A DNA stretch of 64,000 bases from NCBI GenBank assembly GCA_030407085.1, contig CM059587.1:72839001-72903000 (forward strand). Reading direction: 5' to 3'. The notes under the pieces were generated by a model. That model worked only from the letters and a program-made list of their open reading frames with translations. It had not been told where the DNA came from and made no database searches. Position 1 is the first letter of the stretch. Each line of letters opens with the position of its first letter. Of this stretch, positions 1 to 64,000 are shown one piece after another. This stretch comes from Trichopria drosophilae. Taxonomy: Eukaryota > Arthropoda > Insecta > Hymenoptera > Diapriidae. A program made the position numbers and the translations under genes.

Positions 1-225
1 TTTTTTTAAAGCAGTACAGGGTAAAAGGGCATTTCTTTACATATACCTTTTTACCACATTAGTAACACTACATTTAACTTCATAGTCAGGATCCATTAAG
101 TATAATAAAGATTTTTTCTGAAATAAAACTTATTTATTAATTTATGTTTCATAATATAGTAATGCGGAACGGTCTGAATGCAACATAGTTACAAATTCAT
201 TACGTAGATTAACATTTTCTTTTAA
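1..225 (-). pseudogene. DUF4806-like gene, downstream part
   Basis: This is the downstream half of the minus-strand gene whose upstream half lies at 4078-5420; a transposon sits between them. Reading leftward from the TTAA at 222-225, the frame continues the upstream exon for about 29 more codons, containing ENVNLRNEF and SDRSALLYY, to a TAA. A second stretch after a TTTCAG acceptor near 118 reads KKSLLYLMDP. The motif pattern (PFETYENFLTFDTVL then a charged helix) resembles the C-terminal DUF4806 domain of arthropod proteins of unknown function. The exon structure beyond the insertion is uncertain and the gene leaves no further trace before base 1. Confidence 0.5.
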
Positions 226-597
226 GGGGAGGCTCCTGTGTTATTTTGACCCCTCGAAATTTTAGTGATTGAAATTGTTTATATTTTTTTTCTTGCTCGA
301 TTTCGAGGTCAAATTCGTGTCAGATTCTTAGAAAAAAAAAATTCGAAAAATTCGCTGAAAAAAAAAATATTTTTTTGCAACCATAACAGATATTTTCAAA
401 CGCTTATGAGCGATTGTTCGAAATGTTGAGAAAATCATATAAAAAAATTTCCACCAAAAAATATTAAAAATTGTAAGAGAAGATAGATTTTTTAGGTTCA
501 AATCAAGGAATTTCAGTCTACTGAAGCCGCAGATGAATTGAAAAACACCATGTTTTTATAAATAAATGCATTTATTTCAATAATCAAGAACATTCAG
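226..597. repeat. left terminal inverted repeat
   Basis: Reverse complement of 3702-4073 with very few differences. The outer end begins GGGGAGGCTCCTGTGTTATT; the inner end lies just past the shared word CAAGAACATTCA. Confidence 0.85.
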
Positions 598-632
598 GGA
601 CAACACGTGAGTAAGAACACACGCACACGTAT

Positions 633-640
633 CGCACGCG

Positions 641-693
<53 letters not shown>

Positions 694-712
694 GCACGCA
701 CGCACGCACACA
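633..712. repeat. CA/CG dinucleotide microsatellite
   Basis: An (CG)n run, then a long (CA)n run, then (CACG)n, inside the transposon between the left terminal repeat and the end of the transposase gene. Confidence 0.9.
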
Positions 713-820
713 CATCGCATATATAGGAATACAAAAATACATGAAAACAATCATATCCGTATAACAATAACTATTTATGAGAATATGTATGTAGTAATAA
801 TGACATAAAAACGGAGTAGC

Positions 821-3002
821 TCAGAACATCCCTGCTCCATACACGATTCCTTCATTTTCAACATAACTTGCTTCCCTTCGATTTGTTGCCCGTGCTATAA
901 TGCGTCTAGCTTTTCTGAATTTCTCCGATGACTTTTCAATTCCTCTTGCCAGTCTGCGAGAGTCACAATTTAGCGATAGCTTTACTGTTTCTCTGCCAGT
1001 AGACAGTCCCAACTTCGTAAGAATTTCAGAAACTGTCCTCGTAGTCCCAAGGTTGTACTCGCATATAGCCAAACACGTTGCAATTTTTATCCGAGAGTTA
1101 CCGACAAACACTTCTTTTGGGCACCTGCTCCAAATAATACTGTGCAAACTTTCATTTGCGTTCTGAGTCAGGCATCTTGAGCAACGCAACAACAGGGAAT
1201 CTTCAGACAATCTTTGATATAATGGTAGAATTTTGTCGAAGCACAATTGAGTGAGAGGTGTATGGATGTTTCCATTATGAGAACGTGGTTTCTTATTATT
1301 TGCCTTGTCTGCTTGGAAGAAACACCAAGAAGATGATCCTTGAGGACATAGAAAGTGTTGAGGTTTTATATCAGTAGAAACTGCGTGATAAATCGACGCC
1401 AGGATCGAATCTCTCATTGCCTATTGATCATTGTTTGTTCATTATAAATCCATTTCATTTTTGACGATTTCTGAATAATTGAGAAATTCATATTTTTACT
1501 CACATCAATATTGTTCTTATTCCTGTGAATAGCTTTCTTGTAATATTCTGTCAACTTTTGGATCGTTGATTTTTTTAGCTGTCCATATCCTCTACCACCC
1601 AGTGTCACTTTACGTGCCTTTTCCTCTGATACTATGTTGCATAGTCCAGTAAACAGTCTGACAATAGTAATAAGGAGTAAACAGTATAACATTTTGCTTG
1701 TAAGTTACTAGAAATAATCAGAAGCAATTACATAAATAATTTCACTCACCTTTTTCCTACGTGATTCACACATTCTTCTTTGGAAATTTCATGATCTGCA
1801 CCATATACATTCAGGCTAGTCAGATGGTTGAAAGTTTTACAATCTCCATCTGAGAGCATTTTAGTGTATCGAAATCCATATTCGATAGACCGCTTCCAGA
1901 GATTCTCAGCAACCGATACTTCCATTGCTCCAGCTGATCCATTATGGTTCTTGTTGCAACATTCAGCATGACCTTCAGACCAGACAGCAAATTCAGGTGA
2001 GTCTTCACCTAACTCAGCAGCGGCCATCACGCAAGTATGACAATATTTTGTCATAATATCATAATCTATAACAAATCCTGTCTCTATATCAATAACGCAT
2101 CCTACACCATGCTTCGATTTATAACCACGCGTTAGCCAAGTGCCATCGTAACTGACGCCAATGTCTACGATGTCTTGGTTTTCCCTTTTTTCATTATCTT
2201 CTGTTTGCATATCTACATTTGTTATCTCTTCGATTACACAATTATTGTCATTCACTTCATTTTCCACTACAAAATTATCGGACGAATCTTCCTTTTCTCC
2301 GTCTATTTCGAATTCGAGCTCTTCCAATGTGTGGTTTTCTGTCACATTATTCTCACTATGGACTTTCCTAGCAATTGTTCGGCATTCCTGAAGAATATTT
2401 TGAGTAACTTGGTCAATACTTGATGATAATGTATTTACATAGTTCTGAAAATTGGATTCTGATAAAGGGTGCAAATTCATAAAGGTACAAAATTGTTGGA
2501 CTCCCGAATATCCCTTTCCCATGTATAGGAAAGCTGCAGCCAAGCGCAAATTCACGTCAAAAGGAGTGTGAGACGAGTGGTTTTTAGTGACACGTTTTGA
2601 AGAATAAATTTCACATTTTTGGGCTTCAAATCCCTGCATCTCACACTCTTGACAGCGGAAAACAATTTTGTGTGCAAATCCAATACAACTGTTTTCACCT
2701 GCATCAAGCGTCATAGATATTCCATCGCAATCAACACATTTCACTCTCTTTAGAAGCTGTTTCAACTGTGAAATATCAAAAATTATATATTGAATGCCAT
2801 TCTCAACGTTCACTTCCTGGGACATTTCTTCAAATTTTGTGTCAATCCGAACACTCGTCTTTGGCAATTCGTTTATTTCATTTTCCAATTCCATTTGATT
2901 TTCATTTGAGCATAGTAAATCATTACTTTCACGTGAGACACGATTTCGCCATCGATTTTCATTCAGCTTGTTGTAATATTTTGATCTTTTACGTTTAGGC
3001 AT
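821..3002 (-). CDS. Mutator-like (Kolobok-type) transposase, three exons
   Basis: Catalyses excision and integration of the surrounding element. Exons on the minus strand: 3002-1750, 1696-1504 and 1420-821. The introns are 1749-1697 (53 bp) and 1503-1421 (83 bp), both with GTGAGT donors and AG acceptors, and frame is kept across both. The joined protein is 681 residues with no stop. The N-terminus has a basic PKRKR stretch (possible nuclear signal) and a Cys-rich zinc-binding-like part (C89, C92, C117, C120). Catalytic-core motifs follow: VSYDGTW (D286), YCHTC near 320, GHAECCN near 344 and SDGD (D385, D387). The third exon has TQNANESLH and SKCP-like SRCPKE, where the last acidic residue is expected. 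All hallmarks of the Mutator-like transposase family are present, so it could still be active. Confidence 0.85.
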
Positions 3003-3289
3003 TTTTGGTTAGTTGATCGATTTATTGAAAATGTTTTTTCTAAGATTGTGAAGATATTTGACAAAAAAAAACTAAAAAAAAAGATCAAATGCACTTACAG
3101 AGATTATTGTCGTGAAATCTCACCGATACACTGAGAAAAGTTCACTCTCAAATAAATTACGTACTGACAGAACATAGCGCAATATGCAATATGTGACAAA
3201 TGAGAATCTCATACTTGAACGGTCGATAGTTTTGCAGCATATACATATAAAATTACTTATAAATTCTTAGTACATTTTTTTTACAAAGA

Positions 3290-3376
3290 ATCTGACATGA
3301 ATTTGACCTCGAAATCGAGCAAGAAAAAAAATATAAACAATTTCAATCACTAAAATTTCGAGGGGTCAAAATAACA
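3290..3376. repeat. extra internal copy of the transposon end
   Basis: About 87 bp nearly identical to the outer part of the right terminal repeat (compare 3966-4060), same orientation, lying 330 bp inside it. It ends at the GGGGTCAAAATAACA word, where the true end continues to CAGGAGCCTCCCC. Confidence 0.8.
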
Positions 3377-3701
3377 TGTTACTGATGCGTGTTTATGTTG
3401 ACATTATTATACACATGTATACAATTCTACATCTACACATTCATCTGCAGCTGTCTGTATATATACATGTGCGTGTTTTTAATTACCCTATTCTTGAAAA
3501 GGAACTGTGAAAAATTCCAGAAATTTTCATGACAGTATATTATTTATTATTTTTATCTATCATTTATAAATATATCCGAAGAAGAAAGAAAAATACCATA
3601 ATGGATACGTAAAATACCCTACTTCATATTACAATGTTACGAATATTAGCTGCTCTACCATTTTGGAAATTTTTCTGTAAAATCTGTGTACAGTATGGTC
3701 A

Positions 3702-4073
3702 TGAATGTTCTTGATTATTGAAATAAATGCATTTATTTATAAAAACATGGTGTTTTTCAATTCATCTGCGGCTTCAGTAGACTGAAATTCCTTGATTTGA
3801 ACCTAAAAAATCTATCTTCTCTTACAATTTTTAATATTTTTTGGTGGAAATTTTTTTATATGATTTTCTCAACATTTCGAACAATCGCTCATAAGCGTTT
3901 GAAAATATCTGTTATGGTTGCAAAAAAATATTTTTTTTTTCAGCGAATTTTTCGAATTTTTTTTTTTCTAAGAATCTGACACGAATTTGACCTCGAAATC
4001 GAGCAAGTAAAAAAATATAAACAATTTCAATCACTAAAATTTCGAGGGGTCAAAATAACACAGGAGCCTCCCC
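3702..4073. repeat. right terminal inverted repeat
   Basis: Inverted partner of 226-597; ends CAGGAGCCTCCCC directly before TTAA. Confidence 0.85.
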
Positions 4074-4616
4074 TTAAAACAGTATCAAATGTCAGAAAAT
4101 TTTCATAAGTTTCAAACGGGACTTGCATTTTGTATTTCTCAATAAATGAACCATCTGTAAGTGAAACACGTCGTTTCTGAAGTGAGGAAATCATATCAGT
4201 TTGAACTTTTTGTTCTTTTGCAATTTCTTGAACGATATTATAAAGAGAGTCAACTTTTTCTCCAATCGCTTTCAAATCTGTAATATAGAATACAAAAAGT
4301 GATTTTCATTATTCTAAGATTGTGTTAAGTTAACTATAATTTATAGATATTTTATATTAAAATAATTTATCTTACCAAGTTCATATTTCTTAGTGTCGAG
4401 ATCAGCTGAATGAAGGAGTGAGGCATACTCTACTTTATTTTGAAATTCAGAAGTCAAATTTTCAAACTGTACAATGTCGAGATCAGCAATGTTATATTGC
4501 ACACCTATGTATTAAAAAGAAAAGTTTTTTCTGCATAAATGCATCAAAAGTGAGCGTTCAAACCAAGCGCAGCGTATTCCACCCTCGGGATGAAAAACAG
4601 ACAATCATTCCCCACG

Positions 4617-4649
4617 TGCTAAACACCCGAGCCTTCGGCTCGGGTAGCA
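4617..4649. other. strong GC hairpin with UUCG loop
   Basis: ACCCGAGCC (4625-4633) pairs perfectly with GGCTCGGGT (4637-4645), closing a C(UUCG)G tetraloop, and TGCT/AGCA extend the stem after a small bulge. It lies in an intron of the disrupted gene. No function is assigned. Confidence 0.6.
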
Positions 4650-4781
4650 GTTTTGCAGGTGAAGAGGACTGTCTATTTTCCTCCCCATGGTGAGAAATAT
4701 ACTATATTATAACCATTACAATTATAACATGCTATTATATTAGTCTACAATATTGATATATACTAGGTGAGTATTACTTTA

Positions 4782-4783
<2 letters not shown>

Positions 4784-4824
<41 letters not shown>
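4784..4824. repeat. TA microsatellite
   Basis: Uninterrupted (TA)n run in an intron of the DUF4806-like pseudogene. Confidence 0.9.
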
Positions 4825-4826
<2 letters not shown>

Positions 4827-5420
4827 TTTCACTTACGAGTAGTTGAGGTAGATGGAAGAAACACATTGTCACTTTTATCGCAAGGCTTCTCTAATGGTAT
4901 GGAATAACGTCATTCAAAGCATCTACGATGCTGTTTGATTTTTTACGTTCGATTACCTTTTCCATTATTTTTTATTTTTTCTCTGGAGGCACATCAGTAT
5001 CAGATGTATAAACATAATTTGCCTCAGATTCAAGTAGCTTTAAGCGTTTAGTCCCTTTTTTATAAGTTTCTAAAAAAATAAAGGTTTGTGGTTGGTATTT
5101 TATTTATAATTCTTGGAATTAAGATATATTATTATGACAAATTTTTTCGTGGTACATACTTGCATGAGACCGTAATCTGACAGGAAATGTAGGCCAGTAT
5201 GCAAAAGGCAGTTTTTTAGATTCAACCATTTCAGCAAGCATTTTGAATTCTTTATCGTTATAGGGTTCGGGCATAAATTTACAAACGAGTTTATTCTGGG
5301 CATTTGATAACCAAGAGGAAGGTACTATATCTATGGAAATTTGACCTCCCTTTTTCTACCTCTAGATAGAAATTCAACGATTTGGTAATCGTAAACTTCA
5401 CTGAATTCCAGGTCCTCCAT

Positions 5421-5776
5421 TTTCTTTTGTTTTATAGAAAGTAATTACAATTAAATAAATGAAATTACAATCAAATTACAATCAAATTACAAAGTAACGC
5501 TATGTTAAACACAGTCATCAAATTTTAGCAAAAGCTGCAGAAAGAAACGCAGAAATCGATGAAACTTGAGTAAATATATATATTGAGCTAACGAAGTTTC
5601 TGCGTCCTTTTCTTCAGTATTAGCTATTACTGCGTAGTTACATTATAAAAATAATAAAGTAAAAACTTTTATGTATTTAATAACGTACTTACTCACTGCT
5701 AGACCTGCTGTAGTTCAAAATGGCACTTTTTTTTTGTTCAGTCACTCGTTTTGAGAATTTCACCAATCCGCTATTC
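5421..5776. other. no gene seen
   Basis: AT-rich upstream flank of the DUF4806-like gene, with repeated words such as AATTACAATCAAATTACAA. I see no conserved motif or RNA gene. Confidence 0.4.
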
Positions 5777-6190
5777 GCGTTGGTCAGTGTCCCGCTTCCG
5801 CGCCGTCTGTGGCCGTAAGAGGAACTTCATAAAGGTGATAAAATCATAATAACATATAGGACAACGGCTTATTTTTTAAATATCTTTGCAAAACGACGTT
5901 TTCCGATAAATGTTTATTTAGAAATTATTTCTTATTTTTTGAAAGCTATTAAAATTGACGATCATTTCAATCAAATAAAATAAATTTGCTTTTATGTCGA
6001 TATTATTATTTCATTAAATAACTTTAAAAAAATAAGAACTAATTTCTAAATAAACATTTATCGGAAAACGCTGTTTTGCAAAGATATTTAAAAAATAAGC
6101 CGTTGTCCCATATGTTATTATGATTTTATCACATTTATGAAGTTCCTTTTACGGCCACAGATGGCGCGGAAGCGGGACACCGACCAAGGC
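5777..6190. mobile_element. fold-back MITE
   Basis: Two arms of about 170-190 bp are inverted copies: GGTCAGTGTCCCGCTTCCGC on the left matches GCGGAAGCGGGACACCGACC on the right, and the arms share the word around CAACGGCTTATTTTTTAAAT. No coding capacity. Exact ends and target duplication are not resolved. Confidence 0.75.
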
Positions 6191-6479
6191 TAATAAAGCA
6201 ATGTTCTTACATATTTCACTAACATATATACGCTTTTGAGATAATCTTGAAATGACAAGATTTTTTTTCGAGAATCTTGTCAACCACCATGAAATTGAAA
6301 TATATATATTCAGATCTGGTTGAGAAATTGACAAATTATTCGGTTTTTTTTTTGTAATGGTGGTTAAGGGAACTCTCAGGTGGCTCGGTCGATAATGTCA
6401 AATTCTACCCTAAAATGTTATCAAACTCCACTATATAACTATACAAACTTTATATACTACGACTACAAAAGTTAGCATT

Positions 6480-6668
6480 ATATGTAGTCACAAAACAAAT
6501 TAAAGGATTGATTGAGAATTGGAGGAGAAAGCCTGAAAGAAAAAAAAATTTGTCATTTAATTTACTTGTCGTCATAACCTATTCGTCGATAATTTTTTGT
6601 TGCACGTTTTTCTCTGCCAATTCTCAATCAATCTTTCCGAAATTTGTTTTGTGACTACATATAGAATG
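6480..6668. mobile_element. short palindromic MITE
   Basis: The left arm contains TAGTCACAAAACAAATT and GATTGATTGAGAATTGG; the right arm contains the inverted words CCAATTCTCAATCAATC and AAATTTGTTTTGTGACTA. It is noncoding. Confidence 0.65.
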
Positions 6669-7041
6669 CTAAATTTCGCAGTAATGAGTCCGAAATTACG
6701 AAATAGCGCTCAGAAACTTTTTAACCTCATCCTAATACACTATGTATATAGGACGGAGATTTGACGGTAAACAAGGTTCTCGGAAAACCCGTATGTTATT
6801 TGTCACCTAGCTGTATAGACCCCACATAAAAGTTTTTATGGATATGTATATAAGCAATTATAATTAAAAGCCCGATTTGAAACAGATCAGGATCTGATAG
6901 AGCTTTCTGACCTGCGGGACCCGGACCCGACACGTATCTGCGGTTGCGTTACATCCGGATCAGGTTCAGATGAGGCATTCGGATCTGGATCGGATCTGTG
7001 CTAAGGCTTCCGGATCCGTTCCTGATCCGACCCGTAGGTAA
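6669..7041. other. no gene; degenerate GGATC-rich stretch
   Basis: No gene. From about 6890 to 7035 the sequence is unusually GC-rich for this window and repeats short words such as GGATCNGG, CGGATC and GACCCG, like a decayed simple repeat. Confidence 0.4.
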
Positions 7042-7118
7042 ATGTTTATTCGGGTTTCTGCGGTGAATACGCATTATAATAAAGCTCTTGGGAGTGTCGT
7101 TTGCCTATCGCAACTCCC
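7042..7118 (-). pseudogene. BEN-domain exon remnant
   Basis: Read on the minus strand, this gives RQTTLPRALL, a TAA, then CVFTAE, closely matching the fragment at 47530-47590 (RQTTLPRALS, stop, CVFTAEALSKCS). The pattern resembles the C-terminal part of insect BEN-domain proteins (DNA-binding or chromatin adaptors). Both copies have a stop at the same point. It abuts the poly-C minisatellite. Confidence 0.45.
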
Positions 7119-7614
7119 CCCACCCCCCCCCCCCCCCACCCCCCCCCCCCCCCACCCCCCCCCCCCCCCACCCCCCCCCCCCCCCACCCCCCCCCCCCCC
7201 CACCCCCCCCCCCCCCCACCCCCCCCCCCCCCCACCCCCCCCCCCCCCCACCCCCCCCCCCCCCCACCCCCCCCCCCCCCCACCCCCCCCCCCCCCCACC
7301 CCCCCCCCCCCCCACCCCCCCCCCCCCCCACCCCCCCCCCCCCCCACCCCCCCCCCCCCCCACCCCCCCCCCCCCCCACCCCCCCCCCCCCCCACCCCCC
7401 CCCCCCCCCACCCCCCCCCCCCCCCACCCCCCCCCCCCCCCACCCCCCCCCCCCCCCACCCCCCCCCCCCCCCACCCCCCCCCCCCCCCACCCCCCCCCC
7501 CCCCCACCCCCCCCCCCCCCCACCCCCCCCCCCCCCCACCCCCCCCCCCCCCCACCCCCCCCCCCCCCCACCCCCCCCCCCCCCCACCCCCCCCCCCCCC
7601 CACCCCCCCCCCCC
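7115..7614. repeat. C15A minisatellite (16-bp period)
   Basis: About 31 uninterrupted copies of fifteen C followed by one A over 500 bp. The complementary strand is G15T. It creates long meaningless Pro- or Gly-rich open frames in all six frames. The right end passes directly into the inverted hammerhead satellite unit. Confidence 0.95.
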
Positions 7615-8186
7615 ATAGAATTATTGTAAGCGAATATGCGTAATTATTATGGTAACGGGATGTCGTTACACAGTACGCATATCCGTAATATTCCCAAAAT
7701 ATAAAATTAATACTTTGATGCGAAAGCATCCAATAAATTTTTCGACCGCTTGAAAATATAAATTTAATATTTGAATAGTCTTGGTATATGTCGGTCACTT
7801 TACTAAACGAAATTAAGTTAAATTGATTTTAAGTGTCTACTCGGTTTTCGATGGAAAACACATTTGACATATTAAATGTAAGAAGCCGGGATTTGTGTAA
7901 TTATCGCCGACAAAATCTCTGTTTAAAACGGGCTGTATAAGTACGTATAAAATAAATATTATTCATGGATTTTGTTTCCCTCTAGCGATAATCAATTGAA
8001 CTAATGTCTATTGTAAATATTTTGCGTTTCGTCCCGAGATCTCGTGATGGACTCTTCAGTAAGGCTAACACGAGAATCTCTGCCTTAGACGCAAAAATGG
8101 TTTTGTAAATAATTTGAACTTTAAATAAAACTAAACAATGAAGGAAATGTTTAGAATTATTGTAAGAACCATACCCGTTACCATAA
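7615..8186 (-). repeat. hammerhead satellite unit, inverted copy
   Basis: Reverse complement of one 536-bp satellite unit, joined head-to-head to the forward array at about 8187 by a short spacer (AACCATACC). It carries its own hammerhead on the minus strand (8020-8096). The resulting palindrome has arms of more than 500 bp. Confidence 0.9.
8020..8096 (-). ncRNA. hammerhead ribozyme motif (inverted unit)
   Basis: Same 77-nt motif as at 8273-8349 but on the minus strand: stem III TTTTGCGT/ACGCAAAA, core CTGAAGA and GAAA, stem I TAAGGC/GCCTTA, stem II GTCC/GGAC. Confidence 0.8.
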
Positions 8187-8272
8187 TAATTACGCATATT
8201 CGCTTACAATAATTCTAAACATTTCCTTCATTGTTTAGTTTTATTTAAAGTTCAAATTATTTACAAAACCAT

Positions 8273-8349
8273 TTTTGCGTCTAAGGCAGAGATTCTCGTG
8301 TTAGCCTTACTGAAGAGTCCATCACGAGATCTCGGGACGAAACGCAAAA
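8273..8349 (+). ncRNA. hammerhead ribozyme motif, unit 1
   Basis: Predicted self-cleaving RNA with every core element. Stem III is TTTTGCGT (8273-8280) with ACGCAAAA (8342-8349), 8 bp. The cleavage nucleotide C is 8281. Stem I is TAAGGC (8282-8287) with GCCTTA (8304-8309). Core CTGAAGA is 8310-8316. Stem II is GTCC (8317-8320) with GGAC (8335-8338). Core GAA is 8339-8341, with A8342 pairing to U8280. The open helix is stem III (type III arrangement), with predicted cleavage between 8281 and 8282. Loop I (GAGATTCTCGTG) and loop II (CACGAGATCTC) are complementary to each other with one bulge, consistent with a loop-loop contact. In a tandem transcript, cleavage would release 536-nt monomers. 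Confidence 0.85.
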
Positions 8350-8808
8350 TATTTACAATAGACATTAGTTCAATAGATTATCGCTAGAGGGAAACAAAAT
8401 CCATGAATAATATTTATTTTATACGTACTTATACAGCCCGTTTTAAACAGAGATTTTGTCGGCGATAATTACACAAATCCCGGCTTCTTACATTTAATAT
8501 GTCAAATGTGTTTTCCATCGAAAACCGAGTAGACACTTAAAATCAATTTAACTTAATTTCGTTTAGTAAAGTGACCGACATATACCAAGACTATTCAAAT
8601 ATTAAATTTATATTTTCAAGCGGTCGAAAAATTTATTGGATGCTTTCGCATCAAAGTATTAATTTTATATTTTGGGAATATTACGGATATGCGTACTGTG
8701 TAACGACATCCCGTTACCATAATAATTACGCATATTCGCTTACAATAATTCTAAACATTTCCTTCATTGTTTAGTTTTATTTAAAGTTCAAATTATTTAC
8801 AAAACCAT

Positions 8809-8885
8809 TTTTGCGTCTAAGGCAGAGATTCTCGTGTTAGCCTTACTGAAGAGTCCATCACGAGATCTCGGGACGAAACGCAAAA
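8809..8885 (+). ncRNA. hammerhead ribozyme motif, unit 2
   Basis: Identical to the motif at 8273-8349, displaced by exactly 536 bp. Confidence 0.85.
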
Positions 8886-9344
8886 TATTTACAATAGACA
8901 TTAGTTCAATTGATTATCGCTAGAGGGAAACAAAATCCATGAATAATATTTATTTTATACGTACTTATACAGCCCGTTTTAAACAGAGATTTTGTCGGCG
9001 ATAATTACACAAATCCCGGCTTCTTACATTTAATATGTCAAATGTGTTTTCCATCGAAAACCGAGTAGACACTTAAAATCAATTTAACTTAATTTCGTTT
9101 AGTAAAGTGACCGACATATACCAAGACTATTCAAATATTAAATTTATATTTTCAAGCGGTCGAAAAATTTATTGGATGCTTTCGCATCAAAGTATTAATT
9201 TTATATTTTGGGAATATTACGGATATGCGTACTGTGTAACGACATCCCGTTACCATAATAATTACGCATATTCGCTTACAATAATTCTAAACATTTCCTT
9301 CATTGTTTAGTTTTATTTAAAGTTCAAATTATTTACAAAACCAT

Positions 9345-9421
9345 TTTTGCGTCTAAGGCAGAGATTCTCGTGTTAGCCTTACTGAAGAGTCCATCACGAG
9401 ATCTCGGGACGAAACGCAAAA
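9345..9421 (+). ncRNA. hammerhead ribozyme motif, unit 3
   Basis: Identical to the motif at 8273-8349, displaced by 1072 bp. Confidence 0.85.
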
Positions 9422-9880
9422 TATTTACAATAGACATTAGTTCAATTGATTATCGCTAGAGGGAAACAAAATCCATGAATAATATTTATTTTATACGTAC
9501 TTATACAGCCCGTTTTAAACAGAGATTTTGTCGGCGATAATTACACAAATCCCGGCTTCTTACATTTAATATGTCAAATGTGTTTTCCATCGAAAACCGA
9601 GTAGACACTTAAAATCAATTTAACTTAATTTCGTTTAGTAAAGTGACCGACATATACCAAGACTATTCAAATATTAAATTTATATTTTCAAGCGGTCGAA
9701 AAATTTATTGGATGCTTTCGCATCAAAGTATTAATTTTATATTTTGGGAATATTACGGATATGCGTACTGTGTAACGACATCCCGTTACCATAATAATTA
9801 CGCATATTCGCTTACAATAATTCTAAACATTTCCTTCATTGTTTAGTTTTATTTAAAGTTCAAATTATTTACAAAACCAT

Positions 9881-9957
9881 TTTTACGTCTAAGGCAGAGA
9901 TTCTCGTGTTAGCCTTACTGAAGAGTCCATCACGAGATCTCGGGACGAAACGCAAAA
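9881..9957 (+). ncRNA. hammerhead ribozyme motif, unit 4 (one stem III change)
   Basis: Same motif, but stem III reads TTTTACGT, so one G-C pair becomes A-C. The catalytic core is unchanged, so activity may be reduced rather than lost. Confidence 0.75.
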
Positions 9958-10272
9958 TATTTACAATAGACATTAGTTCAATTGATTATCGCTAGAGGGA
10001 AACAAAATCCATGAATAATATTTATTTTATACGTACTTATACAGCCCGTTTTAAACAGAGATTTTGTCGGCGATAATTACACAAATCCCGGCTTCTTACA
10101 TTTAATATGTCAAATGTGTTTTCCATCGAAAACCGAGTAGACACTTAAAATCAATTTAACTTAATTTCGTTTAGTAAAGTGACCGACATATACCAAGACT
10201 ATTCAAATATTAAATTTATATTTTCAAGCGGTCGAAAAATTTATTGGATGCTTTCGCATCAAAGTATTAACT

Positions 10273-12862
10273 AGTCTTATTACTAGTCTTAATCTATTCT
10301 ATAATTTCTCACACTCGAATATTAATTGCTAATTTAACTAATTTTAATCCTAATTATTATTATAAAGAGTGACTTCCGAATATATTTTTGATTCAAACAA
10401 ATATTTACTTATCTAAATTTTCTCCCGTGCAAAACGTCTCAAAATTAAAAAAAAGTTATACTTTTAAATTTAACTTTAACCGTTTTAAACTCCAATATGG
10501 CCGTCAAAATGGCCGTTTCCTTTTCGGAGCACGTTTCAATATGGCGGCCTCGCCGTTCACGCGGTCAGAAAATGGCCGTTGCCTTTTTTATAAGTATGTA
10601 TCAAGGACTTTAGATACATACTATTGGATAACCTTAGTTATACCATCAACAAACGCCATACTAATAATAACAATGAGCACGTCTAAATTCTAATGGTATG
10701 ACTCGAAGCTATTTAAAGTCGTTCTTCGTGCAAGACTCTTCAGGATTTCCTGGTTATTGTGACTTTACCGCATTAGTAATTACATAACATTTACGAATTA
10801 ATTCGTGTAATTCTAACGCCCTATTCCCTTGCTTTGCATCCTCAAAGTAATCGGTATTACGAAAACCAGCAAAGTCAATTCCAATGGTTGGTGAAAAAGG
10901 GGCTTGCATATTAAAATATGCATTTCGGGAAGCATCCCATTCTGGCAATTCGGCACCATTAGGTCCGGTATAACAATTACCTCTAGCCCGCGCACTTCTT
11001 CTGCGCTTCAATCCAAATAGCGCAATTAGATTAGATTGTAATGCACCAACGTTAACATAGGAATTTAACACATTACCCGGCATAGTCACTAAACGGGCAA
11101 TTAACTCTTGTCCGACCGCTGCTCTATCTACTTCAGTGAATCTAATTATGGCAGCATCTGGTTTACTTACAATTGGGCCCGTATGCATCTTAAATCTTGT
11201 TGCAAATTGTTTGCAAACGCCAGAAACTTTACGCATTAATGTTACTGACCATTGTAAACGGGTCTCCATGTCATCTTGATCAGGAAAAGCGATGTTTTGT
11301 AATGATGCAATGCCGTTAGGGCCGAGAATCTCAATAGTTGGTCTATAGCCTAACAAATTTGTATTTGGAACACCACCTTCAGGCATTAAATCTTCTGGTA
11401 ATGGAGTCCAATCTTGGGCCTGTTCTTGTGTAGCAACTAATAGTCTTTTGGTGACGAGAGGACTTACATTAACCTCATATGTGTTGTGATTTGCATTACC
11501 GCATCTACCAAAACTGCCACCAATATGTTGTACTCCATCCACTAATGCATTAGCTTGTGGTACAATGGAGGTAGGCACATTTACATAGACCTCATCGCTG
11601 TCAACTGTTGTTATTTTTGTTATTAAAGATAAATAATCGGCAATAGGCTTTGGAAAGGTAAAGTCATCATCAATCAAATGCTTGGGGGCCGTCTCCCCAG
11701 CATATCGATCTTCCCTGTTTTCCGTTATGCATATTGAAATTAAATGCGCATTTAATAATGATGTAAGCGCATGTTGGAAAGCTGCAAACGGCATCTTCTC
11801 ACGTAAATTCCCATCAATGCCTTCTAATAATAGAAAGGTACGTTCAATTAATAGTGGGTACGTGGACAGGTCAAGATTTTGACTATACGTGCGACGGAGT
11901 GGGTCAGAACTAAGTTCAAATGGACCCAACATTAACTCCGCTGATATGCCAAGTTCATCATTGGTCTTAGAATCAGCTTTTGGAGTTACTCTACCACCCC
12001 GGCCTCTAGAACGTCCGTCTCGACCGCGGAAGGCTCTCCTTCCTCTGGGTGGACCACCTCGGATTGGAGTACTATGACTTCCAAATTCAGAAATTCGCGA
12101 GCGTGGATTTGATATTGGCGATTGTAATTCAACAGGAATTCCTGGATTAACAGATCGACCTGACATAAATCGAGTTGAAGGCATCTGCCTCTGTTGTTTT
12201 CTGCTCATTATGTTGCTACTTTTATAATAATAAAGATATAAATTTTAAAAAATCTGATAATTAAATTTCAGTTTTCAGAAAATTTTGAAAAAACGGACCA
12301 ATGAAAAGTTTTGAAAAGAAAAAACGTTATTAACTATAAATAACCGGTAAACATTGAACATTATTATACACGTAAAAAACAATATCGTTAGATTACTTAT
12401 TTCAAAGATATTTATTCCATATAAAACAGGTAGTAAAATTGACTATTTCAGAAAGAAAAGTTAGAAAAGTTAAAATGAAGAAATTTGCAAATAACACCAT
12501 ATTTGTTCATATAGGCCACAACGTACAATTAATTTATTGACTATTTCGTTTTTCTTAGCTATTTCTGTTCTTCGTTATCTATTGGTAATTATTTAATAAT
12601 TATTTTTAATACAAATCTACATTTGACTCAAATTTCTTATTAGAAGAAATATTTTTATTTGTTTCAAATAAAGAAGGTAATAAAAATCACTATTTTCACA
12701 AATATTAGAAACATTCGTCAAAACATAGGTATAACTACAAGAAAGAATGTAACTTTTCTAGTATAATACATTTACTTGAATTTATTGTGAAGTTAATTAA
12801 ATGCATCAATTATTATACATATTTTTATCGACCGTTTATATTCAACTATATATATATATATA
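10273..12862. repeat. co-amplified block, copy 1
   Basis: A 2.6-kb single-copy-type segment between satellite array 1 and a broken MITE, repeated at 15956-18547 (offset 5683 bp). By eye I see only about three substitutions and one AT dinucleotide difference between the copies. It holds the 484-residue gene (10754-12208). The 480 bp downstream of the gene (10273-10753) and 650 bp upstream (12209-12862) are AT-rich. The downstream part has AATATGGCC and AAAATGGCC words. I see no second gene; a 101-codon frame at 10388-10693 lacks an ATG. Confidence 0.85.
10754..12208 (-). CDS. unrecognised 484-residue protein, capsid-like guess (copy 1)
   Basis: I do not recognise this protein with certainty. 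It is an intact single-exon frame from ATG (12206-12208) to TAA (10754-10756), preceded by an A/T-rich leader. Residues about 52-77 are Arg/Gly-rich (GRRAFRGRDGRSRGRGG), the kind of disordered basic tail that binds RNA or DNA. The remaining 400 residues look like a globular fold with mixed hydrophobic and polar stretches, including FTFPKPIADYL near 178-188 and a basic LKRRR near 400. There are no transmembrane segments, Cys clusters or transposase motifs. Size, basic tail and lack of introns would suit a capsid protein of an RNA virus captured in the genome (partiti-like or toti-like), but this is inference. It has no partner gene for replication. The second copy differs at two residues (59 and 406). 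Confidence 0.55.
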   Translation of the reverse strand: MSRKQQRQMPSTRFMSGRSVNPGIPVELQSPISNPRSRISEFGSHSTPIRGGPPRGRRAFRGRDGRSRGRGGRVTPKADSKTNDELGISAELMLGPFELSSDPLRRTYSQNLDLSTYPLLIERTFLLLEGIDGNLREKMPFAAFQHALTSLLNAHLISICITENREDRYAGETAPKHLIDDDFTFPKPIADYLSLITKITTVDSDEVYVNVPTSIVPQANALVDGVQHIGGSFGRCGNANHNTYEVNVSPLVTKRLLVATQEQAQDWTPLPEDLMPEGGVPNTNLLGYRPTIEILGPNGIASLQNIAFPDQDDMETRLQWSVTLMRKVSGVCKQFATRFKMHTGPIVSKPDAAIIRFTEVDRAAVGQELIARLVTMPGNVLNSYVNVGALQSNLIALFGLKRRRSARARGNCYTGPNGAELPEWDASRNAYFNMQAPFSPTIGIDFAGFRNTDYFEDAKQGNRALELHELIRKCYVITNAVKSQ

Positions 12863-12937
12863 CAGGGTGTACGAAAAGTCCCGGGACGGTTGAATAACTT
12901 TCGAAAGAATAAAAATTTCAAAAATCGCCGAAACACG
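12863..12937 (+). mobile_element. truncated MITE end
   Basis: The first 75 bp of the same MITE that is complete at 18548-19269, beginning CAGGGTGTACGAAAAGTC after a TA run. It is cut at AAACACG and fused to the satellite at CACGAGATCTCGGG; the join shares CACG. Confidence 0.85.
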
Positions 12938-13419
12938 AGATCTCGGGACGAAACGCAAAATATTTACAATAGACATTAGTTCAATAGATTATCGCTAGAG
13001 GGAAACAAAATCCATGAATAATATTTATTTTATACGTACTTATACAGCCCGTTTTAAACAGAGATTTTGTCGGCGATAATTACACAAATCCCGGCTTCTT
13101 ACATTTAATATGTCAAATGTGTTTTCCATCGAAAACCGAGTAGACACTTAAAATCAATTTAACTTAATTTCGTTTAGTAAAGTGACCGACATATACCAAG
13201 ACTATTCAAATATTAAATTTATATTTTCAAGCGGTCGAAAAATTTATTGGATGCTTTCGCATCAAAGTATTAATTTTATATTTTGGGAATATTACGGATA
13301 TGCGTACTGTGTAACGACATCCCGTTACCATAATAATTACGCATATTCGCTTACAATAATTCTAAACATTTCCTTCATTGTTTAGTTTTATTTAAAGTTC
13401 AAATTATTTACAAAACCAT

Positions 13420-13496
13420 TTTTGCGTCTAAGGCAGAGATTCTCGTGTTAGCCTTACTGAAGAGTCCATCACGAGATCTCGGGACGAAACGCAAAA
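13420..13496 (+). ncRNA. hammerhead ribozyme motif, array 2
   Basis: Full motif identical to 8273-8349. Confidence 0.85.
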
Positions 13497-13955
13497 TATT
13501 TACAATAGACATTAGTTCAATTGATTATCGCTAGAGGGAAACAAAATCCATGAATAATATTTATTTTATACGTACTTATACAGCCCGTTTTAAACAGAGA
13601 TTTTGTCGGCGATAATTACACAAATCCCGGCTTCTTACATTTAATATGTCAAATGTGTTTTCCATCGAAAACCGAGTAGACACTTAAAATCAATTTAACT
13701 TAATTTCGTTTAGTAAAGTGACCGACATATACCAAGACTATTCAAATATTAAATTTATATTTTCAAGCGGTCGAAAAATTTATTGGATGCTTTCGCATCA
13801 AAGTATTAATTTTATATTTTGGGAATATTACGGATATGCGTACTGTGTAACGACATCCCGTTACCATAATAATTACGCATATTCGCTTACAATAATTCTA
13901 AACATTTCCTTCATTGTTTAGTTTTATTTAAAGTTCAAATTATTTACAAAACCAT

Positions 13956-14032
13956 TTTTGCGTCTAAGGCAGAGATTCTCGTGTTAGCCTTACTGAAGAG
14001 TCCATCACGAGATCTCGGGACGAAACGCAAAA
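13956..14032 (+). ncRNA. hammerhead ribozyme motif, array 2
   Basis: Full motif identical to 8273-8349. Confidence 0.85.
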
Positions 14033-14491
14033 TATTTACAATAGACATTAGTTCAATTGATTATCGCTAGAGGGAAACAAAATCCATGAATAATATTTAT
14101 TTTATACGTACTTATACAGCCCGTTTTAAACAGAGATTTTGTCGGCGATAATTACACAAATCCCGGCTTCTTACATTTAATATGTCAAATGTGTTTTCCA
14201 TCGAAAACCGAGTAGACACTTAAAATCAATTTAACTTAATTTCGTTTAGTAAAGTGACCGACATATACCAAGACTATTCAAATATTAAATTTATATTTTC
14301 AAGCGGTCGAAAAATTTATTGGATGCTTTCGCATCAAAGTATTAATTTTATATTTTGGGAATATTACGGATATGCGTACTGTGTAACGACATCCCGTTAC
14401 CATAATAATTACGCATATTCGCTTACAATAATTCTAAACATTTCCTTCATTGTTTAGTTTTATTTAAAGTTCAAATTATTTACAAAACCAT

Positions 14492-14568
14492 TTTTGCGTC
14501 TAAGGCAGAGATTCTCGTGTTAGCCTTACTGAAGAGTCCATCACGAGATCTCGGGACGAAACGCAAAA
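14492..14568 (+). ncRNA. hammerhead ribozyme motif, array 2
   Basis: Full motif identical to 8273-8349. Confidence 0.85.
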
Positions 14569-15027
14569 TATTTACAATAGACATTAGTTCAATTGATTAT
14601 CGCTAGAGGGAAACAAAATCCATGAATAATATTTATTTTATACGTACTTATACAGCCCGTTTTAAACAGAGATTTTGTCGGCGATAATTACACAAATCCC
14701 GGCTTCTTACATTTAATATGTCAAATGTGTTTTCCATCGAAAACCGAGTAGACACTTAAAATCAATTTAACTTAATTTCGTTTAGTAAAGTGACCGACAT
14801 ATACCAAGACTATTCAAATATTAAATTTATATTTTCAAGCGGTCGAAAAATTTATTGGATGCTTTCGCATCAAAGTATTAATTTTATATTTTGGGAATAT
14901 TACGGATATGCGTACTGTGTAACGACATCCCGTTACCATAATAATTACGCATATTCGCTTACAATAATTCTAAACATTTCCTTCATTGTTTAGTTTTATT
15001 TAAAGTTCAAATTATTTACAAAACCAT

Positions 15028-15104
15028 TTTTGCGTCTAAGGCAGAGATTCTCGTGTTAGCCTTACTGAAGAGTCCATCACGAGATCTCGGGACGAAACGC
15101 AAAA
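15028..15104 (+). ncRNA. hammerhead ribozyme motif, array 2
   Basis: Full motif identical to 8273-8349. Confidence 0.85.
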
Positions 15105-15563
15105 TATTTACAATAGACATTAGTTCAATTGATTATCGCTAGAGGGAAACAAAATCCATGAATAATATTTATTTTATACGTACTTATACAGCCCGTTTTA
15201 AACAGAGATTTTGTCGGCGATAATTACACAAATCCCGGCTTCTTACATTTAATATGTCAAATGTGTTTTCCATCGAAAACCGAGTAGACACTTAAAATCA
15301 ATTTAACTTAATTTCGTTTAGTAAAGTGACCGACATATACCAAGACTATTCAAATATTAAATTTATATTTTCAAGCGGTCGAAAAATTTATTGGATGCTT
15401 TCGCATCAAAGTATTAATTTTATATTTTGGGAATATTACGGATATGCGTACTGTGTAACGACATCCCGTTACCATAATAATTACGCATATTCGCTTACAA
15501 TAATTCTAAACATTTCCTTCATTGTTTAGTTTTATTTAAAGTTCAAATTATTTACAAAACCAT

Positions 15564-15640
15564 TTTTGCGTCTAAGGCAGAGATTCTCGTGTTAGCCTTA
15601 CTGAAGAGTCCATCACGAGATCTCGGGACGAAACGCAAAA
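15564..15640 (+). ncRNA. hammerhead ribozyme motif, array 2
   Basis: Full motif identical to 8273-8349; last complete motif before the junction with block copy 2. Confidence 0.85.
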
Positions 15641-15955
15641 TATTTACAATAGACATTAGTTCAATTGATTATCGCTAGAGGGAAACAAAATCCATGAATA
15701 ATATTTATTTTATACGTACTTATACAGCCCGTTTTAAACAGAGATTTTGTCGGCGATAATTACACAAATCCCGGCTTCTTACATTTAATATGTCAAATGT
15801 GTTTTCCATCGAAAACCGAGTAGACACTTAAAATCAATTTAACTTAATTTCGTTTAGTAAAGTGACCGACATATACCAAGACTATTCAAATATTAAATTT
15901 ATATTTTCAAGCGGTCGAAAAATTTATTGGATGCTTTCGCATCAAAGTATTAACT

Positions 15956-18547
15956 AGTCTTATTACTAGTCTTAATCTATTCTATAATTTCTCACACTCG
16001 AATATTAATTGCTAATTTAACTAATTTTAATCCTAATTATTATTATAAAGAGTGACTTCCGAATATATTTTTGATTCAAACAAATATTTACTTATCTAAA
16101 TTTTCTCCCGTGCAAAACGTCTCAAAATTAAAAAAAAGTTATACTTTTAAATTTAACTTTAACCGTTTTAAACTCCAATATGGCCGTCAAAATGGCCGTT
16201 TCCTTTTCGGAGCACGTTTCAATATGGCGGCCTCGCCGTTCACGCGGTCAGAAAATGGCCGTTGCCTTTTTTATAAGTATGTATCAAGGACTTTAGATAC
16301 ATACTATTGGATAACCTTAGTTATACCATCAACAAACGCCATACTAATAATAACAATGAGCACGTCTAAATTCTAATGGTATGACTCGAAGCTATTTAAA
16401 GTCGTTCTTCGTGCAAGACTCTTCAGGATTTCCTGGTTATTGTGACTTTACCGCATTAGTAATTACATAACATTTACGAATTAATTCGTGTAATTCTAAC
16501 GCCCTATTCCCTTGCTTTGCATCCTCAAAGTAATCGGTATTACGAAAACCAGCAAAGTCAATTCCAATGGTTGGTGAAAAAGGGGCTTGCATATTAAAAT
16601 ATGCATTTCGGGAAGCATCCCATTCTGGCAATTCGGCACCATTAGGTCCGGTATAACAATTACCTCTAGCCCGCGGACTTCTTCTGCGCTTCAATCCAAA
16701 TAGCGCAATTAGATTAGATTGTAATGCACCAACGTTAACATAGGAATTTAACACATTACCCGGCATAGTCACTAAACGGGCAATTAACTCTTGTCCGACC
16801 GCTGCTCTATCTACTTCAGTGAATCTAATTATGGCAGCATCTGGTTTACTTACAATTGGGCCCGTATGCATCTTAAATCTTGTTGCAAATTGTTTGCAAA
16901 CGCCAGAAACTTTACGCATTAATGTTACTGACCATTGTAAACGGGTCTCCATGTCATCTTGATCAGGAAAAGCGATGTTTTGTAATGATGCAATGCCGTT
17001 AGGGCCGAGAATCTCAATAGTTGGTCTATAGCCTAACAAATTTGTATTTGGAACACCACCTTCAGGCATTAAATCTTCTGGTAATGGAGTCCAATCTTGG
17101 GCCTGTTCTTGTGTAGCAACTAATAGTCTTTTGGTGACGAGAGGACTTACATTAACCTCATATGTGTTGTGATTTGCATTACCGCATCTACCAAAACTGC
17201 CACCAATATGTTGTACTCCATCCACTAATGCATTAGCTTGTGGTACAATGGAGGTAGGCACATTTACATAGACCTCATCGCTGTCAACTGTTGTTATTTT
17301 TGTTATTAAAGATAAATAATCGGCAATAGGCTTTGGAAAGGTAAAGTCATCATCAATCAAATGCTTGGGGGCCGTCTCCCCAGCATATCGATCTTCCCTG
17401 TTTTCCGTTATGCATATTGAAATTAAATGCGCATTTAATAATGATGTAAGCGCATGTTGGAAAGCTGCAAACGGCATCTTCTCACGTAAATTCCCATCAA
17501 TGCCTTCTAATAATAGAAAGGTACGTTCAATTAATAGTGGGTACGTGGACAGGTCAAGATTTTGACTATACGTGCGACGGAGTGGGTCAGAACTAAGTTC
17601 AAATGGACCCAACATTAACTCCGCTGATATGCCAAGTTCATCATTGGTCTTAGAATCAGCTTTTGGAGTTACTCTACCACCCCGGCCTCTAGAACGTCCG
17701 TCTCGACCGCGGAAGCCTCTCCTTCCTCTGGGTGGACCACCTCGGATTGGAGTACTATGACTTCCAAATTCAGAAATTCGCGAGCGTGGATTTGATATTG
17801 GCGATTGTAATTCAACAGGAATTCCTGGATTAACAGATCGACCTGACATAAATCGAGTTGAAGGCATCTGCCTCTGTTGTTTTCTGCTCATTATGTTGCT
17901 ACTTTTATAATAATAAAGATATAAATTTTAAAAAATCTGATAATTAAATTTCAGTTTTCAGAAAATTTTGAAAAAACGGACCAATGAAAAGTTTTGAAAA
18001 GAAAAAACGTTATTAACTATAAATAACCGGTAAACATTGAACATTATTATACACGTAAAAAACAATATCGTTAGATTACTTATTTCAAAGATATTTATTC
18101 CATATAAAACAGGTAGTAAAATTGACTATTTCAGAAAGAAAAGTTAGAAAAGTTAAAATGAAGAAATTTGCAAATAACACCATATTTGTTCATATAGGCC
18201 ACAACGTACAATTAATTTATTGACTATTTCGTTTTTCTTAGCTATTTCTGTTCTTCGTTATCTATTGGTAATTATTTAATAATTATTTTTAATACAAATC
18301 TACATTTGACTCAAATTTCTTATTAGAAGAAATGTTTTTATTTGTTTCAAATAAAGAAGGTAATAAAAATCACTATTTTCACAAATATTAGAAACATTCG
18401 TCAAAACATAGGTATAACTACAAGAAAGAATGTAACTTTTCTAGTATAATACATTTACTTGAATTTATTGTGAAGTTAATTAAATGCATCAATTATTATA
18501 CATATTTTTATCGACCGTTTATATTCAACTATATATATATATATATA
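15956..18547. repeat. co-amplified block, copy 2
   Basis: Second copy of 10273-12862 with the same flanking satellite junction on its left. On its right the MITE is complete rather than broken, so this copy keeps the ancestral right edge. Confidence 0.85.
16437..17891 (-). CDS. unrecognised 484-residue protein, capsid-like guess (copy 2)
   Basis: Second intact copy of the gene at 10754-12208: 484 codons, same start and stop. The protein differs only at residue 59 (Gly instead of Ala, in the Arg/Gly-rich tail) and residue 406 (Pro instead of Ala, beside the RRR stretch). Both copies being free of stops and frameshifts in a region full of decayed genes suggests a recent duplication, recent acquisition, or selection. 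Function unknown; the capsid idea rests on size and basic tail only. Confidence 0.55.
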   Translation of the reverse strand: MSRKQQRQMPSTRFMSGRSVNPGIPVELQSPISNPRSRISEFGSHSTPIRGGPPRGRRGFRGRDGRSRGRGGRVTPKADSKTNDELGISAELMLGPFELSSDPLRRTYSQNLDLSTYPLLIERTFLLLEGIDGNLREKMPFAAFQHALTSLLNAHLISICITENREDRYAGETAPKHLIDDDFTFPKPIADYLSLITKITTVDSDEVYVNVPTSIVPQANALVDGVQHIGGSFGRCGNANHNTYEVNVSPLVTKRLLVATQEQAQDWTPLPEDLMPEGGVPNTNLLGYRPTIEILGPNGIASLQNIAFPDQDDMETRLQWSVTLMRKVSGVCKQFATRFKMHTGPIVSKPDAAIIRFTEVDRAAVGQELIARLVTMPGNVLNSYVNVGALQSNLIALFGLKRRRSPRARGNCYTGPNGAELPEWDASRNAYFNMQAPFSPTIGIDFAGFRNTDYFEDAKQGNRALELHELIRKCYVITNAVKSQ

Positions 18548-19269
18548 CAGGGTGTACGAAAAGTCCCGGGACGGTTGAATAACTTTCGAAAGAATAAAAA
18601 TTTCAAAAATCGCCGAAACACGTGATTCGATTTTTCAAACAAGCTATCTTTTGAGGGGGGGTTTCGGCCCCCCAACCTCAAGGGGGGCGGGGGGCACGAG
18701 GGGGGCCAAAAATCTTAAATGGCAACATGGTTTGAGTGGGGGCTCATTTGAAAGGTATTTTCGAGATGAATTCAGATCACTGGTCATAGAGGGCGCTGCG
18801 ATCATTTTTCGCAGAGATTTTTGACTTTTTCAGATCTTAGACGTACTAACGTTTGAAAAAATGAAAATTTCGAAGTCGCCGAATCGTGTAATTCAATATT
18901 CTTAAAAAACTTAAAAAACTTAAAATCGTGTAAAACAATATTCTTAAACGGGTGTCAACCCGTTTCTGAACGTTATATTGAAAACCTCTTTTACTTGTAT
19001 CTCTCCGAAAAATGATCGCAGCGCCCTCTATGACCAGTGATCTGAATTCGTCTCGAAAATACCTTTCAAATGAGCCCCCACTCAAACCATGTTGCCATTT
19101 AAGATTTTTGGCCCCCCTCGTGCCCCCCGCCCCCCTTGAGGTTGGGGGGCCGAGACCCCCCCTCAAAAGATAGCTTGTTTGAAAAATCGAATCACGTGTT
19201 TCGGCGATTTTTGAAATTTTTATTCTTTCGAAAGTTATTCAACCGTCCCGGGACTTTTCGTACACCCTG
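18548..19269. mobile_element. fold-back MITE, mariner-type ends, TA target
   Basis: 722 bp flanked by TA. The ends CAGGGTGTACGAAAAGTCCC and its inverted copy continue as inverted arms of over 300 bp. The arms include G-rich runs (GAGGGGGGG, GGGGGGCGGGGGGC) and a CATGGTTTGAGTGGG word. It is noncoding; the 106-codon minus frame at 18846-19166 is a by-product of the palindrome. The ends resemble those of the mariner at 28025-31618 (CAGGGTGTCCGAAAAG). Confidence 0.85.
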
Positions 19270-19583
19270 TATAACAGTATTGATGTTTATCGGTCTAATA
19301 TAACAAAAATAAAAAATTATATTAAATATATTTTTTTTAACAAAATTTAAAAAACAGGGGTAATGGTAGGAAGAAAGCGTTAAAATACAAATAATTATGT
19401 AAGGGATATAATATAATTTTTTATTTTTTCAATTTTAGCCCGATAAACATCAATACTGTTATATATATAGTTAAACGCATCAATTCTGATTAAACTTGAA
19501 AGATTAATTGAAAGTAAACAGAGACAGAGACTTTATTGAAATAGTGCAAAATATTAAAATATCAAGATGTATTTCAAATGTAC
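19270..19583. other. AT-rich spacer, no gene
   Basis: AT-rich sequence with a short inverted word around GATGTTTATCG / CGATAAACATC (19282-19292 and 19442-19453). Nothing else recognised. Confidence 0.4.
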
Positions 19584-21477
19584 CTTAGTAATTTTTTTTA
19601 AGTTTTCTTGAATTGAAGAAATTGTATCGGCACACATATCATCATAGTTTGTAACGACGTTTAATAAATTCACAATCCAATCTTTATCACTGATATTGGT
19701 CCCAGTGTTCACAGATTTAGTATGCATCTCGGGCACGCGCAGTACGAAGTTGCGCTGATTGGCCGCCCGACTCCCCGCGGAACCGCGGGAATTCAAACGG
19801 CACGTTGGCGAATGAGTTTCAATGCAAAATCATCAATTTTGACATGAAAATGCATTTGAAAAATTCGGTTTTTTGACCAAGTCGGTGCAAGACATGTTTC
19901 TTTCTGAAATACTGAAGAAAGAATTAGGAAATTGCAAGAAATATTCTTTTTGTAAGCATGACAGTATAAAAATTCCTGTTTTGTGATTAAAATTGTATGC
20001 GATACGTAATTTCAAGCAATAAAAATTCAAAAATACACTCCAAGATTTATAAATAAATGATTCCCTTGTATGGTGTAATGAATTTTATTGAAAATAATCT
20101 TACTAAAAGAATACGGCACATTATGTAATTGTAATATTATTCTTTATCACGTATATGGTAAAAATGACTCTTTAATAGTAGTTTTCGATACAAGGGCGTA
20201 TGCGTAAAGAACTTTACACACACACACGTGTGCCGAAATATTGTTTACGTACGGCTTTTTCGTGCGTAAAGTATAATCGAGTGCGTAAAGTTTACTTTAC
20301 GCACCGAAAAGACGTACATAAAAGTATTTTGAACGTAAATTACGTATCGCATACAATTTTAATAAAAAAACAGGAATTTTTATACTGTCATGCTTACAAA
20401 AAGAATATTTCTTGCAATTTCCTAGTTCTTTATTCAGTATTTCAGAAAGAAACATGTCTTGCACCGACTTGGTCAAAAAACCGAATTTTTCAATCAGATT
20501 CAGTCGGGCGGCCAATCAGCGCAACTTCCTACTGCGCGTGCCCGAGATGCATACTAAATCTGTGAACACTGATTGGTCCTTGCTTCAGGCTCCACATCTA
20601 CATCAGTGTTAATTTCACAATTTTCAAGCAAACACTCCTCGTTTTTGGCGATTATTTGTTTCTCCAACAAGCTCGTTGCTTTGAGTTTTAATTGTTCCTC
20701 AACCTGCTTGAAAAGAAATTAATTCAGGTTATTTTGTATGAGTTCATTATCCGCGAAAAACATTCATAAATATAAACATTAGAAATAAATTAAAATAAGC
20801 CAAATTTGGCAAAGAACCAAACATTGACAAACCCTCAACAGAAAACAAATAGTTTAAAATGTAAATAAACACGAAATAAGTCGACAATTACTTCTACCAA
20901 TAGAAATACATATGAGCAAATTGCAATTTATTTAAACACAAATAATGACAAAAATTGTTAGAAACTAATGAGAATAGTTAATATAAAGATAGATATAAAT
21001 ATAAAGTCATTACAAAGTCTAACCTAACCTCACCTCTACGGTGTGTTTCTTTTTCCGAACAATTTTTACTTGTCCTTGTTCTTTTTTAGCCTTATTTTGA
21101 TTTCTTTCCTTATTGCTCATCTGATTCATTGCTTTCAGGAGTTCATTTTCATTATCTGTAATGAACATATGCATAGTATTATAAATCATTATTCTTATTC
21201 TATTATCAGTTATGCAATTCATATTCTAAGTAAATTGTAAACTTGTTATTTAAAAAAAAAGATGTTTTTTGTAAGTCATCATAGAATAAAAGACTTTACC
21301 AGAAATTTGGAGAATTTTTCCAGCGTACAGTCGGCTAGATTTCGTATCCTCGGGCCAAAATAAATTGATAAGATCTCCTTCACGTGGCTTTTTTACTTCT
21401 TTTCTTTTTTGAATAGAATGTTCGTATATAACGCAAAAAGTTCGGTCGTCACATTCGATTAAATATTGAAGCTCCAT
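19584..21477 (-). pseudogene. BEN-family-like gene, interrupted by a hAT element
   Basis: A minus-strand gene. Exon 1 (21477-21300) starts MELQYLIECDDRTF and contains GDLINLFWPED and YAGKILQISG, the pattern of the N-terminal module of insect BEN-domain-type proteins. Exon 2 (21155-21034) is basic and Lys-rich (NKERNQNKAKKEQ, VRKKKHTVE). Exon 3 (20706-19584) reads QVEEQLKLKATSLLEKQ (coiled-coil-like), then DVDVEPEART. It is broken by the hAT element at 19703-20571 and resumes NISDKDWIVNLLNVV to a GTACAT donor. All introns are GT-AG and in phase. Deleting the element plus one 8-bp duplication restores the frame exactly. A downstream BEN-domain exon is expected but not seen before the MITE at 19269, so the gene is incomplete or its 3' end is lost. 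Confidence 0.6.
19703..20571. mobile_element. hAT-type non-autonomous element with 8-bp TSD
   Basis: 869 bp flanked by perfect 8-bp repeats ATTGGTCC (19695-19702 and 20572-20579). The ends are CAGTGTTCACAGATTTAG and its inverted copy; the CAGTG start and 8-bp duplication are typical of hAT elements. The arms are inverted copies over most of the length and include CTCGGGCACGCGCAGTA and CATGTCTTGCACCGACTTGG words. There is no transposase. The centre (about 20170-20340) is rich in GTGCGTAAAGT words. Confidence 0.9.
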
Positions 21478-21851
21478 GTTCTTAAAGAACGATTTGACGT
21501 ATTTTTATCTTGATTCGCTGTTTGTTTCCTAGGATACCAAACTGAATTCAAACCCTATTGCGCGAATAACGAAACAGCGTTCGATTCGACTTCGAGTTTC
21601 GCATTCCTTTTTTTTTTTGTTGTGTAATTCGTTATGGAAAACGTCAATAACACGATTATGGTATTAATGCAAACAATATTACATTAATAAAGAAGCACTA
21701 CCCAGAAATGTTAAGATACCGTAATTACCGGTGAAACGACAAACAGGTACGTAATTAGAATAACCTTCTCATTAAAATGATGACTTTTTAAAAAATGCAC
21801 TAGTCACTAGTTTACAATAACCTTAATATAATAAGAAAATTAATATTGTAG
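21478..21851. other. no confident gene
   Basis: Upstream flank of the minus-strand BEN-like gene. A short plus frame at 21634-21660 (MENVNNTIM, then GTATTA) could be the first exon of the transposase gene to the right, but nothing supports it beyond phase. Confidence 0.3.
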
Positions 21852-21986
21852 ATTGGACAGATACCTGTAACAACTTTGAGACGTTGGCGAAAATCGAGAG
21901 CCCCATTACATGGTGAACATGAACGAACTTTCGAAGAATCAGTTCCCGATGTAGACAATAATTGTGATAGTTTTATGGATCATGAG
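21852..21986 (+). CDS. possible 5' exon of the TNP2-like transposase gene
   Basis: A 135-bp exon-like frame between a TTGTAG acceptor and a GTGAAT donor. It encodes 45 residues with a basic start (TTLRRWRKSRAPLHGEHE) and an acidic end (SVPDVDNNCDSFMDHE), phase 0 at both ends. The next acceptor (TTTCATAG at about 24710) leads into an acidic stretch (NLCSDDDRSVFGG) just before the main frame at 24755. TNP2-like proteins often begin with such a basic-then-acidic segment. This is inference; the join needs a frameshift near 24775-24800 to reach the long frame. Confidence 0.35.
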
Positions 21987-24710
21987 GTGAATTTTATTAT
22001 CATCAAAATAATTAACATGTCCTTTTAAATATTTCGATGTGATTTATAGTTTGCCTTTTTCATCTTTCGCATCTAAATACTTTCATGCCGTATGTTTTTC
22101 AAAATTTATTTCAGCTCTCTGGCAGTATCATATTAATTAATTACGCAATCTTTACTGCATGAATTATTGATCAAAAACCGTATTTATTATCAGATATTTT
22201 ATAAGAACATTCACGGCATTTGAAAAACATGCTTCGGGTATGCTTCTGCTTTTACAGTTAGTGGGTATTTTAAAATTTAATGATTTCTAATATTATACTT
22301 TAAAAATATTTCAAAATAATTCATTTATTTCCATCTGTTACATCCTAACGAAAATCGTAACTAGGTCATGCCATGAAACGCCGGGTTTTCTCCATGGATA
22401 AAAATAGAAGAGATAAGAAAGAAACAAAGACGTTTTCCAGAAGAAAGATATTAGTGCACAAAACTAAAATGAACATTAATAATGAACATTAAGTGAACCT
22501 AGTGATTAGTGAATAGCGTTAAGAACTAGATCATAAAACTTAAGTTAAGAATAAAAATGAAATATGATTAAATAATACTCAAAAACAATAATTAATTTTT
22601 GTTTCAAATTAAACCAAACTATTAAGTGTTTGGACTTTTTTTAACGATAAATTCATACCTAATCAAATGAAGTTAATTAAATTTCATTTTTTTATTTATA
22701 CAATAAATTAGAAATTAGTTTTTAGATGCCTTTGGTCGAACAGAGAAGCCGCCCAATGCACACACGATACTTGAGAGTTTTATGGCCTACCCAATAAAAC
22801 TACTGCACTCGGCGGAAATTCATTTTTAACGAATAGGAAAATTTAAAAGATAGACTTCCGCTAGAAAACTCTTGCCGCCAAAAGTTTTTAACCAATAAGA
22901 TATGTATTTCCTATCTCATCTTCTCTTTTCGTCCAACGCATGCAAGTGCACAAATATGTAAAAATTCTGTATAAATTCAGCCTCCTCGAACCAGATCTTC
23001 ACTGCACTTTAAACGCTACTCAGCGGTTGAGGTCGTTCCTAAACAACCCTAAATATTCCTTTCCCGTAAACAAATAAAAAGAGAAATAAAATATATATAT
23101 TTACATTTATAAAATGTTTTATTCATAATCTTCCTTTCCTTCCACTCATGATCATAGGCCAGCTCCCAGGTAAAGGGCTTAAGTGCCTTGACCAAAAAAA
23201 TGGCCAACTAAATATGTTCCAGATCTGCTTCTCAGATTTGGGATATTACACATCCTTAAACCTGAAACTGTCTCGAAATCTCTCACACACCATTCCTCAG
23301 AATATTCAGTATTAAATGCAATAAGTTCATTTATAAAATTGAGTTTACACCAATTTCTTGTAAGGATATTTTTGTAAATAAATCATTTAAAAATAAATAA
23401 TTCCTATAAACAATTCACATAATATTTCGAATAGAATATTTTGCAAATTCACATCTGAAACACTTCTTAAATATTACAGCACTCTACAAGGTAATAGTTC
23501 CCCAGAATACCGTCTATTAAAGAAAACAATCCGCATAATAACATTTCAAAGAATTTTGTTTTCAATATTAATTATATTATTGAAGAGAGGAAGCATTGTT
23601 CTTCTTGAAAAAAAGATTAAAACGTTCGTTAATAACTAAAACTTTGTTTCTAATTAACTTTTAAAATGTTTTCAACATTTTTTAAAATTAAATAGATTTT
23701 GATGGATGACGGTTTACTTCTTCGAGAAATAGATTCTCTACAACTTCAACAAACGAACTTTTTCAAATATTTTGCATCAACACTAACATTATTCACGAAT
23801 TATAAAAAGTTATAGTTTCTTTTTCAAACAAAAATAAAAATATTTTATTTTAGGTTCAGAAATTCGTTCGATGACGTAGTAGAGAATCTTTATCTCGAAA
23901 AAATAAGCCGACATCCGTTAAAATCAATTCATTAAAAATATTTCTTTAATTTTTCGAAAGGTGATGAGAAGCAAATTTGAGTCATTAATATAAGTTGTTG
24001 AACAAATTAATTTTTATAAACAAATTTATTTTACTATTAATTTGTATTAAAAATTGCAGATTTCAATTTCTTTCAAGAATGAATTAACTGAAGAGTAGTG
24101 CTGTATATCTCATCAGATATACAGAGATATTTTCCTGAAATTTAATACGATATAGACGTATAACTAACTTCTTTTATTTGGCTATAGGGACTAACATGGA
24201 TTTTCTTTAAAATTGTAATATGTTGTAGTATGCATAACGTTATTCAACATGTAATTTTTTTCCTGCTTAACGCCCATTTCAGGGGTAAAAATGACCTTAA
24301 AAATTACCTTCAAAAACAGTATTTTTTTAATTTCTCGGAAAATGCTCAGCATTTTTTTGTTTCGAAATGTTCATGTTTCAATTAAGAACAATATCCACTG
24401 TTTCATCAAAAAAGTCCAACTAGTGTTCGAAAAATTGAAAAAAACATTTTTTTAGGGTGTCTTTTAATGGCATTTTTCATTCTTACCATGAACCTCTAGA
24501 CACGTAAAAAACACGTTTTAAATATTTTCCATGTATTACCACGTACATTCTAAATTTAAAGAAAATCGGTGAGATACTCCTGGGGCCGTTTCCTTGCAAG
24601 TGAAAGTAATGGCTTTTCTTTTTTCATTTACTTAGGGGTATTAATGTTTAGAAACACGACTTTACACAAATCTTGACTTTTAAATTAATTTAATTGAATT
24701 TTTTTTCATA
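21987..24710. other. long noncoding stretch, possible intron
   Basis: 2.7 kb of AT-rich sequence without a usable frame. At 22974-23095 there is a promoter-like set: CTGTATAAATTCAG, an initiator-like TCACTGCACTT about 30 bp later, and AATAAA words 100 bp on, which could be the remains of an LTR or a gene start. No repeat partner was found in the window. Confidence 0.35.
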
Positions 24711-24754
24711 GAACTTGTGCAGTGACGATGATAGAAGCGTTTTCGGCGGTATAA

Positions 24755-27055
24755 ATGATGATGAGGAAGAGTCTATACCACTTACCATACACTTTATCAG
24801 AAGATGATTCGACAAGCAACTTCGATTACGAGGAACATGAGTCTTTTCCCTGCGAAGATTCGGAAGAAACTGAAGAAATCGGAAACGCGGGATTCCTACA
24901 AAAATTGCACGATGGTGCAAATTTGTCTACAGGAGAATGCGTGTACGAAATTTTAAAATTTTACACCAAGCATAATTTGACGAAGAAAGCTCTTTATGAG
25001 CTTTTAACGCTTATAAACAAGTTTTTACCGCAACCCAATCATTTGCCGAAATCAAAACATTTTTTATATAAATTTATCGATGCAAATTTACCGTATTCAC
25101 AGAATATAATTAGAAAGCATCGTTTATGTGAAAATTGTAGTGAATATTTGGGACAATGGGATGCAGAATCGTTGATATCTGCTTGTACTAATTGCCAGAA
25201 TGTAAATATAAATGCCTCATTCATTGAATACGATTTGGAAGCTGCGATAAAACATGCCTTTGAATTTAGAAATTTGAAAGGATTAATAGATGCTTTTCGT
25301 AATAATATCGAACATGATCAAAATTTCATAACCGATATAACTACAGGTCTTAAATATAAAAAGTTAAAAACTGAAATTCTTCGTCAAGATTACGACGTAT
25401 GCTTACTATGGAATACTGATGGTCTTCCTTCTTCCAATAGCTCAAATGGACAAATATGGCTTGTTCAAGCTCCAATTATAAATATACCCCCGCAGAATCG
25501 CAGAAATTACCAATTTGTTTGTGGCATTTATAGCAGTAATGTAAAAAAACCTAATATGACTTCTTTTTTATGGCCGTTTGTAAAAAAGATGCAGAATTTA
25601 CGTGACCAAGGTATCGAGTGGTATGATGAGGTGCAAAAACGTACAATTCATGTTATTGCAATTGCGCCAGTTGCAACCTTAGATGCACCTGCAAGAGCTG
25701 CAGCCCAAAATATAATGCAATATAATGGTCAATTTGGTTGCACTTTTTGCGAGCACCCAGGTCAAACCAGCCAAACTGGCGACGGATTCAATAGAGTATA
25801 CCCTACGCTTAATGAGAACGGTGAAGCTCTTTGAACTAAAGAGCGTATGTATTTACAAGCAAGAGAAGTCTTTTTAAACAAAGAATTGATACACGTGAAT
25901 GGTGTGAAAGGTCCTTCAGTAACATCACAAATCCCATTTTTTGATATTGCAGAGTCATTCGTCCCAGATTATATGCATTCATTATTACTAGGTGTAAATC
26001 GAATGCTCTTCGATCTCTGGTTTAATTCAAAAAATAAAGGTAGTCCCTTTTATATAAAAAAATCAGTGCGGGATGAAATCGATAAAGATTTACAAGATAT
26101 TTATCCCCCAGACTTCGTAACTCGTACACCAAGGATTTTAAAGTATATAAAGTATTGGAAAGCTTCCGAAATTAGGGAATGTCTGTTAAACTATTTCCCT
26201 ATTTTATTAAGTGGAAAACTACATAAAAAATATTACGACCATTTTTTACTATTAGTTTACGCAACGAGGTTATTGATGACAACCAAAATCCACTTGCAAG
26301 AAATAGAACTAGCCGAGTGTTTATTTTTTATGTTTAATGTGCAAATAATGTCATTATATGGTCTTGAGAAATGTTCCTTCAATGCGCATCAATTACTTCA
26401 TATACCACGAAACGCCCTCTTGTGGGGACCATTACAATCATGGTCAGCGTTTTCTTTCGAAGATGTTAATGGGTATGTGAAAAGAATTGTCCATGGTAGT
26501 AATAAATTAGATATTGAAATTGCAAACACTCTGAAAATTTTGAATATCCTTCAAATTTTTAAACACATGCTAGATATCTCGAAAAATAAGGAATATTATG
26601 GTAATGAAGTACTTGGAAAATGCCTTAAAAGCAGTTGTTATGAGGACGATTTGTACGAAATAATACAATTTTGTGAACTAAACGGTATCGAACCGGATAT
26701 CTTAAAAGCATATTCTAGAGTAAAATTGGGCCGTTCAATAATTACATCAAAAATGTATACAAAGCAAAAAAAGCGAAATAACTTTTATGTTTTATTAAAT
26801 GATTCATCTTTGGCTACTGTACTATACTTCTTAAAATTTAATAATATGATCGTCGCTGTAACACGAAAACTTGTTTATGACAATGAAACCATCCCTATCT
26901 CAATTAAGAGTTTAAACATATCTTTTTCGACATTTATTGTTCCCTTTCGTGAAACCTACTGTATACAAATTGTTCCCGTTAATGAAATTAAGAATCAGGT
27001 GATACGTGTGAAGAATTACTTATGTTTACCGATTAATTTGAATGAAAAAAAATAA
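24755..27055 (+). pseudogene. TNP2/CACTA-like transposase with one in-frame TGA
   Basis: A transposase of the plant-TNP2-like type found in animal CACTA-related (CMC) elements. One frame of about 766 codons is interrupted only by TGA at 25832-25834. The acidic N-terminus is followed by a CxxC pair (LCENC, 40 residues before ACTNC). The core has WNTDGLPSSNS (D222), IPPQNRRNYQFVCGIY, KPNMTSFLWPFV, LDAPARAA (D310), GCTFCEHPG, then after the stop VPDYMHSLLLGVNRML (D405), LKYIKYWKASEIRECLLNY, NAHQLLHIPR and GPLQSWSAFSFEDVNGYVKR, the DUF4218-type C-terminal pattern. Order, spacing and length fit the family. The lone stop may be a recent mutation or a sequence error. No terminal repeats were identified. 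Confidence 0.8.
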
Positions 27056-27800
27056 AATTTTTAAAATTATAAATAGTAGTTTCTGAATTTATTTCCTAAT
27101 TAATCCATAATTTCTCAAAACTTGTATATAAATACTGAAACTTTATATTTGTTATTTTACGTTTATAGAACTCCATATTTGCATAATTTCTATAACTTTT
27201 TAGAAATTACTTTTTATGCAAATATCTGTTGAAGACGCTTTTTTTAATAAAAAGTCTTGGCAAACACTTAAATTTTATATCATTTCTCTAAAATACATGC
27301 ATGATAGTATTTATGTACCAAGTCGGCGAAGGAGGGACTTTCGAATTTCAAGAGAAATTTTAAAGACTCTTGTCGAAGTTCTTCTAAGTCCCCGCCCGTG
27401 GTGCACGTGATACTTTATGTAACGAAGGCAAAAAAGCGCCGTAGTATTTTTATGCTTTCATTGCAAAAATATACAAACTTATAAATACTTTATAAATTAT
27501 TTATAGAACTATTTATTCCTAGAATGAACCCTTAAGGCCCATACGTATTTTTGGGCCCTCACTCCTTAGGTTGATAGGTTCCTGGCAATCTTTTAGGGCC
27601 CTTAAAATGCTTTGAGAAATCGAAACAAATTCAGATCAGTTTTTTCAGTCCTCGATCTTAAAATAATAATAGTAATATGACGGAAAAAGATTAATTATTC
27701 ATATATTTTTTATTTAAAAAAGGAACCCCCATATACAGCACTTCGAAATGTTCACTGGGTAGCAAACGACTCAAGTATGGGCTTTAAAGGTTATAAAAAA
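27056..27800. other. no gene seen
   Basis: AT-rich. A GC-rich word CCCCGCCCGTGGTGCACGTG occurs near 27390 and GGGCCC words cluster at 27537-27600. Nothing assignable. Confidence 0.4.
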
Positions 27801-28024
27801 AGAATCGCATAATTTGGTGCGTAAAATACGTGTTTACAAGCGTATGCTGACCGTGGCACTTAAGTGTTCGTCAAAGCTGAGCATACAGTGTATCATAATA
27901 TAGCAAACACTGTATTATTGTGACACACAAAAAACGACGCACAAATTTTACGCATAATATATCATAAAATATTATATGAAGCGTGCGCGGCAGAATTCGA
28001 CTTCACGTAACGCCCATATCTATA
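27801..28024 (+). repeat. dispersed repeat, left half (split by mariner)
   Basis: Matches 48610-48825, sharing GCGTAAAATA..GTTTACAA, TGCTGACCG, ACGCACAAATTTTACGCATA and ATCATAAAATATTATAT-type words. Its other half follows the mariner at 31621-31921. Confidence 0.7.
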
Positions 28025-28570
28025 CAGGGTGTCCGAAAAGTATGGAAACACTCAAATATCTCGGAAAATCGACATCGAATCGTAAAAGTAAAAATACACG
28101 TATTCAATGGTTTCAAGAGAGCTATCCAGTGACACCTAACACAACCCCCCACCCCCACCCGCTGGGGGTGATAGAGGGGGTAACTTAAAAATTTTAAATG
28201 GGAACCCCCAATTTTTATTGCAGATTTTGCTTCCTCAGAAAAAGTTACGTAAATTTTGCCTACCATTATAATTGTTTTTGTTGACAGATGGCGCTGTAAT
28301 CAACGAAATTAAAAAATTATTCTAAAAAGTTTTAAAAATCTCGCGAAAAACACAACGGATCAAAAAAGTAAAAACACACGTATTTAATGGTTTCAAGAGA
28401 GCTATCCAGTGACACCTAACACGACCCCCCACCCCCACAGGCTGGGGGTGATGGAGGGGGAAACTTAAAAATTTTAAATGGGAACTCCCAAATTTTATTG
28501 CAGATTTCTCTTCTTCAGAAAAAGTTACGTAAATTTTACCTATTATAATTATTTTTGTTAACAGATGGAG
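28025..28570. repeat. left subterminal repeats of the mariner
   Basis: Two related units (28025-28286, 28287-28570) sharing GTTTCAAGAGAGCTATCCAG, a C-run/G-run hairpin, and CAGATGGCGCTG or CAGATGGAGCTG at the inner edge. Confidence 0.8.
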
Positions 28571-28844
28571 CTGCAATCAGCGAACCACGTACCTGGAATA
28601 GCGGACCACGTTTCCAAAATTTTAAATGACGTCTTTTGCCTTTAAATATTTCAAAGTTCACCGATTCTTACCGCGAGGAGGTAGACGATTTTGAGAATCT
28701 TTTTTTTTTATTTTTGTATATTTTTTTTTTGTTTTTACCTTTTATTTGTTTTTTTTTTATTTTTTTAATTTTTTTTCTATTTTAAAGTTTAAATTTTCCT
28801 TCGCTTCTATTTTCTTTACTGGATTTTTAACATGTCTATGCCCA

Positions 28845-29918
28845 CTAATTTATAAGATGTTCGAATTGAAGTCCTTCAGCAACTTGACAATATCCCAATC
28901 GTGCATAGAAGTTATCATAAACTTTTTGCAGCATTTCTTGAGATACTGTATTAGAACCTTGAATTATTTTTTCTTTCAACTCATCAATGTCTTTTGGTTT
29001 CGTTTCGTAGACCTTGTTCTTCAAGAAACCCCAGTAAAAATAGTCCAGAGGAGTTAGATCAGGTGACCTCGGTGGCCACTCGATCGAACCCCTCCTACCA
29101 ATCCAACGTCGGGGGAAAATATTATTTAATAGATTGCGTACAATCAAACCAAAATGACAAGGAGCTCCATCCTGTTGAAACCAGACATTATCAAACGCTA
29201 TACCAGCAATATTTCGTATTGCCGGTATAATCTGGTTATTTAACAAATTACAGTACCTTTCAGCCGTGAAATTCTCTTCAACGAAGAAAGGCCCAACAAT
29301 TTGATTGCACAAAATGCCAGCCCAAACATTGATTTTCTGTGGATGTTGTGTGTGAGTATCTCTCATCCAATGAGGATTTTCGTCCGACCAATATCGTAGG
29401 TTGTGCCTATTAACTTCTCCACTCAACTGAAACGTAGCTTCATCAGAGAAGCATATCCAGAAAGGAAATAATTCATTTTCGTCACAACGTCTCATCATTT
29501 CCTCACAAAATTCTAATCTCCGATCGAAGTCATCTTCCGAAAGTTCTTGTACATATTTTATTTTATATGGATGGAACTTATTTGCTTTTAATATTTCATG
29601 GACAGACGATTTGCCGATACCAGTGGCTTGCGCAATCTTTCTTACCGAAGTATGGACGTCCTCAACGACACTTGCACAGACCGCTAAACTGTTGTCTTCG
29701 TTCGTGGACGTTTTTGGTCTTCCTGATTTTGGTCGATCATTGACAGAGCCAGTATCTTGAAACCGAGAAACAGTCTTACAAACAGTTGATTTGCAAATAG
29801 GTAGACGATCAGGATGGGTATCATTAAATTGGCGGACGACTTGTTCGTATGTTCTTTTTTTATCGCCGCATCCTCGCAGAATAAGGATTTCGATCCTTTC
29901 TTTTTGTGTCAAAGACAT
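28845..29918 (-). CDS. mariner transposase, DD41D type
   Basis: Intact 357-residue frame; cuts and inserts the surrounding element at TA. The N-terminal half is a paired-like helix-turn-helix DNA-binding region: YEQVVRQFNDTHP near 24-36, STVCKTVSRFQDTGSV near 44-59, GRPKTST linker, IAQATGIGKSSVHEIL near 95-110. The catalytic residues are D159 (FSDEATF), D250 (WFQQDGAPCH) and D292 (TPLDYFYWG). There are 41 residues between the second and third, matching the rosa-like DD41D group rather than DD34D mariner or DD34E Tc1. WPPRSPDLTPLDYF is the usual signature. No stop or frameshift, so the copy may be recent or active. Confidence 0.92.
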   Translation of the reverse strand: MSLTQKERIEILILRGCGDKKRTYEQVVRQFNDTHPDRLPICKSTVCKTVSRFQDTGSVNDRPKSGRPKTSTNEDNSLAVCASVVEDVHTSVRKIAQATGIGKSSVHEILKANKFHPYKIKYVQELSEDDFDRRLEFCEEMMRRCDENELFPFWICFSDEATFQLSGEVNRHNLRYWSDENPHWMRDTHTQHPQKINVWAGILCNQIVGPFFVEENFTAERYCNLLNNQIIPAIRNIAGIAFDNVWFQQDGAPCHFGLIVRNLLNNIFPRRWIGRRGSIEWPPRSPDLTPLDYFYWGFLKNKVYETKPKDIDELKEKIIQGSNTVSQEMLQKVYDNFYARLGYCQVAEGLQFEHLIN

Positions 29919-30782
29919 AGTATGCCAAATTACAACAGGAGGCAGAATACAGAATGTATCGAAATGGAAGAAATATGAAGCAAAGAATGAAGAAATAAAA
30001 GAAATATAAAAAATTAGAAGAAATTCAAATGTTAGAGAAACATTACATTAAGTATCAAATAGCGAGAACGAAGAGAATTGCGATTTTTTGCGGTACGAAT
30101 TTGACCAAGTTTTCGACAAGAGTGACGCTCGCATGTGTAATTTTCACAAAGCTGAAAAATAACCGAGACCTTGACTCATTCAAACAATAGAGCTTAACTA
30201 ATACTAAGACGTGCTGTTTTGATTTGGACGCTGACGATGTTCGATTATTGACTACTTTCTCTGTAACACTGGCAGTTGAAAAAATCGACCGAGTGTATGC
30301 AATGGGTTTCCGCAAGCGATACCTACAGTACTTTCACACAAGTATACAAAATCACAGTCATGCAAGAAAGCCATAACACCATATGCGGATTTGGTCACCA
30401 TTTACGCTATTCGGATACACGACATTCACTTCCTCGTAGAATAAGGATGTCGATTCTTCATTTTTCTGTCAAAAACTTTGTATGCACAATTACAAGGGGG
30501 GAGCGAATAAAGAATTTTAATATCTGGAAGAAAAGGTAAGCAAATACATTAAAAAAAAACATAAAAAAATTTAATAGTGAAGAATAAAAAAAAGGTAAAA
30601 AACAGAAATCAAATAAAAAAAAAAGTAAAACAGAAGATTCTCAAAATCGTCTACCTCCTCGCGGTGAGAATCGGTAAACTAGAAATATTTAAAGGCAAAA
30701 GACGTTATTTAAAATTCTGAAAACGTGGTATGCTATTCCATGTACGTCAAGTTAAATATTTTTTAGTAATTTTTTAATTTCG

Positions 30783-31618
30783 CAGATTGCAGCTCCATCT
30801 GTTAACAAAAATAATTATAATAGGTAAAATTTACGTAACTTTTTCTGAAGAAGAGAAATCTGCAATAAAATTTGGGAGTTCCCATTTAAAATTTTTAAGT
30901 TTCCCCCTCCATCACCCCCAGCCTGTGGGGGTGGGGGGTCGTGTTAGGTGTCACTGGATAGCTCTCTTGAAACCATTAAATACGTGTGTTTTTACTTTTT
31001 TGATCCGTTGTGTTTTTCGCGAGATTTTTAAAACTTTTTAGAATAATTTTTTAATTTCGTTGATTACAGCGCCATCTGTCAACAAAAACAATTATAATGG
31101 TAGGCAAAATTTACGTAACTTTTTCTGAGGAAGCAAAATCTGCAATAAAAATTGGGGGGTCCCATTTAAAATTTTGAAGTTACCCCCTCTATCACCCCCA
31201 GCGGGTGGGGGTGGGGGGTTGTGTTAGGTGTCACTGGATAGCTCTCTTGAAACCATTGAATACGTGTGTTTTTACTTTTTTGATCCGTTGTGTTTTTCGC
31301 GAGATTTTTAAAACTTTTTAGAATAATTTTTTAATTTCGTTGATTACAGCGCCATCTGTCAACAAAAACAATTATAATGGTAGGCAAAATTTACGTAACT
31401 TTTTCTGAGGAAGCAAAATCTGCAATAAAAATTGGGGGTTCCCATTTAAAATTTTTAAGTTACCCCCTCTATCACCCCCAGCGGATGGGGGTGGGGGGTT
31501 GTGTTAGGTGTCACTGGATAGCTCTCTTGAAACCATTGAATACGTGTATTTTTACTTTTTCGATTCGATGTCGATTTTCCGAGATATTTGAGTGTTTCCA
31601 TACTTTTCGGACACCCTG
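30783..31618. repeat. right subterminal repeats of the mariner
   Basis: Three tandem units with a period near 280 bp (equivalent points at 31061 and 31341), inverted relative to the two on the left arm, so one extra unit has been gained on this side. Confidence 0.8.
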
Positions 31619-31620
31619 TA

Positions 31621-31921
31621 TAATTACATGTTTAAATCCAGTGCGTTATATCGTTGGGTCAATTACAACAAAAAATGAAAAAAAAATGAATAAAAAAACG
31701 TTGAAGTTCTATTGGGAGTCATCATTTCATTTTATATATAAAATTAACAATTTTATATTATTTTTATAAAATTTTTATACAGATTTTATAAAATATTCAT
31801 GTGAATATGTGTTCTTTATAATAACTTTATAAATTATCTATAGAACCATTTTCTTATATAATTTTTATAAAATTTTTATACAGTTATTCTATTAAAGTTT
31901 TATAAAACTTTTCCACCTGGG
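31621..31921 (+). repeat. dispersed repeat, right half
   Basis: Matches 48826-49166: ATGAATAAAAAAACGTTGAA, then TTTATATAATTTTTATAAAA-type words, CTTTATAATAACTTTATAAA and the end CACCTGGG. Confidence 0.7.
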
Positions 31922-32690
31922 TTGTAAATATATTGATTTAAAGCGGACATTAAAGAATTAATGAATTCTTTTTCTTTTAAGTGTGCCAGCACAACAACAT
32001 CGATCCGTAACCATTCGATCAGACTCACTGTTGTCAAATGATGCGAAACTAATGAATAGTTGAAACATGGAGTATTTATGTATTGAATAAATAAAAATTA
32101 TGTCATATAAATTTATTACCATTTTCTACATTTATGTATAGACTTAAAAAAAAAAGAACGGATATAGATAGTGCAAATTTTGTTGATAAAATAAATGTTG
32201 TATTTTTTTTTTTCTAAATTTCACAACATCTCTAAAACGTTACGAGATACGTGAAATGTGACTAAATTTTGAAATAATTCCCAAAGAAGGGGTACGTTGG
32301 TGCGATTATTCGAAGCCACTATTCATAATTCGAAAATTTTTTAAATTGCCGACTGTCAATGGGTTACAAATAAATGTAATTATTATTACATGTAATAACA
32401 AATATTGTTATTACACTTAAAAAAGTTTACCCTGATATCTGTAGGAAATTTTTGTATTGATTTATTTTAGATTCACCTGGATTAAACAGGCTTTATTTTG
32501 CTAAGTTATGTATTGAAATGGATTCATTAATACTAATAATTAACTGTTATTATTCATATATTCCATTATATTAAAAAATTATCATTTCAATCTTCACTTG
32601 TATTCAGATGGATTCATGACTTTTTCCTTTTTCGAGTCAATTATAAACGAATTCATAATATGTATTAATACAAGATATTTCCAATCGCGA
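31922..32690. other. no gene seen
   Basis: AT-rich, no usable frame, no recognised repeat partner in the window. Confidence 0.4.
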
Positions 32691-32714
32691 TCATGATCGA
32701 ACCAGATCTAGGGG

Positions 32715-32831
32715 GTTGCAGTGTTCTCAGATGTAGCAGGAAATGTGCAGAGGTGGGAGAAGCTCAGGCTATCCCATTGCGTGTTAGAGCTTCCCCCGCC
32801 TCTGCACATTTCCTGCTACATCTGAGAACAC
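32715..32831. mobile_element. short hAT-like hairpin element
   Basis: CAGTGTTCTCAGATGTAGCA and its inverted copy form 117 bp of near-perfect hairpin around AGCTCAGGCTATCCCATTGC. The CAGTGTTC start recalls the hAT-type element at 19703. The flanking 8-mers are G-rich on both sides but do not match cleanly. Confidence 0.6.
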
Positions 32832-33107
32832 TGGGGGAAAGACGCGTGCGTGTAGGAACAACGAGTTCGCGCAGCGCTCGCTAGGGTCCGTTCTCCTTTT
32901 CCAAAACGAAGTAGTACTTCTTGGGGTATAAGAGCTGCTCCGCGCATCTAGTTTACCCAGTGCCGTCTGGAAAGCACTGTTTACTGTTCGAGTCTCTACG
33001 ATTCTATCTTTCGGGCTCACTTGCGACTTAAACATCCTGTGCACTAGTTTTTCTTTTCCCATAAGGGAACAATGTAGTTTGGACGAGTAGACTCGCCAGG
33101 GCGCACA
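32832..33107. other. unassigned, promoter-like words
   Basis: GC-richer stretch with TTGGGGTATAAGAGCTG (32920-32936) followed 30-40 bp later by CCCAGTGCCG, a core-promoter-like arrangement that could belong to an LTR. No coding frame or repeat partner supports it. Confidence 0.25.
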
Positions 33108-33552
33108 GGGGGTAAAGTCAAATTCATCGAATTGTTATGTATATAACTCATTTTAGACTAAGTTTTCGCCTCTTATACAGAAAAGGTTGTGTGAATTTTT
33201 GCCGTACCTTGCACCGTTTTCGATACGCAAGCGATAAAATGAAAAATAAGGAATTGTTGGAACACGACGGCGGACGCCAAAGCCTTTGTTCTTTCGCTTC
33301 CGTATCAAAAACAGTGCAAGTACACTTAAGGGCATTAATTCTTTCACTTTTTCAGCAACACTGCTCTGTTATCCTTGTTTTCACATATACTTCTTCGTGT
33401 GGTAAACGAGGATAACAGAGCAGTGTTGCGAAAGAATTAATGATCCCAAGTTGTACGGAAAAAATTCACTAAACCTTTTCTGTATTGTTGTCGCGAGAAC
33501 CCTAGTCTAAAATGAGTCATTACATGCCTTGATTCAATGAATTTGACTTTAA
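33108..33552. mobile_element. fold-back MITE
   Basis: Outer arms GGGTAAAGTCAAATTCAT and its inverted copy, both followed by TTTTAGACTA-type words. A second inner hairpin has CACTGCTCTGTTATCCTTG against CGAGGATAACAGAGCAGTG. It is noncoding. Confidence 0.7.
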
Positions 33553-34009
33553 CCCATTATCGTACAAACGTCCGCATTTTCTGAACGATTTTCGGCGGCT
33601 GTTATTTTTATCAAATCGGTCCTAAAACAATTTTGGAATAATCATTTCTGACGTGAAATGTTACGATCTGTCATCAGAATTTTTGAGAAATAAAAACAAA
33701 AGAAGTTATATTTGTTTAAGAAAAAAAAACGATTTTTTCACGAAAATATCTTCTTCAATTGATATTTTCGAACCGAAATCGGATCGGAAATTGTCTAGGT
33801 AGTACAAATCTTGTGTCCATGGACCCTTATCTTCATAATGGGAGGATGAGAACTTTGAAATTCAAGATGGCGGTTCAAATCCGAAAAAATTAGACTTTTT
33901 CAAATTCTGACGAATATAACGATGTATTTTGAAATTTCCATAAAATTTTGTACATTGTTGTATTTTTGGTCGCCGATTTCGAATCTGTTGCCAGATTCCT
34001 CAAATTCAA
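33553..34009. other. no gene; repeat words
   Basis: Contains the dispersed words AAGATGGCGGTTCAAATCCG and CAAAATGGATCCAATATGGC, also seen near 37385, 58790, 58910 and 61325. No coding frame. Confidence 0.4.
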
Positions 34010-35045
34010 AATGGATCCAATATGGCGAACGAAAATAAAATGCAAAAGGAGGGTTTTTAACCTACAAAGTGCACGTAACGACCGAATGCAGGACAAAATC
34101 CTGCAAGCACGTGTTGCTTGCGAAGGAATATATATAAAAAGATGTTTATAATTATTTTCCTCTACGTTTGGAACCTACTGGTGTTCCTCATCAGGAGACA
34201 GTAATTGAAATCTGATTAACCAAGGATTAATGACTAGATGGTAACATTAGCCAGCGTTTTATATATACCCATACCTACGGAGGTGGGGGGTAATAATTTA
34301 ATTTCATAATACTTATTAGATCTTCATACGATGCGTTTAAATTAAGAGAATCTTCGATTTTATTCAGAGAGTTGTGCTGCAATTTTATGTGGATTATTTT
34401 GGAAAATCTCCTTTTAGCGAAATTATCCTTAGTATCTCAAACTGCAACATTCTGCCAATTAAAATCATGATTCGTTTCGATTCGGTGTTCAGTAATACCG
34501 ATGCTCGGTTGTGACGGTCTTTGTATGTTAAATTTGTGTTCGTCTACCCGTGATTTCAAATTACGTTTTGTTTCGCTAACATAAGTTGCATCGCAATCGT
34601 TACATTTAATGCAGTAAACTGAATTATTACAATCCATTTTTAAAATTTTATCTTTACCTTTGCTGATAATCGGGGATAACTTATGTTGCATTCCCGGTAC
34701 AGTGATGATCTTATATCCTTTCAATTTTTGTTGAATGGATTGGTAAAGACCACTAACAAGCAGGATTCTTAAATAAAATTTCGCATTGTCAGATCCTGAG
34801 TCATTGGATTGTGTGTTATTCACATGTTGCCGATCTCGCTTTCTAATGCGTTCTCTTATTAGATCTTTAGGATAGTTATTATCGTGGAAAAGTTTAGAAA
34901 CTTTGACAATGTTCGGAGCGTGAAATCATTTATCGGCATTTAGTAACGCTCTATCGATAAGCTTGTCCATTACCGCCATTTTTTGTGATGTTGGATGGTG
35001 AGAATTAAATATATAATGAGAAATAGTTTTTGAATTTAACCGATG
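34010..35045 (-). pseudogene. Penelope-like element, 3' part, copy 1
   Basis: On the minus strand this reads the end of a Penelope-like retroelement: TISHYIFNSHHPTSQKMAV, LIDRALLNADK, a stop, then VPGMQHKLSPIISKGKDK and the GIY-YIG nuclease-like NNSVYCIKCNDCDATYVSET followed by RVDEHKFNIQRPS. The GIY-YIG domain makes the nick that primes reverse transcription in these elements. Frame breaks and the missing reverse transcriptase core mark it as dead. A noncoding tail with a degenerate hammerhead follows at 34159-34198. Copy 2 lies head-to-head with it from 35046. Confidence 0.75.
34159..34198 (-). ncRNA. degenerate Penelope-type hammerhead
   Basis: On the minus strand: CTC, CTGATGA, a GGAAC/GTTCC helix, CAAAC (GAAAC expected), GTA, GAGG. 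This is the short type I hammerhead layout known from Penelope-like elements, with G12 of the core mutated, so probably inactive. Confidence 0.55.
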
Positions 35046-35390
35046 TACAAATACCGGATACAGTTAGATCTATAGCTCAGCTTGGTCCTGGTTTCAATCT
35101 AAATGTGGATTTGGATAAAAAAACCATTATTGACACCATCAAATCCACTGAATCGTTTTTGTTTAAAAATCGTAATAGCGATTTACCATCAGCTGAAATT
35201 AGATAATCCATTGCTAATATCATCAAGCATAATATTCATAAAAAATCACCTCGGATTATTTATGAAAAAACCATAAATAAAAATTTAAAAGAAACGAAAA
35301 CTTTCTTTAATAACAATCCGGACGTCATGTTTACAAAAGCCGATACAGGGAAAGTGACCGTGGCAATGAACCGTACACTGTATTCACAAA

Positions 35391-36115
35391 AATTCGAAAA
35401 TTTACGAATAAGTAAGAATTTTCTTTTCCGCAATTTTTTTTCTAAGTGAAAGTAATTTTGATATAGAAGAAATTCTTGGAATAGGGGAATAAATAGGACC
35501 AAGTTCGGAAATCGAACTACATTAAATAGATGTTATTTGGCCTTCATTCTAGCACCGATTTGTGTTCGCGGAGTGACCATTACCTTAAAAACTGAGAAAG
35601 TAACTTAATTATATAAATTGAAATATTTGTTTATCATCGAACGAAAGGAAAGATACAATATATATATATATATAAAAAAAAAAATTATTTGTAATATACA
35701 TATTGTATCTTTCCTTTCGTTCGATGATAAACAAATTTTTCAATTTATATAATTTTATATAATTTTTTGTGATGTTTCATCTCGAACCATACCCGCTAGA
35801 ATCATCAGCGAGTCTTTGCGGCATGGTCCTGCCGCGTACACCCTCCTCCAAGAGATTATATATTGGAAAATCGTTTATATGAATTTATTTTCGTAAATTG
35901 CGAAAACTGCACACTGATAGTTAAGACATAAAACGTCTCAACTTGTAAGCGAAATGTAGTAAATACATTCCGCCTAACAAGGTAGAGAGCTACAGTATCG
36001 ATCGATGAAGACAAATTTTAATATTAAGAATGAAGAACCAATCGTATTACACCTAGATTTGGCGATAATTACATATTGTATACATATTGCATCTTTCCTT
36101 TAATTCGAAAATTTA
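35391..36115. mobile_element. 697-bp insertion with 14-bp target duplication
   Basis: AATTCGAAAATTTA occurs at 35391-35404 and 36102-36115, so 35405-36101 is an insertion into the Penelope copy. It contains an inverted pair (TCATCGAACGAAAGGAAAGA at 35637-35656 against TCTTTCCTTTCGTTCGATGA at 35709-35728). A TA run lies between them, followed by a GC-richer part. No protein domain. A 14-bp duplication would suit insertion by a LINE-type or Penelope-type machinery. Confidence 0.65.
35771..35841 (-). ncRNA. weak hammerhead-like core
   Basis: On the minus strand CTGATGA and GAAA are 23 nt apart and GGTGTA upstream can pair with ACATC downstream (stem III), but stems I and II are poor. It is listed because the host insertion is of unknown type; chance is quite possible. 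Confidence 0.2.
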
Positions 36116-37089
36116 TTCACGGACGAAAATACTTATATACCGGTTAATGAGAATCCTTTAAAATTATTACGATCTTCTTGCCATGAAATTTTTTAATTTT
36201 TAAATTCTAATAAATTTTTACCAAGACAGTTCCACAACAACAGTTTAACTCAGACGGATAAGTCTTTACCACGCGGATACGGCCTACCAAAAATACATAA
36301 GCGGTGGGCATACATGGCGGTAAAGGACAATCTTATCGATAGATCGTTACTAAATGTCGATAAACAATTTCACGTTCCGAACATTGTCAAAGTTTCTAAA
36401 CTTTTACATGATAATAACTATCCTAAAGATCTAATAAGAGAACGCATTAAAAAGTGAGTTCGACAACATGTGAATAATACACAATCCAATTACGCAGAAT
36501 CTGACAATGCGAAATTTTATTCAAGAATCCCGTTTGTTAGCGGTCTTTACCAATCCATTCAACAAAAATTGAAAGGATATAACATCACTGTACCGGGAAT
36601 GCAACACAAGTTATCCCCGATTATCAGCAAAGGTAAAGATAAATTTAAAAGAATGGATCGTAATAATTCAGTTTACTGCATTAAATGCAACGATTGCGAT
36701 GCAACTTATGTTGGCGAAACAAAACGTAATTTGAAAACACGGATAGACGAACACAAATTTAACATACAAAGACCGTCATAACCGAGCACCGGTATTACTG
36801 AACATCGAATTGAAACAAATCATGATTTTAATTGGCAGAATGTTGCAGTTTTAGATACTGAGGTTAATCTCGCTAAAAGGAGACTATCCGAAATGATCCA
36901 CGTAAAATTGCAGCATAACTCTCTGAATAAAATCGAAGATTCTCTTAATTGAAACACATCGTATGAAGATCTAATACGTTTTATGAAATTAAAATATTAC
37001 TCCCCTCCTCCGTAGGAATGGGTATATACAACGCTGGCTAATGTTACCATCTAGTCATTAATCCTTGGTTAATCAGATGTAAATTTCTG

Positions 37090-37130
37090 CCTCCTGATGT
37101 GGAACCATAGTAGGTTAGGAAACGTAGAGG
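37090..37130 (+). ncRNA. degenerate Penelope-type hammerhead, copy 2
   Basis: CCTC (37090-37093) pairs with GAGG (37127-37130). The core reads CTGATGT (A9 expected as A, here T) and GAAAC followed by GTA. Same layout as 34159-34198 with a different core mutation, so the ancestor probably had an intact type I hammerhead. Confidence 0.55.
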
Positions 37131-37250
37131 AAAATAATTAAAAAACATCTTTTTATATATATATTCCTTCGCAAGTAACACATGCTTGCAGGATTTTTTC
37201 CTGCATTCGGTTGTTACTTGCACTTTGAGGTTAAAAGCCCTCATTTTTCA

Positions 37251-37529
37251 TTTTATTTATATCAATAATATACGTACATATCAATTTTGATTTTGTTATG
37301 AAAATAAACAATATTTTTCGATTTTAGTGAAAATTTGTATATAGGGGTTTTCTGGGTCGCTGATCATTAATATTTCGTTGGTTTTCCCGAATTCAAAATC
37401 GCGGATCCAATATGGCGATTAAAATTTCGAAAAGTGTCTGGATTTTCGTCAATGAAACGAAATACATCGATTAGCCGTTATCGTCTGAATCTTGTGTGTA
37501 GTACAATTACTACTTTTCGCAAGATATTT
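37251..37529. other. no gene; repeat words
   Basis: Contains TTCAAAATCGCGGATCCAAT followed by ATGGCG, another copy of the dispersed GGATCCAATATGGCG word. No coding frame. Confidence 0.4.
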
Positions 37530-37805
37530 TGCAGCAATTTGCAATGCAATTTCTTTGATCCCTACTTTTGACTTATGACAAACCTGGTTTCTGAGCACTG
37601 TCCGCAGTGGCATTCGATGATTGTATCAACCTCATGAATATTGCTCAGGTCCACTTTTTTGACCGTATAGAAAGCATCAAATTGCTGTAGTGCGCAATAT
37701 TCATGAGGTTGACACAATAATCAATTGCCAATGCGACAGTGCTCAGAAACCAGATTTGTCATGAGACAAAAGTAGGGACCAAAGAAGTTGCATTGAAAAA
37801 TTGCT
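37530..37805. mobile_element. fold-back MITE
   Basis: Inverted arms of about 110 bp: GGTTTCTGAGCACTGTC and CAACCTCATGAATATTGC on the left, GCAATATTCATGAGGTTG and GACAGTGCTCAGAAACC on the right. It is noncoding. Confidence 0.75.
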
Positions 37806-37919
37806 GAAATTGGGAAATTCGCGGGTCACCGTCCCGGAATGTTCCCAGTTCTCATATTAGCTGTTCCCAACTTAACAGGGTTAAGCCTTTTAAGGTGGCC
37901 TTTCAGCATCATAGTATCG

Positions 37920-38560
37920 GTCTTTTGGAAGCTCAACTTGATCTGTCACTGGCGGCCCCAGTGATCCGCTATTTGTAGCTGGGCTGCTGCGGTGCGGTGG
38001 TCTCCAGCTCCTGTCGGCTGTTTCCTCTGTTGCGCAACTACTCTTATATGCCACAAGGAGCTAGTCCACAGCAACGAAGCCAATATTGATCCCTGTGGAC
38101 ACCACCGAACCACGTCCCGTCCGACTGACCGGTGCTTAGCCAACTGGTTTACCATAGTCAGTCATGTCTCCATCGTGGAACGCCGAGAGCGGAAGCCGTA
38201 TTGAGCATCGTCCCAGTCCTTGATAATTGGGTCAAGCCGTGCCACCTTCAGGGGCTCGAGGACCTTTCGCAGCACTCCGAGGAGGCCGTCGGGCCTATTC
38301 TTCAAGAAGGCTACTATTTTGGCTCGCTTCCAGCAGGTCGGGTAGACTCTCGCACGGAGGTAGCCGTTACATATAGTCGAACTACTGACTGAGCTCTCCT
38401 GAGAATTTCCGTGACATCGATGTCGCTCTCCCCACTTTTGCCCCACTCCCACTGCGATACACCCTTCCAGCAGCGCAGAGAGCGTTTGCGCATCTTCAGG
38501 CTCTGGCCTCGACCCCTGGAAGGGTGTATCGCAGTGGAAGTGGGGACAGCGGCAGCGATC
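37920..38560 (-). pseudogene. R1-like LINE reverse transcriptase fragment
   Basis: Minus-strand relic of a reverse transcriptase: ARVYPTCWKRAKIVAFLKN (fingers region), then GVLRKVLEPL, DDAQYGFRSRRSTMET, and after a frame change VRWCPQGSILASLLWTSSLW. This order (CWK, QYGFR.RRST, PQGSI) is the R1-clade pattern. The FADD box is not seen. A hairpin of about 110 bp is at 38437-38550 (GCGATACACCCTTCCAG and inverted copy). It could be the missing downstream part of the LINE at 41.5-44.2 kb, which has the same orientation, or an independent copy. Confidence 0.6.
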
Positions 38561-38564
38561 TAAC

Positions 38565-38780
38565 GGAAATTCTCGAGTCCAATCTGAGCGAGTCTCAGTT
38601 CGGTTTTTATAAAAACAAATCAACTGAAGATGCGATAAAAAACTTTGACAAGTAATAAATGGCTCCACATAGACATACGTTTGCGCTACTTTTCTGGATA
38701 TTCGGAAAGCTTTCACGGAGAGAATTTTCATACAACAGTCGCCCGGACTATCGTATGGAACGCATGCTGGGCTCTTATGT
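38565..38780 (+). pseudogene. LINE reverse transcriptase scrap
   Basis: Plus strand reads SESQFGFYKNKSTEDAIKNF, then after a frame change KWLHIDIRLRYFSGY, the FGFR.KSTEDA and FLDI-type region of a non-LTR reverse transcriptase. It has the opposite orientation to the R1-like fragment, so it is a separate insertion. Confidence 0.5.
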
Positions 38781-38799
38781 GGGGACCTTCCACACGCTT

Positions 38800-40720
38800 G
38801 CCCGTCTCTATGTATGCGTGGACTCAGCGAGAGAGAGAAAGGGAGTAGGAAAAAAGAAGATATCCGACTCACGCGCATCGGCGCCCCGCGCAGCTCGCGG
38901 GTCACGCGTTCTCGCGCTAGTCAGTCGGCTCTGAGCTCTCGTACTACACACACGTACTTGATCGGCTGTGTTGTACGAAGTGCCCTTGTATTCAACCTTT
39001 TGTTAACTAATTAAATCTTTTCTTTATTCAGGAGTCTTGGCTATACCATTGCTGCACTCATCGATCGTTCTCATGGGAACCTGGTTCATTCCTTACCACG
39101 ATTCCCACACTTAAAGCAGCAGTGGCGCCGTTGGTCAGTGAACTACGGTATTAATTCGCGGTGTGGATGCCGTGTTTGATGGCTATGATTGTGATTGTTC
39201 AAAATGTATCAGAGGCGCTTGTATAATGCACAATAATTACAAACGATGTAAAAATAAGTACTTTTTTAATATTTTTCAAAATTATGCCGTTCGTGATGTA
39301 CAGATCGGATGTCACAATGTCATAAAATTCCAATATAATAAATAAGACTTTTAAAAATAATTTTATATAACAATAGAAAAATATATACATGTTTTAACTA
39401 AACACCGATAAATGAACTGATCTGCAATTCGTCTTTCGATTTCGCGTCTACACGTGCGTCGTGAAGATCTATGGCGGTGCGCGGTGCAACTCAATGTAGA
39501 TCGCAGCCATGCACTACAGTGGAACTGAGGGTGGCTCTGTTAGCATTACGACTGCCTGAGAAAGAGGCACTGTTGCCATATCACAACTTTCGGACGGCAT
39601 TTATGCTGCACTAACACCGGAGCCGTGATAGGCAGGTAGAACAGCTGTACGAATTCGTAGTATAACATCGGCCACCGATTTCGAGCGGTAGAGGTCTCTA
39701 CTAGTACACCAGCTGTTCGAATGTTCTCTCCGTGTTCGACAACGTATGGTGGCCAACTAAACAAATTAAAAAGCACACAACTGCCCGGGTGAACTGTATG
39801 GAATTAGAATATGTTCTGTTGCAGAACAACTCGAACCAAGACAGGAAGTTCATCAACGAAGACCTCAACCTACAAAAACTAGGGAAATTGAACATTAATA
39901 CAATTGCATACGCTGACAGACATAGGCAGAACTTGCTACAAACAAATATGAAGTACGAAAATTCGTTAGAAAATAAAAAATCATTTTTTTTATGACAAGA
40001 TTCTAAAACGGGAACCCATACTGCCCTTAAAACATATTTTTTTTAATAATAACACTGTTTTTAATTATTTAAAAACCGTAATTCAAATCGGAATACAATT
40101 TTGCACGTACAAAAAAAATTAGGAACGCACAAGGAAACCTTGTTTTTTTAAATCGTGATACTCGTCCCGACCCGCTCTCCCCTACAAATGCCGGATATGT
40201 ACAAATTTATCTACATTTTTCGTGGCTTAAGTAAGCACATATTAATGATTGTTATGTTTTTTGTATTTTTATTTTAACTGACCGAATATACCAAGAATTA
40301 ATATTTCTGTTAAAATTTTATGCGGTTGTTTATTTACAACCAATTATGTGTTATTATGTAGTTTTCATACAACTAAACAGTTTTGTCGAATCATTTTGCA
40401 AAATATTAATTGTTATCCGATATAGATATGCACATTTGAAAATTTTAGTAACTTTTTTTTCAAAATATTTGTATCTCCGTTATTATTGCGTTTACAAAAA
40501 ATTTCCTAACACAAAGTTGTGTGGAAAAGACAGAATTTTAAGAAAAAACTAGTAAAAATTAGTTTAATAAATAAACAATTTTTAATTTTAATTTTTCATA
40601 ACGAAGTAGGTAATCGAACAAAGTAATATTTAAAATTGAATTCAAAGCTATTGTAACAAGTAAAAAATTGCAGAGTCGTATTTCGCTTCGTTGTTGGATA
40701 ATGAATTTTTTAAATTTCAA
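38800..40720. other. no confident gene
   Basis: A GC-rich patch at 38860-38940 (GCGCAGCTCGCGGGTCACGC) is followed by AT-rich sequence. The 60-codon frame at 39163-39345 with several Cys (DCDCSKCIRGACIM) has no recognisable family. I see no RNA gene. Confidence 0.35.
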
Positions 40721-41487
40721 AATGTGGCGGCTGCTTCCGTGTTGCTCGTAGAACAATGCGCCACCCGCCGCGCGCGACTCGTTGTAGGCAATAATACTTT
40801 TGGCACACTTAAAACCAATCCCTTCTTACTCAGTATTAACGACATGGAAGTGATACGGGTCTCATCCCATCGGGGTGCTTTTCGGAGTTAGTCCCCTTGC
40901 CTCTCACTATGGTTGCGACCTTTCTGAACTTAAAATATAGCATATCGGAAGTACCCTCAGTGTCTGGTTCGACTATAACATCTCTTGGTTAGAGGTTAGG
41001 CTAGTACAAAAAGGGGAATCTGGGGCGTGGAGCCCCCAGCACGCAAGGACCCCCCTAGACATACACAATGGTATTTCACAAGGGTTCAGTTGTCACTAAT
41101 ATCCGTTGATTGGAGGTTAGGTTTGTATAAAAAGGCGGTCTAGTAATACGGAGAACGGAACACACTATGAAAAACAGCGCCACCGTGCATTTTACATTGG
41201 TTGACCGCCAGCACAACATTATGTAATGTGGCAATACGTTACAGCCGCAGTTTTGAGTGAAAATCAACTCGTTGGTATGCAGCAGTGCTGATAATAGGGG
41301 GGAATGTCGATAGAGGCGCTAATATTTTATTACACGGAAAACTTGTTAGAAACGCGGAATCCCGATCTTCTATACGTATTATGCAGATGGTCGTTTACGA
41401 CGAAACAACTTGAATTCGGTCACCCGATGCTTCAACGAACCTTAACGTGAATTAGGGAAGGTCGTCCGAAGATCGCGTCTCGAACGA
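40721..41487. repeat. direct repeat pair in unassigned sequence
   Basis: GGTTAGAGGTTAGGCTAGTACAAAAAGG (from 40986; longest exact word AGGTTAGG) and the related 41109-41137 stretch are two diverged copies about 120 bp apart. No coding frame. Confidence 0.35.
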
Positions 41488-42541
41488 TCATACCATAACG
41501 CAGTGAAAATCGAGACACAGCGGTTCGGTTTGAATCGGGACACTCCGACCTTTTGGTCTCGAGGACCCTCTGGGCATAGAAGTGCTTGGCCTCCTTATAT
41601 CTTGCCCGTTGAGTGGTCTCGTCCTCCGCTCCCCTTGAGCGGGCTCTCTGCCACCTCTTTCTGACCCTGCGGAGGGCAGGTGTCCACCATCTAATCTAAC
41701 GCCCTTCGGTCGCTGCCCCCGCCAAGCCAGGTGCCTGTCAGCCGCCACACCGATCCAGTCGGTCAGAAGACTGGCCATCTCGTCCGGTGGGCAGGCTCTG
41801 AAGGCCTCCAGGCCAAAGCTGTGGCCGAGAGTCCTCAGCTCTTCGGAGAACGGAGCAATGTTCTTGTCTCTGGTGGACTCCACGCCTCGGTGCACTGGTG
41901 CCCCCAGATCCAGGAGCAGGCTGTTGTAATCGCTGTGCGACCAACCTGGCTCCACGCTCCAGTTGACCTCCATGGTCCCCAGCCCCGCGCCCAAGGTCAG
42001 GTCGATGTCCGTGGAGCCCCTGGAGCCCACGGAACGAAAGCCTCCAGGAGGTGGCCCCGCATGTCGTTCGCATGCCCCCGCAGTCGGTTCTTCCAGAACC
42101 ACAGTGGAGAGGATGCGTTAGCATCCATACATACTACCGTGGGTCTCGGAGCAACGCGTTCGAGGACTTTCTCCAGGTATTGCAGGGGTCCCCGGAATCC
42201 TGGCCTCTCGCTTTGGGGCGGCAGTAAAGCGAAACGACCGCGATACTACCTCCAGAGCCACAGACCTCGACGCAGACCCCGGGTTCCCCGTCAGTCTCCC
42301 CCTGGATGAGGAAGACTTCCAGGTCCGGGTTGAGGGCCACGATCGCCGCACCCCCGTTGGTGCTGGTGCACCTCTTGGTCCTGGCCGGGAAGCCGGCTAC
42401 TGTGCCGGACTTCCTAGCCAGGTATGGCTCCTGCAGCGCGAGGATGTCGCCGTTCCTGGATAGAGCCAGGTCGGCGCAGACCGAGGCAGCTCGACCGCAG
42501 TTCAGCTGCACGATCCGCAGCCTGGGCCGGTCTTCAGCCAT
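41488..42541 (-). pseudogene. R1-like LINE ORF2, endonuclease part
   Basis: Minus-strand apurinic-type endonuclease of an R1-clade LINE. It starts MAEDRPRLRIVQLNCGRA, with catalytic-pattern ILALQEPYLARKSGTVAGFP, GGAAIVALNPDLE and IAVVSLYCRP. After a frameshift near 42110 it continues STDIDLTLGAGLGTMEVNW and WSHSDYNSLLLDLG (the SDH/SDY box). Beyond it another frame gives WWTPALRRVRKRW and ARYKEAKHFYAQRVLETKR, the usual R1 linker before reverse transcriptase. The reverse transcriptase is absent here. The ORF overlaps or abuts ORF1 at 42534-42541. Confidence 0.8.
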
Positions 42542-44200
42542 CCTGGGACCGGGCTATCAGCGCCTCCTCCATGGCGCGTCGTCTCGAGGGGCAACTCAAA
42601 CTGTTCGCCAAGTGCTCGTGGGGCAGTTTCCTCCTCTTGCAGGAGGCGCACTTTGCCGGCGCCTCCGTCTGCGGGCACTCAGCGACTTTGTGGCCCGCTT
42701 CGGCCCAGTGCTTGCAGGTGTCGCGCTTGGCGCGACAGTATTTGGCGGGGTGGCCAAACCCCCCCAGCACCTGAAGCACTGCTTCACCCCCGAGTTCTCG
42801 CGCACTCGGCACTAACTCCACCCACGGAATATCCTTCCCTTGGGCAGGATGGCGTCCCGAAGCGCGGGAGCCATCTCCAAGACTCGGTGGGCCTGATCTC
42901 CTCCTTTCGCGCCGGTGCGGTAGGCGACTCTGGCGGTGAGCCGAGTGCCACCGGCGTCGCCCAGCGCGTGCTTGCGAAGGCGGGCCACCAAGTCACCGTC
43001 AGTGACGTCGTTCGGAACGTCATAGACGATGACCCGCGGCTGCTGGCCCTCGGCCTCGGTCACCATCAGCCCCGTCTTTTTGAGGGCATCGTTCTCCGAG
43101 GAGCTTTCGCACATCCTCGGCCTCATCTGTTTCGATGCGGACGCGCCCTCCACTCAATCTCACAACACCCCGCACCTTGATCTTTAGGGCCTCGGGGTTC
43201 ACGACCCGCTTGACGATGTCCCGCATTTCGTCACTGGTGGCCTCGGGAGCCGTGGTCGCTGGGGCAACGATGACCACGTGGCGCTTTGGCCTGATCCTAG
43301 GAGCGGTTGGTGAGGAGGCTCGCACAACGGGCACCCCAATCGGTGAATACTTTATTTTTTCGAAGAATCGCGCTTTGACTTTTTTTTCTTCGACGGATCT
43401 TTTTTTTTAAATTATCCTTGTCGGGTTTTGACTTGTTAACTTTTTTGCGTTTTTGACACCCGCAAGTACATTTCTTATCGCGCGTACCCGTACAATGACA
43501 CATGTCCACTTCTTTCAATCTGTCTAAGACACTCTTCTCGGGCAATTCGTCCGCAGGACGTCGCGTAGACCCCGCCGAAGAAAGACCGGAAATAGACAGA
43601 TTTGTACGACTGACTGCGGGAAACAAGTGTCTTGGGAATGCATTTGCGTTGACCGAGATTCTTGAGGCACTTGCTTCATCGCCCCAGGTGTCGGGACGCG
43701 TTCGTGTATACGCGGCTGCGAAATGTCCGTTGCACCCGTCCAGGATCCACTGCCGATTGAACGGACTTCAATCGGTTTCTTTTTCGGTCTTCCCTGTTTT
43801 CTTTTTTCGGCGGGGTGAGTTATAGTCTTAGACAAATCAGTCCCGCTTTCGGGATCGGACGTCGAAAACGTGAACAAGTGTTTTCGAAGGGAAACTTCCT
43901 CGATATCGGTATCGACGTCGTATGTGTTATCGTCCATGTCAGTGTCGACTCCTGATTGCAATTCCCATGCCTCGATCTTTGCCCAGCGCTTTTCAGCCCT
44001 TACGGCTGCTTTTTTGGCACTGGAGTCAGAGTCCGTGCTATGTTTGATAAAGTAGCCAAGGCTGAACGCGCCAACCTTGGCCACTTCGTCGCCTTCTGAG
44101 TCCGACTCGGACGTACCAGCCCTTCTTCGGGGCTCTTCAGTTGCCGAGGAATCGGAAGTGTCCGACTCATAGGGTCTTGCAGCGCTGGCAGGGGGGGTTT
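42534..44200 (-). pseudogene. R1-like LINE ORF1 (Gag-like), frameshifted
   Basis: Minus-strand nucleic-acid-binding ORF1, now in at least three frames. The Ser/Asp/Glu-rich N-terminus (SDTSDSSATEEP near 44160, VAKVGAFSLGYFIKHSTDSD near 44080) is followed by QGRPKKKPIEVRS. A basic segment follows (KKCTCGCQKRKK, 43500-43430), then VVIVAPATTAPEATSDEMRD (43270), VKRVVNPEALKIKVRGVVRL, and QPRVIVYDVPNDVTDGDLVA. It ends with three CCHC-type zinc knuckles near 42780-42600 (CFRCWGGLGHPAKYC-like, CKHWAEAGHKVAEC, CASCKRRKLPHEHLANSLSC). This is the standard layout of R1-clade ORF1. Dead copy. Confidence 0.7.
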
Positions 44201-45009
44201 AGCCCCTTCTGCTTCGTCACGGGGATTTTACCCTCTTTTTCCCGCCCTCCTTGTGGCAAGGCGCCTCTCCTTCCACAGCGACAACCCTCTCCATCCTTCT
44301 CCCACCTCCCATAACCTTCCACCCCTTCTCCATCTTAAGTGTGTTTTTTGTTTTGTTATTATTCTTCATGTTAGGTCCCACGAGCGTGGTTGGAAAAACA
44401 TGTCCGGCTGTGCAGAGCCCCCATACACAGCTAAGGGAATTAATACACCCCGCTGCTCCCCTGAGCCAGCGGGGGGGACCGTTTGCGACGCACATGCTCT
44501 GCGCCATGCAGGCCTCGGCACGGTACCTCACGCCTTACCTTGAGCGCCATAGGGGTCCCGGGGCGGGCCAGTCCCCTAACTGCCTTTCGGCGGCCCCCTG
44601 GGATTCTCCACGGATCCCTCCCCCTCGACCAATCCGGCATGGTAGCACCTACCGGCATAGCCCGAGGGTTCATTGGGATGCTGCGAGTCGTGCAACACTT
44701 GGACCAAAGTCTCCTGGGGTGAGAACACCCCGGAAGACCTTGGAGCCCTCCCGCCTCGACAAGGCGGATGCACATGGGGGGGGGGAGTAGATAGGGACAG
44801 AAAATCTGAAGTGGTGTTTAAGGTGCCCTGCCCAATGGGGCGGGGCAGAGTTTAAGGGCTCTGCCATCCCCGCCGTGGCTACCAGTTTGACGTGAAGGGG
44901 CTTGTCTTCACGCCTCTACTGGTCAAGAGAAGCCTTTCTAACGAAACCACTGCCCCCGCGAGTCCAACCCACGGGGAGTAGATAGGGACATTGTCTAGGA
45001 TGCACTCTA
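44201..45009 (-). other. GC-rich LINE leader-like sequence, no gene
   Basis: Strongly GC-rich compared with the window. It has G-runs and the word AGTAGATAGGGACA at 44786 and 44976, which recurs at 46052. It lies upstream of ORF1 in the minus orientation, so probably 5' leader sequence of the R1-like LINE(s). Several open frames on both strands overlap each other and carry no domain; I call none. Confidence 0.45.
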
Positions 45010-45317
45010 CTATGCCGTAACTCTGGGAGGTACCTGAGCTTTTCGCCATACTCTCCCCCTTCCGGTTAATGCGATGTGTCCATATTGTTGGCAGTTGAAG
45101 CATCGTGTGGTTTCCACGAAGTCCTCGATTGTGTAGACTAGCCAATCTATGCAGATTCTTCGTCGCTCTAAGAGATTCTCTCTTGCTTTGGGTGTCACTT
45201 CTATGACCCAGTTTGTTATTTCGGCGTCTTTTTTACCGAATTTGTATTTCGCTACTGCAGTGTCTTTTTCGTCTGCGACATGGCTTTTTAACACTACGTT
45301 AATTTTATCTGCGTTCT
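45010..45317 (-). pseudogene. LINE ORF1 fragment with zinc knuckle
   Basis: Minus strand: NVVLKSHVADEKDTAVAKYK, GKKDAEITNWVIEVTPKA, ICIDWLVYTIEDFVETTRCF and NCQQYGHIA. The pattern (WV.E..P..R..L, then I.W......DF...TRC..CQ.YGH.A) is the R1-type ORF1 region leading into the first CCHC knuckle. It is cut short at both ends: upstream at the heat-shock-element sequence, downstream in leader-like DNA. Confidence 0.6.
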
Positions 45318-45341
45318 AGAATATTCTAGAACGTTCCAGAA
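45314..45341. promoter_or_regulatory. heat-shock-element array, six modules
   Basis: TTC at 45314, 45324 and 45334 alternates with GAA at 45319, 45329 and 45339, all at exact 5-bp phase, giving six contiguous inverted nGAAn modules. This is a textbook high-affinity heat-shock-factor site (three modules suffice). It lies at the edge of the LINE ORF1 fragment and of an AT-rich segment without a gene, so its target is unclear. A palindromic TTCTAGAA repeat arising by chance is the alternative. Confidence 0.6.
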
Positions 45342-46050
45342 TGTTATAGAAAAACTAACTAAAATTACTGAAAAAAGCTATTTTTATAAACAATTACTGC
45401 AATTATTAATAACAATTTTCAATATTAGTGACGCTAATGTTAATATTTTGTATAATATTAAGCAAAAACTTACCAATTGATGCTCGCTGGAGTTGAACGG
45501 CTGTCACCCGGCTTCCCCGATAGCAGTCTTCCAATTGTTGTTAACAATTGTTAAAAAAGTTAACTTACACATTTCAATTGTTGTTAATTTTTGGTATTGT
45601 TATTATAAAAAACAATTGTTGACAACAATTGTGTCTCGCTCGTTAGATGTCGGATGTTTTCTCGTTCTGGTTTCTTCTTATTGTTTATCACTTTTAGTTC
45701 ACAACACTTAACTTATTAACTGACTTTAACTTTTTTTTATAATAACAATACCAAAAATTAACAACAATTGAAATGTTTAAGTTAACTTTTTTATCGAAAA
45801 GATACTTTTTTACAAGATATCTTTCGAAAAAGACACTCAAAAGAGAACACTAGACTTCACTTTTTTCACACTTTTCTCAATTTTCAATAATTATTAAAAA
45901 TTAATAACAATGAGAAATTATTGTTAACTATTTATCACAAAAACCACTTTTCACTAAAGACTTTTCAAAATTCACTCGAAGAAAACTCGAAAAACTCACG
46001 AAAAGTGAAAGGTACCCGGGAGCTTCTGCAGCGCACTCGCTTCGGAGGCT
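45342..46050. repeat. AT-rich segment with inverted repeat
   Basis: Inverted arms of about 60 bp at 45546-45607 and 45735-45795 (GTTAACTT, CATTTCAATTGTTGTTAA, TTGGTATTGTTATTATAA and their inverses). Much of the rest is AACAATTG and AAAAGT words. No gene. Confidence 0.6.
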
Positions 46051-46490
46051 AGAGCCAGACTAGTAGATAGGGACATCTATCTTTATTTAGTACGCCCAGA
46101 GCTTATCACCATTCGGGCGTTCCTCCGAAGAGGCAGCCCCCGCTGGTTAGGGATTTAATATCTTTCCTAGCAAAAGCACTGCCCCCGCGAGTCCAACACC
46201 AACGCCCGGGCGAGTCAGGCCTCCCATGGCTCTGGCAAAAGAGACAAAAACATGGATGACACTGGCTCGGGGCCCCCGGGCTCCCGCGGTACCTTGTCCG
46301 AGTCTAGCTACCGTGGCACATGCCTGCCAAGCGGTGCTAGACGACCGAGCTCAGGCCGTCTGGGGATTCGTCCCCACCCTAGGGGCCTGGGCTTTTCTGG
46401 GGCTAGGTTGTCCTCCAAAATTGTCCGATCCTCAAGACTACCCACTGTCCTCGCTGTGGCGTGGGGGGGGGGGGACAATTTGTAATAAAT
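46051..46490. other. GC-rich LINE-leader-like sequence
   Basis: Contains AGTAGATAGGGACA (46052) and CACTGCCCCCGCGAGTCCAA (46179), the latter also at 44949, so it is a second copy of the leader-like sequence at 44.8-45.0 kb. It ends in a run of G (46464-46476). No gene called. Confidence 0.45.
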
Positions 46491-46539
46491 CAATTTCACA
46501 AATGATATTAGTGGAATCAATATGTTCCTAGAGCATGGA

Positions 46540-46690
46540 ATCCATGATTGATGCAAAGCCGATTGATACATCACCCCCTGAACATAGACGCTCAATAAAT
46601 ATGCCCAACGATCCACAGACGGATCTTGACCATCCTTTCTGTCCAGGATCAACAAATAATTCCCTCAACTTCAACACCTCTAAATAATTT
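46540..46690 (+). pseudogene. BEN-gene-associated exon, copy 1
   Basis: Reads PIDTSPPEHRRSINMPNDPQ then TDLDHPFCPGS and a stop. It is similar to the next exon-like frame at 46941-47257 (PIETSPRAYRQSINMPNTPK, HDDHQPS), including the TGGAATC..TATGTT..TAG acceptor region upstream. A duplicated exon of a low-complexity, Ser/Pro-rich protein segment; family not recognised. Confidence 0.4.
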
Positions 46691-46940
46691 AAAGTAAGTT
46701 ACTGTTGTAAGAACATATGAAATGTGCCTAGATATATTCTTATATGGTTTATTAAGCTTAATTTATCCCCGGCGTATCAAATCTCTCTAAATTTACCCTT
46801 ATTCTTCAATTTGTTGAAGAAAAATAGCTAATATTTATGTATTTCCTTCAAGACATGCTCAGTATAAGGCATAATCATCATCTGCGTTATTATATTAATA
46901 TATTGACGGCCGAGCATTGCATACATGTTATTGGAATCTG

Positions 46941-47640
46941 TATGTTTTTAGTGCGTGAAATCTTCGTATGATTCAACGCCGATTGAGACATCACCCCGTG
47001 CATACAGACAATCAATAAATATGCCTAATACTCCCAAAATTGATCACGACGACCATCAACCTTCTGTTAAAAACCATCTGTCAATTTCCTCAATTTCAGT
47101 ACTAAATAGCCCATTAATAAATTTTGGTTCTCCGTCATCTCTACTTTCGCCAGTATTAACACCGCTGGAAAAAGATGTCAACAAAGGACAGTTTCTCGAC
47201 CATGAATGTCAACTGAATGAAACACGTTATGGAAAACAAAGAAAAATTGAAAAGTAATATAATCTAGAAAATGACTCCGACGTAATGAATTGTGGTAAAT
47301 ACTGGGAAGAAAAGCCCACGCCTGACAGGTGGACATTGAAATATCAGGATGAATATAAAAACCAACATGTAATTTACTTTTTTTGCAATATTTCTTTATA
47401 CAATTTATGTAGTGTTCTGTTTCATTTAATATTCTTTATATAATTCTAATTTTAGATTGTTGAGCTCTTGCCAGGATCAAGAATTTTTGTAAATTCCTAC
47501 AATTTAAAAAATGTTATCCATAGTTGCATTAGGCAAACGACACTCCCAAGAGCTTTATCATAATGCGTATTCACCGCAGAAGCTTTGTCAAAATGCTCTG
47601 TTAAAGGAAAGAAAGCGAGTCAATTCCGGTAGAATTACTG
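46941..47640 (+). pseudogene. BEN-domain-like gene remnant
   Basis: Three exon-like pieces on the plus strand. 46941-47257 follows a TTTTTAG acceptor: Ser/Pro-rich, contains SINMPNTPKI and LSISSISVLNSPLINFGSPS, and meets TAA at 47255. The same frame goes on NDSDVMNCGKYWEEKPTPDR to a GTAATT donor near 47371. After a TTTTAG acceptor, 47458-47640 reads IVELLPGSRIFVNSYNLKNV, then RQTTLPRALS, a stop, CVFTAEALSKCSVKGKK. The last piece matches the C-terminal BEN domain pattern of insect proteins, and it recurs at 7042-7118. Stops in two exons mark it as a pseudogene. Confidence 0.5.
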
Positions 47641-48235
47641 CTATTTTGTGTGAGAATTGGTTTTCAGTATATTTATGCATGAATTGAGGTATTCGTAAAA
47701 TTCGTATAATTATAAATGATATCCTTCAGTTCTTTTCCGCTTTTTCAAAATTTTATGATACTTAAAATTTCATTCTGATTTTTGAAAATTCATCTCTTGA
47801 TGAATTAATTTATTTGCGTATCTAAACACGCGTCTTCCCGCGCAAAATCTCAAGTTCGTACACGGGGTTGTTGTTACACATAAATAAATGATAAATGTAA
47901 ATTATTACATTATTTCCATTTTCTAATTAGTTACTAAATAAACATTATATATTTTACAGCTTACGCCCGCGTATAGACGCGAAAAAAGTGGGTGGAAATT
48001 TAAGGAAGACCAAGTCGTTCTCTGGCCAGCATGCGTCAGAAATGTGTAGAAATGAAAGATAAAATAGTTTTTAATTTAAAATTGGGCAAGGAATAAATTT
48101 TAAAAAATTCATTACTCACTTATAATAACTTTGTATTATTGTTATAGATATAAAAAACATATTTACGTAGACATGTTGCTGGTTTGTGTTTTTATTAACA
48201 ATTCTAGTTAATAAGTAATAAATTGTTATTCTGCA
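47641..48235. other. no gene seen
   Basis: AT-rich; nothing recognised. Confidence 0.4.
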
Positions 48236-49166
48236 TATATGCATACAATTTTATTTTACGCATCATTTTGTGCGTAAAATCCCACTGTACAAACATGTGC
48301 CGACCTCGGCACACAAAAACTTCCCACAAATTTTACGCATAGTATATCGTAATTACGCGTTGAAATCTATTGCGTAACGTCGCATTTTACGCATAAAATA
48401 TAACTGACTAAAAAAAATGGTATTTACATATGGGTCAATTTATCAACAAAGGAAAAAGAGAAATAAAAAAACGTTGAAAATTCATATTCTATGTAAAATT
48501 CCCAATTTTATATTATTTTTATAAATTTTGTATATAGATTTTATAGCATCTTGATGTGAATATATGTTCTTTCTAATAACTGTATAAATCATTTATACAA
48601 CATTAAAAATTTACTAATACGCATAATTTTGAGTGTAAAATAAGAGTTTACAAACGTGTGCTGACTGCGACACACGAGAGTTCGTCGAAGCCGAACATAG
48701 CGTACTATAATAGTAAATGATCCATTAATATGACGCAAAAAAAATCGTCGCACAAATTTTATGCATATAGTCTATCATAAAACATTATATATGCAAGGAG
48801 TGCGTCAGAATTCCTATAATTACATTTTAGAATCAAGTGTGTAATGCCACATTTTACGTATATGTTTCATAAAGTATAAGTCTGTGCAATGTTATTTATG
48901 TATGGGTCAATTTAACAAAACAGAAAAAAATGAATAAAAAACGTTGAAAATTTATTCAGAGTGTAGACTCCATATTCTACTTAAAATATCCAGTTTTATA
49001 TAATTTTTATAAAATTTGTATAGAGATTTTATAAAATCTTTATATGAATATATGGTCTTTATAATAACTTTATAAATTTTTTATAGAACCATTTTTTTAT
49101 TTTATTTTTATACAATTTTTATACAGTCCTTTCATTAAAATTTTATAAAAATTTTATAAAACATTA
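48236..49166 (+). repeat. dispersed repeat, two tandem copies
   Basis: Copy a (about 48240-48590) and copy b (about 48610-49166) share GTGCGTAAAAT-type starts, GACACACGAGAG-type words, ACGCACAAATTTTACGCATA, then AAAACGTTGAAAATT and TATAATTTTTATAAAATTTG-type AT-rich tails. Copy b is the uninterrupted counterpart of the split copy at 27801-31921. No coding frame. Confidence 0.7.
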
Positions 49167-49179
49167 ACACCTGGGAATG

Positions 49180-49335
49180 TTCACTAATTATTCCAAAAGA
49201 TACCGAAATGATTGAGGTATACCTTTTTTATCATTTCGGTTGTACTAATGAAGGCTCTTTGATATGATATCTTAGGTCATTACATGCACTGTTCAAAATG
49301 TCATGAAATTTAATGCATATTTAATGTACCGTTCA
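49180..49335 (+). repeat. solo copy of the fold-back arm
   Basis: Same orientation and near-identical to 51250-51405 (TGTTCACTAATTAT, AAGATACCGAAATGATTGAG, TTTCGGTTGTACTAATGAAG, CATTACATGCACTGTT). Confidence 0.8.
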
Positions 49336-49739
49336 TTCATTTTTTTTGAGTTTTTAAAATGGGGGAGGGTGTTCCTTGTAGGTTTTTTGTGATGGGATCT
49401 GACCTTAAAACAAAAATTGCTTTTTTAATTTACGGTTTCATGCAATTGTATAGAATCTTTATAATTATCAATAATTGTTTAAATTTAAATCAGTATATAC
49501 GAATTAGTGTTGGAAACAAATACGTATACCGTGATATTCATTAGTAAAGCATAAAAGAGCTTAATGTTGATACGTTACGGATCAATTCAAACGTTGTTTC
49601 AATATTCTCAGCTCTCTCCTGTTGAAATAGGTATGATAAGTTAAGAGGAATTGTCGAGTATGCGCAAAATCATTTGATGATAATCCGTAGCACCAGTAAT
49701 AGTAAACAGTAGTAATAATATACGCATATACATATACAT

Positions 49740-51425
49740 AACGGTACATTAAATATGCATTAAATTTCATGACATTTTGAACAGTGCATGTAATGACCTA
49801 AGATCATATCAAAGAGTCTTATATAGTACAACCGAAAAGATAAAAAAGGAATACCTCAAGCATTGCTGCATCTTTTGGAATAATTGGTGAACATTTATGT
49901 TAGCAGCAAAACATGCAGATAACTATGAGTGAGGAATTGACCCTTCCCTCGTAGTCTATGGGAAATTAATGAGGAATATACATATCTTTGATTATTTAAG
50001 ACAACACTCTGATTTATTGCTGTAGACATTGTCATCGGAAGTGGCGCCATATTCTTAAGTTGAGAGATTACATCCGTGTTCGTGCGTCTAGAATCCCTTC
50101 GCCGACCCTTTTAATCTCTTCGGCAGAAATGCGTCAGAATCGCTGCAGACTTGTCGGCAGGGGAGAATTTCCAGCAAATTTGCTGTCTGTCTGATGATGC
50201 ATAATCCGTATTTCCGCCGACATATTCGACGCCTGACTTTGCCCATATATGCGGCAATATGCAGCAGATCTGGCTGTCTGGGCAAGAATGCTTAACGAAG
50301 TACCTAACCTAACATAAAGGACCGCCTGTGTGGGCACCACACCGGCCGCCGTGCCTCTAGTTTTCGTGGACGTGGAGCCGGGAACCTTTTTCCGCGCAGG
50401 AATCTGTACTTTTGGAATAAAAATAACTCCCGGAATGAGCAAAAATTCTTGATCTATGAGTAAACAAATAACAATGTTATAAATGATTTCGTTAGGTCTA
50501 TTGCAAATAGAATCAGTATGTTATTTTTTCACACTCCGGGCGTAGAAGTCGACTTCGCGCCCGGCAGTCATATCTTCGAGCGCAAATTATCAAAGCCCCA
50601 CGCCTGTAGTAGTAAACAATATTTTAGGCAATGCGGGCAATAAATCAACCTTCAACGAGTGCTAAGTTTTTAAAACCCATTTTAGGTCAAATAAAGTTTT
50701 CTAAAATATAATCCTTTAATATCCAGTAAATTTCAATTGTATTCACGCGGCAATGGATTAATAAAGGCAGTAAATATAAGTAAACTATAAAATTAATTTT
50801 TTCGCATTTAATTTTTTTTTCTACATACCGTTCTGAGTGTCTGTGATTAATTTTCACACTTAAGCATAGTATTTATTTTACGTTGCGTAAGGAAATGAAA
50901 ATGTACCGGGCTGCTAAACGGCAAAAACTGAATGCGAATGTTTCATAAAACATGACAAATCATCCGAAACGTCTAACAAAGAAATATGTTAACCAGGAGG
51001 ATTACCTGAGATTGGAAAGTAAAACCAGGTGTTTAGCAATCACTACTATTTCAAAGAATGTTTTTTACTAAATATACTGCCTCAACTTAAGAGTGTGGCG
51101 CCACTTCCGATGACAATGTCTACAACAATAAACCAGACTGTTGTCTTAAACAATCAAAGATATATATATTGCTCATTAATTTCCCATACAAGGGAGGAAG
51201 GGTCGATTTCTTCCTCATAGTTATCTCTATGTTTTGCTGCGAACATAAATGTTCACTAATTATGCCGAAAGATACCGAAATGATTGAGGTATTCCTTTTT
51301 TATCTTTTCGGTTGTACTAATGAAGGCTCTTTAATATGATATTTTAGGTCATTACATGCACTGTTAAAAATGTCATGAAATTTAATGAATATTTAATGTA
51401 CTGTTCATTAATTTTTCTCGTGGTA
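49740..51425. mobile_element. 1.7-kb fold-back element
   Basis: Arms 49740-50065 and 51060-51425 are inverted copies of about 330-360 bp (shared words include GTCATCGGAAGTGGCGCCA and CAACCGAAAAGATAAAAAAGG). The 1-kb centre has no recognisable gene. A 102-codon minus frame at 50134-50442 spans an RNA-like GC-richer stretch with repeated CGGCAGAAATGCGTCAG and GCGGCAATATGCAGC words. Class unknown. Confidence 0.7.
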
Positions 51426-51905
51426 TGTATAGATATACATTGTGAAGAATTAATGTATATGAGCTGGAAGTTTTTTGGCAGCGTGTTTACAGTGTAAGAT
51501 GCAAAATAATGCAGTTCGACCCCTCCGCATGACACCATCTCTAAACGTGCGTTTATGCAAAAAGAATTTTATTGAAACGTGCAGCACAATTTCTATTGAC
51601 ATTTAAATGATTCCTTCAGTTCTTTCTTGGATTGATATGTTAACTGAACATGCATAAAAAATTAATTAGTTACCTAAATCACATGATCCAAATCCAAAAG
51701 TCACTATAAAATATTGAGCAAATAAACATGGAATTAATGAATTTTGATGTTCAAAAACATATTTAAATAACGAAAAATATATAATAGAACAATATCGAAA
51801 ATAATGCTGACCTAAAATAAGTAAAATATCAACGAAAAGTGATATAAACCGAACATAACCCGATCCTGTCAAAAGTAAATATATGACGATGGTAAGATCG
51901 CATCC
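51426..51905. other. no gene seen
   Basis: AT-rich spacer between the fold-back element and the 146-bp satellite; nothing recognised. Confidence 0.4.
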
Positions 51906-54900
51906 ATGTCAATTTTCCACGACGAAATATCGCATCTGGAAAATTTTCCGAGTTATTTTTTACCGTTTATTGATATGGATAACAATAGCTCAATCCCCAG
52001 GATACCATACGAGCAGATACAGCTGAGAGAGGTTCTTAAAAAAGGAGCAAAACCGAATTTTCAAAAAATCGGAAAGTCGGTTCTAGCACATTTTCCGAGT
52101 TGTTTTTCGTTTTTCAGGTTCGATTGCATTCCTTGAACACACCGGAATTCGTACCAGCAATAAAAAATGGGAGAGGCGCAAAGAATAGGAGCTAGAGCGA
52201 TTTTACGGAAAATCGTAAATCAGCTGTAGAATTTTTTCCGAGTTGTTTTTTTGTTGTTGTTCAGGGTCCATTACATTCTGTTAGTAAACCGGAAGTCCTA
52301 CCAGTAGCAAAAAATGGGAGAGCCGCAAAGAATAGGAGCTAGAGCGATTTTACGGAAAATTTTCCGGTTTATTAAAGGAATGTAATGGTCCCTGAACATC
52401 GAAAATAAACAACTCGGAAAAAATTCTACAGCCGAATTTCGATTTTCCGTAAAATAGCTCTGGCTCCTTTTCTATGCGCCTCTCCCATTTTTTGCTGCTG
52501 GTAGGACTTCCGGTTTATTAAAGGAATATAATGGACCCTGAAAAACGAAAAAAAACAACTCGGAAAAAATTCTACAGCTGTTTTACGATTTTCCGTAAAA
52601 TCGCTCTAGCTCCTATTCTATGCGCCTCTCCCATTTTTTGTTGCTGGTAGGACTTCCGGTTTACTAGCGGAATGTAATGGACCCTGAACATCGAAAAAAA
52701 AACAACTCGGAAAAAATTCTACTGCCGATTTTCGATTTTCCGTAAAATAGCTGTGGCTCCTATTCTATGCGCCTCTCCCATTTTTTGCTGCTGGTAGGAC
52801 TTTCGGTTTACTAACAGAATGTAATGGACCCTAAACAACGAAAAAAAACAACTCGGAAAAAATTCTACAGCCGATTTTCCGTAAAATAGCTCTGGCTCCT
52901 AATCTATGCGCCTCTCCTATTTTTTGCTGCTGGTAGGACTTCCGGTTCATCAAAGGATTGTAATGGTCCCTGAACAACGAAAAAAAACAACTCGGAAAAA
53001 ATTCTACAGCCGATTTTCGATTTTCCGTGAAATAGCTCTGGCTCCTAATCTATGCGCCTCTCCTATTTTTTGCTGCTGGTAGGACTTCCGGTTCATTAAA
53101 GGAATGTAATGGTCCCTGAACAACGAAAAAAACAACTCGGAAAAAATTCTACAGCTGATTTTCGATTTTCCGTTAAATCGCTCTAGCTCCTATTCTATGC
53201 GCCTCTCCCATTTTTTGTTGCTGATAGAACTTCCTGTTTATTAAAGGAATGTAATGGTCCATGAACGTCGAAAAAGAACAACTCGGAAAAAATTCTACAG
53301 CCGATTTTCGATTTTCCGTAAAATAGCTCTGGCTCCTATTCTATGCGCCTCTCCCATTTTTTACTGCTGGTAGGACTTCCGGTTTACTAACAGAATGTAA
53401 TGGACCCTGAACATCGAAAAAAAACAACTCGGAAAAAATTCTACAGCCGATTTTCGATTTTCCGTAAAATAGCTCTGGCTCCTTTTCTATGCGCCTCTCC
53501 CATTTTCTGCTGCTGGTATGACTTCCGGTTTATTAAAGGAATGTAATGGACCCTGAACAACGAAAACAAACAACTCGGAAAAAATTGTACAACCGATTTT
53601 CGATTTTCCGTAAAATCGCTCTGGCTCCTATTCTATGCGGCTCTCCCATTTTTTTCTGCTGGTAGGATTTCCGGTTTACTAACAGAATGTAATGGACCCT
53701 GAACATCGAAAAAAAACAACTCGGAAAAAATTCTACAGCTGATTTACGATTTTCCGTAAAATCGCTATAGCTCCTATTCTATGCGCCTCTCCCATTTTGT
53801 GTTGCTGGTAGGGCTTCCGGTTTATTAAAGGAATGTAATGGTCCCTGAACGTCGAAAAAAAACAATTCGGAAAAAATTCTACAACCGATTTTCGATTTTC
53901 CGTAAAATCGCTCTGGCTCCTATTCTATGCGCCTCTCCCATTTTTTGCTGCTGGTATGACTTCCGGTTTATTAAAGGAATGTAATGGACCCTGAACAACG
54001 AAAAAAAACAACTCGGAAAAAATTCTACAACCGATTTTCGATTTTCCGTAAAATCGCTCTGGCTCCTATTCTATGCGGCTCTCCCATTTTTTGCTGCTGG
54101 TAGGACTTCCGGTTTACTAACAGAATGTAATGGACCCTGAACAACGAAAAAAAACAACTCGGAAAAAATTCTACAGCTGATTTACGATTTTCCGTAAAAT
54201 CGCTCTAGCTCCTATTCTATGCGCCTCTCCCTTTTTTTGTTGCTGGTAGGACTTCCGGTTCATTAAAGGAATGTAATGGTCCCTGAACAACGAAAAAAAA
54301 CAACTCGGAAACAATTCTATAGCCGATTTTCCATAAAATAGCTCTGGCTCCTAATCTATGCGCCTCTCCTATTTTTTGCTGCTGGTAGGACTTCCGGTTC
54401 ATCAAAGGATTGTAATGGTCCCTGAACAACGAAAAAAAACAACTCGGAAAAAATTCTACAGCCGATTTTCGATTTTCCGTGAAATAGCTCTGGCTCCTAA
54501 TCTATGCGCCTCTCCTATTTTTTGCTGCTGGTAGGACTTCCGGTTTATTAAAGGAATGTAATGGTCCATGAACGTCGAAAAAGAACAACTCGGAAAAAAT
54601 TCTACAGCCGATTTTCGATTTTCCGTGAAATAGCTCTGGCTCCTAATCTATGCGCCTCTCCTATTTTTTGCTGCTGGTAGGACTTCCGGTTCATTAAAGG
54701 AATGTAATGGTCCCTGAACAACGAAAAAAACAACTCGGAAAAAATTCTACAGCTGATTTTCGATTTTCCGTTAAATCGCTCTAGCTCCTATTCTATGCGC
54801 CTCTCCCATTTTTTGTTGCTGGTAGAACTTCCTGTTTATTAAAGGAATGTAATGGTCCATGAACGTCGAAAAAGAACAACTCGGAAAAAATTCTACAGCT

Positions 54901-56284
54901 GATTTACGATTTTCCGTAAAATCGCTCTAGCTCCTATTCTATGCGCCTCTCCTATTTTTTGCTGCTGGTAGGAGTTCTGGTTCATTAAAGGAATGTAATG
55001 GTCCCTGAACAACGAAAAAAAACAACTCGTAAAAAATTCTACAGCCGATTGTCGATTTTCCGTAAAATCGCTCTGGCTCGTATTCTATGCGCCTCTCCCA
55101 TTTTTTGCTGCTGGAAGGACTTCCGGTTCATCAAAGGATTGTAATGGTCCCTGAACAACGAAAAAAAACAACTCGGAAAAAATTCTACAGCCGATTTTCG
55201 ATTTTCCGTAAAATAGCTCTGGCTCCTATTCTATGCGCCTCTCCCATTTTTTGCTGCTGGTAGGACTTCCAGTTTATTAAAGGAATTTAATGGACCCTGA
55301 ACAACGAAAAAAAAAACAACCCGGAAAAAATTCTACAACCGATTTTCGATTTTCCGTAAAATCGCCCTGGCTCCTATTCTATGCGCCTCTCCCATTTTTT
55401 ACTGCTGGTAGGACTTCCGGTTTTCTAACGGAATGTAATATACCCTGAACATCGAAAAAAAAACAACTCGGAAAAAATTCTACAGCCGATTTTCCATAAA
55501 ATAGCTCTGGCTCCTAATCTATGCGCCTCTCCTATTTTTTGCTGCTGGTAGGACTTCCGGTTCATCAAAGGATTGTAATGGTCCCTGAACAACGAAAAAA
55601 AACAACTCGGAAAAAATTCTACAGCCGATTTTCGATTTTCCGCAAAATCGCTCTAGCTCCTATTCTATGCGCCTCTCCCATTTTTTGTTGCTGGTAGGAC
55701 TTCCGGTTTATTAAAGGAATGTAATGGACCCTGAACATCGAAAAAAAACAATTCTGAAAAAATTCTACAACCGATTTTCGATTTTCCGTAAAATCGCTCT
55801 GTCTCCTATTCTATGCGCCTCTCCCATTTTTTGCTGCTGGTAGGACTTCCGGTTTATTAAAGGAATGTAATGGTCCCTGAACGTCGAAAAAAAACAACTC
55901 GGAAAATTTCTACAGCTGTTTACGATTTTCCGTAAAATCGCTCTAGCTCCTATTCTATGCGCCTCTCCCTTTTTTTGTTGCTGGTAGGACTTCCGGTTCA
56001 TTAATGGAATGTAATCGTCCCTGAACAATGAAAAAAAACCACTCGGAAAAAATTCTACAGCCGATTTTCGATTTTCCGTAAAATAGCTCTGGCTCCTATT
56101 CTATGCGCCTCTCCCATTTTTTGTTGCTGGTAGGACTTCCGGTTCATTAAAGGAATGTAATGGTCCCTGAACAACGAAAAAAAAACAACTCGGAAAAAAT
56201 TCCACAGCCGATTTTCGATTTTCCGTAAAATAGCTCTGGCTCCTATTCTATGCGCCTCTCCCGTTTTTTGCTGCTGGTAGGTGT
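51906..56284. repeat. 146-bp satellite array
   Basis: About 28-30 tandem units of 146-147 bp; equivalent points are at 52471, 52617 and 52764. Units share AACTCGGAAAAAATTCTAC, GATTTTCGATTTTCCGTAAA, TATGCGCCTCTCCCATTTTT, GCTGGTAGGACTTCCGG and AATGTAATGG..CCTGAAC. Identity between units is moderate, with shorter variants that lack the TTTTCGA part. The first units (about 51930-52360) run in the opposite orientation and are more diverged, and the turn-round is at about 52355. Short frames inside it are shared by several units and are not genes. Confidence 0.9.
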
Positions 56285-56419
56285 TACTTACAGGGAAGGG
56301 GGTTGTCGCGCGGTTATAGGGGTCGAATATATATTTCGATAAACGATACCGTATTTTCCTACTACGTCATGCTAGGTCACATACAAATATTAGAAAAAAA
56401 TAAATAAAAAAGTTGGCTG
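56285..56419. other. no gene seen
   Basis: Short unique sequence between the satellite and the second hammerhead. Confidence 0.4.
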
Positions 56420-56486
56420 ATGTTTCGTCCCGGGTCCGCTTACGGACTCTTCAGTGGGGCTTATGAGCGGACCCTGCCCCAGACAT
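56420..56486 (-). ncRNA. second hammerhead ribozyme motif
   Basis: Complete motif on the minus strand. Stem III is ATGT (56486-56483) with ACAT (56423-56420). Cleavage C is 56482. Stem I is TGGGGC with GCCCCA (6 bp); core CTGAAGA is 56454-56448. Stem II is GTCC with GGAC; core GAA is 56426-56424. Loop I holds GGGTCCGC and loop II holds GCGGACCC, perfectly complementary over 8 nt. It has the same architecture as the 536-bp satellite motif but different stem I and loop sequences. It is single copy here, and the host element is not identified. Confidence 0.8.
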
Positions 56487-56564
56487 ATCTCGCCAATAAA
56501 TGTCACTTCTATATAATATATAAATAAATAATATGATATACAATATAACAGATATATTGAATCA

Positions 56565-56872
56565 TTACTCACCCACCGATGAGACCGCGAAGCGACCCGG
56601 GAAGTCACCACCAACGCACCTCAAGGTTCTGTCTCTATGATATACCCGAACTATAATGATAAAACTGGTCCGAACGTCTCGGAACCCCACGATCAAGTAA
56701 CTGATGGTGCCCTCCGCAAGCCTGTTTATTCGGGTTCGGATAATTTGTTTACTAGAGGCAGGACTTCGGAAAACAACAACCACGCCGCAAAACAAACTAA
56801 TTGCAAAGAAGTTAATTCATATTTTCAGCATCAGCCAGAGGACGATAAATTTAAATTGAAACGAAAAAGAGA
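56565..56872 (+). CDS. possible exon of unknown gene
   Basis: An open frame through EVTTNAPQGSVSMIYPNYND, SGSDNLFTRGRTSENNNHAA and PEDDKFKLKRKRE ends at a strong GTAAGT donor (56873). The composition looks coding (Asn/Lys/Ser-rich, basic end). The phase does not match the next gene's first exon at 57560, so I cannot join them. No family recognised. Confidence 0.3.
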
Positions 56873-57559
56873 AGTAAGTAGCAAATTAATTTAACTCTAT
56901 TTTGAACAGTTCTATTAAGCTTATCATAATTTCCTAGAAAACTGTTTGAGTGTGAAAAGTAAGATTTTTTTTTAATTCGTTAATAAAAACTGTAAAAACA
57001 AAACATAATAGCCTTAAACCCCACAGTTAGTCACTCATAAGTCATGGTTCAAAATAATCATACATGTATATGCATATTAATTATTTTTCTGAAACGGGTG
57101 TAGCACGCAGGTTATGTTGTTAAGTTATGACAGTTTGTAAAGTAACGTACATATGTAGATATCAGTTCGAAAAGTAACGTATGTAATAACTTGCAAGTTT
57201 TTGAATACTAGGTTTATTTTTGCAAGTTTTTTTTTTCTTTTTTCATGTTCAAGAAACAATTCATCTTTAACATAATGACATGCAGAAACGCATGATTACT
57301 AATTACTGCCAATAATAACTAACAAGGTTCACAGCTTGCTCTGGTATATATATATAGTCCAAATTTTGTTACCTGAGAAATTCATTTTGCACAAATAATT
57401 ACCAATCATTATCAACATCACATTTTTGGATCTATTTATTTTAATGCTTCTATTTTCATATTATTTCTTGAAATTTGTAGATTTGGAATTTCACCTGCTT
57501 TCAGTTGCACAGTGGTATTGGAGTTTTGCATGTTTTTTTAACATACCATCGTCAGCATA
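56873..57559. other. no gene seen
   Basis: AT-rich, with no usable frame or repeat. Confidence 0.4.
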
Positions 57560-60500
57560 ATGTCATTGAAGCAAGATTCATTATTGCCAAATACACCTAC
57601 GTCGATACCTTGCTCATTTCTATTAGATTTATCTGCACCTAGAGTGTCTTCGGTCACTCCGACACCCATGCACGTTGTTAATTTAGATAATTGCGTTTTA
57701 ATGGATGTCGAATTAAATATGTCTATTGATTCACATAGTATTTCTCATAAGTCAACAGGTAATGATTGTTCAGAAAAAAAATCCCTAAAAATTATATCAT
57801 AAATGTAAACTGCAGTGTAAAAAACATTTTATGAAATTTTAAGAAATAAGTAGGAAGCAAATTTCATAAATGTTAGAAAAACGTGTTTCATGACAATTCT
57901 TAAACACTTTTCATGACACGTTATTAAATTTAAGAAACTTTTATTAAGTTTAATAAACTTTTATTAAAGTTAAAAAACTTTTATTAAATTTAAGAAATTT
58001 TTCTTAAATTTCATATTTTTCATTAATCGATTTTAAGATTAGGTTCTTAAACTGTTTTAAGTAACAAAATTCATCATTTTTAGTAACATTTATGAAATTT
58101 GCTTTATACTTTTTTATTAAATTTAATGAAATTTTTTACAATGTGGTTTAATTTAAATATTGTATTGTATTAAATATTGTACCTTTTGCATTTATAGTTA
58201 TACGTGTATATGTATGTGTGTATATGTGTATATTTGTGTATATATATATATATCTGGGGCCTCCTATGGAGGTGCAGGTCAAGATTATATATATATATAT
58301 ATATATATAATTTTTTTTTTTATATATATTTTTATACTTAGGGTGGTCCACAAAAAATCGAAATAGCGAATTTTAAATTTTAATTTTTAATGGAAAATAA
58401 AAAGACACGTATTTTTTTGTTTTGCGATTCGTCGATATTTAATGGTGCCGTCGGGCCCATGAAGTTTCCCATGTATTTTATATGGGAAATAATCGTTTTC
58501 TCGAAAATTTGATGTAAAATTTCTAAAAATGAATATTTTTTCATGAGCAAAAGATATTTTCCTTCAGAAATGATGAAATAATGAAATCGTAATAATCGTT
58601 TGTATAAAAAAAATTGTTTAACAACCGCACAGTAAGCCCATTAATGGAAAAAAGTGAAATTTTTCTTCCAATAATGTATATCTCTATAGCATCTTAGTTT
58701 CATGTCTTGAAATCTAATCTCAGAATCTATACTCAGAATATTTGAGAATCGCTGACTAAGAACCTGACATCAGAATTTCAAAATTCAAAATGGCGGATAC
58801 AATATGGTGGACATCATTTTTAAAATTTAAATGGATTGGCAAAAAACTTATGTCTTGAAGTTTTTGGGCTCGCTGATTATGAATCTCAAATCAGATTTTA
58901 CAATCCAAAATGGCGGATACAATATGGCGGACATAATTTTTAAATTACAAATGAATTTGCTTGAAATTTACTATACGGTAGTTTCTTAGGTTATTACGAA
59001 TATAACATTTTCTTCTAAAATTTAATGCTTTTTCAATTCAAAAAATTTTTTTTAACTAAATAAAAATTACATACTACTGATTGTAGAAAAATGGTTTTTA
59101 ACTCTTAGTTCCGACGCATGGGTCGTTTTTGACGCAAGCGAAATTTCAAAGTGCTGTAGTTTTTGGAAACGGGGTACGGACCGCACCATATCCCCTCCCT
59201 AAAAAAACTTCTGCCCCCCGAGGACGCGCTGTCCAAGTTTAATACCCCCTAGCCCTCTCTTGCAATCGCTATGTAGTTATTACTTTTAAGGAAACAGTTC
59301 TTTGAATTTAATTAAACAGTAATTCACAAGTAACTGAATTTTCATAAAGCGAAGTTTATTAAACTTAATGTACATCGTTCATTAAATTTAAGATACCGTG
59401 TATTAATTTTCATTTTTGTCATTAATGAAATTTCAGTAACGTGCATAACCATTTGCTTCCAACCAGGTTAATTAAATTTCATTAACATTATTCTAACAGT
59501 GCATGTATACGTGTTGTACACATGTCTTTTTTATGTTATGTCTATTTTTTGTCTGTATACTTTCAATAACTTTTTTTATGCAGAAAGCGATATATCTGCA
59601 GAATTTAACTACGTTCGTGAAGTACTCAAGAAAACCTACGAGGGACAGTTTTTGCTTGCTTCTTATGAGTACGAATCAGTCAAGGAGAATTATGAAAAAT
59701 TAGTTGAGACCAAAAAAACAGCGTATTTCTCGAAACATAAGGTCGCTAAATTAGTAATAAATAATGAATTTTTTCGTACAAACAGCCTCAAGTAAATTAT
59801 TTTATTAATATGCATAATACACACTACAGCACCGTTTTTAAGTAGCACAATCTTTAAAACGCGGCTCGAATTATTGCGAGGAACAATTGCGAGGATTTTA
59901 ATTTATAAGTCACCAGTTCATTTTTTTTCAATCGAAAATAGTTCTCATAAAAATGCTATAATATTTGGTGTTATTCACCAACGTTGCTGAAGAGTGTTTG
60001 TACTAAAATTATAAATGAATTTGTATACATTTTGATTATCTCATTCACCGCATCTCTGTCGAGCGGTTTAAAGAATTAGCTGGTCTAACTGCTGCTGTTT
60101 TCAAAGATCACCTAAGAGAATCTTATTACGTCCCCGCTGGTAACGGGAGAAGTGCCAGTGGTGTTTTCCAGGTGTACTATAAAAAACAAAGGGAAAAAGA
60201 AATTGCCATTGGGCGTAGAAGGTGGAAAACGCAAAAGGGATTCGGAAGGTGAGTATTTTACAAACTTTGAACAATGTAAATATGTACGTATAATTGTGAC
60301 AATGCACATCGCAATGTATAACGTTTTCTTTCAGAACCACAAAAGTCCGACGATTTTAAAGCGCTTCAAATAAAAGAAAATACAATTACCGATGAATTTT
60401 TGGGTAAATGGGATAACAGTTCTGATGAACGATTCGAGTTCTACAAACTGAATGATGTTTCCACAATTTTCGACACTTTCCCAAATCTGGCCATAGGACC

Positions 60501-61843
60501 TACTTTGGTAAGAATTTCATTTTAATTTTTTTTACTATTCTCAACACATCTAATAAAAAGCACGTTCCAATTTATTTGTAGGTACAAGCAGACTTTTCTA
60601 AGTTATTTAAGGCAAATAGCACGGAATTTAATAAAAAGTGGCCTAATCTCGCAAAAAAAATATTGACACTTGCGAAATTGCAAAAAAAAGACAAGGACGT
60701 TATCGAAATTTTAACCAATAACAAACAGATCACCGGGGAAGGTTTGTTTCATTCACATTCTAATGAGATGTATGTACGCAGCCAATATTTACGTGTAATG
60801 TATATTTATATTTTAAAAATATTTTCAGTACATGAACAAACAGTTGCTCTGGTATTATTACCATATTTGTTTAAAGGAGTGCGAAAAGCATCGGGAAAAT
60901 CCAAAACACGATGGAATCCTGATAAAAATGAAATTTCGAAATCTTTTCTTTATCACATCAAGGTAAGATGATTTTGAATGATCTGTTTTCTTAAACGTCC
61001 ATGTTAACCCTTTAACGCCCAGCGGTTTCGATTGAAACCACTTTTGTGTTCGAACATTCATAACTTTGTCAAACATTAATCAATTTTTCAGTTCTAAACG
61101 CCAAAGATCCACAAATTTATATTACTTTAAAAGAAAAAAGTTTTAGTGCAATAAATTGACAACAATCTTATAATTATAACTATTTTAACAAAAAAATGTT
61201 TTTGCTAAGGGTTGTTAAAAAAATTAAAAATTGTTGAATTACTTCAAGTAAGGCTCATGAAAATGACTACTCGGAGCTTTTTGGGGTCGCTGATTACGAA
61301 TCTGATGTTAGTTTTTCAAAATTCAAAATGGCGGATCCAATATGGCACTTAAAAAAAATTTCACTTAAAAAAAGTCGGGCGTTAAAGGGTTAATGTGCGT
61401 GCGTTCATGTCATACAATTTAAACTTTTGAAATAATGTAACTGGAAGTATCAAATTATTTTGATTGCTACTTAAAAATTTACCTTTTTCGTTTTGTAGGA
61501 AACTGAAAATTTAGAAAGCCATTTACACGAAGCACATACAGAGATCACTGGTATACATACGGCAAATAAATTACCGATTCAGCCGTACACCGTTATTTGT
61601 GGGCCATCATTGAACGATATACGAGCAACTTACGTTGTACTAGACAACAGTCATAAGTACACAGCGTCGTCGTCGTCATTAGGCATCGAATTGGCGATGC
61701 AATGTATGACTGTTTTTTATATTTCTTTTCCTGTGCCGTGCAACCATATCTGGCAATTTTTGCAAAAAGCTGCGTTTAATTTTGATGTTCAGCAGCCTTT
61801 TACCGGCGTCGTAAACTTAATTGAAAAAATTGAAAAATTATGA
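57560..61843 (+). CDS. multi-exon gene of unknown function, paired with the next transposase gene
   Basis: Exons by splice sites and frame: 57560-57758 (MSLKQDSLLPNTPTSIPCSF; phase 1 donor GTAATG); 59584-59791 (SDISAEFNYVREVLKKTYEG); about 60048-60248 (RFKELAGLTAAVFKDHLRES, YYVPAG); 60335-60507 (ITDEFLGKWDNSSDERFEFY, LAIGPTL); 60582-60741 (ADFSKLFKANSTEFNKKWP); 60829-60962 (VHEQTVALVLLPYLFKG, KTRWNPDKNE); 61499-61843 (IQPYTVICGPSLNDIRATYV, ending EKIEKL). The pattern resembles a widespread animal protein family without known function that ends in a QPYVLVVG..L...YVVVDN module. The third exon lacks a good acceptor and seems to need a one-base shift, so the copy may be decayed or contain sequence errors. 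It lies 100 bp upstream of the transposase-like gene. Confidence 0.55.
58200..58330. repeat. TA/TG microsatellite in intron
   Basis: Two TA-rich runs, with TG-containing words, flank GGGGCCTCCTATGGAGGTGC, a small hairpin (GGCCTCC/GGAGGTGC-like). Confidence 0.7.
58340..59100. repeat. dispersed repeat with AAAATGGCGGATACAATATGG words
   Basis: Two direct copies about 120 bp apart of a segment containing CAAAATGGCGGATACAATAT (58788 and 58908) within the long intron. The same word occurs near 61325, 37390 and 34010. Confidence 0.6.
61008..61389. mobile_element. piggyBac-like MITE in an intron
   Basis: Flanked by TTAA (61004-61007 and 61390-61393), ends CCCTTTAACGCCC and GGGCGTTAAAGGG. It contains GGATCCAATATGGC. 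Noncoding; the TTAA duplication and CCCT ends suit a piggyBac-type passenger element. Confidence 0.75.
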
Positions 61844-61942
61844 TAAAATATTATATATAAAATTATTTGTTGTTTGTGCTGTAGTGCTAAGTACATTATT
61901 GCCGATATCAGTGTTTGTCGTTTTCTAGTGTATGAAATAAAA

Positions 61943-64000
61943 ATGAATTTGTCGGAAGGGTCTACTTACGTATCTAAGGACCAACTAGATAAGGAGATAT
62001 TAAAATTTTCACTGTCGCTATATAATAATCCGCTGTTATCACGAACAGCCGTTAATGAAGTAATTAATATTTTTAATGACTTCATAGATAATCTTTTTGT
62101 TCCTTTTCTTGAGAATCGTGTCGATGAAGAATTTAAACCAATTGTTGATGGTACTTCTTATTCGAAGGTTCGGTTTATTCTGGAGGACAGTATTTTCCAA
62201 GTTCTTGACAGAAAAGACAAGACTTGCGTCTTATAGAAAAGGTAGCATGTTTGTAGATCCACAAACTTTTGAAATTGGGCAAAAACCCGTTTACGTTACC
62301 GAAAGTGAACAAAAGGTGTCAGTTGCCATGAAAAAAATTTATGCTACTCATGTGCCTCTCCCGGAAACAATCAAATTATTTTTAGAAATACCTGGGGCAT
62401 ACAGACAAATAACAAATTACTTGGCTGAATTGGAACAGGACAAACTATTTTTATCGAATTTTACACAGGGCGATCTGTGACTGAAAAAATATAAATTAAG
62501 GCACTCTAATAAAACGGTTTTCCCCTTATTTCTATATTTCGATGAGTTCGAAGTGGGAAATGCGTTAGGAAGTCATGCCGGAGAACAAAAATTAGGAGGT
62601 GTGTACGTGTCGATCGCCTGTCTCCCGCCACACTTAGCTTCCAAAACGCATAATGTTTTTTTGTCAACCATTTGTCACGCAAAATACTTAAAATTATTCG
62701 GAAACGAAAAAATTTTTGCCAAATCCATTGCGGATTTAAATGAAATGTGTGATAAAGGCGTACTAATAGGCGTTGACAGTGAAAATGTAAACGTTTACTT
62801 TCAATGCGTGTTAGTTTTGGGCGACAATTTAGGCTTAAATTGCATATGTGGATTCTCCGAAAGTTTTTCCGCGAATCATTTTTGCAGAATTTGTTCCGCA
62901 AATCGACTTCAATGCCAACAAATGGTAACAGAAAATGAAAAACTTGTTAGAACACGTGAGTCTTACAATATTGATGCATTAAAAAATGATTTTTCCACCA
63001 CTGGCATCAAAGAACCCTGCATTTTTAATAAAATTAGAGATTTTCATATCGCTGAAAATTTATCGGTAGAAGTAATGCACGATTTCTTTGAAGGAATAGC
63101 AGTCTATTCCATAGGAAGTACTCCAAACTTTTCTGAATAATAAAGTTTTGTCATTGGAAATTCTAAATCAAAGAATCGAGACATTCCCTTATAACGACGT
63201 AGAGAAGTCAAGCAAACCAATGCCTCTATTTTTTGCACCAAGTAAAAAAGGAAGCAAGGAATTAAAGATTAAACAATCAGCATCCGAAATGCTTTGCCTC
63301 ATTAGATATTTAGGCCTAATGATAGGTGATCTAATACCGAGTGACAATCAACACTGGAAGTTATACCAGCATATTCGGCAAATAATTGCCGTTATAACAT
63401 CACCAAAGTTGCATAGAGGTGAAATTGTGAACTTGGAGAACCTCATTAAAAAACACAATTCATTGTACATCGCACTCTTTGGCGCATTGAAACCTAAAAT
63501 GCATTTTTTTACACACTATGTCAGGGTGATGATGTTAAATGGCCCAGTGATTCACTTCTCTTCTATGATGTTCGAGCGAAAAAACAAAAAATTGAAAGAA
63601 GTAGGTGTAGGAACAACAAACAATATTAATTTGCCATATACCATAGCCTTGCGTCATCAACTGCAGTTATGCCATCTTAAGGAAAGTCTTACTTGTACAG
63701 GTGACAATGTCACACTTGGACCAATCAAGAAGGAGCGTGCAGAAGACGAATGTAGTAAATATTTTCCTACTGCAAGAACACCTATATGCACTCTAAAGTA
63801 CGTCGAAATTCTTGGCCACAAATTGTGTGAAGGCACGATTTTGGTGGTCAGAATAACCGATGATGGACCCCACTTTGGAATTGTGAAACAAATTATTAAC
63901 TGCCATGATACATATTTAGTAATTCATGAATTTGAAACGTTATATTTTAATAATTATTATTATGCATATAGTGTAAATTCAGTTAATAATAAATTAGATG
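61943..64000 (+). pseudogene. transposase-like gene (TNP2/DUF4218-related), runs off window
   Basis: Starts MNLSEGSTYVSKDQLDKEIL with a helical N-terminal part. Frameshifts near 62200 and 63115 and an in-frame TGA at 62478-62480 break an otherwise continuous protein. Core motifs follow the same order as the gene at 24755: NKTVFPLFLYFDEFEVGNAL..GSHAG (first acidic residues), YFQCVLVLGDNLGLNCICGF (second), a Cys pair FCRIC, then IAENLSVEVMHDFFEG (third). These are followed by SASEMLCLIRYLGLMIGDLI, LKPKMHFFTHYVRVMMLNGP and MMFERKNKKLKEVG, equivalents of the C-terminal TNP2/DUF4218 region. The frame is still open at the window end. It probably forms one mobile unit with the gene just upstream. 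Confidence 0.65.

Follow-up and report, generated by a model that had tools for sequence, protein, structure and literature searches.

As far as the available parts of the cited papers go, the closest described systems are the metazoan non-LTR retrozymes, which are short low-GC tandem hammerhead repeats, dispersed and with target duplications of more than 4 bp where these are present (PMC7229834). They are 150 to 450 bp long and carry type I hammerheads; the Penelope hammerhead is of minimal type I, and Penelope-like elements were proposed, on indirect grounds, as strong candidate mobilisers of these retrozymes (PMC7229834). We analyzed a 536-bp repeat found in 64,000 nucleotides of Trichopria drosophilae DNA (the window). 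The 536-bp family shares with the metazoan retrozymes the short tandem repeat of low GC content (0.31-0.32 across the array), the dispersal and the target duplications longer than 4 bp. It differs in length and in its hammerhead, which is predicted to be of type III with stem III open, and it adds a predicted Watson-Crick pairing between loops 1 and 2 and a Penelope-like insertion signature.

The pDo500 repeat of Dolichopoda cave crickets is likewise an insect repeat of about 500 bp with a hammerhead. It cleaves in vitro, and single (49 nt) and double folds were suggested (PMC2837043). It was described as a satellite making up ~5% of a genome, whereas the 536-bp family is a dispersed element. 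HDV-like agents and termite and fly genomic hammerheads resemble the present unit in being insect type III hammerheads with Watson-Crick pairing between loop 1 and loop 2, which is predicted for the unit (PMC7936874). In the HDV-like agents the hammerhead helices are longer and the contact is a 4-nt GCCR/YGGC one; in the termite genome the motif occurs in isolated copies, unlike the 536-bp arrays. In the available text of the same paper, earlier searches found no such type III hammerheads in hymenopterans, hemipterans and a cockroach. An insect host had been proposed in an earlier reading made from the letters of the window (the sequence-only reading), and 129 odorant-receptor matches in the genome agree with it.

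Predicted hammerhead and array structure

The features of the window are listed below.

7616..8166, minus strand: unit in inverted orientation, forming the left arm of the head-to-head array and carrying the inverted core
8026-8090, minus strand: inverted core
8167..8202: inversion centre between the inverted arms 7616-8166 and 8203-8753 (inverted-pair comparison)
8187..10270, plus strand: forward units, 3.9 copies of 536 bp; the right end is unit position 476, outer-end site 1
8272..8350, plus strand: predicted type III hammerhead of the first forward unit; cleavage is predicted to follow C8281, and loop 1 is complementary to loop 2
8279, 8815, 9351, 9887, 13426, 13962, 14498, 15034 and 15570, plus strand: forward cores
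8606..8673, plus strand (unit positions 420-487): outer-end sites at unit positions 420-433 and 476-487; the hairpin GGATGCTTTCGCATC separates the two
9885, plus strand: G to A substitution at position 91 of the unit starting at 9795, which breaks one pair of stem III
10271..12933: non-repeat stretch, with a copy at 15954-18618 (99.8%)
12934..15953, plus strand: second array half, 5.6 units
56330..56826, minus strand: second hammerhead repeat (B family, LTR type), the LTR of L048 as assigned by eye; hammerhead at 56417-56489

The ten 65-nt cores (nine on the plus strand and one on the minus strand) are identical and all hammerhead parts are present, as the sequence-only reading had described for nine forward units and one inverted unit. 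In the first forward unit, stem III has 8 bp (TTTTGCGT/ACGCAAAA), stem I 6 bp (TAAGGC/GCCTTA) and stem II 4 bp (GTCC/GGAC). CTGAAGA and GAAA are present and the GTC cleavage triplet is found at 8279-8281. With a CUGANGA...GAAA core, a UH cleavage site, three helices and an open stem III, the unit hammerhead is a predicted ribozyme of type III. Type III hammerheads are thought to be rare in animals. The same reading had noted one unit with a stem change, which is the G to A substitution at 9885. It had also proposed a search with the Rfam type III model. Hammerhead_3 matched all ten cores, nine with 37.2 bits (E 2.1e-4) and one with 31.5 bits (E 0.0086) over 64 kb, but all scores were under the cut-off of 48.5 bits and no match in the window reached the gathering score.

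The forward units show a 536-bp spacing in both array halves. The span 8187..15955 had been taken as one array; forward units do occupy 8187-10270 and 12934-15953, but the 2,663-bp stretch at 10271-12933 is non-repeat DNA that interrupts the array and holds a 496-aa ORF. This interruption was missed in the sequence-only reading, as were the predicted loop-loop pairing and the presence of another hammerhead family at 56.4 kb. The segment 8170-12945 is present again at 13854-18629 with 99.8% identity, and the second array half is the product of this 5.7-kb tandem duplication. The left end of the array abuts a 499-bp poly-C tract. No ORF of at least 150 aa, the lower limit of the ORF listing, is found inside the 536-bp units. 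The array was missed by Tandem Repeats Finder because the longest period of that program is 500.

The ORF next to the array has two relatives, located on contigs of 1.5-1.7 kb, and could be viewed as capsid-like. The array would then stem from an insect RNA virus whose viroid-like satellite RNA was endogenised and became fixed in DNA form beside the gene of the helper; type III hammerheads do occur in HDV-like agents of termite and toad (PMC7936874, available text). We consider such an origin very improbable. The contact between array and ORF is a single junction copied by the local duplication, the cores are spread over the genome, and the opposite strand of the 536-bp unit gave no hammerhead match, unlike viroid and HDV-like RNAs with ribozymes on both strands. 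A 300-residue piece of the ORF found no relative in viral contigs and matched no solved structure; the 34-nt core pattern was absent from viral contigs.

The units in the window differ by at most one base from the commonest unit, so the array itself carries no information on selection; it is the diverged relatives in other parts of the genome that provide evidence beyond chance for the hammerhead. In an alignment of ten hammerheads (nine distinct), both partners have changed in 7 of 19 pairs, and none of 500 shuffles reached this number or the covariation score. The measure of further pair types was reached by 116/500 shuffles of the same alignment, and stem II shows no variation. Complementarity of at least 9 nt between loops 1 and 2 was found in 7 of 14 subfamilies compared to 0 of 182 cross pairs; in four of the 14 the match is only 3-5 nt. 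The family in the window has a 7-nt loop match (4+7 with a bulge), and 1,080 of 200,000 loop shuffles did at least as well. The complementarity covaries, and a loop 1-loop 2 contact is predicted. Of the 53 distinct hammerhead contexts, eight have no good stem I or no good UH site.

In the minimum-energy fold of a single copy without pseudoknots the hammerhead is not formed, because loops 1 and 2 pair with each other as nested hairpins (-25.3 kcal/mol vs -15.4 kcal/mol for the hammerhead without kissing pairs). The linear unit folds better than 100/100 dinucleotide shuffles. The circular unit has a paired fraction of 0.53 vs 0.57 in mononucleotide shuffles, and 3/60 shuffles fold as well.

Dispersed copies and insertion borders

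A genome-wide search with the type III core pattern gave 1,462 matches (0 with the reversed-pattern control), and the 536-bp family has 219 cores (control 0). The first 100 places listed for this family fall into 36 loci, 23 of them with a single core. The 536-bp family is a dispersed element, and the term satellite used in the sequence-only reading is not supported; classical satellites form long local arrays and not single insertions. All 11 mixed-orientation arrays among these 36 loci run from minus to plus with one switch, the largest, at 94.47 Mb of C1, with 31 minus and two plus cores. Inverted arms that face outward, with border repeats, would also be expected of a fold-back or inverted-repeat DNA transposon carrying hammerheads in its terminal repeats. 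This is disfavoured and hardly credible here, since the arms hold unequal numbers of units (31 vs 2), their ends lie at different sites and there are also same-strand insertions.

Target duplications of 13-15 bp enclose 7 of 11 insertions examined (null, 1/110), including four arrays of 5 to 33 cores. The border matches at L058 (9 nt) and L025 (8 nt) are inside the null. No target duplication was found at L059 or L022, nor by eye at the array in the window. The outer ends are located at two fixed sites about 50 nt apart in the unit in 19 of 22 cases; the other three are at unit positions 31, 355 and 404. Of the ten palindromic insertions examined, among them that of the window, seven have one site at each end. 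The two sites, at unit positions 420-433 and 476-487, are the putative start sites of reverse transcription. Departures from the clean pattern are seen at L025 (end 355), L022 (end 404, in a relative with 70-74% identity) and L059 (no duplication). L049 has an end at site 2 and lacks an inverted arm. This plain insertion begins within about one base of the predicted cleavage site, and micro-homology with the target blurs its border.

Near-identical units in the window, an exact 536-bp spacing over 31 cores and the 5.7-kb tandem duplication, which is a local event at the DNA level, would suit ordinary satellite DNA with a chance hammerhead, spread by unequal crossing-over or DNA circles with no role of RNA. 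Yet the 36 loci are dispersed, whole arrays are enclosed by 13-15-bp duplications and their outer ends are fixed, and we judge this explanation decidedly unlikely. Target duplications around arrays together with fixed outer ends indicate that the 536-bp arrays most likely arise by retrotransposition. The amplification through RNA that the sequence-only reading had suggested gains support. The long arrays could also reflect later growth after insertion.

LTR-borne hammerheads in the same genome

The second repeat in the window contains a diverged type III hammerhead (56417-56489, minus strand, 31.1 bits). Families B, C and D of the genome have type III hammerheads inside LTRs and are in this respect like the plant LTR retrozymes, which are mostly type III (PMC4918200, available text). 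The paired hammerheads of families B and C are 5-7 kb apart, in contrast to ~0.7 kb in the plant elements. Family D (L052) is compact, with a PBS, a PPT and a 4-bp duplication (by eye). In six 9.9-kb stretches around family C copies no second full LTR was found; a 121-bp fragment is present in L011 only. Ten pieces of internal ORFs of the LTR elements L047 (the only ORF of at least 120 aa), L048 (6 of 24 ORFs of at least 60 aa) and L052 (3 of 7 ORFs of at least 50 aa) had no Pfam match. The 536-bp family, inspected by eye, is not a plant-type LTR retrozyme with LTR, PBS and PPT, since its ends are two internal sites.

Penelope-like signature and proposed mechanism

According to the available text of PMC11167929, a Penelope enzyme cuts and extends both target strands and initiates at two internal sites that lie side by side within a stem-loop, which gives rise to the "tail" of genomic copies; hammerhead mutants left insertion unaffected in the assay. 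In rotifers, most Penelope copies lie head-to-head; their duplications measure 8-10 bp, and a tail of 31 bp may be present (PMC3846280, available text). Like these elements, the 536-bp family has arms in head-to-head orientation, two putative internal start sites beside a hairpin, an optional tail, copies in tandem and short target duplications; its duplications (13-15 bp) are longer than those of the rotifer. Penelope-like elements are present in the genome, with 142 GIY-YIG matches above the cut-off; two sets sit in ~3.1-kb tandems, and RVT_1 plus GIY-YIG was found in three of five ORFs tested. Unlike these elements, the unit has no ORF for reverse transcriptase plus GIY-YIG, and it has no significant similarity to the eight GIY-YIG loci compared (38.3 bits, reached by 1/60 shuffles). 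Its weak match to L067 was rejected as kinship, being inside the shuffle range.

Target duplications of 13-15 bp are typical of LINEs. Twin priming by a LINE-type enzyme yields minus-then-plus inversions as well, and the same element might have been copied in that way. Under twin priming a single fixed 3' end is expected, together with an inner priming point that varies, but both outer ends are at the two fixed sites in 7/10 palindromic insertions, and no poly(A) tail was seen by eye at the insertion ends inspected in the 536-bp family. We find the LINE route unlikely.

It is probable, in our view, that the 536-bp unit represents a type III retrozyme, non-coding and not autonomous, and that a Penelope-like enzyme copies it in trans, with RNA circles as the probable template. 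This proposal builds on the hammerhead sequence and its covariation, the dispersal, the array architecture, the target duplications, the fixed ends and the presence of Penelope-like elements, all of which were observed; from them we infer cleavage, RNA circles and use of the Penelope enzyme in trans. The array would be transcribed, and each hammerhead, whose loops 1 and 2 would be joined by a Watson-Crick kissing helix, would cut the RNA into 536-nt units. A host ligase may circularise some units, by analogy with known retrozymes. The reverse transcriptase, a Penelope-like enzyme provided in trans, would cut both strands of an AT-rich target and start copying from both target ends, at unit positions 420-433 or 476-487, which flank the small hairpin. 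It would lap the template several times, and the two cDNA arms would then join into a head-to-head array, minus units first and plus units after them, within a 13-15-bp target duplication. More tentatively, with the chances slightly below even, rolling-circle reverse transcription of the ribozyme-made 536-nt circle from both ends of one cut may have produced head-to-head arrays of up to 33 units (~17.5 kb) in one insertion.

In the literature listings and passages that we examined, with most subscription papers and bioRxiv outside them, we saw insects credited neither with arrays of type III hammerheads nor with hammerheads inside LTRs. The present families would extend plant-type retrozymes (type III, partly LTR-borne) to an insect, in large numbers. 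The idea that a Penelope-like enzyme moves animal retrozymes can now be tested with one RNA and one protein, because the insertions show two start sites and head-to-head arms as in Penelope elements. If the rolling-circle proposal is true, there would be a direct RNA-circle route to "instant satellites", and satellite-like tandem arrays could originate from RNA in one step.

The hammerhead array and its neighbours

The 536-bp repeat family is arranged in the window as follows.

7616–8166, minus strand: inverted unit (inverted-repeat comparison)
8187–10270 and 12934–15953, plus strand: forward units (unit comparison)

All ten 65-nt hammerhead cores in the window (nine on the plus strand, one on the minus strand) are identical, in agreement with the sequence-only reading, which saw complete hammerheads in nine forward units and one inverted unit. 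Two substitutions distinguish units from the commonest one: one at position 189, shared by the first unit and its copy at 12934, and one at position 91 of the unit at 9795. The latter breaks one stem III pair and is the single stem change that had been noticed. The two forward halves are a single array doubled by a 5.7-kb local duplication (8170–12945 = 13854–18629). The array runs minus then plus, as in mixed loci elsewhere. An exact 16-base C-rich repeat (7116–7614, 499 bases, 31 copies at 100%) abuts the left end of the inverted unit and may be real sequence or an assembly artefact.

Rfam at the gathering level gave no match in the whole window. In a relaxed scan every core matched Hammerhead_3, nine at 37.2 bits and the altered one at 31.5 (E = 9.4e-6 with 2.8 kb searched, 2.1e-4 with 64 kb). 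The expected likeness to the Rfam type III model thus holds for all ten cores, but all score below the cut-off of 48.5. The same relaxed 64-kb scan found a diverged second hammerhead at 56417–56489 (minus strand, 31.1 bits). The topology is type III, since loops cap stems I and II while stem III lies open; the open stem III had been read from the sequence. In an alignment of ten hammerheads (nine distinct; two from the window, eight from elsewhere) 97.6% of cells pair, and 7 of 19 pairs have changes on both sides. These changes lie in stem III, stem I and the loop-loop helix; stem II is invariant. None of 500 shuffles matched the number of both-side changes or the covariation score and 116 of 500 matched the number of further pair types, counts which are not probabilities since the sequences are related.

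Other features of the window are listed below.

1749–3008, minus strand: Mutator-like transposase match, 154.8 bits
10754–12244 and 16437–17927, minus strand: 496-aa open frame, two copies beside the array
24755–25831, plus strand: tnp2-like match, 25.9 bits, just under the cut-off of 28.6
28625–28699, minus strand: HDV-like ribozyme candidate, RF02682, 31.1 bits (cut-off 44)
28848–30047: DDE_3-like ORF of a transposon, 27.6 bits (cut-off 28.6)
30636–30709, plus strand: HDV-like ribozyme candidate, RF02682, 32.4 bits (cut-off 44)

A 300-residue piece of the 496-aa frame matches proteins of 490 aa (46% identity) and 484 aa (38% identity), found on contigs of 1,533 and 1,737 nt; the frame may be an endogenised fragment of a segmented RNA virus. 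Both RF02682 candidates lie just within the long inverted repeats of the DDE_3-like transposon and face outward. If real, they would be self-cleaving ribozymes within a DNA transposon.

Hammerhead relatives across the genome

We searched the host assembly (936 Mb, 509 contigs). It contains 129 matches to PF02949, which we take to be the insect-specific odorant receptors, and 0 of 14 control genomes were positive; the host is an insect, as claimed. RF00008 has at least 8 matches (68 of 124,751 candidates scored). The pattern CTGANGAGTCC-N4..24-GGACGAAAC occurs 730 + 732 times and its backwards version 0 + 0 times; being restricted to a single stem II sequence, the count is a minimum for this hammerhead kind, while some counted cores are decayed. 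The first 100 places listed were taken and the sequence of 30 of these was examined. For the window's family, the core was counted at 219 places (92 + 127; control 0).

The same kind of hammerhead is located within TG...CA long terminal repeats in families B, C and D. In family C the repeat is 713 bp long, and loci L006 and L047 show 5-bp duplications. Family B (L048) has 636-bp repeats with 98.7% identity, a PBS, a PPT and a 5-bp duplication, and in family D (L052) three 510-bp repeats recur at intervals of about 1,450 bp, with a PBS, a PPT and a 4-bp duplication. The PBS and PPT, and the duplications at L047, L048 and L052, come from visual inspection of the sequence ends. The repeat of the 56.4-kb hammerhead groups with locus L008 (94% over 499 bp), whose repeat has a common start with that of L048 (by eye). 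A 146-bp tandem repeat (52362–56281, about 27 copies) ends beside this B-family repeat. An inverted-repeat element starting CAGGGTGTACGAAAAGTCCCGGGACGG is found at 12859–12933, 18544–18818 and 18999–19273, and this start also borders the hammerhead repeat of L008.

Sampled loci gave 53 distinct contexts, 45 with at least 5/6 stem I pairs and a UH site and 8 without. By loop 2 the 45 form 14 subfamilies, the largest being B and C combined. The longest exact loop 1-loop 2 complements in the 14 are 3, 4, 5, 5, 6, 6, 7, 9, 9, 10, 11, 11, 11 and 12 nt, compared with 8 nt or less in 182 cross-subfamily pairs. The window's family has a 7-nt complement (4 + 7 with a bulge). Its predicted pairing leans mainly on the cross-subfamily pattern, because 1,080 of 200,000 loop shuffles reach 7. 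Such pseudoknots are predicted for about 40% of hammerheads (PMC3088659); the complement length here is unusual against the published descriptions consulted.

Insertion pattern and proposed copying enzyme

The first 100 listed places of the window's family group into 36 loci, of which 23 hold one core each, 2 are same-strand tandems and 11 are mixed. Among these places, all 11 mixed loci run minus then plus with one switch each; the largest comprises 31 minus cores followed by 2 plus cores. Border words were compared at eleven loci, including L022, a relative at 70–74% identity. Seven match at 13, 13, 14, 14, 14, 15 and 15 nt, one at 9, and three at 8, 7 and 5; the seven include the 33-core array and an 11-core array. 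Among 110 mismatched border pairs, 1 has a match of at least 13 nt and 17 have one of at least 9 nt. Outer ends cluster at unit positions 420–433 or 476–487, about 50 nt apart (19 of 22, counting the window's two); of the remaining three, one is at 31 (the window's left end, beside the poly-C tract), one at 355 (L025) and one at 404 (L022). Seven of ten palindromic insertions have one end at each site. In seven inspected loci from other subfamilies, outward pairs are present at five (L053–L057), and the border repeats measure 13 (L057), 12 (L054), 12 (L009), 10 (L051), 8, 7 and 6 nt; of 72 mismatched pairs, 1 has at least 12 nt and 4 have at least 10 nt.

Amplification through RNA circles had been suggested for this family. 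The exact spacing of the 31-unit arm would be explained most simply by running round a circle; arrays may also have been lengthened by expansion after insertion. Circles have been reported for type I retrozymes (PMC7229834). Of two plain insertions, one, the same-strand dimer L049, starts within about one base of the predicted cleavage site, which fits a ribozyme-made 5' end; its adjoining 13-nt target duplication shares micro-homology with the unit at the start. The other, L059, starts at 259.

The purified anole Penelope enzyme favours AT-rich sites and both cleaves and extends the two target strands. It initiates at two neighbouring internal positions within a stem-loop, and this accounts for the optional 'tail' seen on genomic copies (PMC11167929). 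In rotifers, Penelope copies lie most often in head-to-head orientation, have target duplications of 8–10 bp in the quoted cases and carry an optional 31-bp tail (PMC3846280). Insertions of the 536-bp family look similar; their tail measures about 50 nt, and their target duplications are longer than those of the rotifer elements. In the host, at least 142 GIY-YIG matches pass the cut-off (150 of 1,521 candidates scored), including two sets of three in tandem (spacing about 3.1 kb). Of five ORFs checked, three combine RVT_1 with GIY-YIG, a fourth carries RVT_1 without GIY-YIG, and the fifth is a bacterial-type UvrC, so the matches are not all Penelope elements. The UvrC ORF (L062, G000:C1:1048612-1048839) lies inside an insect chromosome contig and is either a bacterial insertion or contamination. 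At L067, a tandem Penelope locus, the stretch separating two ORFs holds CTGACGAGGACC...GGTCGAAACGTC (reverse strand, near 2240), perhaps a candidate minimal type I hammerhead of the kind known in Penelope elements. The unit showed no significant kinship to the sampled GIY-YIG loci, and we therefore infer the use of a Penelope enzyme from the insertion pattern: a Penelope-like enzyme would copy the 536-bp unit in trans.
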